DNA of 64,000 nucleotides from Lutjanus erythropterus (lineage: Eukaryota > Chordata > Actinopteri > Lutjaniformes > Lutjanidae), in contig CM034613.1 of NCBI GenBank assembly GCA_020091685.1, forward strand, positions 22,919,461 to 22,983,460. The letters run 5' to 3'. The notes below the pieces were generated by a model. That model saw only the letters and a program-made list of their open reading frames with translations. It was not told where the DNA came from and ran no database searches. Below are positions 1 to 64,000 of the stretch, piece by piece. Each line of letters starts with the position of its first letter. Position 1 is the stretch's first letter. Made by a program: the position numbers and the translations under genes.

Positions 1-830
1 TAATCAAGCATTGGTAATATTAATGCTCAATTAATTGATTTGTCATTATTAAAATAAATAAAACTTGTATCAAACAATACCAAATGCATTTTTCCCCTGA
101 ATCAAAGCTTTATTTCCACTGAACATGCTCATGAAAATAATCTGTTATATTTCAAATTTAATTGTTATCATCCCTCGTAGTGTGACATTAGGTCTTCATG
201 GTTTTTTGCTGTAACTTGATTGGACGCTGTCTGATTTTGAGTGTTAACTTAGAGTATTAAGTTAATTCAGGAATTAATTAACGTCTTGCACACCTTTGTA
301 ATAATATACTTTTTAATCTTTACACTTTCAGGTATTTTCAAGTCAAAAGACTCAAGTCCAAGTATTTTCACAAGTCATTGTTGTTACAGTCCAAGTGTGG
401 TTGCGAGTATATTTTGATTTTCTGAAGTCAAATTTTTGACTTGAGTCTCACTGGAGTTCAAATCATGTCACTCGACTCTGATGAACTGATAAATTTAAAT
501 TTGGTGAAAATGCAGAAATGCAGCAGGAGTCACTCGCTTCATCGTGGATTGCAGTGAGCTGTAATGTAAACTGACAAAAGCAGGTACGGACATTTGATTT
601 GCAGAGCTGTCACTGCCTATTTTCTCCAGTCCTCTTCAGTGTGAACATTGTTTTAAGAGCGTTGATGTGGATAATGAGCCACCGAGGATGATGGGAGCAA
701 TGAGAGGAAGCTTGTTCGCCCCAACATTACGCACGTCCACACACAGACACCTGTACGCACAACGTGTAGAAATGAAAATAAATGTCCTTATTCATAAAAT
801 CACTAAAACATCCATTCTGACAACTGCCCT

Positions 831-834
<4 letters not shown>

Positions 835-891
<57 letters not shown>
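835..891. repeat. (CA)n microsatellite
   Basis: An uninterrupted CA run of 57 bases. The open reading frames crossing it (poly Thr-His or Val-Cys) are artefacts. Confidence 0.98.
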
Positions 892-894
<3 letters not shown>

Positions 895-1277
895 CCAGTG
901 ATTCCCGCAGTTATGAAACAGACAAGAGGCGAACGGGCGCCACCTCAATCACACTGACAGTCAGATCAGTGGGGCGAAAATTATTATTTAAAATGCACAC
1001 ACACACACTCACACACACACACAAAGTTGCTGCCTCCACCGAGTCTGTATTTAACTTATATAAACAGAATTGTCTCCTTTCTGAGTTTGAGAAACACACT
1101 CAGATGCACAAACTGTGTAAACATCCTGAAAACATCAGGCCCTCAAGCATCATTACACGTTCACAGGAAATCAAGTTTCATTGAGCAATTCTCATTGAAT
1201 TATATTCACCACATTGACCATTACGTTTACAACATGTCCTTACAGAGGTGTCACACAGAAACACACACAGGTACAAG

Positions 1278-1279
<2 letters not shown>

Positions 1280-1326
<47 letters not shown>

Positions 1327-1377
1327 TCAGCAGCATCTTTTTTTTACTCAGAGGCTTCCAACATAGTGCTGCATGTG

Positions 1378-1445
<68 letters not shown>
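1280..1445. repeat. (CA)n and (TG)n microsatellites in inverted pairing
   Basis: A CA run (1280-1324) and a TG run (1379-1445, one TA interruption) are 54 bases apart on the same strand, so they can pair into a stem of about 44 bases. Confidence 0.97.
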
Positions 1446-1446
<1 letters not shown>

Positions 1447-1714
1447 TCCCCGATGCCCCGGAGAGACAGATGGTTTGTTTTTGTGTTAAACCTGCTGGAA
1501 AAAAAGGGGGAACAGAAAAGAATGAGTTTCAAAGAACAAGTGTGGACGCAGAAAATGACAGCTTTTATATTTGTTCTCAACACTTTTTCTTGACTGTGGT
1601 GCAATTCTTTTAATCCACAGAATGAACGAAAAGGATAGACGCTAATATGTTTAAGAGGCCGTCAAGCCCCTAAATTTGGTGGCCAACGCGCATTTTTGGT
1701 GCCCCAAATTGCAG

Positions 1715-1895
1715 AAAAGTTGGGACGCTGTGTAAGATGCAAATAAAAGGAGAATGCAATGATTTGCAAATACTTTTCAACTTATATTTAATTGACTGCA
1801 GCAAAAAGAAAACACATTTAATGCTCAAACTGATAAACTTATAAACACTCATTCTTAATTTGATGCCTGCAATGTGCTCTAAAAAGTTGGGTAGC
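1715..1895. mobile_element. teleost dispersed DNA-transposon remnant
   Basis: The stretch contains 'aaaagttgggacgctgtgta', then sequence complementary to the familiar fish 'cattgcattct..ttttattt' end, and closes near 'tgatgcctgcaatgtgctct'. I know these motifs as part of one abundant teleost element. Only one arm is well preserved. Confidence 0.5.
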
Positions 1896-2314
1896 CACTT
1901 AAACCCCGGCTTCCATTCACTCCTAAACTTTTTGTTTTTGTTTTATTTTGTGTGTTTGTGTTTCTGGTTCGACTGTAAGGATAATGTTAGCAGTTTGGGT
2001 CAGCTTAGTAAACCCAGACTTCAGTAGTCCATATTGGTAGCTAGCTGGTCACAAGCACTATTTGCTGTTTTTGTAGAATGTTGAACTAAAAGCCACAAAG
2101 GAATCGGGATGTTTTTGGAGCTGTAAGGTTGGCAGAGGATCACAGTATGGGGATAAAACTTTGGGCCACCAAACCAACGTTAATAGTTTGGGTTAACAGA
2201 AAGAAGTTAGTATAAAATGGGTGAAGCTCGGGTCATTTGCTAACAAAATGAAAGAATGTGCTCAGAAGTAGGAACCATGTTTTGTTTTTAACTTTCTTTG
2301 CTACCGGATCAGGA

Positions 2315-2936
2315 TCAGGGCATTGATTGGAGTTTGTCTTCAGAAGAGAAATCTTGCCCACATGTCAGTCCTGCTCTTCGTCCACTCGCTCTCTTTCTCC
2401 TTGATGGCCCGCTGGCCCTCATGTAGAGTCCCGAGGAGGCAGCTGGTGCCCAGTCTGGATCCCGACAGCCATGACTACGTGCTCGTCTGCACTTTCTGCC
2501 TCCGGCTGAACCAGAAACATCTCGTCGGCCTTCTTCTCTCTCCCTCGGTAGAGTTTGCTCAAACTTTTTTTCCACTTCGAGGCGGGCCTCTTCTGCAGTG
2601 TTCTCATGTCTTATTCTTGCCTGCAACCTTGGTGCTCAGGGGTCAGTTTTCCTTCTCAGAGGCCTTCAGCCTGATGGTCTGCCTCTCTATGAATTTTAGA
2701 TGTGCGGAGCTGAAGCTCAGAGGGCTGCAGCCTGCTGCTGAATTTTCATGGTTCTCTGCTGCTGTACAGTGGCTCAGGCAGGGAGGATGTGGTTTGGGTA
2801 GTTTTGACAGCATCGCAGTTAAACAGCTTTGCCTTACACTAACATTATCAGTGCTCAGTTGGAATATTGGTTTTTTAATGCCCCAAATCTTGTAAATTCT
2901 TGTGTTTACACAGTTTACTTTTACAGCTAAAGACAT
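2315..2936 (-). pseudogene. possible decayed coding remnant, charged coiled-coil-like
   Basis: This patch is clearly GC-richer than its surroundings. On the minus strand, short stretches in different frames look like a charged helical protein: LKFIERQTIRLKASEKEN, then ENTAEEARLEVEKKFEQTLP, then DEMFLVQPEAESADEHVVMA. The pieces are separated by stops and frame changes, and no splice sites join them. I do not recognise the parent. It could also be a chance composition effect; the plus-strand ORF of 190 codons here has no recognisable domain. Confidence 0.25.
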
Positions 2937-4520
2937 GACATGAAATGGGGAGAGAGTTTTGAGGGAACGACATGCATATCGTTATCCTGATATGCAAATT
3001 GTATAATTTCTTTTATTCTGTTTTAATTTAAAGGCAATCTACGCAGGATTTTCTCTCTGGTGACAATCTTTTTGTGTTAATCTTTTCATTTGCAGCAGAG
3101 CAGCCTTGTTCCTTTACTGTGTTTTCATATAATCATTGGGTCTCAGACTAAGAATCAAATAATCAAGAAAAGAAACTGTAAAAGTAAGTAAGAAACACTC
3201 CTCGTGTGCGTCTCTTGTACGAAGGAGTGCAGTTTTATTTGCCGATCATTAATGAATCACACTTTGAGAAATTTAAAACAGGGATTGTTCTGTTAATGTA
3301 AGAATAAAGTCGGCCGTGTCCAACGTTCAACAGGCTGCACGTGAACAATCCACATGCAGACGATGAGGTCAAGGGAGCTCCAGGACATGCTGACAAGGTG
3401 ATTCTTTTCATTTATCCGTTCAGTTCAGTCTTTCACTCATCACATTTAACTGGTTAAATGATTTGTGACTCTCGTAAATGTCAAACGAGGAGGTCATCTC
3501 AGCCCACAGTTGTTTAGAAATAATTGGTTCCAAGGATTCGTCTTCCAATTTCAGTCTCATAACACCTTTTTCGTTTCCTCTCTACCACGTATATAAACAC
3601 ACACTTGTAGCATTTCTGTCTTTATTGTAGCCCCGGGCTAATATTAGTGCAGACAGGTAGGATAACAGCTGCGATTAAGGTTAATAATAGCATTACATCA
3701 GACAGAAAGTGAACATGTTTCTGTGTAATTGTGTGTGTGTGTGAGAGAGAGAGTGTGTGTGTGTTTCTGGTGATGTGCTTCAGTTTGATTAGCAACAAAG
3801 TCCCAAAATTACCCTCCGCCCCGCTCTGTTTTCCTCCACGGCCCTTCATCTCATCTGATCCTCTGCTTCTTTTTTTTTTTTTTACACTTGTCCACTCTGA
3901 CTTTTTTTTTTTCTGGCTCTTGCTTCTCCAGCTTTCCTTTTTTTTCCCCTCACATTTGTTTCAAGTGGAAAAAATGATTTAAACTAATTATGTCAGCCCA
4001 TTGAGTTATTTATTTTCTAAGAAGGAAATGCCAATACAAGTCTACAAGCTTTGAAAGGGATTTAAACAATGAAAGTGATCGTCAAGCATGCACGTATGTT
4101 CTCATCGCACAAAAGACCCTGAGAAATTACTTATAATGCACATTTTTATGAATGAATTCCTTTTAAAGTCAAGCTTATTAAGACACTGACAGTGCACCCT
4201 TTTAGTTTCCGTTCTAGCAAGACACATACGCAGTTTACAGTAATATCAGTGTCAGATTTAGCTCTGAAAATTCATGCTAACAACGGGGTCCTCAACCTCA
4301 GACAACAGCGGGCATCTTATAGGCAGCGCACAACAATTTAACTGATGGCTTTTTTCAAATTTAAGGAGTAGATTTTATTAGCTGGCTAACTTAGATACAG
4401 TCATGAGCTGGTTGGAAACTCCTCTGCTGTTTTTTATGTTTATGAAAAACGACTAATCAAATGGTTTCATAATTTCATGGTTACATGGTTTCATGGTTGA
4501 CTTTTAGTTCTGAAAAGGCT
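2937..4520. other. intergenic, no gene seen
   Basis: AT-rich, with a mixed TG/GA repeat at 3728-3763 and poly-T tracts near 3870 and 3905. No ORF has a coherent domain or splice context. Confidence 0.6.
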
Positions 4521-4539
4521 GCACACACAACTGAAATGT

Positions 4540-4700
4540 CAGGACAGTTTTATTTATATAGCAAGTTATCTCAGGGAACTTTTCATGTAGAGCAGGTCTG
4601 GAACGGTGGCACCGTTATTTACAGAGAGCCAAAAGTTCCCCCCATGAATGAGCTCTATAAGGCGAGAGTGTGGAGGAAAAACTCCCTTTGAAGCGGCAGA
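4540..4700. mobile_element. teleost dispersed repeat ('gttttatttatatagcaagt' type)
   Basis: It holds 'gagccaaaagttcccccca' and 'gaggaaaaactccctttgaa', landmarks of a repeat common in fish intergenic DNA. Related fragments are at 8920-8960 (start only) and 47360-47430 (end only). Confidence 0.55.
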
Positions 4701-5269
4701 ACCACGCTCCTGGGTGGGCGGCCTTCTATTTTCACTATGATCTTAATTTCTTCTAATTGTCCCCCACAGAAAAGTAAGGAGTAAGTAAGGAGGAACACTG
4801 AGCAGCCACGCCAACCATAAAGACACCAACCGAGTCCTGCTGCCATGTTATAACAAAAGCTGACAACTAGAACTAGAAAATAAATTAATCTGCCCACATC
4901 AAGACTCATACCCATGGATATGACGGTGATGCCATTGTCTTATTTGTGGATTTGATTGACTTTTACACCCACAGGAGAGACAGGAGCTAATCGGAGCCAT
5001 ATGTCTAAAAGAATAAGGTTGTCATAGATTAAAATGGATCGGGGAAATCCAGCTATTATAAACCCAGAAATCACAATATCCCTGTAAAATATCTGTTGAG
5101 ACAAGCTGAGACACCAGATGTCCTTAGGCACATAAAATGCTGACAAAAGTATCTCTGCATTGAAAGCATCGCAATTTTAAATGTCGTCTCTTTAATGGTG
5201 ATAATGAGACACAGTAGCCGCCTTATAGAATGAGCCTACAGTTGCATTAATCGTGTGTGTTCTGCGCTT

Positions 5270-5405
5270 CTTCTGCAGTACGGAGGCTTTTTATTTTAAC
5301 TCCAGCAGCGATTTGTGGACTAAAAAACTAAACCCGACCTTCAGTCAACATGAGGGCGAGTAGATAATGACTGAATTTATATATTTGGGTGAACTATCCC
5401 TTTAA
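5270..5405. mobile_element. 3' end of a TTAA-flanked short element (family A)
   Basis: It matches the right half of the intact copy at 24664-25081, including 'gtggactaaaaaactaaacc' and the end 'gtgaactatccct' followed by TTAA. The left half is missing. Confidence 0.7.
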
Positions 5406-6660
5406 ACATAACCACTGTTGTCTGTCAGCGTCTAGTCAAAGTTAGTGAGACTTGTGACCAAGCATCTGTGCTAATTACAGACACAAAACAGTGTGTTGTA
5501 ATCTTAGTCAGCACTCCTCTGGCAGCAGTTCCCCCCTAAACCTGTACACCTCACCTTGAATTTTAGTAATTAATTACAGCTAATAGTGACCTCTCTAGAA
5601 TAACTGAATTATGTAACCAATTACTGCATACAAAAGTAAACAGTTACCATAGAAATTAAGTTTTGCATCACTTGTTCTGCTCTTATTAATACAAACATTT
5701 GTATCTTTTTAATGCAGCTATAATGTACTGACTCATGAAACCCCTCATTGTAGTTCTAACTGGAACACGTTTATTGTCTCCACTAATCGTGGCATGAAAT
5801 ATCCACCCTTTGTTTATAGAGTACTTTACAGTGGCTTCAAACGTGGCTCAGCCAATCGTGATCAAGAACCAGAACTATCCGTTTTTATAAGCTTTAAGCA
5901 GTTTGTTTTAGGGATTGAATTCATGCAAATGCTATACAATAATAGATTACATCCCACGTCTTGGCAGTGGCACTACTTGTATAATCATTCTGCATTAATC
6001 TTTTTTTTTTCTTTGCGTGTTTCAATATAGTTTTTTGGCGGTTCTGTTATGTAAAGCCTGAATAAGCAGGAACCAGTTTAATCCAAACGCTCACATCTTC
6101 CCTCCTCGTCGTGCCGACTGTCAGATGAATTCACAGGAACACATTCCAAGGCTTTATTCTGGTAAATGTTGGAGACAATGCTGGCTCTTTCTAAATATTT
6201 CCACTCCATTCACTCTGTGTGTGTGTGTGTGTGTCCTCATAAGTGCTCACCTTGAGCTTCAGTGAGTATCACCTTGTGGAAACTCCACTTTCCTCCTGTC
6301 AATCTAAATTAGCTAAGTGTTCTGTCTTTGTGTGTGTGCGTGTTTGCATATTAAGAGCTGGCGTTTGTAACCTGACTTAAATTGCAAAAATAATGGTGAA
6401 AGAAATTTAAAGTAGAAGAGTGCACTCAAAGTGCAGATTTCCAGCAAGAAAAAGAATATTTTAATTTAACTGCTTTGTAATCACCAACGTTTTGATTAGT
6501 AAGTGTGAAATTTTGTCACAGATTACAGTTTATAGGTTACATGTAATTAGTTACATGTTAGTCTGTACTCTCCAACACTGCTTGCATCCTTTTAGACATT
6601 TTGTGTGAAATTTTGTCATAATTAGCATATGAATTCTTCTGTGACCAATTCATCTTTGAG
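5406..6660. other. intergenic, no gene seen
   Basis: Single-copy-looking AT-rich DNA, with a (TG)n run near 6215-6232. Nothing recognisable. Confidence 0.5.
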
Positions 6661-6663
6661 CAG

Positions 6664-7605
6664 TGGAGGACAAAGTACTGAACCCCAGTACTTGAGTCAA
6701 AGTATAAATACTCCTGGTCAAATATTACTCAGCTACAAGTGAAAGTTGCTCAGTCAAAATGTTACTTGATTTAAAGTACTAGAGTTCTTGCTTTTAAAAA
6801 TACTTAAGTATTCAGAAGTACAAATTACAAAGTACATTTTCTAATATCAGTACATTGCTGTATTGTTTTCATGATGCATTTACTGAACCTTGTAACTCTG
6901 AAACCACCTGATGATGCACTGACCTGTTTGTAGAACCACTCTGCTACACAAAGTCTATAGAAACACCTAGAAAAACTACAACAACAAAAAGGACAGCTGT
7001 TGTCATTTTCTTATGTAACTGTATTAAAATCACCACATAAAATTAGATTGAAGTCGACTGTAAGGAGTTCTCCAAGTCTGTTAAATAACTGAGATTCTTT
7101 CTGTCTTCAGAGGCAGTTTATACATTAATTATGCTGCATTTTTAATAAAAACAATCCAACATTAAAAGCCTATCATGAATTATCTCTCTTTTTCTAATTA
7201 TAATAACATCTTGAGAATTAATTTTGTCTTTCTCCTGCCATCATCATTACTGAGTTTTATTTGAATGACAAAGGGAGAGCTTGATTGCTCTTGTCACAAA
7301 GCACCTGGATGATGAATTTCTGTTTTTACATCAATCTCAGTTGAGAGCGGGTACTGTGATTGGTTTCCTTCTGTGAGGAACACAGCATGTGGCCAATCAC
7401 ATTTTAGAAAAGAAAAAACAGCGACAACTGACTTCAAAGTTATGTTTAAACTAAAAGTAAGGAGTAACAACAACCTTCCTAGAAATGGAGTGGAGTCAAA
7501 AGTACAATATAAGTTTCCAAAAAAAAGAAATGCTTAAGTAAAGTACAGATACTCAAAAAATGTACGCAAGTACAGTACTCAAGTGAATGTACTTTGTTAC
7601 CGAGT
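6664..7605. mobile_element. 'AAGTAC' inverted-repeat element, long copy
   Basis: Both ends are rich in aagtac/gtactt words in opposite orientation (for example 'acaaagtactgaaccccagt' at the left and 'tgtactttgttac' at the right), the signature of a very common teleost non-autonomous element. The interior is AT-rich without ORFs. Shorter copies or ends are at 21520-21655, 29816-30235, 31585-32630, 37285-37392 and 47450-47528. Confidence 0.6.
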
Positions 7606-8132
7606 CCAAGTGGTCATTTGTGCAGAGTCTGAAGAAATGAAGAGAACTGGATGACCTGAAAACATAATGGAACCGCAGAAAAAAAGGTTTTTCAAGTTTT
7701 TACAAAAGTTGTGATCCACAGAGGTCCTTCTGCACACAGTCACGAATGTGCAACAAAAAATTTAGCTTGATCAGTCCAGCAGTATTTGAGATTAGCTGCG
7801 GACAAGCTTCAAGTCTGCTGGTCACATGCACACAGGCAAGCGATCACATGATCCCCTCCAGGCTCAGCTTAAGCAGAGATAAAAATAACAAAGTTATCGA
7901 TTAAGTTGAAAGGTACGTGTGTGTCTGCATGCACGTGTCCACGCCAGCGCGAGTGTGTTTATATTTGGGGGGTAAATGGGTCAACTGGACCGAAACATCA
8001 TCTTAGAAACAGGAAAACTTTGTCTAATCCTCTCCTTATATTGTCATAGAGCCCAAAATAACACACACATCATTTATCTTACACTACTTACACTCTGTGA
8101 CCACACACACAATATCCTGTCAGACATAATGA

Positions 8133-8220
8133 TACACACACACACACACATATATATAGCACTTGAAATAACACACACATCATATACTTTCATTCACACA
8201 CACGCACACACACACACACG
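8133..8220. repeat. (CA)n / (TA)n compound microsatellites
   Basis: A CA run passes directly into TA near 8150, and a second CA run with CG interruptions lies at 8194-8219. Confidence 0.9.
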
Positions 8221-8298
8221 TACGCACTGAGATTAAAATAACAGGGCAGAAGTGGAAGCGGACACATTAATGATATTATAGTTATTCAAGACGCCACG

Positions 8299-8312
8299 GT
8301 TGCCATGGCAGC
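8299..8312. promoter_or_regulatory. X-box-like palindrome (RFX-type site)
   Basis: GTTGCCATGGCAGC differs by one base from the symmetric RFX consensus GTTGCCATGGCAAC. It stands in a short GC-rich island (8292-8365) in AT-rich DNA. No transcription unit next to it is visible, so a role is unproven. Confidence 0.35.
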
Positions 8313-8471
8313 CGAGAGCGACGGGGCCACTGAGCGATACAAACATCAGTCACCCCGCTGAGTCACACTGGAGAAATGTGTGTGTGTGTGAGTGTGTGTG
8401 TCTCCAGTCTAACAAAGTTCATTCACGTCTCCTGATGAGGTGCTGTAGGCCATTCAGATGTATAGTCTCTC

Positions 8472-8474
<3 letters not shown>

Positions 8475-8510
<36 letters not shown>
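8475..8510. repeat. (TC)n microsatellite
   Basis: An uninterrupted CT dinucleotide run. Confidence 0.97.
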
Positions 8511-8513
<3 letters not shown>

Positions 8514-8593
8514 TGGCATGGAGTCAGAGGAAACATACACACACACACATTTCGGCCCGTCCATGCAACTTACAGTCAACACACTAATAGTTT

Positions 8594-8594
8594 T

Positions 8595-8662
<68 letters not shown>

Positions 8663-8811
8663 TGGGGGGGTTTAGGTGATGATGTCACACATTCCGTTTT
8701 CCATTGACATAACTGGATTGGGAATGTTTGGGGTAGAGGGGCCATAAGATGATAATTGTGTTTTCCTTCGGAGGCGTGAGTGTGTGTGTGTGTGTGTGTG
8801 AGAGAGTGAGA

Positions 8812-8845
<34 letters not shown>
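8594..8845. repeat. two (TG)n microsatellites
   Basis: TG runs at 8594-8661 and 8778-8845 (with GA interruptions) are separated by about 115 bases of unique sequence. Confidence 0.97.
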
Positions 8846-8847
<2 letters not shown>

Positions 8848-9477
8848 CGACAACATGTATCCTGATCCTCAATAATAAAGTGAGCACTACAACCTGCTGG
8901 TAAAAATCAATCGATCAGTCAGTTTAGACTTTATTTATATTGCACTTTTCATGCAAACAGAATAATAATCAATGGTTAAAATAAAAGAATGTGCCAACTA
9001 GAAAAACTGATTAATAAAAATGATCAATACAATAATAAGAAATACACAATAAATAAATAGATAAAGTTTAAAAATATCAACACTCTCTGCAGCCCTCAGG
9101 TCTTCAGGCACTGCAGGTTTTTGTTCTAACTTTGGGGATAATAATTAAAAGCTCTCTAACCTTTTAACCTTTAATGCGAGTCTGCGAGTGTGCAAGCCTG
9201 TGCACAATTTGATAATTGATATGTAATTTGTTAACCCTAAAACAGGACCCTCCTCATTTTTTCCTCTAGGATGGCGAAGGAAAACCTGTATCTGAACTGA
9301 CTCTTTAGTAAATTGATGTGTTTTAAACAGTTATTGGACAACAATGGAGCTCTACAGCACAGACGAATAACATTTTTTCTTTATTTATCTTTGTCTGTTG
9401 TACTTCTAAATGACTGAAACAAGTGAAATATCCATAAAGCCCGTCAACATGTTGCGACATTATTACATGAGTATTCT

Positions 9478-10062
9478 GTGCTCTTTGGTCGGACCACACC
9501 CATCCTTCAAACTCAGCCTCAGCTACACATCTGTAAAGTTTTGCGGCTGAACGTCTTGAACGGTTGTGACGCTATCGTGTTGACAAAATCTGTCCGTAGA
9601 CAGACAGACAGACATATAAACACCTGCCAAGGCGCTGAAAATTGTTTCTGTGGTGGTTCCCGCTGCCTCCAGGACCACATTTTTCCACGATGACACACAC
9701 ACAGAGACTCACAAAGTGAAATTTTACCTAATGCCTCAGAGTGGGCCGGAATGATTGAAACTGGAATTCAGGTATCTGCAACTTCAAACGACTTCAGGGG
9801 CGTAAAGTACCATGGGGGCAAATGACCCCTTCCCTACTTCCCCTACTGTACCTCCAGCGCTCTTGCTCAGACCACGCCATCTTCAAACCTGACCTGCAGG
9901 TTTTGTCACTGCATCATGCACGGTTGTGATGCTCTCATGTTAACATCTGTCCACAGACAGACACATTAATGCCTGGCGAAGTACCAAAAAACTGCCTCTG
10001 TGGTGGCAACAGTCGGCGTCTTCAGGACCACATTTTGCCATGATGACACACAGACTCACAGT
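9478..10062. repeat. direct duplication of a 210-240 base segment
   Basis: Copy 1 (9478-9715) and copy 2 (9852-10060) share an ordered series: 'gctctt..tc.gaccac', 'cttcaaac', 'acggttgtgacgct', 'ctgtccgtagacagacag', 'tctgtggtgg', 'caggaccacattttt'. Identity is roughly 70-75% by eye. The same series is common in other fish genomes, so both may be insertions of one element. Confidence 0.75.
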
Positions 10063-11117
10063 TTAACCAATCCAACCTTTTGTCAAAGAGCTCTGGTTAA
10101 GTTTTTCTTGATTCTACTGCATTGACCTCTCTTATTCTCATCATTCTCACTAATTTCTAGAAAATAGAAAACTCAAAACTATTTTATTTCTTTTGGAAAC
10201 CGTGTACTGGCTGGGTTTTTTCACTTGCCTCAAGAAAATTAGGTTTTAGGGCTTAAACATTAGACAGAAATGACTTTATAGGATGAGATTTCTGCGGTGC
10301 AGAAATAAGCTGAAAGTCATCAATCAAGTCCCGTTGTTTCCTGGATGAATTACTTATTACAGTTGCTTTTCCTCCAGGGATTGTTTTTCAATGGTTCAGT
10401 TGATCATAATGAGCTTTTTGCATTTTTTGGAAGACATGTGACAGGTATAAAGTTGATTCAGAGCTGATGTAAGTTGGAAAAAGTGCAATATTTTGCATCT
10501 GGGAGTTAAAATCACCTCCAGCTGTCGTTTGATTGTCTGTGATTTGATCATTTAGTGAGTTCCTTGAGTTCTTGAATCGAGAACACAAAGAAAGACAAGT
10601 TGTTTATTTAAAAGGCCCAGTATCTGTGAGCTTTACAGACCCACAGCAGCAACGATTCCCAGCCCAGCCCATCAGAAAAACCAAGAACACTGAAGTAACC
10701 TCAGAGGAGCTCATTCTGATTCTTACTGTTCCAGCAAGTAAAGACATTTGTTCCTTCGCCCTGGGACCCAGTTTCTTGCGGACTCCTAAAGAACTACACA
10801 CAGTCATCTGCGGTCTGATCTGGCACTTCGCGACCTTTGTGACATGTCACAAAGTGTCCGGATCCCGCTGCAAATGTCCAACAAATAATCTTAAAGAGTC
10901 TATTAAAAGAATGTCTTTACCCGCTGGAGTTTTTTGGACGGGCCGGTTGCTAAGCTGATTTCCTCTGCTCGGGACGAGGGAGACGAGAAGCAGAGCCAGG
11001 CGTTCCCCCACAATGTACCCATCATGTGCCACACACAGAACCCACAATATCTTCTGACCCGACCCTGCCCTTCCTCCTGCAGCCACAAATGGAAAACCCA
11101 GGCGAACTCAGAGTGTG

Positions 11118-11165
<48 letters not shown>

Positions 11166-11538
11166 CTCCCATTCAGTGCACTTATTAGTTCACTTGTAGT
11201 GTGTATCAGAATGTTAGTTTTGTGTGATTATGTGCGTTTTCTGTGTGCGTGTGGGGTAAAGCTGTGTGTGTTCTTACTATTGTGGTGGTGGAAAACCTAT
11301 CTAGTTTTCCTCTGTGTCACAGCAGCGGCCCCCCCTAAAGGTTTAAAGCAGAGAAGGGGGAGGGCGAAGGGACGCAAAGATGCTAACACACTCCAGGAGA
11401 AAGACCAAAGACATTTAAGGCGTTTTTTTTTTTTTTTTTTTTGAGAATTTCACATTTTTTGCATGCAGATACAAAGAGCGGAGGAGAAAGAGACACACAC
11501 ACGCACTCCCAGCTCCCTAATTGTGGGTGTGTCCTCGA
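10063..11538. other. upstream region of gpha2, no other gene seen
   Basis: It contains a (TG)n tract at 11112-11161, a poly-T at 11421-11442 and GC-richer sequence at 10600-11110 with open frames of up to 128 codons but no recognisable protein. It could hold gpha2 regulatory sequence. Confidence 0.4.
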
Positions 11539-11545
11539 CTATAAG
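11539..11545 (+). promoter_or_regulatory. gpha2: TATA-like element, candidate gpha2 promoter
   Basis: A CTATAAG motif lies in a GC-richer stretch about 130 bases before a strong splice donor at 11678 on the same strand. That spacing fits a short non-coding first exon. The next acceptor in good context on this strand is just before the gpha2 start codon, about 2.9 kb away. Assignment to gpha2 is inferred from position and orientation; no transcript was seen. Confidence 0.4.
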
Positions 11546-11569
11546 TGCCTCCGCTCTTACCTGTGTTAC

Positions 11570-11677
11570 TTATATCCCTGCGTGAGGCTCCGGGCAGACA
11601 CACTCACGCTCACACCTGTCAGTCGACACACCTGACCTGCACTCGAGAAGCTGCGCTCACCTGCTCCGCGTCTCCAG
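11570..11677 (+). other. gpha2: putative gpha2 5' non-coding exon
   Basis: The segment ends in CTCCAG followed by GTAAGA, a near-consensus donor with GT at 11678. The coding exon of gpha2 begins after a CTCCAG acceptor at 14584-14589, only 12 bases before the ATG, so an upstream untranslated exon is required. This segment, lying behind a TATA-like motif, is the best candidate. The 5' boundary is only a guess from the TATA position. The implied intron is 2,912 bases long. Confidence 0.4.
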
Positions 11678-11849
11678 GTAAGACTGCTCTTTACACGTGA
11701 TCACATTCAGTGCATCAGTCAAAATGTTGGTGGAATAGACCTTTAAATCCTGTGATTGTGATTGTTCTGAGAGTCTTTTTTTTGTGCATATGAAGAGAAT
11801 TTTCAAGTTGGGGAAAATACAACTTTATCTCTCATTATGTCCCACATTT

Positions 11850-12500
11850 TTTACTCATGTGTTTATATTAATTAATTATATTAATGTTAAAAATTTCTCA
11901 AAAATTTCTCATATTAAGAACTTTTACTTGTTCTTTAAAAAAATTAAAGTTTTGTCACATTTGGAGAGTTTTATTTTGAAACTCCTCACTACTGTGGGTT
12001 TTTACTTTCATGCCAATCTGCATTTTTGTGAAACTAAGCATTACTGTTAAAGATCACGCATGATGCATATTATTCTTTAAAAAATTAAATTAATCGTACT
12101 GAAACGTTACATAGCAAGACAGTAGTGTTTGGAGGGTTTTATTTTGAAACTCCTCTCTACTCAGCTTACTTTTACATTAATTATAATCTGTATTTTTGTA
12201 AAATTAAGCATTATTGTTATATAAAGATCACTGAAGATGTGTAGTTATTCTTTAAAAAATCTAATTAATCATACAGAAACATAATAACAAAGACTGTAGA
12301 TGAGACAAAATGTGTTTTGCTGTGTTTGGAGGGTTTTATTTTGAAATTCCTCTCTACTCAACTGACTTATATTTTAATTACAATTGGCATGTTTGTAAAA
12401 AATTAAGCATTATTGTTATATAGATGGTCAACTATTCCTTTTTTAAAAGGGTCAAACATAAACGTCACATGAAGAGACAGTAGATGAGACTGAATGTTTC
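11850..12500. repeat. tandem array with a 168-197 base unit in gpha2 intron 1
   Basis: Three units start at about 11961, 12128 and 12325 with 'ttggag.gttttattttgaaa', each followed in order by 'ctcctc.ctact', 'ttgta/gaaa.taagcatta.tgtta' and 'ttctttaaaaaa'. A partial fourth unit lies at about 11850-11960. Confidence 0.85.
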
Positions 12501-14330
12501 TCCATTGAATTTGTGGTATTTATAGAATATATTTCCTCTGTCATTAAGGCTGCACAACATCTTTTACCTTTGCACAGATAATGCACAACATGTTGTAATA
12601 CTGCTATTAAATTTTGTTTAGTTTTAAGAAGAATCAGCAAAGGTTTCGGGCACTTGTGAGTAATTATACAGGTCTAATAAAGTTAATTTGACTCAGTAGT
12701 TTTAAGTCAGAACAATTTAAAATTGTGTAAATTTAAAGTAATCTTAAGTAGATATAAAGTAAACTAATAATTAAATGTGCTTAACTTTTTTAAGGCCACT
12801 GATTTCCTAGATTTTTTCAAGTCATATAAACTTGTCAGATTTTAGACTGTTTATATAACAACAATTTTATAGCTTTAATATAAACTTTGAGGTCCAAACT
12901 GGTCCAAACTAAATTGTTCAGACAATGTAAATTCAATTTAAGATAATAGAGTATTATTTGGTTGATTTACAATAAAATTGTTGCACCTCTCACTCGCCAA
13001 ATGTCCGGATACTTCCAGGACAGCAGTCAAAAATTCAAACGTATTTTAATGATATGAAGATGCATTTTTTAGCAGTTTTATGATTAGATGCCACATTTTG
13101 GAGCAGCAGTTTGTGACGCGTAACTGATCCGAGGACGGGCAGTGTGTCCACGTCGTGTTCCTTCTGTGCACATGATAGGGTGATTTTGAAAACGTGTTTG
13201 TTTATACGGAAATTTGTTATGAGCACGTTAACTTTTCTTCAGGCTGTATTGGTGGTCTTGAACACCAGCCCCCCTCCCACTATCACTTCCCAAAGCGGAG
13301 GTGAAGCGTATATTACAACCCACTTTCCTCAAGACAAACCAAACCTTCAGGCGTGGAAACCCCACATAAGAGGAAAAAGCCGGGCATTTCCCCACCAGCT
13401 GACACGGGGTTAATGGCCTCACACACACTCAAACGCACACACACACAAACACAGTCCTGACCTGTTAATTTGGTCGTGCCAGCGCCGTTAATGGCGTCCC
13501 CTGGGCCGTTTCACCATCACCCAACGTTCCAGTCGGAGGGAAGCGGAGCTGGAAAGAGCTGCCATTTTAGAGGGCAGGGGTCAGGATCTCCAAATTCCCA
13601 GGAAAACATGACTTTATTGTTTACACACGTGTTGGAGTGTGTGTGAGCAGATCCAGCGTACATGATACGTGTTCATACTCAGAGTGAAAAACACACAGGA
13701 GCTTTATCCATGTACAGTATCTGATTATGTCAGCGGGAGCTAAAACTGTGTACACGTACAGTACGTGTGTCAGCAGGTAGCTGCTAAATGAGGCAGGTTG
13801 AAAAGATAAAGACAGTATTGTTTTTATTCACATTAGCTGAGTGACACACAGGCGGGCGAGCGGGATGGGAAATCACCTCGGTGGATGAAGGAAGGGGCTC
13901 AGGGCAACGCTTTGATTTGAGGGAAAAGTTCAACAGGAGAAGATCACCTCAGGTTAGGTGAAAAGTGTTCAAGAAGGTGGCAGCTTCTTCAGCGTCTTCA
14001 GCTCAGAATTTAAAAAATATATATTAATTAAAGGTCTTTCAATTTTCCTGAATAACTATTTGGACTAATAGATAAGAAATGTCTACTCATGATCTCAGCA
14101 CAGGTTGTATATGAAGTGTGAGGAATTCAACCAAAAAGTGTTTCTTTTTGCAAGGCTTTTATGTGTTTTAAGCGTCTATTTGCACCCGGGTGAGAATAGG
14201 CACACGGCAACTATTTTGCAACTCACACCACACCCCCTTAATTTTGAGTTTAGTGTGAAATTAGAAGTAAGTGTTAACAAGTTCACTTATTATTCACCTC
14301 TTTTAAATTATTAATATTTTCAGTTGCAGT
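12500..14330. other. gpha2 intron 1, middle part
   Basis: AT-rich to 13000, then GC-richer at 13230-13560 and 13840-13920, with short CA runs. No exon-like ORF with splice sites is evident. The GC-richer patches are candidates for conserved regulatory DNA. Confidence 0.35.
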
Positions 14331-14492
14331 TTGGTTTGGGTGTAAATAGCCACTTTGCCTATTTACACCCCATGTGCAAATAGCATTGTTTGCTACAGAC
14401 ACCTGGGTGCTTGTCTCTGCCATGTTAGGCTGTATGCATCCAGGTGTAAATAGCCACATATGCTGTTCCACCCCTTTGCAAATAGCAACTGC
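14180..14492. repeat. 104-base repeat with inverted 'GGTGTAAATAG' words
   Basis: 'ggtgtaaatagccac' occurs at 14339 and 14443, each followed about 40 bases later by 'tgcaaatagca'. 'ctatttacacc' at 14359 is its inverse. A decayed third unit is at 14185-14225. It lies just upstream of the first coding exon of gpha2. Confidence 0.7.
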
Positions 14493-14589
14493 CTTTTTTC
14501 TCCCTTTTGTCAAATCAATGTGTTCATTCTTTCTCTGGTCTTATACGGTAACATCTCACTTACTTTGACGCTCTGTTTCTATCCTCCAG

Positions 14590-14722
14590 GTCGCCATCCA
14601 GATGTCGCCGTGCGTGACCTCACATTTCTGCCTGCTGGTCATACCAGTGATGTCACTGCTGCTGTTCTTCTCTCCTATTGGTTGGAGCTACGATGGCGCC
14701 ACCCCGGGGTGTCACCTACACC
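14590..14722 (+). other. gpha2: gpha2 first coding exon
   Basis: The exon opens after a CTCCAG acceptor and carries 12 bases of 5' untranslated sequence. It then codes M1 to H40 plus one base of the P41 codon. It holds the signal peptide and the first knot cysteine (C37). The donor is C|GTAAGC. Confidence 0.93.
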
Positions 14723-16015
14723 GTAAGCGACACATTTGCAATTTTAAAATGTGCTGAATGACGTGCACGTTTTCACGATGAACTCAAAGCAGGGGAGACT
14801 AGGGACGGTTGCAACACAGGAGAGACCAGTTGAACTAGACCAACCAATTTGCATATATTAATTTTAGCGTGAACTACCCCTTTATATACCCCACTATGAC
14901 TAGTTTATGGTGATAAAATACTGTGGCGTGGTCTGTTTTGATAAGGCTGCTCAGCCATGACAGAACAGCATGTGCTAGCGAAACACATGCTAACACTGTC
15001 ACTGAGAAAGCAGCAAACCAGTTATTCAAGTCAAGGAAGTTTTGATTAATTTGTACGAAAGGTCAGGACATTTGGACAAAAATACACCTCATGAAAAAAT
15101 ACCAATACCATTTTGTTCTTTCAATTGCTGCAGCAGCAGATATCGATTGCGTCTTCTTGGTGGGAGAGGGTCTAACTGAGCACGTGCAGTATGAGTATCA
15201 TCATTCTAGCATGTTTCTGATTGGAGAAATAAAACTTGTTGCAACTGTCCCCTGTTGCAACCATCCCCAGTCTAGCCTAACAGGGTTTATGGGAAATGTG
15301 GTCTTGAGAACTGCAGCAAGTTTCTGATATTCACCTTGATATATGTCATTAGATTTAACAGATACACGTACCACACTTCACTTCCTCCACGCTCGTTCAT
15401 CCCTCTGTCTTCTCTCCCGCCTCCAGCCTTCAACGTGACCATCCGCAGCGACCGTCGCGGCACGTGCAAAGGCACCCACCTGGTCTACGCCTGCGTGGGC
15501 TACTGCGAGTCCAGCGCCTTCCCGTCCAGGTACTCCGTGCTGGTGGCCTCCAACTTCACCCACAACATCACCTCGGCCTCGCGATGCTGCACCATCAGCA
15601 AGGACGCTAAGGTGAGGGGACAGATCTGGTTAAAAAGAAAAAAAAACAGCCTCTGTGGCTTCATTAAGACAGGAAGAGTCAAAGATAAGATTTTTTTTTC
15701 AAATAAACTAGCTTTGGGAGTCTTATCTCAGGTTAGGACTTGATCCAGCATCACTTTTATGTCTGTTACCTAGCAACCAACACTACTTTTCTCACCCATC
15801 TTTCTAACCGTTGGGTTGTTTTTTAACATTTTTGAATTTTCATTTATGGGTGAACCATTTTATATATATATATTATATTTGTTCACGTCTTCTGGTTTGT
15901 CTTCCCTCAGGTCAAAGTTCGCCTGGACTGCCCTCGAGGTCGCCACCACGACGAAATAGAGATCCTGACAGCGAAGGCGTGTCGCTGCGACATGTGCCGC
16001 AAGTCCCGCTACTGA
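14602..16015 (+). CDS. gpha2: glycoprotein hormone alpha-2 (thyrostimulin alpha subunit)
   Basis: Three coding exons (14602-14722, 15427-15611, 15911-16015) join in phase at GT-AG sites into 136 codons; human GPHA2 has 129. The product is a secreted cystine-knot subunit that pairs with GPHB5 to form thyrostimulin, a ligand of the TSH receptor. Residues 1 to about 28 form a hydrophobic signal peptide. The mature chain has the ten family cysteines (37, 54, 63, 67, 94, 95, 109, 126, 128, 131) and the ending CDMCRKSRY, close to human CDMCRLSRY. N-glycosylation sequons are at N43 (NVT), N83 (NFT) and N87 (NIT); as I recall, human GPHA2 has counterparts of N43 and N87 but not N83. The ATG is the first in its exon, heads the signal peptide, and follows the acceptor by 12 bases. 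The gphb5 gene is convergent downstream. The chorionic alpha chain (CGA) is excluded by the GPHA2-specific sequence after GCHLHPFNVT. Confidence 0.96.
14723..15426. other. gpha2: gpha2 intron 2
   Basis: The intron begins GTAAGC and ends CCTCCAG. It contains 'gtgaactacccctt' near 14870, possibly a decayed element end, and no other feature. Confidence 0.8.
15427..15611 (+). other. gpha2: gpha2 second coding exon
   Basis: The exon follows the acceptor CCTCCAG, completes the P41 codon and codes to K102; the donor is AAG|GTGAGG. It holds six cysteines (54, 63, 67, 94, 95 and their spacing), the CESSAFPSRYSVL core, which is nearly identical to human, and all three N-glycosylation sequons. Its GC content is well above that of both flanking introns. 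Confidence 0.96.
15911..16015 (+). other. gpha2: gpha2 last coding exon
   Basis: The exon follows the acceptor CCCTCAG and begins at V103 in phase 0. It codes the final knot strands, with cysteines 109, 126, 128 and 131, and ends at TGA 16013-16015. The 3' untranslated region continues for about 1 kb. Confidence 0.95.
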
Positions 16016-17080
16016 CACATCGAGACATGCTGCTGCCAAACGTTCACCAGGATAAGAACCAGATCACACTTTAGTTAGCTGAGCGGCACAAAGTTTTGGT
16101 AAATGAGGTACAAGAGTTTCAGTGTCTGTGTCTATGTCGACTTGCTTTTAAGAAAATCCACTTGAATTTATTTAACTGAAAGCAAATTTACTGCCAAAAA
16201 AAAAGAGTTTCCTTCATTTGTGTTCTCAAAGAATAAAAGGAAGGTAGACAGAAAATGATCAAAAGGTCTCTGCAGACCTACATGGACTCTGAAATTATCT
16301 CCTAAATTCATTCAGGTGGACTAAATCCTGCTCTGGATCAGACAACCAGCTCCTTAAAATTAAAATGGGAAATTCACACTTTTTTATAAAATGTCTATAA
16401 AGATGTGCTGTTTGTGTAGGTGTGTGTGTGTGTGTGTGTCTGTGTGTGTGTGTGTCCTCGTGTAAAATGTGATGTAAGGGAGGTTTTCTAGAAAACTTGA
16501 TTGACACACATTTGTGTTAAAGCCTGTCTAAACCATTCTGTCACTCACACTTCAAACAGACTTTGCTTTCTGGCTTGGCAGACACTTGACTTTCTAAGCA
16601 GCTAGAAAAAAAAAAAAAAAAAAAAACAGAAAAAAAAGTCCCACTCCGCTTCGTACTTAGTGACTCAGTAGCAAGTGAAAGCACACGGAGGCTTCAGGAT
16701 TCCTATCGATCAAACTCACAAGCCCACGTTGACATTTTGAAATCTGCCAGAATGAATGAGGACATTACATTACATCATCTTCTCACTGACTTGTGTTCAA
16801 CAAAAACAGTCAGTCAGCCTTTGGAATCAGCATTAAAGGTCATACAAACAAGTAGTTTCATTCTTTGCCATAACCACTAAACACAAACAAAAGACCAAAG
16901 AATGTACAAAATTTATTTATATTTATGAATTTGAACTAAAGGACATTTTGTAAATAATATCTATTGATGAAACAAAAGAAGGTTGGAAATGTCAATGAAA
17001 TGAAAAGAGAACAAATGCACTGTATAGTTTGTGATGAAAACTGTATTTCAATAAATTTCTATTCTGCAACTGTAAAGCAA
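16016..17080 (+). other. gpha2: gpha2 3' untranslated region with polyadenylation signals
   Basis: AT-rich sequence without further exons follows the stop codon. An AATAAA hexamer lies at 16232-16237 and a second, in better context, at 17050-17055, followed by GT-rich sequence near 17090, as expected for a cleavage site. A (TG)n tract is at 16419-16455 and a poly-A tract at 16603-16626; the latter is genomic. Use of the distal signal would leave about 720 bases between this transcript's end and the gphb5 signal on the other strand. Confidence 0.6.
16603..16626. repeat. poly-A tract
   Basis: A run of A in the gpha2 3' untranslated region, probably a slippage repeat. Confidence 0.9.
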
Positions 17081-17127
17081 TTTATGTGGGTTTATGATCT
17101 TTTATTTCTTCTCACTTTGCACTTTGG

Positions 17128-17225
17128 TTTAGTTTTTTAGTCCACAAAACACTGTGAACACTCCAAACATAGAATGTCTCCATACTGCTCACCTGGTGTT
17201 ATCAAAGTCTCCTAAAGGACCAAAA
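17128..17225. mobile_element. internal fragment of family A element
   Basis: It contains 'tttagtccacaaaacactg', 'ctccatactgctcacctg' and 'caaagtctcctaaag', in the same order as inside the intact copy at 24664-25081. Confidence 0.55.
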
Positions 17226-17795
17226 TGTTGTGCAGCATGGTGAAAACTGGACCCCAAAGTGAGCTTCAGGTAGCAGTTCAGTTTGAAGTGGATTTATTTT
17301 CAGTGAAAGCGAGCAGGAGCAGGCTGAGCAGGGCTGGAAACTGGTAGACAGGCTGGAGAGAAAGGCAGGTGAGTGTGGATCTGAGGCACAGGGAAACAAA
17401 GCAAAGAAGCAGCAAGCAGGTCGTAGTGTAGAACCACAAGGTAGACTGAAAGATCTGGTGGAGACCCGGCTGCAGAGCCGCGGTACTTGTCCTGCTAGGG
17501 TTGATTACTGGATAAATTTCAGGTGTGTTGGCAGATTTGCAGCAGGACTGATGAGAGTCATGCCCAGAAACAGAGAGAGAGAGAGAGACGAACTAGGAAC
17601 CACAAGAAACACGAGGGGGAAAACAGCTGACACATGAGGAATGAGGAAAAGACAGACGATTACACAAAATGCCAAGTTGACCCAAAAAAAAAGTAATTAT
17701 TTTTTATTTATTTACACCATTCAGTCATTAATCAGTCCCTCCAGGGTTCCACAGGTCTTTTTTTTTACGGGGAGATTGTTGTGGTGCTTAACAAA

Positions 17796-18133
17796 ATATG
17801 CTTTATTTGTGCACTTGGGAGGTATATAATCTTTTTGGAGATTAAAACCCAATGAAAACAGCAAGAACAAAATTATAAATAAAATATAAAAGTGCACAGA
17901 GCAGTGATGTCAAAAACAAAGACAAACCTTTTCTTTTCAGTACCTGTGACAAAAAAAAAGAAATAAAAATACAAAAAATGAAATAAACACGGCGTTGGTT
18001 CACTGAGACCGACATGTACGATATTTGTGTGAGGAGCTTCTGTGCAGAATTGATGGAGGTTGGTTGAGTTTGCATGAATCATCAACATCGCAACTTCCTG
18101 GACGAACTGATTAAACATCAGCGGTTAAAAAGT
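17796..18133. repeat. copy 1 of segment duplicated around gphb5
   Basis: Shares with 21205-21500, in order: 'gctttatttgtgcacttggg', 'atctttttggagat', 'gtgcacagagcagtgatgtc', 'aacaaagacaaacctt', 'atcgcaacttcctgga', 'aactgattaaacatcagc'. Copy 1 has two extra stretches of about 22 and 50 bases. It falls in the presumed gphb5 3' untranslated region. Confidence 0.93.
17802..17807 (-). terminator. gphb5: candidate gphb5 polyadenylation signal
   Basis: TTTATT on the plus strand reads AATAAA on the gphb5 strand, about 550 bases after the stop codon. The same hexamer and its flanks recur at 21209-21214. Confidence 0.45.
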
Positions 18134-18323
18134 ACAGTCCTTTTGCAGACCTCCATCTGCAGAAAGACCTAATTTTGTTCCTGTATGTTTGGGATCTTTG
18201 TTCTGCTGACAGTTCTTGCCAGCAGCGCTGTCTCCCCCCTCAGAAACTCTCACACCGACTCAAATGTCTTGATTTCATCATTTTATTCAGAGTCGTTCAG
18301 ATCAGTAAAAAACCTCTTGATAA

Positions 18324-18358
<35 letters not shown>
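18324..18358 (-). repeat. gphb5: (TGA)11 microsatellite forming tandem in-frame stop codons of gphb5
   Basis: On the plus strand this is an uninterrupted (CAT)n run. Read on the gphb5 strand it is eleven TGA triplets in the same frame as the coding sequence, starting exactly at the stop codon. Length changes in whole units would not alter the protein. Confidence 0.97.
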
Positions 18359-18544
18359 GAAGGTCTCGCACTCTGTGTCCTGCGTGGAGCAGACGGCACA
18401 GTGGCACTGCAGGGCCACGGGGTAGTGGTAGAGAGGGGAGACGTCGGGCTGGCAGCCCGGCAGCCGGGCCGTCATGTGGCGGGTACGACTGTACGTACAC
18501 ACGCGGTGGTGGCGGTGGATGTACGGAGGATCCGGCACGGGTTT
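18356..18544 (-). other. gphb5: gphb5 second coding exon
   Basis: Codes residues 68-129, from KPVPDPPY to the end. The stop codon (18358-18356) is the first of eleven identical in-frame TGA triplets formed by a trinucleotide microsatellite that runs on into the 3' untranslated region. Confidence 0.95.
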
Positions 18545-19448
18545 CTGCAGGGTTCGACACAAACACACAAACATGCACACGGGTGGTTACTTTGCTCTCC
18601 ATTGAAAAGTACCTTCATAAAAAAAACTACAAAAAAATGTGATTCTTTACAGGAAACCTCTTTAAACCTAATATCTTCATCAAGGTTCTTTGAAAGACTC
18701 GAGATTCCATTAAGAACTCGTTTTAGAAGACAGAGTTCTTCAAGGATTGTTGAGATCACAGATGGTTCTACGTAGAACGTAGTCTATCTTTTGTTTGAGG
18801 TTTTACCAGGGAACCGGATTACTGTTCTCCTTATGGGAACAAGCAGAAGAATGGGTCTGGTTAGCACCTTTATTTCTAAGAGTGCAGCGTGACTGAGTCA
18901 GCTCTGTTGTTGCTGAGTCAGAGCTCTTTCTCCTTTTAAGACTTTGAATTTCTGACCCTAAATTTGGTTTTTCAATCACTGAAATCCGAGTTGCTGCAAA
19001 CTAGAACCAGTTCGGTAAAAGTTCAGCGACCCTCCCGGTTCTCATGACGATGGCACACGGGTACGAGCTGAGAAACGGGACGTCGGCCTTCTTGTGGTTT
19101 GGGTCGAGTCCTGGGTCATTAATCATTTATATGATGTCCTACGGTTCCGTTACAGAATGACGTAAGCTTGAAGAAACGGCACCAGTAGAGATGTTCTGTC
19201 ACTTTCCTCTGTGCGTGTGTGTGTGTGTGTGTGTGTCTGACTGTTACCTCCCAGGTGTGGCAGCGCCCCCAGCAGGCCTCTGTGGTGATGCGCAGTCCCT
19301 TGCAGCCGGGCTTCTGGGCCATGAAGGAGAATTCTCGCACCGCACAACCTCGGAAACCGTTGAGTGTGGTTGTCACGGCGACGCACACCGCAGCTGTCCC
19401 GGCAACCAGGAGGAGGAGGAAAGAGAGGGACAAAGGATGGAGATGCAT
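18356..19448 (-). CDS. gphb5: glycoprotein hormone beta-5 (thyrostimulin beta subunit)
   Basis: Two coding exons on the minus strand (19448-19248 and 18544-18356) join at GAG|GTAACA and CTGCAG|AAA into 129 codons; human GPHB5 has 130. It is the beta chain of thyrostimulin, secreted and cystine-knot folded. Residues 1 to about 23 form a leucine-rich signal peptide. The ten mature cysteines (35, 49, 59, 63, 83, 98, 114, 116, 119, 126) fit the family, which lacks the extra seat-belt pair of other beta chains. Motifs GCAVREF, PGCKGLRITTEACWGRC and HHRVCTY match human closely, and the chain ends CSTQDTECETF. Position 86, where human GPHB5 has the Asn of its sequon, is Ser here; the protein has a single Asn and no N-X-S/T sequon. 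An acceptor (TTCCAG) lies one base before the ATG, so an upstream untranslated exon is implied. It faces gpha2. Confidence 0.95.
18650..18890. repeat. 'GGTTCT/AGAACC' degenerate repeat in the gphb5 intron
   Basis: Repeated 'ggttct', 'aagaact' and 'gagttctt' words belong to the same type as the array at 60560-61205. Confidence 0.45.
19248..19448 (-). other. gphb5: gphb5 first coding exon
   Basis: Codes residues 1-67, from the signal peptide to CHTWE, in phase 0. The donor GTAACAG is followed within about 11 bases by a (CA)n tract on the transcript strand (19214-19236 on the plus strand). CA repeats near donors are known hnRNP L binding sites. Confidence 0.94.
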
Positions 19449-20356
19449 GCTGGAAAAAAGGGAGAGAGAGAGAAAAAAAAAGACATCACCTTTAAATAAA
19501 GATGTTTTTTTTTTGTCATGTTAGAAAAATATCAGTGAGCTGTTTGTCATAAGATTTTAAAATATTCTAAAGTCTAATTCTATTATTGTTTGTACCTTTA
19601 AAAAAACAGAATAGATTAAAATGTTCAGTTTCTTATAGAGGATAGATAATCAATAGTAAAAGATTTTACTAACAGTATTTTATATTTCTAAGGGAAGATG
19701 ATGCACAAAAGACCTGACTTCCAGATCAGTGATTCACCATGACTCATAACGCCATCTGGTGTTCATTATGGCTACTGCAGACAACAGCACCAGTGACCTA
19801 TACACTGTAAAAATAAATAAATAAATAAATAGATTTCTGTAAAAAAAAATAAAAAAAATAAATAAATAAAGGGAAAAAATAAAACTGTTACTCTAAAACA
19901 AAAGCAATAAATGAAAAAAACAACCCTTTTATTGACATTTAAACTGCAAATCTGACAGTATAGTTGCTTAGTTTTACTTTTTTCCCCCTCAATCTCAATC
20001 AGTTTCTTTACGACTATTAAAGACATCTGCTTAATTACTCTCAAGCAAATCTCTTAAAAGACTGGAATCATGTCAACTCATCCAGACTGCAGGCTGCTTC
20101 ACTTGTTTCAGAAATACAACACTGAAATAAAAATACTTTCTGCAACCAACAGCACATTTATAAGCGCTGAGACCACTAACGCCACACTGTCAGAACAATG
20201 GCTCCATATAGGCTATGAAACTACACAAACTGTGGCGTTAAACAGTCTGCTGTACAGTTTTTTTTCTTCCTGAAGTCTCTTAAAAATGAATTATTAGCAG
20301 AACTGCAATGCTACCTGCCCTATATTTAAAAAATAAAAAAATAAAACAGTTCTCAC

Positions 20357-20420
20357 CTTCTCAGCTGAAGATCTTGCAGAGATTTGAGCTGCTGGACTCT
20401 CTGTCGGCGTGTCTGTCTCT
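20357..20420 (-). other. gphb5: possible gphb5 5' non-coding exon
   Basis: The gphb5 ATG sits one base after a splice acceptor with a long pyrimidine tract (19452-19485), so an upstream exon must exist. A GAAG|GTGAGA donor at 20357/20356 on the same strand, 0.9 kb away, is the nearest good candidate. The upstream edge is unknown. This is position-based inference only. Confidence 0.25.
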
Positions 20421-20905
20421 GCCCGGACAACAACCAGTGAATGGAACCAATCTGTCCTTGTTGTTGTTTTTAGAAGCCCATTAGGGCGGACGGACACTCT
20501 GACATCATAGCAATTACAATGAAATACCATTAGAGACCCCAAGCCAGAAATAATGGAGACTCCCTGGAAAATACTGATGCTTGTCTATGTTTTCTTAACC
20601 TCAGCTTGTATCTCTCTCTGTGTGTGTGAGTGTGTATGAGAGTGTGTGTGTGTGTGTGTGTGCATGAAGCTCTTTGTTCAACTTTGGCCTCCTCTCAGTG
20701 ATGAGACAAAGGATTAGTAATATGAAAACAGAGGACAGAACATTTTAAACTCTTACTGGGTCATTTAAAACCACTGACGCCACACAACAGAGCTGGGAAA
20801 TAAACTGATATTTTATCGTTATCATGATTGGAAACTAGATATCATGTTAGGTTTTGGATTTCGTTATATCATGATATGGCAAAAGTGTTGTCTCTGCCTT
20901 TATTT
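20360..20905. other. gphb5 upstream region, no gene seen
   Basis: It contains a TG-rich stretch at 20615-20662. No ORF with family similarity. It should include the gphb5 promoter, but no TATA motif can be fixed without the transcript start. Confidence 0.35.
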
Positions 20906-20908
20906 TAA

Positions 20909-21120
20909 AGGGATAGTTCACCCAAAAATGAAAAACACTGCTGGAGTTTCACAGGAAAGCTCCCAGACAATGGAAGTGAATGGTGACAAGTTTTCAAACC
21001 TAAATAACAACTGGAGCTGCAGTTCACACACTGTCAAAACACACACACACACAGGTCAGACAGTGTGTGTGTGTGTGCACGTGAACATGGCTCCAGTGAA
21101 TCAGACCAAAAAAGTTGCCT
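20909..21120. mobile_element. 5' part of family A element
   Basis: TTAA (20905-20908) precedes 'agggatagttcacccaaaaa', then 'ctgctggagtttcacagga' and 'ggaagtgaatggtgac', as in the other copies, interrupted by CA/TG repeats near 21040-21080. The right end was not found. Confidence 0.7.
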
Positions 21121-21204
21121 TTTTGTTTGTATAATTCAAAAATCAACCTGTTTCAGGGAGAATAAAACCAAAAACATTCAGGATTAGAAACATTCCAACA
21201 ACGT

Positions 21205-21500
21205 GTGCTTTATTTGTGCACTTGGGGGGGGGGCATTTTTTCAAAGAAGCTAAATCTTTTTGGAGATCAAACTCAGTCAAAACAGCAGGAACTAAATGAT
21301 AAAATACTGTATAAAAGTGCACAGAGCAGTGATGTCAATAACAAAGACAAACCTTGTGTTCATTTCAGTACCCGTGACTAAATAAAGAAATAAAAATACA
21401 CACAAAAAAATTGAAAATTGAGGCGGACATGTAGGATATTTGGGTGAGGAGCATCGCAACTTCCTGGAGGAACTGATTAAACATCAGCAGTTAAGAAGTA
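21205..21500. repeat. copy 2 of segment duplicated around gphb5
   Basis: Same strand and same order of blocks as 17796-18133, including the TTTATT that reads as a polyadenylation hexamer on the minus strand. It ends at 'cagcagttaagaagta', where an AAGTAC-type element begins. Confidence 0.93.
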
Positions 21501-21839
21501 ACTAATACGCTGAGTAGTTTTTGAGAAGAGTACTTTGTACTTTTACTTAAGTATTTTTCTAACGCCAGTACTTTTACTTGTAATTGAGTAATATTACAGT
21601 GATGTAACAGTAGTTGTACTTGAGTTTTCAGGTTTCTTTCCACCACATATTACTGAGGAGACAAAAGAGGTGACACAAGAAACAGCACAGACGCCCGGAG
21701 TGTTTTCTCAAAGTGAAGTTTCATTTTTAGCACATAGTTTTTTTTTTCTCCATTCTACACCCCCCTGTAATGTTACGTACAGTAGTAAGCCTCTCTACAT
21801 TCAAACCCCCCCCACCGCTGTGTTGGTCCCCAAAATATA

Positions 21840-21878
21840 CATCTTCTTCTTCTTCTTCTTCGTCTTCTTCTTCTTCTG
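21840..21878. repeat. (TTC)n microsatellite
   Basis: A TTC/TCT run with one G interruption. Confidence 0.93.
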
Positions 21879-22189
21879 CATCGTCTTAATCATCTTCTCT
21901 AAGGTTTTTCTTCAACACAACAAACACAGACCATTGGGCAGACAGTGCAAATCTAGAAATTCAGTGAAATTGCTACGTAATGCGGTTGTAGGTTTCGGTA
22001 ACATTATATTCTCATTCTGTTACTGTTGCTCTGACTTATTGCCATTCTATTGTGTCTAACTCTATGTCTTTTCTTTCCTCTGTCTTTCTCCTCCTCTTGT
22101 TTTCTTTTTAATCTTTACTGGCTGCTTTCACCCAGTCCACTCACACCACCTCTCTCAGATTTAAAGCATCCCTTTCAGCGTGGCCACGT

Positions 22190-22440
22190 GAAAATGGCCG
22201 CAGAGAGGAAATGTGACGGCGGCTGAAGCCGGCGCGCGGTTGGCTGTCCGTGAGGCGACGCCAGAGCTCTCTACGAACACTCTCTTCTCTCGCTTCCTGT
22301 TCCGGAGCAGTTCTAGAATGTACGACGGAATTCTAGGCGGAGGAATATTACCACCGATCAATACGGTTGAGAATTCTAGAACAGTGGGAGCTGGGGTTCC
22401 GTGTTCCCCTCCCTCCCCCTGGAGTCAGCTGAACAACTGA
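22190..22440. other. GC-rich patch with inverted TTCTAGAA words
   Basis: The words 'gttctagaat' (22310) and 'attctagaac' (22372) form a 10-base inverted pair with 'aattctagg' between them. The patch is open in one plus frame (75 codons) without a known domain. Function unknown; it may be a repeat fragment. Confidence 0.35.
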
Positions 22441-22808
22441 CAGTAACAATCAAGAGGGTTTGTGAGTAAGCTAGCCAAAACAAAAAAATCATAAAGTAAG
22501 CTGAGTTTTACGACAGCGAGGTCAAGTTTTGTCTCTTTTCAGGTGTGGGTTTTTTTTGTTTTTTTTTGAGTGCCTGAATCAAAACAACGTTTGAAATCAA
22601 AGGAGAGCATTTGATGGGTGGACGGCGTCTGCAGGTGCAGGTTTTGAGGTGTTGATTAGCGTTAGCTGCATGCTGTTTCACCTAAATCAATCAGTGCACT
22701 TTCTGTGGCCGCACATTTGTGTGCTTTTATGTCTACGCTCAAATTGTGTGCAGAAAAAACAGGGAAAAAAATATCCACAATGGTTTACAGAGAAGAGGGG
22801 CATACGGC

Positions 22809-23028
22809 AGTGGTTCCCAACCTGGGGGTCGAAGAAAAAAAACAAAAAACACATTTGACACATTTTATTTTTGCTAATTTGTATTTTTGCCTTTGAAAAC
22901 CGTACAATCAAACTTATTTGACAAGGAAAAACTCTCTTTGGTTTAACTGCTCGAAACGCGCGTCCAATCGAAGACCAGATCAATTTGTTTTACAGAGTCA
23001 CAAGCCAAACATCTGGGAACCACCAACA
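22809..23028. mobile_element. short inverted-repeat element ('GTGGTTCCCAACCTGGG')
   Basis: The left end 'gtggttcccaacctggg' and the right end 'catctgggaaccacca' are inverted copies, and 'cacaagccaaac' near the right end is a known landmark of this teleost element. A second fragment is at 47005-47090. Confidence 0.6.
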
Positions 23029-23149
23029 CGTATAACAATCCTAACTCAGGTTCCAATTTCTAGCTTTTTCCGGAGCTTTTGTATCTAACGGTACCCGATG
23101 GAACCTCGGTCAAATACCTCCTTCCTGTTTTTATTTAGTTATTTCATGT

Positions 23150-23330
23150 TAGCAAGACGGTAGCTAACAGTCAGCTAACAAACGATTGACGTACATAAGC
23201 TAGCTAGTTAGCTATCAGCTGTCTAACATTATCTATCAGATGTAACTAGCTAGCTAATGACTGATGTATATTAGCTAGCTATAGACAGATAATGTTATAT
23301 TAGCAAAATTAAAATGACATGATATATGTA
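23150..23330. repeat. palindromic 'AGCTAGCT' cluster
   Basis: Repeated agctagct words form nested inverted repeats; 'taacattatct' near 23226 pairs with 'agataatgtta' near 23288. Confidence 0.6.
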
Positions 23331-24659
23331 TGCCACTTTTACGGTGTTTCCTAAATGCTAGCCAACCAGCTAACAAATCTACATCAATCATTAGCTTCCT
23401 CATTACATCAGATACCTGACAAGTCATTAATATCATTAATATTAAATTTTGATTTTTAGAATCTGGATGTTAGATGCAACATCTGAAAATAAAATTAAAT
23501 TCAAAGCTGCAACGGCAGATTAATGTAGATGTGTTCACAGCCTGAAAGCATCAGAACAAGTCAACCAAACTTAAAGCATTTTAAAAAATCTGGATATCTG
23601 GGGGCAGAAATGTACCACTGTAAGATTTATGCAGCTCAATAAAACTTGAAATGCCAATCCGAGAGCTGCAAAATCAAATGGATTTCAAAACCTTGCTGAC
23701 TCAGGCATGATTTGAAGTTTGAACAACTGCTGGTCTGAAGGGTTCTTGAATGTTTGGTTACGAAGCAGCCGACAGGTAGCTCTGCGTCTCAAGCAAAAAA
23801 CACAATCAATCGATTTGTTTTACGATACATTCGGATTCAAACCCTGTCCCTCAGGAAGGAGAGAAGGAGAGAGAGAGAAAAAGAAGCAGAGAGAGAGCAG
23901 TTTTCTCTCGTTCTCTATCGCTCTGTCTGCGCACATCTCCCGCTCACAGATTCGCTCGCTTGGATACACACCGACACACGCACACACACGCACACGCACA
24001 CATACACAACCTGACCATCATCTTCAAATAAGGTTACATTTCCTGATCAAATAGAAAATAAATAGCATCAGTATCAGTTTTCCACAAAATGAACAAGATC
24101 ATACAAAAACCAAGAAAATAAAACAACATAATTACAAAGCGAAATCATTTTTCATCAAATAAATTTACACAGAAAGTACCTTTAAGACAATGTGAATATC
24201 AAGGACGCAACAGGAGTAAAAACAAGAGTGGGGGGTAAACATTTGAGTGTGACACCCACTTCCTGTTCAACCCCCTAAAAACACACAGATTATCCTGAAA
24301 GAATGAAAATATTGCTAAAATAATTTTTTTCTGTTTTTTTTCCCCCTCTCTTTATCCCATCACTCTATCATAATGATCAGACAAGAATAAACAGATTTTT
24401 GTTGGTTCACACCGAAAAAAAAAAAAATATCATCATCATGGTCGCCATCTAGCAGCGTCAGGTCTGCTGAGCCTTAAGGAACAGACGCTCCGGGTTCAGA
24501 AATCCAACTGGATCGCTGTGTTTTTCTTTTGGTCTGAAACATGTGTGGTGCGCTTTATTTGTCTTACAGTAACTTTTGTGTTGGGTGGGGTTTACTAGTT
24601 TGCTTGGACACATTTTTGGTTCAAAAGTGGGGGGCCATAAACTTCAACTTTGTAAAAAC
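23330..24659. other. intergenic, no gene seen
   Basis: AT-rich with GA-rich patches near 23855-23900. It may include distal ppp2r5b 3' untranslated sequence on the minus strand, but this cannot be shown here. Confidence 0.35.
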
Positions 24660-24663
24660 TTAA

Positions 24664-25081
24664 AGGGATAGTTCACGCAAAAATGAAAATTCAGTCATTA
24701 TCTACTCATGCTAATGTCGATTGAGGGTCGGGTATACTTTGTTAATCCACAAAACACTGCAACAGTGGAAGTAAATGGTGACCAGTTTTCAAAAATAAAA
24801 AACAACTGGAAAAAACACAAAATGCCTCCATACTGCTTGTGAGGTGTAATCCAAGTCTCCTAAAGCCCCAACATGCCTTTTACACACCGTCACCTAGTTC
24901 AGATGGTGTGCACGTATGGAAAACTGGTCACCATTCACTTCCACTGTTTGACAGATTCTGCAACACTGTTTTCCTGTGAAACTCCAGGAGTTTTGTGGAC
25001 TAAAAAACTAAACCCGACCTTCAATCGGCATGAGGGTGAGCAGATAATGACTGAATTTTCATTTTTGAGTGAACTATCCCT
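24664..25081. mobile_element. intact TTAA-flanked inverted-repeat element (family A)
   Basis: TTAA (24660-24663) then 'agggatagttcac', and 'gtgaactatccct' then TTAA (25082-25085). The terminal inverted repeats extend into 'aaaatgaaaattcagtcatt' on the left and its inverse on the right. At 418 bases without an ORF it is non-autonomous. TTAA duplication is the target preference of piggyBac-type transposases; the superfamily is inferred. Confidence 0.8.
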
Positions 25082-25129
25082 TTAAGCAAATGATTAAATT
25101 TGCAAAACCAAAAAATTGTCATTGTGTGC

Positions 25130-25650
25130 CACAACATAAAAATTAAAGGTACCCTGAAGAGTTTTTCACCACTGGTGGCGCTATAGAGCAATGTTTTTAT
25201 GAGCAGGTCCTCATTATGTTTGCCAGGTTCATGTTATTCAATTGAATGACAGTTGGTGGCGGTAATGCGCAAAGAAACATTGGAAATCGCCAACAAAAGC
25301 AGCAAAGAAGAAGACTGCTAGCTAGTAAACATGGATGTAAACAATGCAAAAGTTTTTTTAAAAAGTTTGGGGTTCAACTTTGTCAAATGTAACTTATGTA
25401 CTTAGCTCTTTTCTGCTCTTCTATTGACTGACAGTTGGTGGCGGTAATGTGCCAAAAAAAAACATAGCAATATGCCAACAAAGGCAGAGGAAGAAGAAGA
25501 GTGCTAGCTAGTAAACATGGATGTAAACAATGCAAAAGTTACAATATTTTAAAAGGCGGCTTTGATGATGTTTTATGAGGAAGGAAATGCATTTTGGTGC
25601 GTAACACTGAATGTAAACATAACTTTGTTTCTCCACAGGGCGCCTTTAAA
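25130..25650. repeat. duplicated 'ggtggcggtaatg' unit
   Basis: Units at about 25240-25350 and 25423-25540 share 'gacagttggtggcggtaatg', 'gaagaagactgctagctagt' (or its variant) and 'aaacatggatgtaaacaatg'. The ggcggtaatg...agaagaag end is widespread in fish genomes. Confidence 0.75.
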
Positions 25651-26000
25651 CAGACAAACAAAAACAAAATTAAGGACCTTTAAAGAAGGAATGTTTCTGG
25701 GATTTTTGTGAAATACCCCTTTAAAATACAACCCCTCGCACCACAAACATCCTTTCAGATTTCAAAAGAAAAGAAAAACAGCCACGTCCAATCCAGTTCG
25801 TTCCTCCCCTCTTTAAGGTCTGTTAAAGGGGAATTCCGCTGAATTCCAGCACCCACATATATGGCCTCATACAGTTAACATGGTGATGTGAATTCAGAAT
25901 TCAAGCCGGCCTTCCCCTTTATGGTATCTGCTACACTAGTGTTTCTCCCATAATACACTACAGAAATATCCAGAGACATATGTATATATATAAAAACATT

Positions 26001-26065
26001 ATCATCATCATCATCATCATCATCAGTAGTACTTAGAGTAGAGTAGAGTAGTAGTAGTAGAGTAA
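26001..26065. repeat. (ATC)n and (TAG)n microsatellites
   Basis: An ATC run (26001-26026) is followed by a TAG-rich run to about 26065. Confidence 0.85.
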
Positions 26066-26201
26066 CAAGTAAGAAGAAGGAACAGTATTGTACTTTATAT
26101 CGTTATCATCATCTTCATCAGTGGTTATTTAACCTTGAGGGACTTCTAGGCTCGTCCTTTGGTGGAACCCCGACAGAATGGGAGAGGAGTTAGCGCCAGA
26201 A

Positions 26202-26392
26202 CCAGCTGTGTGTGTGTGTGTGTGCGTGCGTGCGTGTGTGTGTGTCAAAAAGAAACTGTGTGGTGCATTAATCGGTTGTTGGTGTGTGAGATGTGTTTGA
26301 CCTGGATACACGTTCTCTCTGTAGCTCTGTCTTCTCATATTTACAGTAAATATGTACCTGCGTCTGTGCGTGTGTGTGTGTGCGTGTGTGTG
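26202..26392. repeat. (TG)n microsatellites with CG interruptions
   Basis: TG runs at 26202-26246 and 26365-26392. Confidence 0.9.
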
Positions 26393-26460
26393 AGGGTTTG
26401 TGTGTGTCTGGTCTGTTGTGGCAATAGTTTTGGGACATTTGTGTGAAATTGCTTCTTTTG

Positions 26461-26466
26461 TTTATT
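26461..26466 (-). terminator. ppp2r5b: possible ppp2r5b polyadenylation signal
   Basis: A minus-strand AATAAA lies about 540 bases after the stop codon. Other hexamers exist farther away (for example 24554-24559), so the true end of the transcript cannot be chosen from sequence. Confidence 0.2.
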
Positions 26467-27005
26467 AATGCATTGTGCTATCCACGCATGAAATAAGCAT
26501 CTCCGACCAAAAGATAAATACGAGGCCACAGTACAGACTCCGACTCTGTTTGGTTAAATATCAAGACAAGTTAGACACATGTTGAACTCGGTTAGTGTTG
26601 CACCAAAAGAGACGTTTCGTCTCTTATTTTGAGGCTGATTTGGAGCAGGCCAGCTACCAATTTTGGGTACTGACCTGCAGTTTAATAAACCAGCTGTTAA
26701 TTAAAATGACAGTCAGCACTTTTGGACGATATTCATCTTCTGATCTGCAACATGATGTGTGTACAGCAAAGAGTGAACCAGTTTCACACAACTCTGTCAG
26801 AAAAAAGGTACCGTCTTTACCTCGGATCACTGAGATTGTGCGCTTTTTCTCAAAAAGCCCCGCCCTCGATGATACGAGATAAAAATAAAAAAAAACAGTG
26901 GGTTTTGTTTTGTACCTTTTCTGTCTGACCTCTCCCAGCACTTTCACCATCACCCTCGTGTCTTCTCCCTGTCCCCTGACACCCCCTCCCCGTGTTATCC
27001 GGCAC

Positions 27006-27243
27006 CTAGGTGGCGCTCTCCCCGGCTCCGGAGGAGGAAGAGGAGGCCCCGCTGGGCTTGGGCTCGGGCTGGTCGGAGTGAGCCGTCTGCGGGGACGAGG
27101 GGGTCGGCGGGTCCCCTCTCTCGCCTCGCTCCTGGAGGTTGCGCTGGTTCCTGGCGGCCTCGGTGAGCATCTGCATCCGGCGCTCCTGGTGCTCCTCCAG
27201 GCCTCGCCAGAGCTCTGCGCGCTCCCTCTCTCGCTTCATTTCC
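27006..27243 (-). other. ppp2r5b: ppp2r5b last coding exon
   Basis: Codes 78 residues after the CTCCAG acceptor. A Glu/Arg-rich helix ([20 protein letters not shown]) matches the conserved ELW.GLEE segment of PPP2R5B. It is followed by a divergent low-complexity tail with PPTPSSP and a five-Ser run, longer than the human tail. It is the most GC-rich exon of the gene. Confidence 0.9.
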
Positions 27244-30200
27244 CTGGAGAGGCAGGACGAAGGAAAGAAAAAAGAGAATAGCGGGTTACAATGCTTTAAG
27301 ACGAGATGCAGAATATTGTGAGAGAGGCCTGTAAGCAAACTTCCAGATGAGTCTCGGGTAAATAAAATTGTTTTATCCCTAAAAAAACATCCTGGCTTCC
27401 AAATTAATAAGGAAAGCGTACTGCTACCTGACGCTCACAGTTTAACACAGTTTTTTTTTTTATTTTCTTATATTTTGCTGCATTCGGGACGCTTCTGAGC
27501 TTCCGCCCGTTTGGCAGGTTTGTGCAGACATGATAAAAATGTAGTGGCCAACAGTTAGGTCGCTGCCTCCATCTCTCTCCTCTGCTCTCTGTGTGTGAGA
27601 GCTGCAGAGAGAGATATACACACATACCCACACACGGGCAGAGCAGACTGAGCGGAGGTGTGGGCGAGTTCATTTGTGCTTTAGGACAAAACCACTGTTA
27701 CAAAATCAGAAAAATGTCATTTTATTTCTCTGACTCATTGCTTTGTTCCTGCTAACTGCCAACAAACAGCAACCAACAAATCCTGCATATCCTGCCTTTA
27801 ACTTGCACATAAAGGGGCCTTTTTAAGAAACTTTTACTTTTAATACTTTCAGTTCATTTTCCTAATATATATTTTTACTTAATGATATTTTCAGTGTGCA
27901 ACATTAACTTACCCTGGGTTCTTTGCTTCGTTGTCGTAGTTTGCAGTCTGTGGCCACTTGTGTTATAACTACTATAATTTCCCATGGAGCTTGGGACATT
28001 TGTTCCTTGAGTTTCTCCTTAAGGCAGCACTTCTCAGCAGGCTTGATGAAGTTTAATGAGGGTACTAATGGTGCCTGAGAGGATGCACTGCCTGAAAAGC
28101 TTAAGTCAGGGAACAAAAGTCTCTCGTGTGCAGTAAACGCCACAGATTACATGAACGATAACACAACTGCCTGCACACATACAGTGATACAGACCGTATA
28201 GTATTTTTTGATGTGTATACAGTAAATCTTACTGCCCAGAAGTAGGTTTGGTATAATTCAGCACCACCATACCTCTGCTGTAAAAAGGATCGTATCAAAA
28301 CCTGCGTTCACCAGCTGTATCTGGAGATTCGGCACAGAAGTGCTGAGCAGATGGATGAACCGTTCATCAATAAACTGTTCCAACACATGAGCCTCCCTTA
28401 AACCTCGCTTAAAACTGTATTTTTTTTTTTTTTTATTTCCGCTTGTGCACAGCTCGATCAAAAAAGACAGATCATGTAAATCAGTCGATTTGTTGATAAG
28501 CATATTCTTTATTTTAAGTAATACAAGGCCAGGATCTGACTCCAACTCCATAAAGACACAAGAATGATAATGATTTTCTCGTCTCATGTTCTGAAAAAAT
28601 GTTGAACTACTCCCTTAAGCTTTGTTTCCCAATGACATTCACTATCTTAAGTTTGAAAAACGGGGACTGAATAAGTGGAATCATGATGTGATCTGTGTTC
28701 AGAACATGACCTAAGCGATACATGCTTACAATGTGAAATATAACGTGATGCATAATGGAACAAATACCGTCTAAAACATGACATAAGAGTCTTCTATTTC
28801 TTCCTCTTGTTGTCACTGTTGTAGCCGGTGACACAAACTCACACACGCACACACACAGACACACACACACACAAAGGGGGTGAGTCACACTCACTTCTGT
28901 TTCTCCACTTTGTAGGAGGCAGTGAGGTCATCAAACAACTTGCTGTTCATCTCCATGAAGGTCTTCAGCACGTTGTAGATCAGAGACACGATGGTCCTGC
29001 AGGAGCAGAACGAGAAGGTCACAGGAGTCCCACAGTCCGGACAGGCGGCACCAACCTTTACTACTAAAAGAGCCATTTTTGGCCAAAAAAGATAAAACTA
29101 AATCTGTCCGGAGCCAGAACTTCTTTTTGGTATCCATAGCTAGCCTAGGGTGGCTTAGGACTAGTAAAATTTTGTAATCACGAGTCATTTTTAAGGTTAC
29201 TTAGAACTTTGAATGAATTATACAAAGAAATCGCAACCGTCTTTTGCAATTTTTACTTGCTCCTGCAATTTTCTTGCAAAAAAAAAAGACAGCCTGTGAA
29301 ATCCTGAAGGGACTGATTTACCATCCAAACAATGATAGAGCTTGAGGTTACACCCAAACTGACCAGAATCTAATTTGAAAATCTATGAGGTATGACTTGT
29401 ATTAATTTGTGTTTGTGTTTGTGAGCGACTAACTGGTTCCAGTGCTCCTTGGAGACTCTGTAGAGGGTGGCGAACACCAGCGGCAGGATGACTTGACAGT
29501 TCTCCTCTATCAGACTGAGGATGTATTCGTTGTTCCAGAAGTAAAGAGCCCGCTCCGCTACCTGAAACACACACACAGACAGAAGAGGTAAATTCGAGTG
29601 ATGTCTGCGCCCACAGTTTTTGACGTGTGTCTGCAGTTTCCCTCGGGCAGTTAGGTCACTGCTGATTGGCTCGTTAATCCCAAAGCAATTTCTTTTAACA
29701 TCAGAGGGAGGGAGGATTTTTGTAACCATTCTTAACTCATTTTGGGACCATAAACCAATATTACAATACATCTTTTTTAGATAATACCTCTTACAGCCCA
29801 GCGTGTTTCAAGTGTATCAAAAGTAACTAGGTACATTTACTCAAATACTGTATTTAAAGGGATAGTTCACCCAAAAATTAACATTCAGTCATTATCTACT
29901 CATCATCATGTGGACTGAGGGTGGAGTTTATTTTGTTTGTCTACAAAACACTGCTGGAGTTTCACAGGAAAACTGTTGCAGAATCTCCCAAAACATGGAA
30001 GTGAATGGTGAAGAAATGGACGACCCTGCCTCCCCCAAAAATATATATAAAATGCCTCCGTACTGCTCATTTTGTGTAACCCAAGACTCCTAAAGTCCTG
30101 GCCGTTTGCACACCGTCACACCACACACACACCCAGTGTGTCAGTATTTTGCTGTTAATACTTCTGTACTTTTACTTAAGTAACATTTTTAATTTTGTTT

Positions 30201-31089
30201 ATTTAATTTTTCTTAACTTTTACTTGAGTAAAGAATCTGATGGAGCTGTGGCGTTTACCTGGAAGTGAGGGCTGGAGATGCAGGCTGCGATCTGTTTGAA
30301 GAGCGGCTCCTGCACCCGGATGAACTGAGACGGTTCGATCACATCCAGGATCTCCTCAATCTCCCCCAGGAACATCACCTGAACACACACACACACACAC
30401 TTGTATAAGTGATACAGAAAGGGCAAAGAGGACACTCACTTGACTCAGTGAATAAAAAAATGTCAAGACGCTTGATTAGGAATCAAAAACAGAGATGCGA
30501 GTAACACAGAAGTCCTGCAAGATCATGAGAAAATCTTTCAGCGCTGACTAATGAGAGCAGCTGAGAAATATCAGTGTCTTTTTTTTAATTACCAGCTCCC
30601 TCACCTCTTTCTGCGTGCAGGTTTTTGGCCAGTACTTGAGCAGCCCTCTGATGATCTGCAGAGAAAATATGAAGCACATTAATATAAATAAACACTGCAG
30701 CCATTAGCTCAGCGGGGCTGCTGGCTGGCGTCCATCTGCACCATCTCCATTAACTCATATTCATACTCTAGTGCTAGTGCATTAAGAAATATGTCGTTAA
30801 ATTTGTACTGAGTCTGTACTGATGATGGTGAATGAAGAAGCAGGTTGTAGCTAATTCAGCCTCAGACCAGCAGAGCTGAGTTTTCAGTGATGAACTACTT
30901 ACAGGACTAACATTTTTTTTAGAGCTGTTTGATGGTCACATGATGGGCAATAATGTTTAATGAAGAAATGTTGTGAAGAAAACAGACTTACGTATTCAGT
31001 CACTGTAGCATCTTTCTCCATAAACTGCACCACACAGTAGGCCAGCTGAAAGGACAGGGAAGACATGGTTAGAACACACACCAACACAT

Positions 31090-31150
<61 letters not shown>

Positions 31151-34100
31151 AACACAAACACACACATTCCCTGAAGCTGTCAAGGAGACAAGGGGGATCT
31201 TAGCAGTTATCCCTCAGGATTAGACACTGCTAAAGATCGGAAAGACAAGTTTTCCAAGGGGAGGTGTGTATCACGTGTGTGTGTGTGTCGACTTCTACAT
31301 CAGCTCTCGTCCCCTCTTATATGATCTGCAATCATTTCCCATTATTCAGCGAGTGTGTGTGTGTGCGTACGTGCATGTGTGCATGTGTGTGTTTTGCGGT
31401 TGCCCCCTTCCACCCAGGCCGGTTGCCGTGGCGAGTGGGCACCGTGGCGACGGAGACTGTGTGTGCGTGTGTTTACTTCGGAAGGAGTGATGTCACACAC
31501 ACGAAGTCCCTTAAGGGCAATGTGAGATAGAGTTTAGACCTCTTGTCTCAGCCTCGCTGTCTTTCCTCCTTCTGTCCCATTTATCAGAAGTAACAAAGTA
31601 CAAATACTTTGTTAAAGTAGATTTTCACTTTTTCATTTTTTCATTTACCTAAATATTTATTTTTCTGACAAATTTTTACTTTGCTCCCTTCATTTCAACA
31701 CATATATCCGTACTTTCTACTGCTCACAACAGACTTGTTATTTTTCTTTTAATTCATTTTAAGGGAATTATTGATTAATTTTATTTTGCGTCATTGTGCA
31801 CTACTTTCCCAACATCCAGAATGATGACAACCTAAATTCTCAAATTCTCAGTGCATATCATGCATGACAGACGTTACAAGACAAAAATGATGTAAAAGTT
31901 GTAGCAGTGCGAAAACAACATAAAAGACATAACAAAACAAAAAAGACATGAAAGACTTTACAAGACAAAAACAACGTAAAAGATGTAACAAAATTTTAAA
32001 GACGTAACAAGACAAAAACAACATATAAGACCTAACAAAATCAACATAAAAGATGTAACAAAATGAAAAAGATCTTACAGACATAACAAGATGAAAACAA
32101 CATAAAAAAACGTAAAAGACATAACAAGAAGAAAATGATGTAACAAGATGTTAAAGACACAACAGGAAGAAAACAATTTAAAGGATGCAACAAAACAATA
32201 AAGACGTAAAAGACGAAACAAGATGAAAACAACATAAAAGATAAACCAAGACATAAAAGACATAACAAGGAAACAACCAACAGTACATAACAAGATGTAA
32301 CAAGGCGTAACAACATGTTAACGACATAATAAGATGAAAACTATGTAAAAAATGTAACAAGACCTGAAAGACGTATCATGATGAAAACAAAGTAAAAGAC
32401 GTAACAAGGAGTAACAAGGCAAAATAAGGCGTGAGGTGTAGGTACGACGAACACAACGAAACAAAACAGTAGAGATGTCCTTTAGAATGATATTCTTTAC
32501 TAGTACAGTACATTTCAGAGCCTGTACTTTTTCACTTTTACTTGAGTAAAGAAGTTAAATCAGTACTTCTACTTCTATTTCTACTGTACTCCTGCTCAAG
32601 TAAAGAATTTGTGTACGTTTGCCACCTCTTCTATTTATACTCTTGCCTTGTACAAATCACGACTGTACTGGTCCTCAGTTCAAATCATTAAAATAAAAGT
32701 GTGCTGCATTGTCCAATTTTAAAGCTGGAGGTTATGTACTGTCACATCGTTGATGGTTGTTCTCTGTCTTTTTTGTGAGACAAGCGGTTTTTACTTTCTT
32801 TCTTCTTTTTTTGTCGTTTCTTTCTTTGTCTCATTCCTGACCCGTGCTTCCATTGTCTGTCTCTCCGCCTGTCTGGCTTTCACATCTTCCACAGCTTTCA
32901 TCTTTTTGTTCCCGTCTAATCCCTTTTTTTCTTGTTATGTACGGTGCGACTGTCTTGTTTGTCTTCTCCTCTCGCTCCATCCTTAACGTTCCCTGTCCCT
33001 CGCTCGCACCACAACATGGTTACAGAGGCAAAGAGGGAAAGAGGGAGCGGAGAGTAAAAACAAAAAAAAGGCACCGGTGAAAGCAGGGATGTAAAGCTTG
33101 AATAAAAAGAAAAGCTGGAAAAAAAGATGGGGATTAAAATAAAGGTGCTGATCGGTCAAACTGTTTAAAGTATTAGCGAGGCATTAGAGAAACTGCCTGG
33201 GGTAAATATGATGTTGGATTCTGTTGTCAGGCCAGGCTTTGTGGGTTCAGCAGGCCGTTGTTAGGCTAAGGATTATGGACACTGTAGTCTTTTTAAAGGC
33301 TGAGATCTTACCAATATTGATTTGTCAAGGTGACAGGTCAAATAAGGGTCTATTTTTGGGGATGTAGTCACTCCAGAGAGCTCTGACGCCGGCTTCCTGC
33401 CTGTAAATTTGTTGCGACCTGCACATCAAAAAGTAGCCCTTTCCACACTTTTACAGCTCTTCCAATTGCTTTTCCAGGTACAAACGCGGTTATTCACAAG
33501 CTGTGAATCATGACGACTTATTCACGGTGTCTGAAAGTCGAACTGAAATTTGAATCCTCCTCACTTTTTGTGAAGGGAGGTTTTTGTGCTGCATGTTTAT
33601 CACAGAAGGATAACAAGGATTGTATGGTCGGTTGTACGCCTCCGCCATCCATGTCTGTCCAGACTGGTATTAAGTATATTTTTGACATAAACGATGTAAT
33701 CAATACATTGACGGTGAATAACTTCCAATGAGAAACACGCTGTCTTCACTTAAAGACTATTTTTACAGAGGAAGTGACATTTTGATGTCACAGGGAAGCT
33801 GACATTTGACCTTTTTGTTTATAAAATTTCATCACTTAGTCCTTTCATCAAATTAGATGTACATGTGAAAGCAATTGAATACTAGAGTTGTGGCCAAAAA
33901 TGTGTTTGTGAAGTCACAGTGACCTTTGACCACCAAATTCTAAACCATGAGTCCAAGCGGACTGAGCCCAATTCAAATTATCAAGTTTTGAAAAGTTTTA
34001 CCAACTACTGATCTATTGTTGAGATAATTTACTTTTCCTCTTTAGATAAACTTTTAAAAGAGAGATAAAATTTTATAAATAAGGTTTGCAGCTCACCAAT

Positions 34101-37100
34101 TTTTTAATTTTTAAAAACTTTCTAAAACTCAAAGATTCAAGTTTATCTAAAGAAGAAAAGTAAATTATCTCAACTAAAGATTATAGGTCAGCAAAACTTT
34201 TTTTAAAGTCTATTTCAAAACTTAAGAGTTTGAGTTGGGCTCAAAACTCAAACATGAGTAATATAGGGATGTGCTCAGATATTCAGGCAACTGTTGCCAT
34301 CATCAGCTGGTTAACTGAAGTGATATTAAAAATAAATACTGTGCCGTATTTCAGGTCTGCCCAAAAAAATCCTGAACACAGAAATTGTTTACTACTCTAA
34401 CTTAGCACTTTAACCGTGCTTGAAAAGTTGAACCTGTCAAGGCCCAATGCCGACAAAATTCTGTCCGAAACCGACCCGAACCCGACCCTCATTAGCATAT
34501 TTCAGCCTGAACCCGACTACAGCTCAACATTTTTCTCAATCCACTTCCCTCAATGCACCAGACAGTGGGAGTTTTCAGTGACAGGAACAATACATACAGG
34601 AATAGTGCAGCCCAAACCCAAAGTGAGCCCGACCCGAACCCACCAGGTCCCGTCTGGTTCGGGCACAGATCTCAAGCCCTGGTCTAACTCCATTATTCAA
34701 TACTACATAGCTCTCAATGTTCTCACTTGTTTTCAGTAACTATTTTCTAAAATGTGAAAAACGCCCTTTTTCCTTTACACAGAGTCTGATATGAGCTCAT
34801 AATGTAAAAGCACTGCATTTGCTTTTTTTAACATTTGAAACCATGACATGTAACCATGTTGTGGCTACAGAATATAGCTCTAACAGCTGCTATTACAACT
34901 CAGTAACATGGATATAAATGAGAAAACCCTTCACAGGAACAGGAAGGATGATTCAAATGTGTTTCACAGTGTTGAGAAACCTTTAAGATGAATCAAAGGT
35001 GCTGCTGTGATATTATTCTTTGATATTCAGATCCAGAACTGGGTCACTCCTTCACGGCCACACCTACCGAGCGCAAAAAGTGCTGTCCACTCACACAGTG
35101 TCCCCCGTGACCCTGTCAAACCGAGCGTGTGTGTGTGTTTTAGTGTGTGAATTATGTATGTGTGTGAACCACAGGGAGAGAGACGGGGAGGAGAAATGTA
35201 GGGCACAGTGATGCTCGCACACACATGCACACACACACACACACACACACACACCTCCAACCAGTTTGTGGAGAACAAACTGTACCTTCTGCATAATCAA
35301 ATAATGTGTGACACAAATAAAATGCACACACACAATGGACCGGCTGCCATCTGTGTCACCAAATATTATGATAACCCAAACACACATACTCAGACACAAA
35401 CACACACACTCACACAGACCAAAGAAACCAAAGGCACACACACACACACACACACACACTCTGAGATGAGTGCATATCTCTGCAGTATTATCTGCGACTC
35501 AACTCTGCCTCCTAGTGGTGCGTCTGACACACTGCAAGAATTTCTAACCACCATCAAAAGACTCCCTTCATCCTCGGTTTTGATCTTACACGTGCATTTA
35601 TTCAAGGTAACTGCTGCAGAGAATTTAAGAGGATAATCAAGGTTTTGGTGACAGTTTGGTGATAATGAGAGGTTTATAACTGCTAGAGAAAAATGCAGGG
35701 TAGAAGGTGCAGCAGAGAAGCCAGAAGATAAACTACAACCCACTTTGATGCTATTAGAGTTAGGGGAGTAGGGTCTCTAAAAGCTACAGCAAAGCGTCCC
35801 TCAGTCAGGAGAAAACCTGGAAAAATTACCACGTATTTTGGGGATTGATATGATAGTTTTAGTCTGGCAAGATCGATGTTTCAGTGGATTAAACACCCTG
35901 CCAAATAGAAATCATAATTCAGAGGTTTTTACTTAAAAATGTAAATATAAGGGCTGGGCAATAAACAGTGGAAACTTCTTATACTCATCATGTCTGTCTT
36001 GGTCAAATTGATCACTACAAGATGATGATTATTATTTCTCGTGTAGATTACCATCTCATTGACACATACATGAATATAAAGTAATGAAATGGACAACTTT
36101 GCTATTTTTATGTCACCAAAGGCCAAGTTAAAGGGGGCTTTATATGACCAGACTACAAAAGGTAACCTAAGTTTCACACACAAAGTTTCACTGCTGCATC
36201 CAACTGGCTCGTTTTGAGCAGTTTGTCATAAACTTTGAGGAGTTTTTCATTGAAAGAAAATTACTTTTCTTTGTCCCATCATGATTTCAATGTGCATGCA
36301 ACAGAGGCAGCAGCAGTTACAGTCATTTAAAAATTCTTTTTCTATATGTTGTCATGTATAAAAAAGATTATATTTGACACGGTATAAGTGTTGTCTCCTC
36401 CTATCAAACATCTCATTGTGTTAGTATTTACCAATTAAAGATATAAAATACTGATATCGAGGTATTTGGTCAAAAATATTGTGATATCTGATTTTGTCCA
36501 TATTGCTGAGCCCGAGTGAAAATGATGTCCAGAACAGTGGCACAAAACTTCAGCAAAAATCATCAGTTTTGGCCTCCAAAATCCATAACACACAGAGAGA
36601 AGCAGCTGTAAGGTACAACAGACGATCAAATAAACATCTGTCGCCTTCATGTGGCCATAGACATGGCGTCAATAAATCAAAAACTGAAGTCAAACACAGT
36701 CTAAGTTGCAGGAACACGTCACTGACCTGTGCGTGGAAGATGGAAAGGGACTTTGCCGTGTGTAGCGGGATGAGAACCCGAACCAGGAACTGCTTGTGTT
36801 CGGCCTTCAAGGGCAGGGCGAAGCCGTTTATGATGCTGGAGAGGACAAGGAGACAGTTAAAGTTACGGTTAAATACTTTCACTCTGTGGCACGTGAACTT
36901 TCTTTTTAAATCACATTTTGCTTTCTTCCTGGCAAAAACAACAAGGTGGTGATTTTCAGTCCCGTCACGTCGTCTGTCTTTCAGCTAAAATATAGTCAGA
37001 AAATAATGAGAGAGGTGATTAGATTAAAGCGTCATCTCATGCGTACTTTCAATGTCAAACAATCTTTCCATTATTGTTTCACTTGATCTTTTAAAGGAGC

Positions 37101-40100
37101 GATGTGCAAAATATGGCCAGGTAAGGTAACTCGGAGGGTTGCAAATTTTTTCCTGACTTTCTGTCTTTTGCAGTTTTTTTTTCCTGCAAATGGCTCCACC
37201 AGACAAAACAAAGTCAGCTGAGGTGCAATTACTGCCATGTCTATTGGCCTGTTTGTGATCAGATCACCTGATTGGCTACTAAAATGCAGATGCATACTGA
37301 AGTACGAGTAAAAGTACAGACTTAAAAATCTACTCAAAAAAGTACAAGTACCCAAAAAAAAAACTTTATTATAGTAATTAGTTCCTTCCACCCCGCCTAT
37401 GAAACATATAAAGACATAAAATCTCTATATATTGAACACATATAACTGAATATCAGCTAACACATAGAGCTCACTCATAAAAAGAATCTATTTTATATAT
37501 CAGATCTTTATTTGATTTATAGATCGATCACCTCTAGCTGGAAACATTTGAGATAATGTAAGTACACAACTTTACAAAATTTAATGCAGAAATGTTCCAC
37601 ATTAGAGCTTTAAATAAAAATTCTGGCCATATCTCACACATTACACCTTAAAAACTCACTGCAGTTTCCGAAAACCTCAAACTAACACAATCAAATTGTT
37701 TGGTTTTCACTACCAACAGAGAAGAACAGCAAATTTTCACATTTGAGAAGAAATAATTTGGCATTTTTGCTTGATGAATGACTCATTGATGAGCAAAAAC
37801 TGATAAATATTCTGTCAGTGGACCAACTGATAACTGGCGCAGGAGCAGAGATGATCCTCTGTGGTTTTCTCACAGTACAACTCAGTGAAACAATGACGAC
37901 ACCACGTATACTTTTTGAAGTCCACCGTTCACATCTGTGCGAGCGTGTGCATTCGTCTGTGCGGCGGAGGAGTCTATTCTTGTACCGTGTCCATTTCCAA
38001 GCGACTGGACAAACGCGTGGTCTGCTGCGTTCACTGACTGACACAAGAGGTAGTTCGGCCCGCGGGGAGGAAGGAGAGTATGAACGGCGGAGGAGTGGGA
38101 ACTAAACTTGGAAACACTTATTTAGCAACACTGAGCTGTTTGTCTGTTTGTTTGTCTCTGCATCAGTCTGTCCGTCTGTCTGCCTTCATTTTCTAATATC
38201 ATCTTTGTTTCATAGAACATTCCTTCAATGATACTTCCCTCCCGCTGCTCCTCTGATCTTTCTTTTTCTGCCTCCTTCCTTCTCACCCCTTTTTTTCTGA
38301 CTCCCTCTGTCCTCTTCCTCTCTCCATCTCTCTCTCTCTTTCCCTGTCTCCATGTGTGGGAGGAGCTATAAATACCTCTGTTACCACCAACATGAATACA
38401 AACCTCTCTCTCCTCTCCTGCTCTCCCTCCTCCTTCCTCCACTTCTGACTCACCGTTCACTCACTCAGTCATCCTCCCTCCATCCCTCATCCCTCCATCC
38501 CCCCCTCTGTCACCCTACATTCATCCTCTCTTCTACGTCCCTCTCTTTCCTCTACATTAACCCGAATTTCGCAAATCTCAGAAGTCACCGTCCCTTTTTT
38601 ATTTCACTTTTTTTGACCAGGTAAAGTGGTGGTTAAGGTTTCAAATTTATCCTTTATGTTGGAAAAGACATTTACTTTGCCATACAGGAACTTTTCAGAA
38701 TTCTAAAGAAAACAAAAGTTGACTTGCTTAAAGCACCGTAACTGTTAAAAATATAAATTTCGATGAGCTAACATTTTGGTAATTTAGTTTTTGTCTCGCC
38801 AAGGTAGATGAAAAAATTGAGTTCAGTTATGGAGAATAAAAACAGCTGAACTAATCCTGCTAAAAGTGTGGTCAAGTTACTTTTAAATCACTTATTTAAA
38901 TGTAATAAAGTGATTTGATCTCGAGTTATTAAAACAAACAGTAGATGGGAAGCTGAAAGAACCAGTTTTGTTTGTTGATACAGTGTTTTCCCTTTGACCA
39001 TATTCCCTGAGGTTTTTCCAAAGGTAAACGTCAAGGATTTTTCTGTGGTAAAATAACATGTTCCAAGTAATTACATCATGAAATCTTTACCCCTCTCTTA
39101 TCACCTTCAGATTTTCTGGAGTCAATGCTCTCTGTCACTGTAGGGCAGAATAGCGTCTTACTTTTGATAAAATATTCTAGCAGTCAGCCGGCACTGAGAC
39201 AAACAGCTGCAGTCTTTCTAATCTCTGAATCTGGTCCACTTTTCAGCTCTCTTTGCTTTCTTCTATGTTTAACATCAATAAAGATTATTTAAAGGCACTT
39301 CTGTCTTATTAGTGTGGAATAATGAAAGACTAAGACGGAGGGCACAAGCTCCATTCCCGCCACCAGAATGCCTCTGAGAGAAATTAATATTTATTGACTT
39401 GGATTTGTTTGTTTTGCTTTCTGCTTTCTCATCATCCATCTTCTTTTGTTTATTCTCTTTCTCCTTCCATCTATCCATGCCTCAATTTTTCAGAACTATC
39501 ATCATGTCTCTTTGTGTTTGCCGAAGTCTGTCAATGTTATATCATTGCTAGTTTCTCTGTCTCAAACTCGAGTAAGGACGGATAAAGCTCTGTAGTGTGT
39601 TTACATCTTATATGGGAGAAACATTTATTTGCTTTCTCTCCATGAATCACTGCCTGTGTTGTCAACTCTCTTACAAAGAAAGTAGCTAGCAGTAGCTCCA
39701 AAAGCTGCTCAAGGTTGCCAGATGATGCTGTACACTCATTTGCATATCGATGACGTCATTGTACAGTCATTTGCATTAAGTTATATAAAGCTTAGCGCTT
39801 GTGTTGGTTGCAGCGAGGGAGAGATCACCTGCCATATAAAAGATAGACGGTGAAATCTAAAGCCAAACAATCACAAACTCACCGCAGGGACTTCATTCAT
39901 TTATGCAAGAACAGGCTGTTTATATTTCTACATTTATTTTCTTTTTCTTTTATAGGTTTCCTTCTTTCCGTAGCATTACTATGACTCCATATTGGAACAC
40001 CTGAGATCTAGAGAACAAACTATTTACAAGCTTAAAACAACTAATTAAATATCAGCAATCTACAGGAACATCCTAATCCAGAGATCCGCAGAGAAAGACA

Positions 40101-43100
40101 GAGAGAGAAGCTCAAACCAATTAGATGACTGGTGGAGACCTCTACTTATGTTGTCAAAATGAGCGTGCACCTTTTCGATGACGTCGGCTGTAAAAAACTC
40201 ACTATAGCTGAACTCTTTCTCCTGCAGCGAGCGGCATCCTTCTGCCAGCCAAACTCCACGCTGACTGACTACACACGGCGCAACAGTAGAGAAAGAAATC
40301 CCGTCGCTGTTGGCAGAATAAGTCACTAAATTTGTTGCTAGTCGCTGTAATAAAGTCGCTAAGAGAATCTGAAACATTGCTTAGCAACACTTAGCATAAT
40401 TATCTCTGCAGCATTTTGATTTTTTTGCTCTGAGATGACCAAACACTATCCAACATGAGCTAGCTAACTCTATTAAGACTTGTTCCTCACTTTAGAGGAG
40501 CAATATGTAGATATCGCGCGTGCAAATATGAGTACAGCCGTCCAAATAGTGAGTGCAGGACGTGCGCAACAACGTAAATTGACAATACGAGACCTACACT
40601 GCGAGTTGATCAGCTGCTTCTAACTGTCAGTTGTCTGTCAATGTTAAGTTAAACAGGTTGGCTCTGAAAATACACACTCTGGACTTTCGGTGACTGCCTG
40701 TCTCTCTGCCCGCCGGACTCCATCAATATATGGCTCAATTCAACCGTTATAAACATCTCCGGCATCTACAAGGTTATTAATCATTTCTCACGACTCATAA
40801 ACAGACACTTAATCATTCAGCGAACATTCAGGCTGCAGCGTTTATGTTGGAGAAGCGAGTATTTCAATTTTCTTTGATCTCTGATGGCATATCATGGTAA
40901 TTTTATAATTTATTGTAAATATATTGCATATTTCTCCTATAATGCTGAGTAATGATCCAGGCTCAGGCAAGCTACTGCAGTCTGTCTCTTCAAACCCAGC
41001 TCTCTTTTCAAGTCCTCCACTTCTATGAAAGATTCTAATTATCTAAAGGCATTTCTGTCTTAATAGCGTTGAATAATGAATCACAAAAGGGCACAATAGA
41101 ACATCCTTGAGAGAAAAGCTCATACAATTTCTTTATTTGTGAGGGAAAGATTCCAATGCACAAGCGCTAACAAGGCCACATGCTACCTACTTAGCAGAGC
41201 AAGCTAACTGCTGTAGCCTGGGTGTGATGATCATTACTCAGCATCAAAGTGAAGAGCCAGTATTCGAGGCACAAATTAGCTGGTTAATTTAGAAAAAGCT
41301 CCTCAGAGAAAGACAAAAACAACTGAGCCAACGGCGGCTAGCTAACAATGCTAACACTGAGCACACAGCTCAGCCTAGCTAGTTGGTCTATTCATGAATC
41401 GAGAAGAAAACAGCTTTAGAGGGGATGATAGGCACGTTTCTTCAATTTGGAGAGAGGAAGGCTAGCCGTTTCCCCTTCCTTCAGTCTTTATGCTAAGCTA
41501 AGCTAGCCACACCCTGTCCCCAGCTAAGAAAAGAGCAGATATCAGGTTGATATTGATCTTTTTTATCTCACAAAGCAACCAAGTGTGTTTCCCAACTGCA
41601 ACAATTAATCGATTCATCGATTATTAATAGTTTATTAAATCAATCGCCAGCTGCTTTGAAAATGTATTAATCGGTTTGAGTAATTTTCTAAGAAAACAAT
41701 CAAAATTCTCTGATATCAGCTTCTTAAATGTGAATATTTTCTGGTTCCTTTACTCCTCTCCAACAGTAAACTGAATATTTTTGAGTTGCAGACAAAAGAA
41801 GATATATGAGGACGTCATCGTGACCATTTTCTGAGATTTTAAAAACAAGAAAATGAAATGAAAATAATCGTTAGTTGCAGCCCTGCTTCCCAACACGCTG
41901 AAGTATTACTAACATAACATCATTTTGCTTACAGAGACAGTGAGAAAAACAAACCAGATAATATCACCAGCCTTGTCTGTATTCATCCTCCATTTTCTCT
42001 CTGTCTTTCTTTTTATTACTGTCATCTTTCCATTCTTGTTCCCATTGATTTGTGTACGAGCGGAGGCAGAGAGCAAGACATGTTTGTTTATCAGCTTGGC
42101 TTCCTTCCTTGCTCTCTCTTCATTTCTATCTTCCTCATATTTCACGAACTGGCCTCAGAGACAAAGCAACAAACTATGCAACCCTCTGAGTCATTTCTCT
42201 TTATGTCTTTAACCCCCACCTTCTTGTTTCTGTGTCTCCTTCCTGTCACCTCCCACCTTCGCTCATTTCTCACTCTGCCGGGCTTCGCACACAGATGTGT
42301 TTAACTGATAATAAAGACTGAGCGATGACGATAAATGAAAAATAAATGCGTATTGGACTTCGTTGCAGTAGTGGTTATGCTTCGTCGCCATTTTTTTGTA
42401 GTTGCTCAATTCACTGGGTTACCAGCTGTCTCATTAATAGGAGCAGCTGGCCAAATACAGTATGTGTATATGTAAGAGTGTGTGTGTGTGTGTGTGTGTT
42501 CACAATGAGCTCAAAATGCATTCATCAGGCCATAATATACTACGAAGTCAGTTTTTCCTCTGGAGCAGCAGTTTATTAAAATGTGTGTGTGTGTGTGTGT
42601 GGATACGAACCTGCCGAGGATTTCCAGAAGCTCCGCAACTCCGTTGAAGTGCTCAGTTTCGTATATGAACCTGGAGATTAGACACACACACACACACACA
42701 CACACAGTGACTTTTAATGTTTCATCAGTACACTTAAGTGGGTTCTGCCTGATGAGCTGAGGTTCTGCCCAGAATCATTTGTTACAGAAAAAAACCTGTT
42801 GAAGAGTTTGTAAAGGTTTTTTTTTGGTAAGACTAGGGGAACCATAAAGAATCCTTTTCACCCAAACATCTTTGTAGAACCTTCAGAAGACAAGAGGTCA
42901 CCGGTGAAACTCTTCTAAAATATATTTTTAGATCTCCCTGCACTGAGAATCAAAATAAGTTAGCAGAACTCAAAAAAATTGAAGCAAACAGTTGCCACAA
43001 TTTTTCTTCAAGTTCATAAACTCAAAAGTTGAAGCTTTTCAAAGCTTAAATATATCGAGTTAGTGTGACATGTACTCTTCGATTACAGTTAAATTAAAAT

Positions 43101-46100
43101 TATTGATTTAGCCAACTAAAATAGTTTCAATAAATGAAACTCAGAAATTTCATTCACATTTTAAGTATAAAAACACGTTATTTCATTTTCAATAAAGTCA
43201 GTATCATGTTTATTAATCTCTTAATGTATTTGTGTTTTAGGGACCTTATTTCCCTCATTCATCAAAAATTATGAGTTTAATAAACACAAAACAAAGAAAT
43301 TAGTTAGTAGAAATTAGTTTTTAAGTTAGTAGAAGCTCTATACAAAATCAAGTTTTCAAAACTCACTACACATAATTAATTTGAGCATTTGGTTTTATTC
43401 CCAGGGTTTCAAAATGAAACCCTTAGAATATAAAAGTGTTCTCTATAAAATCACCTGTGTGCACCCTTGTTAGCGCCAGACAGAACCACCAGAGAGTGTT
43501 CTGGATGGAACCATTACACCATAGAATCGTTCTCTTTAGGACCTGATAGGCCTTTTCCACCAACATGGAACCAGCCCTGTTCTGGTTCAGGTGTCTAATT
43601 TTGAACCATTCAGAGCATTTCATTTTAAATTTGCTCAGTACACAAAAGGTTGGTTCCCTGCTGGAATTATGGATTATAATGGTTCTGCTCAAAACTGGTG
43701 GAAACACTGGCTGGTTCCCTAGATAGCACCAAGGTTCCGAGAATCTTGAACAGTACTGCTTCAAGAACCTAGGATAATTTGGTGGAAAACAGCCTTCACA
43801 GGGGGTTCTGAGTGGAACCTTTGGCAAATAGTTTTAGGAATCATCCTATAGATTGGGTTCAAGATAGAAAAAAGAAAACAAAAAAAAGGGGTTCTCCTAT
43901 GATGACCAGCTGAACAAAAGCAACTCAAAGAGGGACTGCATCTCTTGAAATAGTAAAACATCATGTGTTAGCTTCCTGTAAAACTACCAATGCATTAAAT
44001 TTCCTGGCAGGGATCGAGGATTGATCAATATTGTGACGTACCATGTCTGAAATAAAACTCTGTTACCTCTGTGATGAGATCTCGTGAGAGAAAAACACAG
44101 CACAATCCCAGTTTAGCAGATTTATGCTCACACTGTATCTTTTATCTGTCAAAATACTGAACCCAGTTAACCGAGACAGGAGCAGAGGAGTGTGCTGCAG
44201 CGCTGCAGCTCTGCCCTGCTTGAATTATATCGCAAATACAACAATTCAGCCGCACCTGGTGAAGGGAGAAGATGAAACATGATTGTACATCACAGCGCCC
44301 TTGTTAGTCAGAGCTGCTTAACCAATCATCTGAGGAGATTTGTGTCACTACACAATGATGTAAACTCTCAGGATAGATCCAGGATGGCTGATTCAGTGCG
44401 TGTTGTGACTGCAAATGTGCACAGTCATGTTTGTGAGCGCCTTGTTCCTGTTTGTCTGCATGTGTGGAAGAGTACTGAGGCAGAAAATACTCTGTGTAAC
44501 ATCTGCCTCTCCTTAAACACTGGTACTACTTGTCACAATAATATAATAATACTACTTGTCTCCTGTCCTCTGTGTTGATTCTTATGCCACATCCACATAA
44601 TAATATTATACAGACTTTTATTACAAGCAGGAATGTGGGAAAACTATTAATGTCAGCCAAGAACTGTAGGTGTAGCTCAGAGTCAGCAAAAGAACTACTA
44701 TCAGCTAATTGTTGGCCAAATAGCTGCAAAGTCTCTGCCACTGGCAGTTACACAATGAAAAAAAATCTAATATTAAAGGGATAGGAAAAGGGATTATTTG
44801 GAGTTATTATGAGGTCAGTAGATGATGGACAAACCCCTGTCTGGAGAAGCAGAGAGGTTTCTGATGGGAAACCTCCATTATATAAGCCAAATAACACTCT
44901 ACCTAAACTCTAAACCAGTGTTTCCCAAGATTTTTTCCTTTCCAATTTTTAAAAAGTGACAAACCATCACGACCCAACTCCCAATAAACCTTAATAAATC
45001 CTGCAACAGAGTTTATTCATGTATAAATGAATGTTCCTGACTGTTTTTACTGCCATTTTTGCATCAACCATCAAATCAATATAAATCTTAAAGTTGCAGA
45101 TTTTGCTCCATTGTATTTTATTTATTTGGGGACCCAATGTTTGGGAATGACCGCTGTAAACCAAACTCCATAGGTGAAATCACAAATTTTACCTCGCAGA
45201 ACACAGGAGTTGCTGCTTCAATTGATTTGTTTGTTTGTGTTATTGTGTGACTTTGGTGACTCTTTAAAACACAGGAGTCACACAATAACACAAACAAACT
45301 CACATATCAAGGCAGCGGTAGACCAGTAACTCCCTTGTTATGGTTGGTTTGGAGCGAGTGATATTATATTATATAACAGCGGGTTCCCATCAGAAAAGGC
45401 TGTCTGACGACAAGGTAAAAAGATGAAAATATTCTAAATATTGTGTACACTTAAACAACAACAACAGCGCCTGGCTTCCTACACTGGTACTCCTGCTGCT
45501 TCTCCAACTTCAAAAAACCTGAACTATCCCTTTAATTTCCAAGCATCTTGTGTGACTTTGAAGAAGGTAACCACATAACGTGCGAGTGCTTCTAAATTAA
45601 AATAACAGGGGCTTTTTTTCCATTCTTCCCATACTGATAACTTGGCTTGAATGCAACTTTTGTCAGGAAATAACATCCCAACCTAACAATAAATATACAT
45701 CCTGACTTCTTTTTTAAGCAGTGAAAAAAATGCTCCTGTGTGTTTTGTGCTGTAAAATCATCATTATTTGTTCCAGTGACGCACCAAGGTAAAGCAAAAA
45801 ATGCACTGCAGGGGTCATAAACACAGCTGCTCTCCCTGCTGATGGTCTTTGTTGGCAAATGTTTGATTTATTGATGTTAAAACGCTATAAATAGCACCTT
45901 TAAATCCTGTGCATCGGATTGGCGGTAGGTAGTCTGTACCTGAGGAAGATGTTGTTGATCTGTTTGCGGATGTAGGCTCGGAGGCCCAGTAGTTTTCCAT
46001 AGACACGGTGCAGGATGGTCTTTAGGTACTCCCTCTCCCTGGGGTCCTCGCTGTCGAACAGCTCCAGGAGCTACACAGACACGCACACACACATATGATA

Positions 46101-49100
46101 ATTACAGGCACAAATAGAGTACGCCTGCAATATGGTCCTTGTGAGGACCTTTTCTGAGTGCAATTATTCTCTAACCTTCCTTAATCCTAACCTTAAATTC
46201 ATTTTCACCCATAAACCTAATCCCCAACCATACAACAGCTTTTTTATTTGTCTCATTTCTTTCTCTTGTAAAGGAGATATTAAACATAAAAGTTGTACGA
46301 CTTAACTGTGGAGTCTAAGTCAATTTTTTATTAACTTAGATAACAAAGTTTGAGAGCAGTTCAGCAGGGGATATTACTGAGTTCACTTATTTATACTTTT
46401 CCATTTGTCAGGATTTTAGAAACATGCATGAGCTTTCGATTTGACAAACTGCACCTTTCAAGGAGAGTTAAAAATTACCTGCAGGACAAACTTCTGGTCG
46501 ACGTAGCGTTTAGCCATGGAGGGCTGGAAGTCCGGACTCTCCAGGAAACGCAGAAAGAACTCGTACACCAGCTAACGGAGGAGCAAATAGAAAGCAATTA
46601 GACACCATTTAGTGTCTGTGTTTGTCTCCTAAATGTATTTTCTTTCTTTCAATCTCAATCTCTCTAGCCTCCAGCTAGCTAGGTGTGATTAGCCTAGCTT
46701 AGTATAAAGAGTTCAGTTTTAAGTTGTTTTTCTTTTCATATGAAATATAACTGTGGTTGAAAGCTGAAAGCTATAAGGAACTTTCATATTTTGCTGATTT
46801 CGGATGCCTTGGTGGACAAAAGCAGTAAAAGTACAAAACCATTATAATCAGAGTCTATTTAAAGTGTCTTATTCTATAAATATCATGCTGTTACATTTAT
46901 TATATTTTACATTATCATATTATTAATACTGATGAAACACTGTGCAAGTAGCAGTCAGTGAAACTACTTCTAACTACCTCATAAAGGGAACGTCTGCAGT
47001 TTAGCCCAGTGATTCCCAGCCTAGGGGTTGGGCCCCTCCCAAAGGTCATAAAATAAATCTGAGTGGTCATGAGAGGATTTTGGGATCAGTATGTTACTAA
47101 AACAGTACCAGATCTACTGTCGTCATGCATGCCTTCACTCAGTGTAAGACATTAAGTTAGCACAGGATGGTAATTCACTGTGTGGCTTATTGTGCTGATT
47201 TCACGCATGTTTTCAGACAATAACAGTCCTTTTTAACAGCACACATTTCGACTTCTCATAGCAGGAAAAGGTCACGTCAAGGCAAATTATCTCTCTATGT
47301 AGCCCGATATCAGAAATTACAATTTGTTTACAACATCCTTTGTGCTCAGACCCTAAATTTAAGTAAGGAAAAACTCCTCCCCTAAAAAACCAACAGGGAA
47401 GAAACTGAAGAAACCTCAGGATGAGCCACACTCTTCCAGGAAGCACAAAATTTAAATACTTAAGTAAAGCACAATCATTTCAAAATGGTACAGAACCTGA
47501 GTAAAAGTGTTTAGTTACTTTCCACCACTGGAGTAAACAAACACAAAAAACATATTAGGCGTAATTACTGAGCATTAGAGGTGCTGGTAGGCAGATTGTT
47601 TTTTAACCTTCACACAGAGCCGCGCTAGCTGTTCCTTCCCGTTTTCAGTCTTAATGCTAAGCTAAGCTAACAGTCTGCAAGCTGTGGCTTTACACTGACC
47701 AGATGAATGTGAGAGTGGCAACAACCTTTTCATCTAACTCGCGGCGAGAAAGTGAGTAAGTGTTCTTTTCAAAATGGCAAACTGTTTCTTTTAAAGCTGC
47801 TCGAGGGAAAGCAGCATGATCATCGCTCCAAATGGCAGCCAGAGTTGACTTCTTTGAAAAAATCTGAGCTTACTGAGAGCCCAGGATTCAGAAAAAAAAT
47901 GTATGCTGAAGTTCACAGACAGTAATGTTTTGCACCACAACATAAAAGGGAAAAAGAGACAGTTTGGACTTCACGCTTACGTTTTGACTCATCTCTTCCT
48001 GAGGGGTGCAAAAGTGACTGTACACCACACCCGAATGTCATCTGGGCAAACATCACAAGTTTATTTAGGAGATGTGACGTTCTTCCTCGCTAGAGCTTCA
48101 CTTTTGTGATTCAGACTGATAAAACAGGCACTTTTTTTTACCTCATGTTTTGTTTTTTGCTTTAAACAGCAGATTTAACTGACCTGGAGGACCTCAGGCT
48201 CAGGTACAGTATGTTTATATGCAGATAAATGCTGAACGCTGCATTAACAGCAACACCTGGTGGGAGTTGTGTTCATTATGGCATTGTTCCCCCCTCCTAA
48301 ATATAATGTATAATATACAGAAGAGCACATTTTTCATGGTACTTACTGACACTGCATTGTGTTTCACTTTAATAACAAACTAAGTGCATGATTTTTGGGT
48401 GGAAAAAGGCCAAAGTCAACATGCTTTGCAGAACAGAAAACTGTCCTTTTCTCCCTTTTCCTTCTGCCTGATGTTAACTGTAAGAATATGATCATAATGT
48501 GTGTTTTTGTACATATGACATACCTGCAGATGCGGCCAGGAGGCTTCGAGTGTCGGCTCGTCTTCCTCGGGGTCAAACTCTGGATTCTCGCTGGGTGGGA
48601 GAGTCCGGAAGATATTTACTGAAATCTGGAAAACCACAAACGAGGACGGGGAGGGAAAGAGAGTGACGGGAATGTGAGGAGATGGAAAAGATGAAAATGG
48701 ACGAGAGGGATGCGGATACAGGAAGGGGACAAGGGCAGAAGAGTGAAAAGCGGGTCAAACAGATTAAAAAGAAAACGCAGCGATTTAATAGTTGTATTTA
48801 CTAAAAACGAGTGAGCTTCTGATTTAAATCTTGTTTCATAACTGTGCTTGTGCAGCACAACATCCTTTGACTCATCTCTAAACTTCATCATGCTGATATT
48901 TCAAAATGATGCACAAATTCGTGTCACTGCACACCAAATCAGCTCTCCAGATAGATCCGGGATGAATAGTTGGAGTTACAAAACAATGGGCCTCATGCAA
49001 GAACATTTTTGTTTTCTTATCTTAAATCTCTCTAACTTCAGAAAATTATCCACCTGTGCATATTTGAGTGCATGTGCGTGAGACTTGTAAATTAGCATAT

Positions 49101-52100
49101 TTAACGCCCCAACAATACCATATATGGCTGCGCTTCCTGCTCTACATGTCAGGAAGTGTTCATTCATGAAAATGCCATCAGGGAGAAAAAAGAGGAACTT
49201 TCAGAGTCTGGAGTTTGACGTCCTGCTTTCAGAGATCCGTAAAGGAAAATCTCTCATTTTAACAGCGTCAACAGTGGAATTAAAAGACCCGCTGAAGCAA
49301 AGAAACGGGAAAAGCGAGTGCTGTTAACGCCGTGTTGCCGGAGGGTCGGCCTGTCACTGAAATAAAGAGGAAATGTCTCGATATGAAAATGACTTCAGAG
49401 GGGAAAAAAAGACTTGCTACAGTCACAGTAAGGGTGCAGGAGGAGGGACAGAGGACAGAATAAGTGAGGACTGCTTCTTTTTAACTGGCTAATATTCTAC
49501 TTAGAGTAACTTTGCGTGGGAAAATGTAAACACAGGCTCATTTCATCTGATTTTAAGGAGACTCCGACCCAGTGGCAGACATTAAGAATAATTATGTAGA
49601 AACAGATAGATGCAGGTCAGAAACAGGCGTCAGTATTGAACTGAGACTTTTTCATAACTAGTTAAAAGTTCCTTGTAGTCGCTTTAAAATGCTCAAGAGT
49701 CCTCTGTTCAAAGGACATTTAGGTGACTTCAATTAAATGAGGCAAATAATTAGGTAAACAGCTGCGTTAGTGGGTGGAAGGGTTGCACTGCTATATCAAA
49801 GGACAACTGTCAGTAATTAACAAGAAAAATCTGTCACCTCAGGGAGGAAAAGCCATGGTCTTGACTAACTTTTTTCAGTTTTCAAGTTGTCATAAACAAA
49901 TTCAGCCACTGTCGGCCATGTTTGACGCAGTTGTTTAATAAGGAGAACTTATAAGTTATGCAACCTGGCAGCTGCCTATATCATGATTTATTCAGCAAAT
50001 GCATTTCCACCGGCCATTTAGTGCTTAAAACATAATGCAAAAAACAAATGTGGTAAATCCCAGCGCCCCAATTCAGCATTATTTTCTTTTCCATTCCTTC
50101 CTTCTCTCCACCCTGCTGTTTGCTTTAGTAAATCTTCTCACTGCAGGGGGATTTGCATTCAGATTTAAAAACATCCATATCATTTAGTAACTCGTTCCTT
50201 ACGCTACAGTGTTGTAAGAATATGGTTTTCTGGACATTTGAATCCTACATATTGCAGTTTCTCTCGTCTTCTCTCCTGACTCGTCACTCTTTCCTCCATT
50301 CCTCCTCACACCCTTTAGTCTTTATCTTAATTATTTTATCATAATTACCTATTTTATATTCATTGCTCATTAAAATCTAAGTTCCATTGTTGCTTTATGT
50401 CAGGCACTTTACTGAAGTGAACTTTTCTGTGTTTTTTAGCAATGCTAGCTGTGGCTAAGGATGGCAGTCTGTGCTACACATGTTAGCATGCTAACACACT
50501 GAACTAAGACAGTGAATGTGGTAAACACCATATCTGCTTACAGACAGCACTAAACATGGATTTACTAACCTGAAATTAGATTTGAATTGTGCAAAAGAGT
50601 CTCATTTTGCTCAACTCTGATTAGAATTAATCTTATAAACAATATTAGGATCAGATTTCCATGATATGTGTGAGAAGAACTTAAAAACTAGAATTCCACA
50701 ACATTTTCATTGTTTGAGAAAGTTTCCAACTTTACTTTCTCCCTCCTTCTCCACCATTACATTCACTACATCACAGTACTCAGGCTCTTATCTATGCACT
50801 TATTAGCAACTTCTATTTTTAATTTGAGCTTTTTTTTTTAATCTTGTGGCCACACACTAAAGCTTTCGCCCACTTTCATCCGTCTGTCCTATCAGCATCT
50901 TCACATCCTCTGGGTCTAGTGACTCCATGACATAAGCTATATCCTCTGCTCGCTTTACCTTCTTTCCTCAATCCATTCCCTCCTCTTTATATCCCCTGGG
51001 ACCTCCGCTGCTCTGTGATGGTGTCCACACATTTTCCACCACACTCCTCTTTATCTTTCTCATCCCTCCCTCTCTTTCTCGCCATCTGTGCAGCCTATTG
51101 CTACTTAGCACCCTTTGCTAACGCTCTATCCCTCCTTTCCTTCCCTCCCTTTGCCTATCCATCCCTCTCTTCCTTTCTCCTCTCCTCTCTCGCAACCTTT
51201 GTTTATAGTCTCTGGTGACTCCGCAGAGCTCCTCGGCTGGATGTCACACTGCCTGCCTCCTGTCTTTGCCTCCTGCTTGTAAAGGGTTCTTCCTGAAGGG
51301 CCGAGGTTCTACCCAGAAACATTTGCTTCTGAAGAACCCTATTTTGGATAGAGTTTTTCAAAGCATTTTAAAAACAAGATCCTCAACCATGATATAAATT
51401 ATTTGAATTTGTAACAACAGTAATGTAACATAGATTATTAAAATGATGGATTACAACAATATACAATCTGTGGGATTTAATACTTTTTAACTTCATCTGA
51501 AGAACATAATATAGTTCTCAATAGAACCCTCAAACAGGACCTTGGTGCAATCTATAGGCCTTTTCCACCAACATGGAACCGGCCCTGTTGCGGTTCACTG
51601 CATTTCTGAGCATTTCCACCAAAAATAAATGGGTTCAGAATCCAAAAAGTTGGTTTCCCTGCTGGAACCAAAAGTTCCAGAACCAAAATGGGCGCGTCAT
51701 ACTCTACAGGTTGTTGTACGTTTTGTAACACCCTCTGTTGATGACATCTTTGATTACAATGGTTCCACTCAAAATAGGTGGAAACAAAGGCTGGTTCAGG
51801 CAAGAATTCTCATCGAAACCGATCCAAGAACCAGACCTTATTTGATGGGAAAAGGCCTCGAGAGAACAAGCCCACATTTCCACCAGTTCTGAGTGGAACC
51901 ATTGTAGTCAAGGATGTCATCAACAGAGGGCGCTGCACAATGCACAAGAACCTGTAGAATATGACACACCCACTGTGGTTCTCAATGAAAACCTGCTATT
52001 TCTTGTCCCAGATTGACAAATTTCAGGTCAAACATATTTGAAACAATAAGCCTAATGCTCTATCGGCCATCTTTGGCGCCCCAGCTGATACTGGCCTTCC

Positions 52101-52802
52101 CTGTTGCCGCTCAGTGAGCCCTGGCTTTCACAACTTTGTTGGATTAAGGAAGTTCTGTAAAGTATTAAACTGGAGAAACATAGGCTCGATAAAAAAAAAT
52201 CCAGAACACCTGGCACCCTTTTTTTGGAGTATGTCAACCTCTTACACATCTCACCTGACTCAGAAGAGGATTGAATAACCACCCAATCTGTTTTGCTTCT
52301 TTTTTTCTTATGTTAATGTTCCCAAAATAATTTCTCAGAATATCCTGTCCCTTCTTAGTTTATTTCTACTGGAAATGCTCATTACCTTATAGGGGGTTAT
52401 GGGTAGAACATTTCACAGAGGGTTCTGGGTATAACTGTTTATGTTTCTAGGAAGAGGCCTCTAAAGAAAAGGGGACAAGCCAAGAAACCTTATATGGATT
52501 TAGTTAGCACCTTAGTGTACTTAGCATTTACTCATCTTTTGTTTCTATCCATCCATCCGTCCATCATTTCCACCCCTACCCTCCCGTCTCCTCCTCCCTT
52601 CCTACCATCTTTATAGCCTCTGGGTACAGAGGCTCTATGAGGACTCCTCTGCTTGTGGCCACGCTCTCCACCAGCTCGTTGAGCGCCGCACGCTTGATCT
52701 CCTTCCCCTTCAGGTCAGCCACGCAGTCCAGGAAATCAAACAGCACGCAGCACTGCTGCAGCTTCTTACAGAACAGGTCATGTAACTCTGCCACCGGGGC
52801 GT
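27006..52802 (-). CDS. ppp2r5b: PP2A B56 regulatory subunit, beta-type (5' end outside window)
   Basis: Twelve coding exons on the minus strand join at GT-AG sites in consistent phase to give 461 residues ending at TAG 27008-27006. The product is a B56 (PR61) subunit that binds the PP2A scaffold and catalytic subunits and recruits substrates carrying LxxIxE motifs. Nearly the whole HEAT-like core is present, including [52 protein letters not shown] and [20 protein letters not shown]. Paralogue-specific stretches ([47 protein letters not shown]) favour PPP2R5B over 5A and 5E as I recall those sequences. The C-terminal tail is a charged helix and then a Ser/Pro-rich segment longer than in human. 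The first visible exon begins mid-codon, so an N-terminal exon of roughly 60-70 codons is missing; I found none up to 64000. Introns range from 226 bases to 5.8 kb and carry many transposon remnants. Confidence 0.93.
28895..28996 (-). other. ppp2r5b: ppp2r5b visible exon 11
   Basis: Completes the Gln codon and codes [20 protein letters not shown] to KVEKQ, ending in a split Lys codon. The donor is AA|GTGAGT. A UG-rich tract begins about 20 bases past the donor on the transcript. Confidence 0.94.
29434..29561 (-). other. ppp2r5b: ppp2r5b visible exon 10
   Basis: Codes [20 protein letters not shown] to KEHWN plus two bases of a Gln codon. A short (UG)5 tract sits just before TTTCAG. The donor CA|GTTAGT is weaker than its neighbours but gives the expected Gln-Thr junction with the next exon. 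Confidence 0.94.
29816..30235. mobile_element. nested elements: family A inside an AAGTAC element
   Basis: AAGTAC-type sequence ('agtaactaggtacatttact') stops at TTAA 29854-29857, family A sequence follows from 29858 to about 30135, and AAGTAC-type sequence ('cttctgtacttttacttaag') resumes. The block fills over half of the 697-base intron between ppp2r5b visible exons 9 and 10. Confidence 0.7.
30259..30378 (-). other. ppp2r5b: ppp2r5b visible exon 9
   Basis: Codes 40 residues from [18 protein letters not shown] to SSPHFQ, in phase 0. The acceptor is preceded by (UG)9 ending three bases before TCAG. A nested pair of transposon remnants ends about 24 bases past the donor CAG|GTAAAC. Confidence 0.95.
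30605..30655 (-). other. ppp2r5b: ppp2r5b visible exon 8
   Basis: Codes 17 residues, [17 protein letters not shown], in phase 0. The acceptor is TCTGCAG and the donor GAG|GTGAGG. It is the shortest exon in the gene. Confidence 0.94.
30992..31045 (-). other. ppp2r5b: ppp2r5b visible exon 7
   Basis: Codes 18 residues, [18 protein letters not shown], in phase 0, with donor TAC|GTAAGT. On the transcript a (UG)n tract about 57 bases long lies 47 bases before the acceptor. Confidence 0.94.
31092..31148. repeat. (CA)n microsatellite beside ppp2r5b visible exon 7
   Basis: It reads (UG)n on the ppp2r5b transcript and ends 47 bases before the acceptor. Confidence 0.97.
31585..32630. mobile_element. 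AAGTAC element carrying an internal minisatellite
   Basis: The left end ('agtaacaaagtacaaatact') and right end ('cttttacttgagtaaagaag' and following) are in opposite orientation. The interior is the degenerate tandem array at 31860-32440. Confidence 0.55.
31860..32440. repeat. degenerate A-rich tandem array
   Basis: Repetition of 'cataaaagacataacaaga', 'gaaaacaacataaaa' and 'gatgtaacaa' words with an irregular 25-45 base period over nearly 600 bases. There is no spacer/repeat regularity, so it is not CRISPR-like. Confidence 0.85.
33964..34242. repeat. long inverted repeat (hairpin) in a ppp2r5b intron
   Basis: Arms of about 90 and 104 bases (33964-34053 and 34139-34242) surround an 85-base AT-rich loop. 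The innermost 36 bases of each arm (34018-34053 and 34139-34174) are complementary with one mismatch; outer parts match with gaps. Confidence 0.92.
34400..34690. mobile_element. teleost 'CCCGACCCGAACCC' repeat
   Basis: It contains 'ccgacccgaacccgaccc' near the left and 'gcccgacccgaacccacc' near the right, landmarks of a common fish repeat. Confidence 0.5.
35217..35460. repeat. (CA)n microsatellites
   Basis: CA runs at 35217-35253 and 35436-35459, with shorter CA clusters between. Confidence 0.95.
36727..36835 (-). other. ppp2r5b: ppp2r5b visible exon 6
   Basis: Completes the split Ser codon and codes [18 protein letters not shown] to SLSIFHAQ. The donor is CAG|GTCAGT. It lies between the two largest introns (5.8 and 5.7 kb), both full of repeat remnants. 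Confidence 0.95.
37720..38030. repeat. dispersed repeat, copy with partner at 55440-55720
   Basis: Both copies end with 'gactggacaaacg.gtg' (38004 and 55694), preceded by a related 'ttgacgtctgtg..' / 'ttcacatctgtg..' stretch. Similarity is moderate. Confidence 0.4.
38160..38570. repeat. pyrimidine-rich tract
   Basis: About 400 bases made mostly of C and T on the plus strand (purine-rich on the ppp2r5b transcript), with CTCTCC/CATCC words and one break near 38350-38395. Confidence 0.75.
39256..39385. repeat. local duplication, copy 1 (partner 41015-41125)
   Basis: Shared order: 'ttctatg', 'aaaggcacttctgtctta', 'gtggaataatgaa', 'gggcacaa', 'ccTctgagagaaa'. The two copies bracket about 1.6 kb of repeat-like DNA. 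Confidence 0.65.
39690..40400. mobile_element. repeat-like block with 'gtcgctaa' words
   Basis: Contains 'agtcactaaatttgttgcta' and 'gtcgctgtaataaagtcgct', familiar from a teleost transposon end. The 105-codon minus ORF inside has no domain I recognise and is not treated as a gene. Confidence 0.4.
41380..41592. mobile_element. teleost 'tgctaagctaagcta' repeat
   Basis: 'gtctttatgctaagctaagc' is a strong landmark of a common fish repeat. A second copy is at 47610-47800 and an inverted fragment at 46660-46700. Confidence 0.65.
41594..41884. mobile_element. inverted-repeat element with 'ttGCAACtAacgatta' ends
   Basis: The left end 'aactgcaacaattaatcga' and right end 'aataatcgttagttgcag' are inverted, and the interior holds 'gaatattttctggtt' and 'cagtaaactgaatattt'. 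I recognise this as a complete copy of a common percomorph element, about 291 bases. Confidence 0.75.
42479..42706. repeat. (TG)n and (CA)n tracts framing ppp2r5b visible exon 5
   Basis: TG runs at 42479-42500 and 42582-42600 and a CA run at 42681-42706 lie either side of the exon at 42611-42670. Confidence 0.96.
42611..42670 (-). other. ppp2r5b: ppp2r5b visible exon 5, 60-base exon between complementary repeats
   Basis: Codes [19 protein letters not shown] with split codons at both ends, so skipping it would remove 20 residues without shifting the frame. On the transcript a (UG)n tract ends about 10 bases before the acceptor and a (CA)n tract starts about 10 bases after the donor. The residues are part of the conserved core, so skipping would probably be damaging. 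Confidence 0.95.
43549..43794. mobile_element. 'GGCCTTTTCCACCAACATGG' inverted-repeat element, copy 1
   Basis: The left end matches the copy at 51557 almost exactly; the right end 'ggtggaaaacagcc' is a mutated inverse of the left. Interior landmarks 'ggttccctgctgga' and 'ggtggaaac.ctggctggtt' are shared. Confidence 0.8.
44777..45531. mobile_element. TTAA-flanked element, family B
   Basis: TTAA (44773-44776) then 'agggatagg', and 'aactatccct' then TTAA (45532-45535). 'ggagaagcag' near the left pairs with 'ctgctgcttctcc' near the right. It shares only the terminal bases with family A. Confidence 0.6.
45940..46070 (-). other. ppp2r5b: ppp2r5b visible exon 4
   Basis: Codes [18 protein letters not shown] to NNIFLR, with the last Arg codon split. 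A (UG)n-rich tract replaces the usual pyrimidine tract just before the acceptor GTGTAG. The donor is AG|GTACAG. Confidence 0.95.
46479..46571 (-). other. ppp2r5b: ppp2r5b visible exon 3
   Basis: Codes 31 residues from [18 protein letters not shown] to DQKFVLQ. The acceptor is CGTTAG and the donor CAG|GTAATT. The [11 protein letters not shown] stretch is typical of the family. Confidence 0.95.
48524..48625 (-). other. ppp2r5b: ppp2r5b visible exon 2
   Basis: Codes 34 residues, [17 protein letters not shown] to SWPHLQ, in phase 0 at both ends. The donor is CAG|GTATGT. The DPEEDEP acidic loop is invariant in B56 proteins. Confidence 0.95.
48980..49162. mobile_element. left flank of the PIF/Harbinger-like element
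   Basis: 'gggcctcatgcaagaac' and 'taaattagcatatttaacgc' are features I associate with fish elements that encode the Myb/SANT-like protein found just downstream. Confidence 0.4.
49163..49460 (+). pseudogene. broken Myb/SANT-like DNA-binding protein gene of a PIF/Harbinger-type element
   Basis: The plus strand codes [20 protein letters not shown] and then IRKGKSLIL, the start of the Myb/SANT-like domain found in fish PIF/Harbinger second ORFs. It then loses frame near 49270-49310. The C-terminal half resumes in another frame as [20 protein letters not shown], matching the usual NAV.GEGR.V.EIKRKW ending of that domain, and stops at TAA near 49460. At least one and probably two frameshifts separate the halves, so it is not functional as it stands. 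The flank at 48985-49090 has the 'gggcctcatgcaagaac' end motif seen around such elements, and a related end is at 62700-62785. The family assignment rests on remembered consensus. Confidence 0.55.
50440..50560. mobile_element. 'gttagcatgctaacac' repeat fragment
   Basis: 'catgttagcatgctaacaca' and 'gtgaatgtggtaaacacca' are landmarks of a widespread teleost repeat; 53800-54150 carries another part of the same family in the other orientation. Confidence 0.6.
51557..51857. mobile_element. 'GGCCTTTTCC' inverted-repeat element, copy 2, intact ends
   Basis: A 10-base perfect terminal inverted repeat (GGCCTTTTCC and GGAAAAGGCC) bounds 301 bases with no ORF. A clear target-site duplication was not found. 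Confidence 0.8.
51864..51975. repeat. inverted fragment of the adjacent element
   Basis: Its reverse complement matches 51692-51795: 'tcata.tctacaggtt.ttg', 'caccctctgttgatgacatc', 'acaatggttccactca'. The two arms can form a hairpin of about 100 bases. Confidence 0.9.
52606..52802 (-). other. ppp2r5b: ppp2r5b visible exon 1
   Basis: The acceptor ATCCAG precedes the last two bases of a split Asp codon; the exon then runs from [10 protein letters not shown] to YPEAIKM, with donor ATG|GTAGGA. It covers the start of the B56 fold, with the family core [14 protein letters not shown]. The split first codon matches the boundary expected after the variable N-terminal exon. Confidence 0.93.
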
Positions 52803-53759
52803 CTGGATGATTGAGAGGCAGGAAGACAGAAAAAGAGAGAGAAGAGAAATGTTAGACATCGAGGTTAAAGGACAGGGGAAAAAAAAGGCCAAATCCGATG
52901 GGTTTCCTGAAAGGCGCTTTGTGTTTGGTAGTGAATGGTTTGACAAAGTGAGAGTGTTGGAGTATACAGAGATGTTTTCTACATGCTAGATCTTCCCTCA
53001 AAGGTAATGAGGGAAAGAGCAGTCTATTACTCTACAAACACATTTGTACACACACACACAGGTGCTTCCATCCATCCACACACACACACACGTCCACACA
53101 CACACCTTCCTCCAGAGGGCTGTGTTGTATCTCAGTCCTATTACCTGTCAGATTCGCTCTCAGGACCTGTTCGTCACAATGAAACAACCTGCTGCCGGCC
53201 GTCAGATTAAAACGCCGCGCATCCAAAAACACCACTTTTCACAGATGTGGAGAGAGAGTGGCTGATACCCACGGATTACTGAGGACGTACAGTCGGTCTT
53301 AAATTGATTACACAGACCCGAGGGGAGGTGTGAAACTTAGCGGCTCAGCCTGGAGAGCATTATGCAAAAAGTAAAGGAAAAAAAGCAGCAAACACCAAAG
53401 TGTAGAGTTACAGGCTTTGACAGCAGCCAAATGGGAATTCTTGGTTCTTTTTCTGAGTAACCTGATGATTGATGACTCAATAGCTAAATATAGCAGTGAA
53501 ATATCCCCATGTTAGATTCCTATATGTATGTGTATGAGATGTATGCAAGGTTTGGTATAATGTGCTGTCTATATTAAGATAAATGATAGAATACATTTAT
53601 TGCAAAGGTTTTTTGCATGATTTCCAGCAGGATGTCCAGAATATATTATGTAATGATATATGATTTTCTGTAATTGCTGTGGAAATTAAGAAAGGTTGAG
53701 CCTGAAAGACATCACACACCTTCTTTAATTATGTGTTTAAAGCTGTAAACCCGGTGCTA

Positions 53760-54155
53760 TCCCTTTAAGGGTTATTAACAAGATTATTAACAAGACTATT
53801 AGTAAATCACCATGCTAGTGGTGAGTCTGTACATTGGCACAGCAGTGCTTTGAGCTAAATGCTAATGTCAGAATGCTATCATGATCACAATGACAGTGCT
53901 GATGTTAAGCAGGTGATGCTAACAGTTGTACAGACATTTCACCTAAAACCAAAAATGTCAACCTCATCGAGGTGCTAAAAGAAAGGTCAAGGGATCACCA
54001 AAATCAGTACGATTCATCTGTTAAGGATAATAAATGTCTGGATAAAAGTTTTCAGTAATTCATCCAATAGTTGTTGAGATATATCAACCTCAAACAAAGT
54101 GGTAGGCCGACCGCCGTCCCTGGAGCCAAGCAGCTAGTGTAGCTAAAAAGAGAAA
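53760..54155. mobile_element. teleost dispersed repeat ('aatgtcaacctcat')
   Basis: The order 'gctttgagctaaatgctaat', 'atcacaatgacagtgctgat', 'aaatgtcaacctcat', 'gtcaagggatcaccaaaat', 'catccaatagttgttgagat' follows a repeat I know from many fish genomes. Confidence 0.7.
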
Positions 54156-54159
54156 GCCT

Positions 54160-55430
54160 ATTATCTATGATTCCTAATACTATACTAGTAAGCTTGGTGC
54201 TTATTTAGCCGTCACTGTTGCTTGAGTAAATAAGTAAAAGAGTGGGTGACCAAAAATAGTGACTACTAGGCTCAGGGCTCCATGCCACGCTGAGAAAAAT
54301 AACTGCATGAGACGCCGACGTCTGTTCCACCCTAAAGACTAAAGAGAATAGTGGTCTCAGCCCGGCCCCTTAGGTGTGTTTACAGTTGAACAAATAATCT
54401 CCCTCTGTCAGAAGAAAACAATACAGCGTTACTAATGGCTGGGAAGCAGTCTAGACTAACTGTGCAGTTGGAAAGAGGATGATCCAAGTCTCACAATCAC
54501 ACACACACACATTCAAACAGCAGGAGCAGATTAGATTTAACCCTTCTTAACCCCCAGGTGGGAAACACAGGAGGGTTAAGGGGGGCCGACTAGAGCTCTT
54601 CCAGTCCCAGACCCCCTCACCTCTTGTGGGCACACCAGGACCATCTGCTCCCTTTGGCACAGAGTTGCACAACAATAGACGAGGACTGCCCTTTGCTTGA
54701 TGTGTCCAAGAAGACAAGACTCTTTTGAGACCTACAAAAGTGGCCTTTTATTCAGTCTTCTATGACCAACTATGCTTTCCATACACGGTTTATTTAAAAG
54801 TCTAATACACACCAAAACTACCAAGTTGCCATCGGATAAAATCCCAGGAAGGTATTATTATAAGATATTATAATATTAATATATGTATCTTATTCTAGTC
54901 CTGTGAACTGCAATATAATTAATTAAAGAAACACAAAAGCAGCATCATTGCTATTTTGCAATTATTCACCCCAACTGAAGGATTTTTTTTTTTAACTTTA
55001 CTGTAAAGAGTTCCTATTTTCAATGTAAAACAGAATTTTTTGATTTATAAAACAAACTTAGTGCACCTGGCATATTTCTCTCATGAAAGGAGCATCTCAT
55101 CACCGCCAGCTGTTGAAGGTAAATTCCACCATATGCTGCAATCTCTGCCAGTATTTCAGCCAGAAGTGTTTTGGGTAAAATATATAATTCAGTGTTCTTG
55201 CACTTTCACATGGAATTTTGTCTGAGATTCCAGATGTTGCAGCAAACTTATGTTCAGTGCATTTTATCCCATTACAGTGCAATGCACACTTTGCATCTTT
55301 ATTCTCTGATTATTCTTTAATATATTATTCTATTATTCTATATTATTAAGAATAATATAACATCTTCTATAACTTAATTTGTGGTCATGTCAAAACTTTA
55401 AATTTAGTTTAGATTTAGATTGCATTAAAA
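54160..55430. other. upstream or intronic DNA of ppp2r5b, no exon seen
   Basis: A short CA run near 54500; otherwise AT-rich and featureless. No sequence resembling the B56 N-terminal exon on the minus strand. Confidence 0.4.
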
Positions 55431-55899
55431 CTGTCTTTTATTCAGGTAAACGTTGCAGAACTTTTCCTTGTTATATATGCAGACGACTGTGAGTTGTTTG
55501 TGCATAAAGCCTCACAATACCAGAGCTGTTCCTCTTCTAATTTTTTTATCATTTCAACTTTCACGACAGGACTTGCATAAACTTTCCCTGCGACTTTCCT
55601 TTTTCCTATTTTACATCTAGTGTTGACGTCTGTGAGCCTGTCCATTGAGTCGTAGCAGTCGGTTTGTTCTTGAGCCGCAGCCATTTCTCAGTGACTGGAC
55701 AAACGTGTGACAGCCGAGTTCACACAATTTTCTGACTATTTGTGACGAAAAACAAGTGTGAAAAGTTTAAGAGGGTGAACTAGTTCTTCTGACTTTGTTT
55801 TGAGAACTAATGTGAGTCCAAATCTGCAAAGCGACCAGGAACCACTCCTGTATTTGAGGTTCTTGGCAGGTTTAAATAGCTGCAGCTTCAGTCTTTTCA

Positions 55900-56375
55900 T
55901 CCTCCTGACCCTTCATCGCTCTTCCATCCAGGACTGTCCTTTCCTTTTTCTCGACCATTCTTTTTTCCTTTCCTTTCCTAATCTGCCCTTTCCTATCCTT
56001 TCTATCTCTTCATCCCTCTCTCCTGATTCTCATACCCCTCTTTTCTCTTTCTCCTCTCCTTTCTTCCGTCCTGTTCTCCCTCAGTAGACAGACTGTGAAG
56101 GTGAAATCTAATCCATTTTTAATGGAGAGTAATTGTATGAAGATGTGCCGTGCTGGGACTGAGAAGAAAAAAAAAAGGAACAGAGCGAGGTGAAAAGACG
56201 ATGGGAAAGAGAAAGCATGTATGTGTGTTTGGGAGACAGAGGGAGTGAGACAGGAGGTGAGAAAAAGAGAGGGAAGATGAAGGGAATGAAGAGACTTGGT
56301 GGGTCATGTGAGAGCAAGTGTGGGAGAGAGTGAAGAAAAAGAAAATGAAAGAGCAAAAAAGGGAGATGACAGGCT
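55900..56375. repeat. pyrimidine tract followed by purine tract
   Basis: Plus strand is C/T-rich at about 55900-56085 and A/G-rich at about 56150-56375, with a 60-base mixed stretch between. Confidence 0.8.
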
Positions 56376-56519
56376 CAGACAGAGCCACAGTGCATATTTT
56401 AAGGCAAAGCTAAAACTGTTTGTTGTCTGTCAGTGTTTGCCGAACTGGTCACCAGAATCATCTTACTGTCTATTATCCTGTGGTGTAAAGGTAGATAATT
56501 CTTACATTCAGAAGAAAAT

Positions 56520-57312
56520 CTGGCAACACTTTATTAGAAGGGGTGTGCATAAGACTAAGTGTCATTCTGTTGATTATGTAATTTTTAATACAAAGTTAAC
56601 ACTTTGAGATGATTTGTTGTGACAACTTGACATTAATCGCGCCAATATTTAACAGGGAGCACAGTACTGAGGTGGTTTTCTGGCTGGGTTTTGTTCCAGG
56701 AACCGAGGAACTGAGTCAGCTAATTAGGTGGCTAGATCCATGGCTAACTGATTTAACTAACTAATGCTAGCCACAGATAACAGCAGACAGTGGCTAGCCT
56801 ACTTTAGCAATAAGTAAATTAGCTGACTACTATCTGCACATCAGCTAACTCAGTAAACTAAGTCACCTTGGTACTGGACGCTGTCATAAGTCCAAAAGCA
56901 TTTCTACAGTGTAATAAAACTTAATGACATCTTTTAGTCAAGTCCAAAATGTACTACAAGATCAAGGAATATATTCATGACACATTTATAAATGTCTTAT
57001 GATGGGCAATGTCAAAACCAACCACATATGACAGTATAATGTAAAATTAAAAAATAAACATAAATAGTTTGATAATGTCATGTTCTTATGACATAGACAC
57101 TGACAGGTAATGTTGTCTTATTATTACAGAAGACATTTTGTAAAATGCATTGCATTTTTTTGCATTAGAAATGACATAATTAACAGAATGACACTTCACA
57201 GACACTAACGACATTTATAACATTCATAAGGAACATCCCTCATTTTTATGACAGGTGCCATGGCATGGTTATGACAGTGTAATGACGGTCTTATGCACAC
57301 CCCTTCAAATCA
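56520..57312. mobile_element. element with 19-base perfect inverted ends ('gaaggggtgtgcataagac')
   Basis: The sequence at 56537-56555 is the exact reverse complement of 57288-57306, and 'gtcattctgtt' at the left pairs with 'aacagaatgac' at the right. The interior is rich in 'atgaca' words. It is a familiar teleost non-autonomous element of about 0.8 kb. Confidence 0.85.
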
Positions 57313-58150
57313 AGTGAAGAAACCAAAATGAGGATTAGAGTCAGGTGAATTTTAGTTTTCCTTGTGACTGTGCTATTATTAGGTCAACACAGGTGGCTCC
57401 AGACCCACTCATCCAAACAACTCTTAGCATGAGTGCAGTGATTATAATATTATCTAAGATCTTAATCACAGCGAGTGACTCATTTCATGACTGTTGAACT
57501 GTTAGAACTATTTTCATGGTTTAAATTGGTGTTTTGAACAAGTAACTTTGAGCTGTGACTATAAAATTCAAAATGCAATATTCTTGTAAATGCAGGTGGT
57601 TCAATTTCTACTTTCATCTTTATTAACTCAGATAGTCCCTTGAGATTAAAACACACATGGACAACGTGGCACGACATTACCAGAGTTGTATTACCACAAT
57701 TATAAAAGCATGACAAAGCAAACGGTCAGTAAGAGCAGGCAACAACAATCCAGCTTAAGAAAAGCAATTACAGTCTCCATTTAATGTTTTACAAACACTG
57801 CTAATACTGACTGCTTCAAGATTTGTTGTTCTTCTTCATATAGTGTTTAGAAAAAGGATCTTTTCCAGTGCAAATGCACAAAAAAATGATTTCTTTTTTC
57901 TGAAGAACTTACAGCTGTACTTTTCTCTTTATAAAGCTACGCAAATCAATAGCAATACATCTAATGACTGGGTGTAATGTGAAAGAGGAACTGACCCTTC
58001 TAAGTCCCACCCCTCTACTTGGATATGCTATGTGCTCAAATTATCTATGTAGAAAAGAAAAATAAATTTTGAGGGTGGTTTGGAGACCTGTAAAAGCTAT
58101 TATTAGAGCACAGAGTAAAATGGGTGGGGGGGACTTGGGAAGGGACACTG
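57313..58150. other. no gene seen
   Basis: AT-rich single-copy-looking DNA. ORFs here are short and have no recognisable domain. Confidence 0.4.
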
Positions 58151-58159
58151 ATGATCAGA

Positions 58160-58560
58160 CTTTGCAGTTCTCCTCAACTATACTCAACATTTTAGCATTT
58201 TTCAGCTCAATGTTTTGATTTGTGGGCCCACAACTTTACTGTTTTGTCTCACCTTCACTGCTCTCATCATCACATTTCAAGGCGCAGCCAGGTGTTTCCA
58301 GTTTTAAAAAAATAAAAAAGCTCTAAAAACCCACTGTGCACCCCCCTTTCCCTGCAACAGCAATCATACAAATAAATTACTAGGTGGTGAATATAGTGGC
58401 GCATTTAGTGGCTAAAGACACAGATATGTTCCTCTGGAGAAGATGGAGACCAAAACAGAGCTAAAATGAGAGTGAATATTGGGCTTAAATCTGCCAGGTG
58501 GACAGAAACACGACTCCAAATGAATATTAATGTTGGTCAGGTGCACATCAAAAACGGTTC
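58160..58560. repeat. dispersed repeat, partner at 63340-63540
   Basis: Shared in order: 'ccacaact', 'gttttg.ctca', 'tagagtgaata.t', 'gc.aggtggacagaaa', 'ttcaaat.aat'. Both copies have the same orientation. Confidence 0.55.
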
Positions 58561-59929
58561 CTAATCCAGCCCTGTAGCTGTCTGAGAGGAGTAAAAAAAA
58601 TTCTTTGCTGCATAAGGAAAAATAATGTGAGAAACCTCTGGAGAGGCGACTCACTGGGAGATTCCCTCTCCACGGACGGCTGAGGGCGCAACAGAAGCCG
58701 TAGGTGGTAAAAAAAAGCAATAAGAAAAAATAAAGAGAAAGCTGTAACAATAATAGAAATAGCTGAACAGTTCAATGTAGACATACTATGACAAGACCCA
58801 AAAAAAACAAAAATCTCACAAGAAGCTCTGAAAAGCTCCACAAGTAATTCTTCACATTGTTCCAGCACTAAAGAGGGGTCACGTAGAGACCATATTCACA
58901 GACTGCATGCAGTCTAGAAAGCTTTTAAATCAAGATAATGAAGAGAGCTGTATCATATTATTGGCCATTAAATAAAATCTAATGAGAAATTCTCTCAGAT
59001 TAGTAGCCTTCAAATTCTCAATAAATTAATTCAGAATGAATCATTTTCAAATAAATACCTAAAGGTGATTAAAACATCTCAGCAGAAACCCAAAGGAGAC
59101 GTGAAGACCTTTCCTAAAACTACCCAAGTAGTTTTTGTGCCTTTATTTTGAAAGTCTACCTGGACGTTGCATATTTATTATCACTATCTTGACCTGAGGG
59201 CTGTAATACGAAGGAAGCTCAACACAGCCAGGGTTTCTTTAAAAAACCTAAACCCCGGGTCAGAGATAAATCACAGCAGTGGTTATCAACTTGCTTTACC
59301 GTTCTTCTTCAGACTCTGTGCATGTTCACATAAAAAAGAAGAACCTTTGTGCATGTAAACTGATGCTAGTGAGGCACTGAGGGGTACGAGATGGAGGTGA
59401 GGAAATGTTGTGTTGGAACTATTTTCAATGGCAGATCAATACGTGCATGACATTAACTACAGTATCCATCTTAATTGCAATGATGGAGCATGTCTGTTTG
59501 TGCAACAGTGAAGCTCACTGTCGTGTTTTTATTAGTTTTTGGACAACAATGGAATATAAAGTGGAAAGACAGATCAGGATTTAGCTACACAGATAATACT
59601 TGTTAGTAGGATCATTTAATTGTTGGTCTTTTCATGGGAGCTGCAGCCAATAAGAAGAAGAGCGAACATCTCCAGAATTAAATATACCAAGGAGGAAGAG
59701 GCTGATGAAAAAAAGACGACCTGACACACACACACAAACAGAAAAGACAGCATGTGACGTAGAGAAGATGGTGGGAGCGAGACGAGAGGAAAGAGGGGAG
59801 AAGGGTGGGTGCATTTGGCAAAATGAGCGGTAACATATAAGACCGAGCAGCGCTGAGCTCGCTGCAAAAGCATCAAAACACAAACACGCACACACACACA
59901 CACACAGCTGCAAAAATCTAAATATAGTC

Positions 59930-60215
59930 CTGCTGGAGAGAGAGAGACACCGCGAGGAGAAGAGGAGGAGGAGGAGAAGGAAGAAGGATCTGGGGAGGAA
60001 ACAGGAGGAGAGGAGAGGGGAGCGAGCGGTATAGGGTTAAAAGATGACATCATCCCCTTCGTCCTCCTCCTCCTGCTTCTCTCTCATCTCTCCATCACTA
60101 GGTACCTCCCTTCTTTTCCTCCCCTCTCTCCTCACTCCCTCCATCTTTCCCCTCTCCGTCTACTCCACCCATCAATCTCTCCTAGGCGTCTTTTTTTTTT
60201 TTTCTTGCTCTCTCT
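59930..60215. repeat. purine tract followed by pyrimidine tract
   Basis: Plus strand is A/G-rich at 59936-60030 (GAGGAG words) and C/T-rich at 60051-60215 (TCCTCC words), so the two can pair. Confidence 0.8.
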
Positions 60216-60269
60216 CAGATGAGCAAGTACAGCTCTAGTCTTTAAATAACAGTTATTCTGTTTAGGGCT

Positions 60270-60271
<2 letters not shown>

Positions 60272-60306
<35 letters not shown>
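60272..60306. repeat. (TG)n microsatellite
   Basis: An uninterrupted TG run of 35 bases. Confidence 0.97.
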
Positions 60307-60307
<1 letters not shown>

Positions 60308-60559
60308 CAGAAAGAGAGGAGGACAGCTTCTGTTTTAGCCACCATCCAAAGCCGCCTCTGCACCTCTGTCATTAAGCACACACACTCATGCTCAATGCAC
60401 AGAAAGTGTGACGCAGAGAGGAAGACGAGGATGAGGAGGGGAAGGAGGGGGGAAAGGAAAGAAGACAGAGACAGAAGGAGATAGAGAGAGGAGATAAAGA
60501 AGGAAAGACACAGTTATAAATAGTGCACTCTCTGGAATAAAAGTGCTAACTAGAACCAG

Positions 60560-61205
60560 GGTTCTTGGGCTTCTTCTATACTACCCTCTTCTACCGAGAA
60601 CTCTCTGTGAAAATCACTTGGAGCCCTTTGAGAGTTCTACCTAGAACTTAATATAAACGGTTATACCCAGGACCATCTGTGAATAGTTTCACCCAGAGAG
60701 GTTCTACAGAGAAGCCCTCTCTGATGTGATGGTTCCACCCAGAACCCTGTCTGAGGCTTCTCTCCAGAACCTTTCAACCTCCTTAGGATGCTAAAAGAAC
60801 CCACCCAGAGGGTTCTACTGAGAACCCTTTTATGTTCCAAGAGTTTCTACCAAGAACACTTTAATATTCCAAGGATTTTATCTAGTACCCACGAAACCTT
60901 TTATGTTCCAAAAGCTTCATCAACATGGGGGGTCTACCAAGAACCTTTTTATATTCCAAGTATTTCATGTCACAGAAAACCCTTTTATATTCCAAGGGTT
61001 TTATCAAGAATCCACCTTGGGGGTTCTAAAGAGAACCCTTTTATATATGGAACTATCTTCCAAAAATGGTTCTTTGGATAAAAAGGGTTAATGAACCCCT
61101 TAGTCTTACAAAGAACCCTTGACAAACCCTTCTTTAGAAACAAATGATTCTGGGTACAGCCTCAGCCTTTCAGGGAGAACCCTTTTGGAACCCATGGTTC
61201 TAAGA
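60560..61205. repeat. degenerate tandem array of 'ggttct...agaaccctttta' units
   Basis: 'agaacc(c)tttta' followed by 'tattccaag' or 'tgttccaag' recurs at least six times, with 'ggttcta' before it, at intervals of roughly 55-75 bases. Related short stretches occur at 18650-18890, 42730-42905, 43430-43540, 51285-51350 and 52385-52500. Confidence 0.85.
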
Positions 61206-62450
61206 GCGCAGAGGGCAGCTCCAGCAGCTATTAAAAGTGACACACTGTGGAGGGTGGAAGTCAGGGCAGTATAAATATCACCTTAAGGGGTTTAAGTGAC
61301 GCGTGTTACTGTTAGTCTCATCTCTAAATAATCTAATCCTCCTGATAACACATCCACGACATGACTAACTGTCTAGGAAACATGTACAGCACATTATCCA
61401 TTACCCCGCGTGTAAATAGCCTGATTAGAAAGGAAAAATGTGGAGGGATGTTATCACGTGTGATCGACTGCACCCCTTCCATCTCCCATCGCCCATCTTC
61501 AGATTTTTTCCAAGACTGAAGAGTAAACAGCTATTTACCTGCCAAGAAAGAACAGGACGAATCATCCCGCTGCATTAAATCAGAGCAGGAAATACTTGGA
61601 AGTTGTCACTTGGTGATGGTACCGAGAACAGTTAATGAGACCGGCTGGGTATTAGCATATAACATGTAAATAGAGTCGTATGTACAGTCTGCTGCTGGTA
61701 ATCAAGCTGATTCTACTGACAGAAAGAGGAAGAAAGAAAAAAGAGCAGATTTTTGGACACGTTTGTGCTCTCTGCTGAGGATGTTATGTTTTATTCCTCG
61801 CAGTCAACCTGTCTTGTCTGTCAGCAGGAGATCACACCAAATTATGAGCAGATTTTTGTGAGACATTTTGCGGACAGATCGGTCTCGGGCCAAGGAGCAA
61901 CATGTTATACTTTTTATCTGGAATTTCCACTAATAAAGTAAAGTGTCAGTTGTTATTTGTGTTCAGTGTTGATGGAAGTGTGGGCTCTGTGGCTGACAGG
62001 AACTTTTTAGAAATAATAATTATAATTATTATTGTTGGGTGAAAATCCTTGCTGAGTGTCATCACTTTCACCCTCATTTTTTATTCCACTTGTGGGTATT
62101 TAGAATAATATTTAATTGCAGGCTGACAGATCAGCTGCTCCTTGTCCTTCACCCTTTTCCTTATTTTTCTTCTGGTGTGTTTTTCTTTTTTTCCCACATC
62201 GACTTTAATGGCAAACGATTTCTTTTTCACCTGAGACACGGTACATTTCTCCAGGGATGCAACATGCTCGCCTCGGTTATTGCAGCCCAAGGAGTTACTA
62301 TTATGAGTCGCCAAAGTGCCTTGTCTGTCCTCCTCCTCGGACACGGGGAGAGCAGCGGCGTGTCCGCGGTACAGACTGACTGGTGAGAGGCGGTGGTCAG
62401 CGTTGGTAGGAAGCCAGTGACTCAGAGAAATGAAAAGTTATTTCCTGAGT
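61206..62450. other. no gene seen
   Basis: Mostly single-copy-looking. The 115-codon plus ORF at 62039 and its minus shadow have no recognisable domain or splice context. Confidence 0.4.
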
Positions 62451-62454
62451 GTTT

Positions 62455-62786
62455 CACGGTGGTTGAGCTCTAAACACAAACAAACAAGCCCACACACCAC
62501 AGCAACGCCTGATTTTGTCTGAATGTTGCAATTACAGTGAGTTCACTGCTTCCTCCATGATACTTTTCTATGCAAACATATTTCCTTATAAGGAGAAAAG
62601 GGGGCGTGTCAGTATGCAGATTACAGGCAGCAGGCACGCGCCTGATTAGCAAACACACTCAGGCTGATAAGAACAAACTTGGCCGTTGCAAACATTTCAT
62701 GAATCAGACCGTAAGTTTTTGTGGGAACTTTTTGTGCGTACAGTAAGAACATTTCTATGCATGTGTTTGTAAATGAGGCCCAATAT
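62455..62786 (-). mobile_element. PIF/Harbinger-like non-autonomous remnant
   Basis: Read on the minus strand it starts 'tgggcctcatttacaaacac' and continues with 'cgtacagt'/'gcgcgtgcc' and 'aaggaaatatgtttgcatag' words typical of fish elements whose other copies carry the Myb/SANT-like gene. No ORF remains. Confidence 0.45.
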
Positions 62787-64000
62787 CTTTTCTTTCTCTG
62801 GGTGTTGCTCTTGAGGTTTGTTCAGACCACCAGCCCAAATCCAGATTGATTTTGGAAAGTGAGAACAGCAAAAACAAAAAAAAAACAAATGAAATGTTGT
62901 TGTTTTTTTCTACAGATTCATATCTGTCCAGACAATCTGGCAACTTGAATCGGATTTCAAAGTGTCTTTTGCGTCACTTGGAACAAGACACTCAAAGATG
63001 ATGTCTGGATGCACAAATCCAATTTGATCTCTTGCAAGTAACAAGTGCAGTCTGTCTTACAGCTCTGATTTGAGAAACAAATCTGAGTTGCCTGCAGTGC
63101 AGTTCCTCTCAGCTCTGCACACAGTTTTAGCTTCTATCAGCTAATTGTTTTTTTTATTTTTTTGGTTTGGTTCGACTTTACTTGTCTGGTTCCGTCCCAG
63201 TGCTCCAATTTTCAGTGAAAAAGCTCCATAAACCTGCTGTACACTACCAGCCCGGCATCAAACAGCAGAAAGACAAAGCTAGCAACTAGCTGATGAAGTG
63301 GAGCATTCAGCAATTTAGTTACAGATTCTGCAGTTCCTCTCAGCTTTATGGAGCATTTTATCACCTTTGAGGTCTTTATTTTGGTCATAAGATCCACAAC
63401 TCAACAGTTTTGCCTCAGTTTGTGCATCTCTGTTAGCACTAAATGGCCTCTCACAAAAAGTTAGAGTGAATAATTGACTTATATTTGCTAGGTGGACAGA
63501 AAAACAGCAACTTCAAATCAATGCTAAAGTTGCTCTGTGTCTGCTTGTAAAAAGGAAACCCTTTGCTAACATGTTAGCTATAACAACCTTATGAGGTGAT
63601 AATATGTCAAAGTTGTGTTTGAAGTTTGTTCCACTGCTCTAAAGTAGCAAAAAAAAAGCTATTATTGTAGCTGAACTCATGTCACTCAGTGGCTTTTTCA
63701 CTTCAAGAATATAAGATGTATTACGTTATCCTCCATTTTTGTTTTTCCAAACAACCCCACCACCCTCCACAGACGTACGTTGGCAGATAATGTGTTGGTT
63801 GGATGCTCCAAAATACACTTATTTATATGTTTATAATAGATCAGACATCTTAAAGTTTTTAAGAAATTGACTATTATCAAGGCTAAAACACTACTATGAA
63901 ATTCTGAGCACAAAACAAGACATAATTCTTCCTGCTACCAAGCTTTACAAATTGAATTTTATTCAAAATTAAGATGGTTACCATCTGAAAAATATCAGTG

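Follow-up and report, generated by a model that had tools for sequence, protein, structure and literature searches.

The gpha2–gphb5 pair of Lutjanus erythropterus is very probably the known teleost gpa2–gpb5a pair, with a second gphb5 on another chromosome

Introduction

The closest described counterpart of the locus analysed here is the gpa2–gpb5 neighbourhood of teleost genomes. According to PMC3280201 (2011), gpa2 has stayed next to one of the two gpb5 genes of teleosts, tetrapods lost gpb5a and zebrafish gpb5b is the orthologue of human GPB5. PMC6752823 (2019) describes GpB5a as 'always immediately adjacent to GpA2', with GpB5b placed on another chromosome or scaffold, and finds the same neighbourhood in other teleosts and coelacanth, as well as the loss of GpB5a in several lineages. 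In the tree of that paper, coelacanth GpB5a falls inside the GpB5b clade, and the dating of the forms to 1R/2R is therefore in conflict. PMC8522476 (2021) repeats the teleost gpa2–gpb5a linkage and the view of an ancestral neighbourhood. Adjacent alpha and beta genes are also described in amphioxus and invertebrates (PMC3280201), from which vertebrates differ in having the beta gene duplicated elsewhere.

The linkage is already described in fish, and Lutjanus erythropterus is one more example. We are highly confident that the window (the whole 64-kb stretch analysed, C23:22919461-22983460) holds the known teleost gpa2–gpb5a pair and that a second gene on C15, gphb5b, is the counterpart of human GPHB5, an assignment made by adjacency and chromosomal setting rather than by a tree.

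Structure of the linked genes

The sequence-only reading had described a plus-strand gpha2 and a minus-strand gphb5 that converge, with 2.3 kb between the stop codons. This arrangement was confirmed: both genes are intact and lie tail to tail, 2,340 bp apart (Table 1). Of the boundaries drawn in that reading, position 14590 is the first base after an acceptor AG (14588-14589), 12 bp before the gpha2 ATG, and 19448 is the gphb5 ATG.

Table 1. Coordinates of the features discussed (window positions, except where C15 is given)
Feature	Position	Strand	Remark
gpha2 coding exon 1 (signal peptide)	14602..14722	+	ATG 14602; exon proper starts at 14590 after acceptor AG
gpha2 coding exon 2	15427..15611	+	
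gpha2 coding exon 3	15911..16015	+	ends with TGA
Intergenic stretch, stop to stop	16016..18355	.	2,340 bp
gphb5a coding exon 2	18356..18544	-	ends with TGA
gphb5a coding exon 1	19248..19448	-	ATG 19448; phase-0 donor, same place as in the C15 copy
B56 regulatory subunit gene, most likely ppp2r5b	29421..52806	-	span of Pfam-recognised exons
gphb5b coding exons	C15:29623077-29623105, 29624973-29625168, 29629100-29629291		assembled from three exons

The gpha2 gene encodes 136 amino acids in three coding exons, with GT-AG introns and an intact frame on the plus strand. Its product matches the Pfam families Hormone_6 (PF00236, E 4.2e-6), Cys_knot (PF00007, 1.4e-5) and DAN (3.5e-5), each above the cut-off, and carries ten cysteines from position 37 on, two further cysteines in the signal region, and three sequons, at 43, 83 and 87. 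The alpha/cystine-knot domain, the ten core cysteines and the N-glycan sites together identify the thyrostimulin alpha subunit GPHA2. A PDB search with the alpha query returned no solved relative at E 0.001.

The gphb5 gene of the window encodes 129 amino acids in two coding exons split by a phase-0 intron, with an intact frame on the minus strand. It matches Cys_knot (PF00007) at E 1.5e-17, above the cut-off, and its solved relatives in the PDB search (eight chains) are LH, FSH, CG and TSH beta subunits. Ten cysteines lie from position 35 on, with one more at 22, and the chain stops three residues past the last of them. The cystine knot, the ten core cysteines, the short C-terminus without seatbelt cysteines and the conserved intron are those of a thyrostimulin beta subunit; that the gene adjoins gpha2 directly, with a separate gphb5b elsewhere, marks it as the linked fish form, GPHB5a. 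Agreement between the Pfam matches and the open frames across matching splice sites places the identities and frames of both genes far beyond chance. Moreover, an acceptor-like AG stands just ahead of the ATG in both first coding exons, so that gpha2 and gphb5a each likely have a 5′ non-coding exon.

Tilapia GpB5a, at 129 residues, is as long as the GPHB5a of the window with its ten core cysteines, and tilapia GpB5b has 139 residues versus 138 for the C15 product (PMC6752823). The 22-nt tilapia GpB5a reverse primer has one mismatch in the window, at 18356, and the GpB5b reverse primer has mismatches at 4 of 26 positions on C15. For the GpB5a and GpB5b forward primers, the fit at the start codons (six mismatches each) does not exceed that at other sites of the scanned stretches.

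A second gphb5 elsewhere in the genome

The genome (938 Mb, 444 contigs) was searched at exon level with only the best candidates scored, and within that limit it contains one gpha2 and two gphb5 genes. Eight matches with E no higher than 1 came from the window gphb5: gphb5a itself accounts for two, and another two, at E 1.8e-19 and 1.1e-17, marked a second gphb5 on C15, unlinked to the window. The remaining four were weaker (E 1.8e-9 on C2, 3.1e-7 on C16, 0.083 on C10 and 0.228 on C22); those on C2 and C16, read by eye, appear to be pituitary-hormone beta subunits. The C15 gene, gphb5b, encodes 138 amino acids, has the phase-0 intron in common with gphb5a, and is identical to GPHB5a at 63 of 96 core residues. 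Between the two genes dN is 0.28 and dS about 1.5 (near saturation), which indicates that both copies have long been constrained, a comparison that does not date any later relaxation.

The gpha2 search returned seven matches, comprising three to gpha2 itself, one on C15 at E 0.0018 and three at E >0.4. The C15 match, 35% identical and the sole other one at E <0.1, was considered as a second gpha2 and rejected; a peptide read at this site matches PF00236 at E 1.2e-30, and the gene is read as cga.

Chromosomal settings and origin of the two loci

In human, KCNH5, GPHB5, PPP2R5E, SYNE2 and ESR2 lie together on 14q23, and BAD, PPP2R5B and GPHA2 lie on 11q13. Around gphb5b on C15 we found an ORF for a KCNH C-terminus at ~30 kb (KCNH5, 7yid, is its best PDB match, E 2.3e-79), a CH-domain ORF ~29 kb away that is read as syne2, and an ERbeta_N exon ~194 kb away (the weaker of two genome matches, the stronger being on C14). 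A B56 gene at ~299 kb from gphb5b is closest to epsilon among the PDB isoforms (572.8 bits vs 496.2 for alpha). The window also has a B56 gene, with its nearest Pfam-recognised exon ~10 kb from the gphb5a ATG. This gene is not epsilon-like (alpha 498.1 vs epsilon 489.3 bits, with no beta isoform among the PDB entries compared), and we take its sequence to fit PPP2R5B. Beyond the left edge of the window, at ~15 kb, there is a BAD exon (PF10514, E 1.4e-19). The human GPHB5 setting was not found around the window, where B56 and ERbeta_N were sought genome-wide and KCNH5 and SYNE by eye in the ORFs within 40 kb.

The C15 gphb5b thus fits the setting of human GPHB5 (chromosome 14) and the window pair that of human GPHA2 (chromosome 11). 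PMC3280201 places the GPA2 gene set at chr 11: 61-67 Mb. A retained ancestral gpa–gpb neighbourhood, as proposed in the sequence-only reading, is borne out, and the same view is taken in PMC3280201, PMC6752823 and PMC8522476. By contrast, the proposal that the window gphb5 is the counterpart of the separated mammalian GPHB5 did not survive the genome-wide search for a second, unlinked gphb5, which found the C15 copy in the human GPHB5 setting. The separation of the mammalian genes is therefore best read as loss of gphb5a. According to these papers human has no gphb5a, and the gphb5 of the window is a paralogue of human GPHB5. Mammalian GPHB5 does not have its orthologue in the 'gphb5' that adjoins gpha2 in fish, a point of importance for naming and for comparisons of expression between fish and mammals.

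These observations suggest the following history, its timing taken from the papers or from our own reading. Ancestral chordate gpa and gpb genes would have been neighbours, and the early vertebrate genome duplications would have given several gpa/gpb copies. One copy would have kept gpha2 and gphb5a (the window), another only gphb5b (C15, and human GPHB5), and a third cga. Subsequent loss of gphb5a in tetrapods would account for GPHA2 and GPHB5 lying on different mammalian chromosomes. The B56 search gave 46 matches at six loci. Three of these loci are used here; of the other three, C14 carries two and C16 one. The third gene used (C15:15510687-15519217) lies ~0.52 Mb from cga (C15:14988331), so that cga, gphb5b and the gpha2–gphb5a pair alike have a B56 gene nearby, in agreement with a common origin of these settings.

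The assignment also bears on a published association. In PMC10853659, a steelhead GPHB5 beside ER-beta is associated with spawning phenology; to judge from this neighbour, it probably corresponds to gphb5b rather than to the gene of the window.

Partner of GPHA2 and alternative readings

The two fish beta subunits differ in glycosylation. GPHB5a of the window has no N-glycosylation sequon. In PMC6752823, tilapia and coelacanth GpB5a keep the motif and the GpB5a of the other species studied there lacks it. GPHB5b of C15 has one sequon (NET). In PMC12691860, removal of the single GPB5 N-glycan stopped expression of the beta subunit in cells and medium. Some invertebrate subunits also lack sequons, which the authors of PMC8522476 treat as a question rather than an answer, and a missing glycan is therefore no proof against pairing. 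Because the sequon is kept in GPHB5b and absent from GPHB5a, GPHB5b would be the likelier partner of GPHA2 than the linked GPHB5a. The gpha2 and gphb5 genes are spliced separately and each code for a cystine-knot subunit whose N-terminus is signal-like; GPHA2, most likely paired with GPHB5b, would act on a TSH-type receptor. The heterodimer of the two linked products in the sequence-only reading is a hypothesis, and its beta subunit would be the one that has no N-glycosylation site. The linked GPHB5a, an intact beta subunit without a sequon, may on our reading be either specialised or fading. We tentatively suggest, as a possibility well short of probable, that the linkage has outlived the partnership: GPHA2 would work with the unlinked, glycosylated GPHB5b, and GPHB5a, having lost its N-glycan, would have another role, as a monomer, a homodimer or an antagonist. 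If so, the decoupled pair argues against co-expression as the reason for the kept linkage. The lost glycan site on GPHB5a hints, in a way that can be tested, that the working thyrostimulin pair is not the linked one.

It is very improbable that the window holds a single ancestral pair, orthologous to both mammalian genes and kept linked for co-expression of the subunits. The linkage is real, and PMC8522476 suggests that constraint held the pair together in early vertebrates. However, a second, unlinked gphb5 occupies the human GPHB5 setting on C15, the linked beta subunit is the one without an N-glycan site, and GpB5a has been lost in several lineages (PMC6752823). Tilapia provides a further objection: GpB5a was cloned from pituitary cDNA, yet GpA2 could not be cloned from tissues or juveniles, and one pituitary RNA dataset contained no GpA2 reads (PMC6752823). 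This result speaks against strict co-expression of gpha2 and gphb5a, without being proof.

The tilapia cDNA also weighs against decay of gphb5a, that is, an intact frame whose product is no longer made or secreted, which we regard as unlikely. Decay would account for the missing sequon and agrees with PMC6752823, in which zebrafish GpB5a is called a likely pseudogene and GpB5a lacking the motif is suggested to go untranslated or unsecreted, tilapia and coelacanth being the exceptions. Private changes in exon 2, scored against two other beta subunits of the same genome, lean the same way (gphb5a vs gphb5b, 3 v 1 strict and 8 v 4 loose) but are too few to weigh. The frame, the splice sites and all ten core cysteines of gphb5a are nevertheless intact, and dN remains far below dS between the two copies. 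A wrong join of two loci in the assembly is a negligible prospect. No sign of it was found; the window contains no N letters, both genes lie on one 28.3 Mb contig, and the same neighbourhood recurs in the teleosts and coelacanth of PMC6752823. The known teleost gpa2–gpb5a pair, with gphb5b on C15, is accordingly the reading that we retain.

Transcript ends and flanking sequence

The available text of PMC3280201, PMC4079206, PMC12691860 and PMC8522476 contains no statement of a tail-to-tail or opposite orientation for the gpa2–gpb5 pair. In the interval between the two genes, the first plus-strand AATAAA stands at 16232, 217 nt beyond the gpha2 stop, and the first minus-strand AATAAA at 18287, 69 nt beyond the gphb5a stop; if these nearest hexamers were used, the two transcripts would end ~2 kb apart. 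The scan was for AATAAA/ATTAAA matches only, and with nine on the plus and seven on the minus strand in 2,340 bp these are too frequent to be more than weak evidence. The overlapping 3′ ends and shared regulation raised as possibilities in the sequence-only reading gained no support from the analysis. ARAGORN gave no match, Rfam gave none at the gathering threshold, and a Pfam scan of window positions 1-14401, run on two of six reading frames, was also negative.

Some features of the surrounding chromosomes were also recorded. The presence of cga and its B56 neighbour on the same chromosome as gphb5b means that two of the duplicated settings are now on C15. C14 holds the other ERbeta_N match (C14:31553067) and two B56 genes (14.6 Mb and 22.9 Mb), and may represent the copy of the C15 settings that arose by the fish-specific duplication; the genome search gave no gphb5 match on C14, in agreement with PMC8522476. 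The last exon of the B56 gene in the window, read by eye, would be the ORF at 27009-27263, and an ORF near 80.2-80.5 kb, outside the window, is presumably its first exon, although the peptide of this ORF has no Pfam match. The ppp2r5b-like gene is very spread out, covering >50 kb from the presumed first exon (by eye) to the last, whereas on C16 the B56 matches span ~4 kb. Finally, left of the window, between bad and gpha2, the minus strand carries two consecutive sets of aldo-keto reductase exons (window coordinates -9361 to -3814; Pfam was run on two of the peptides), and their identical or very similar peptides make a recent tandem duplication likely.
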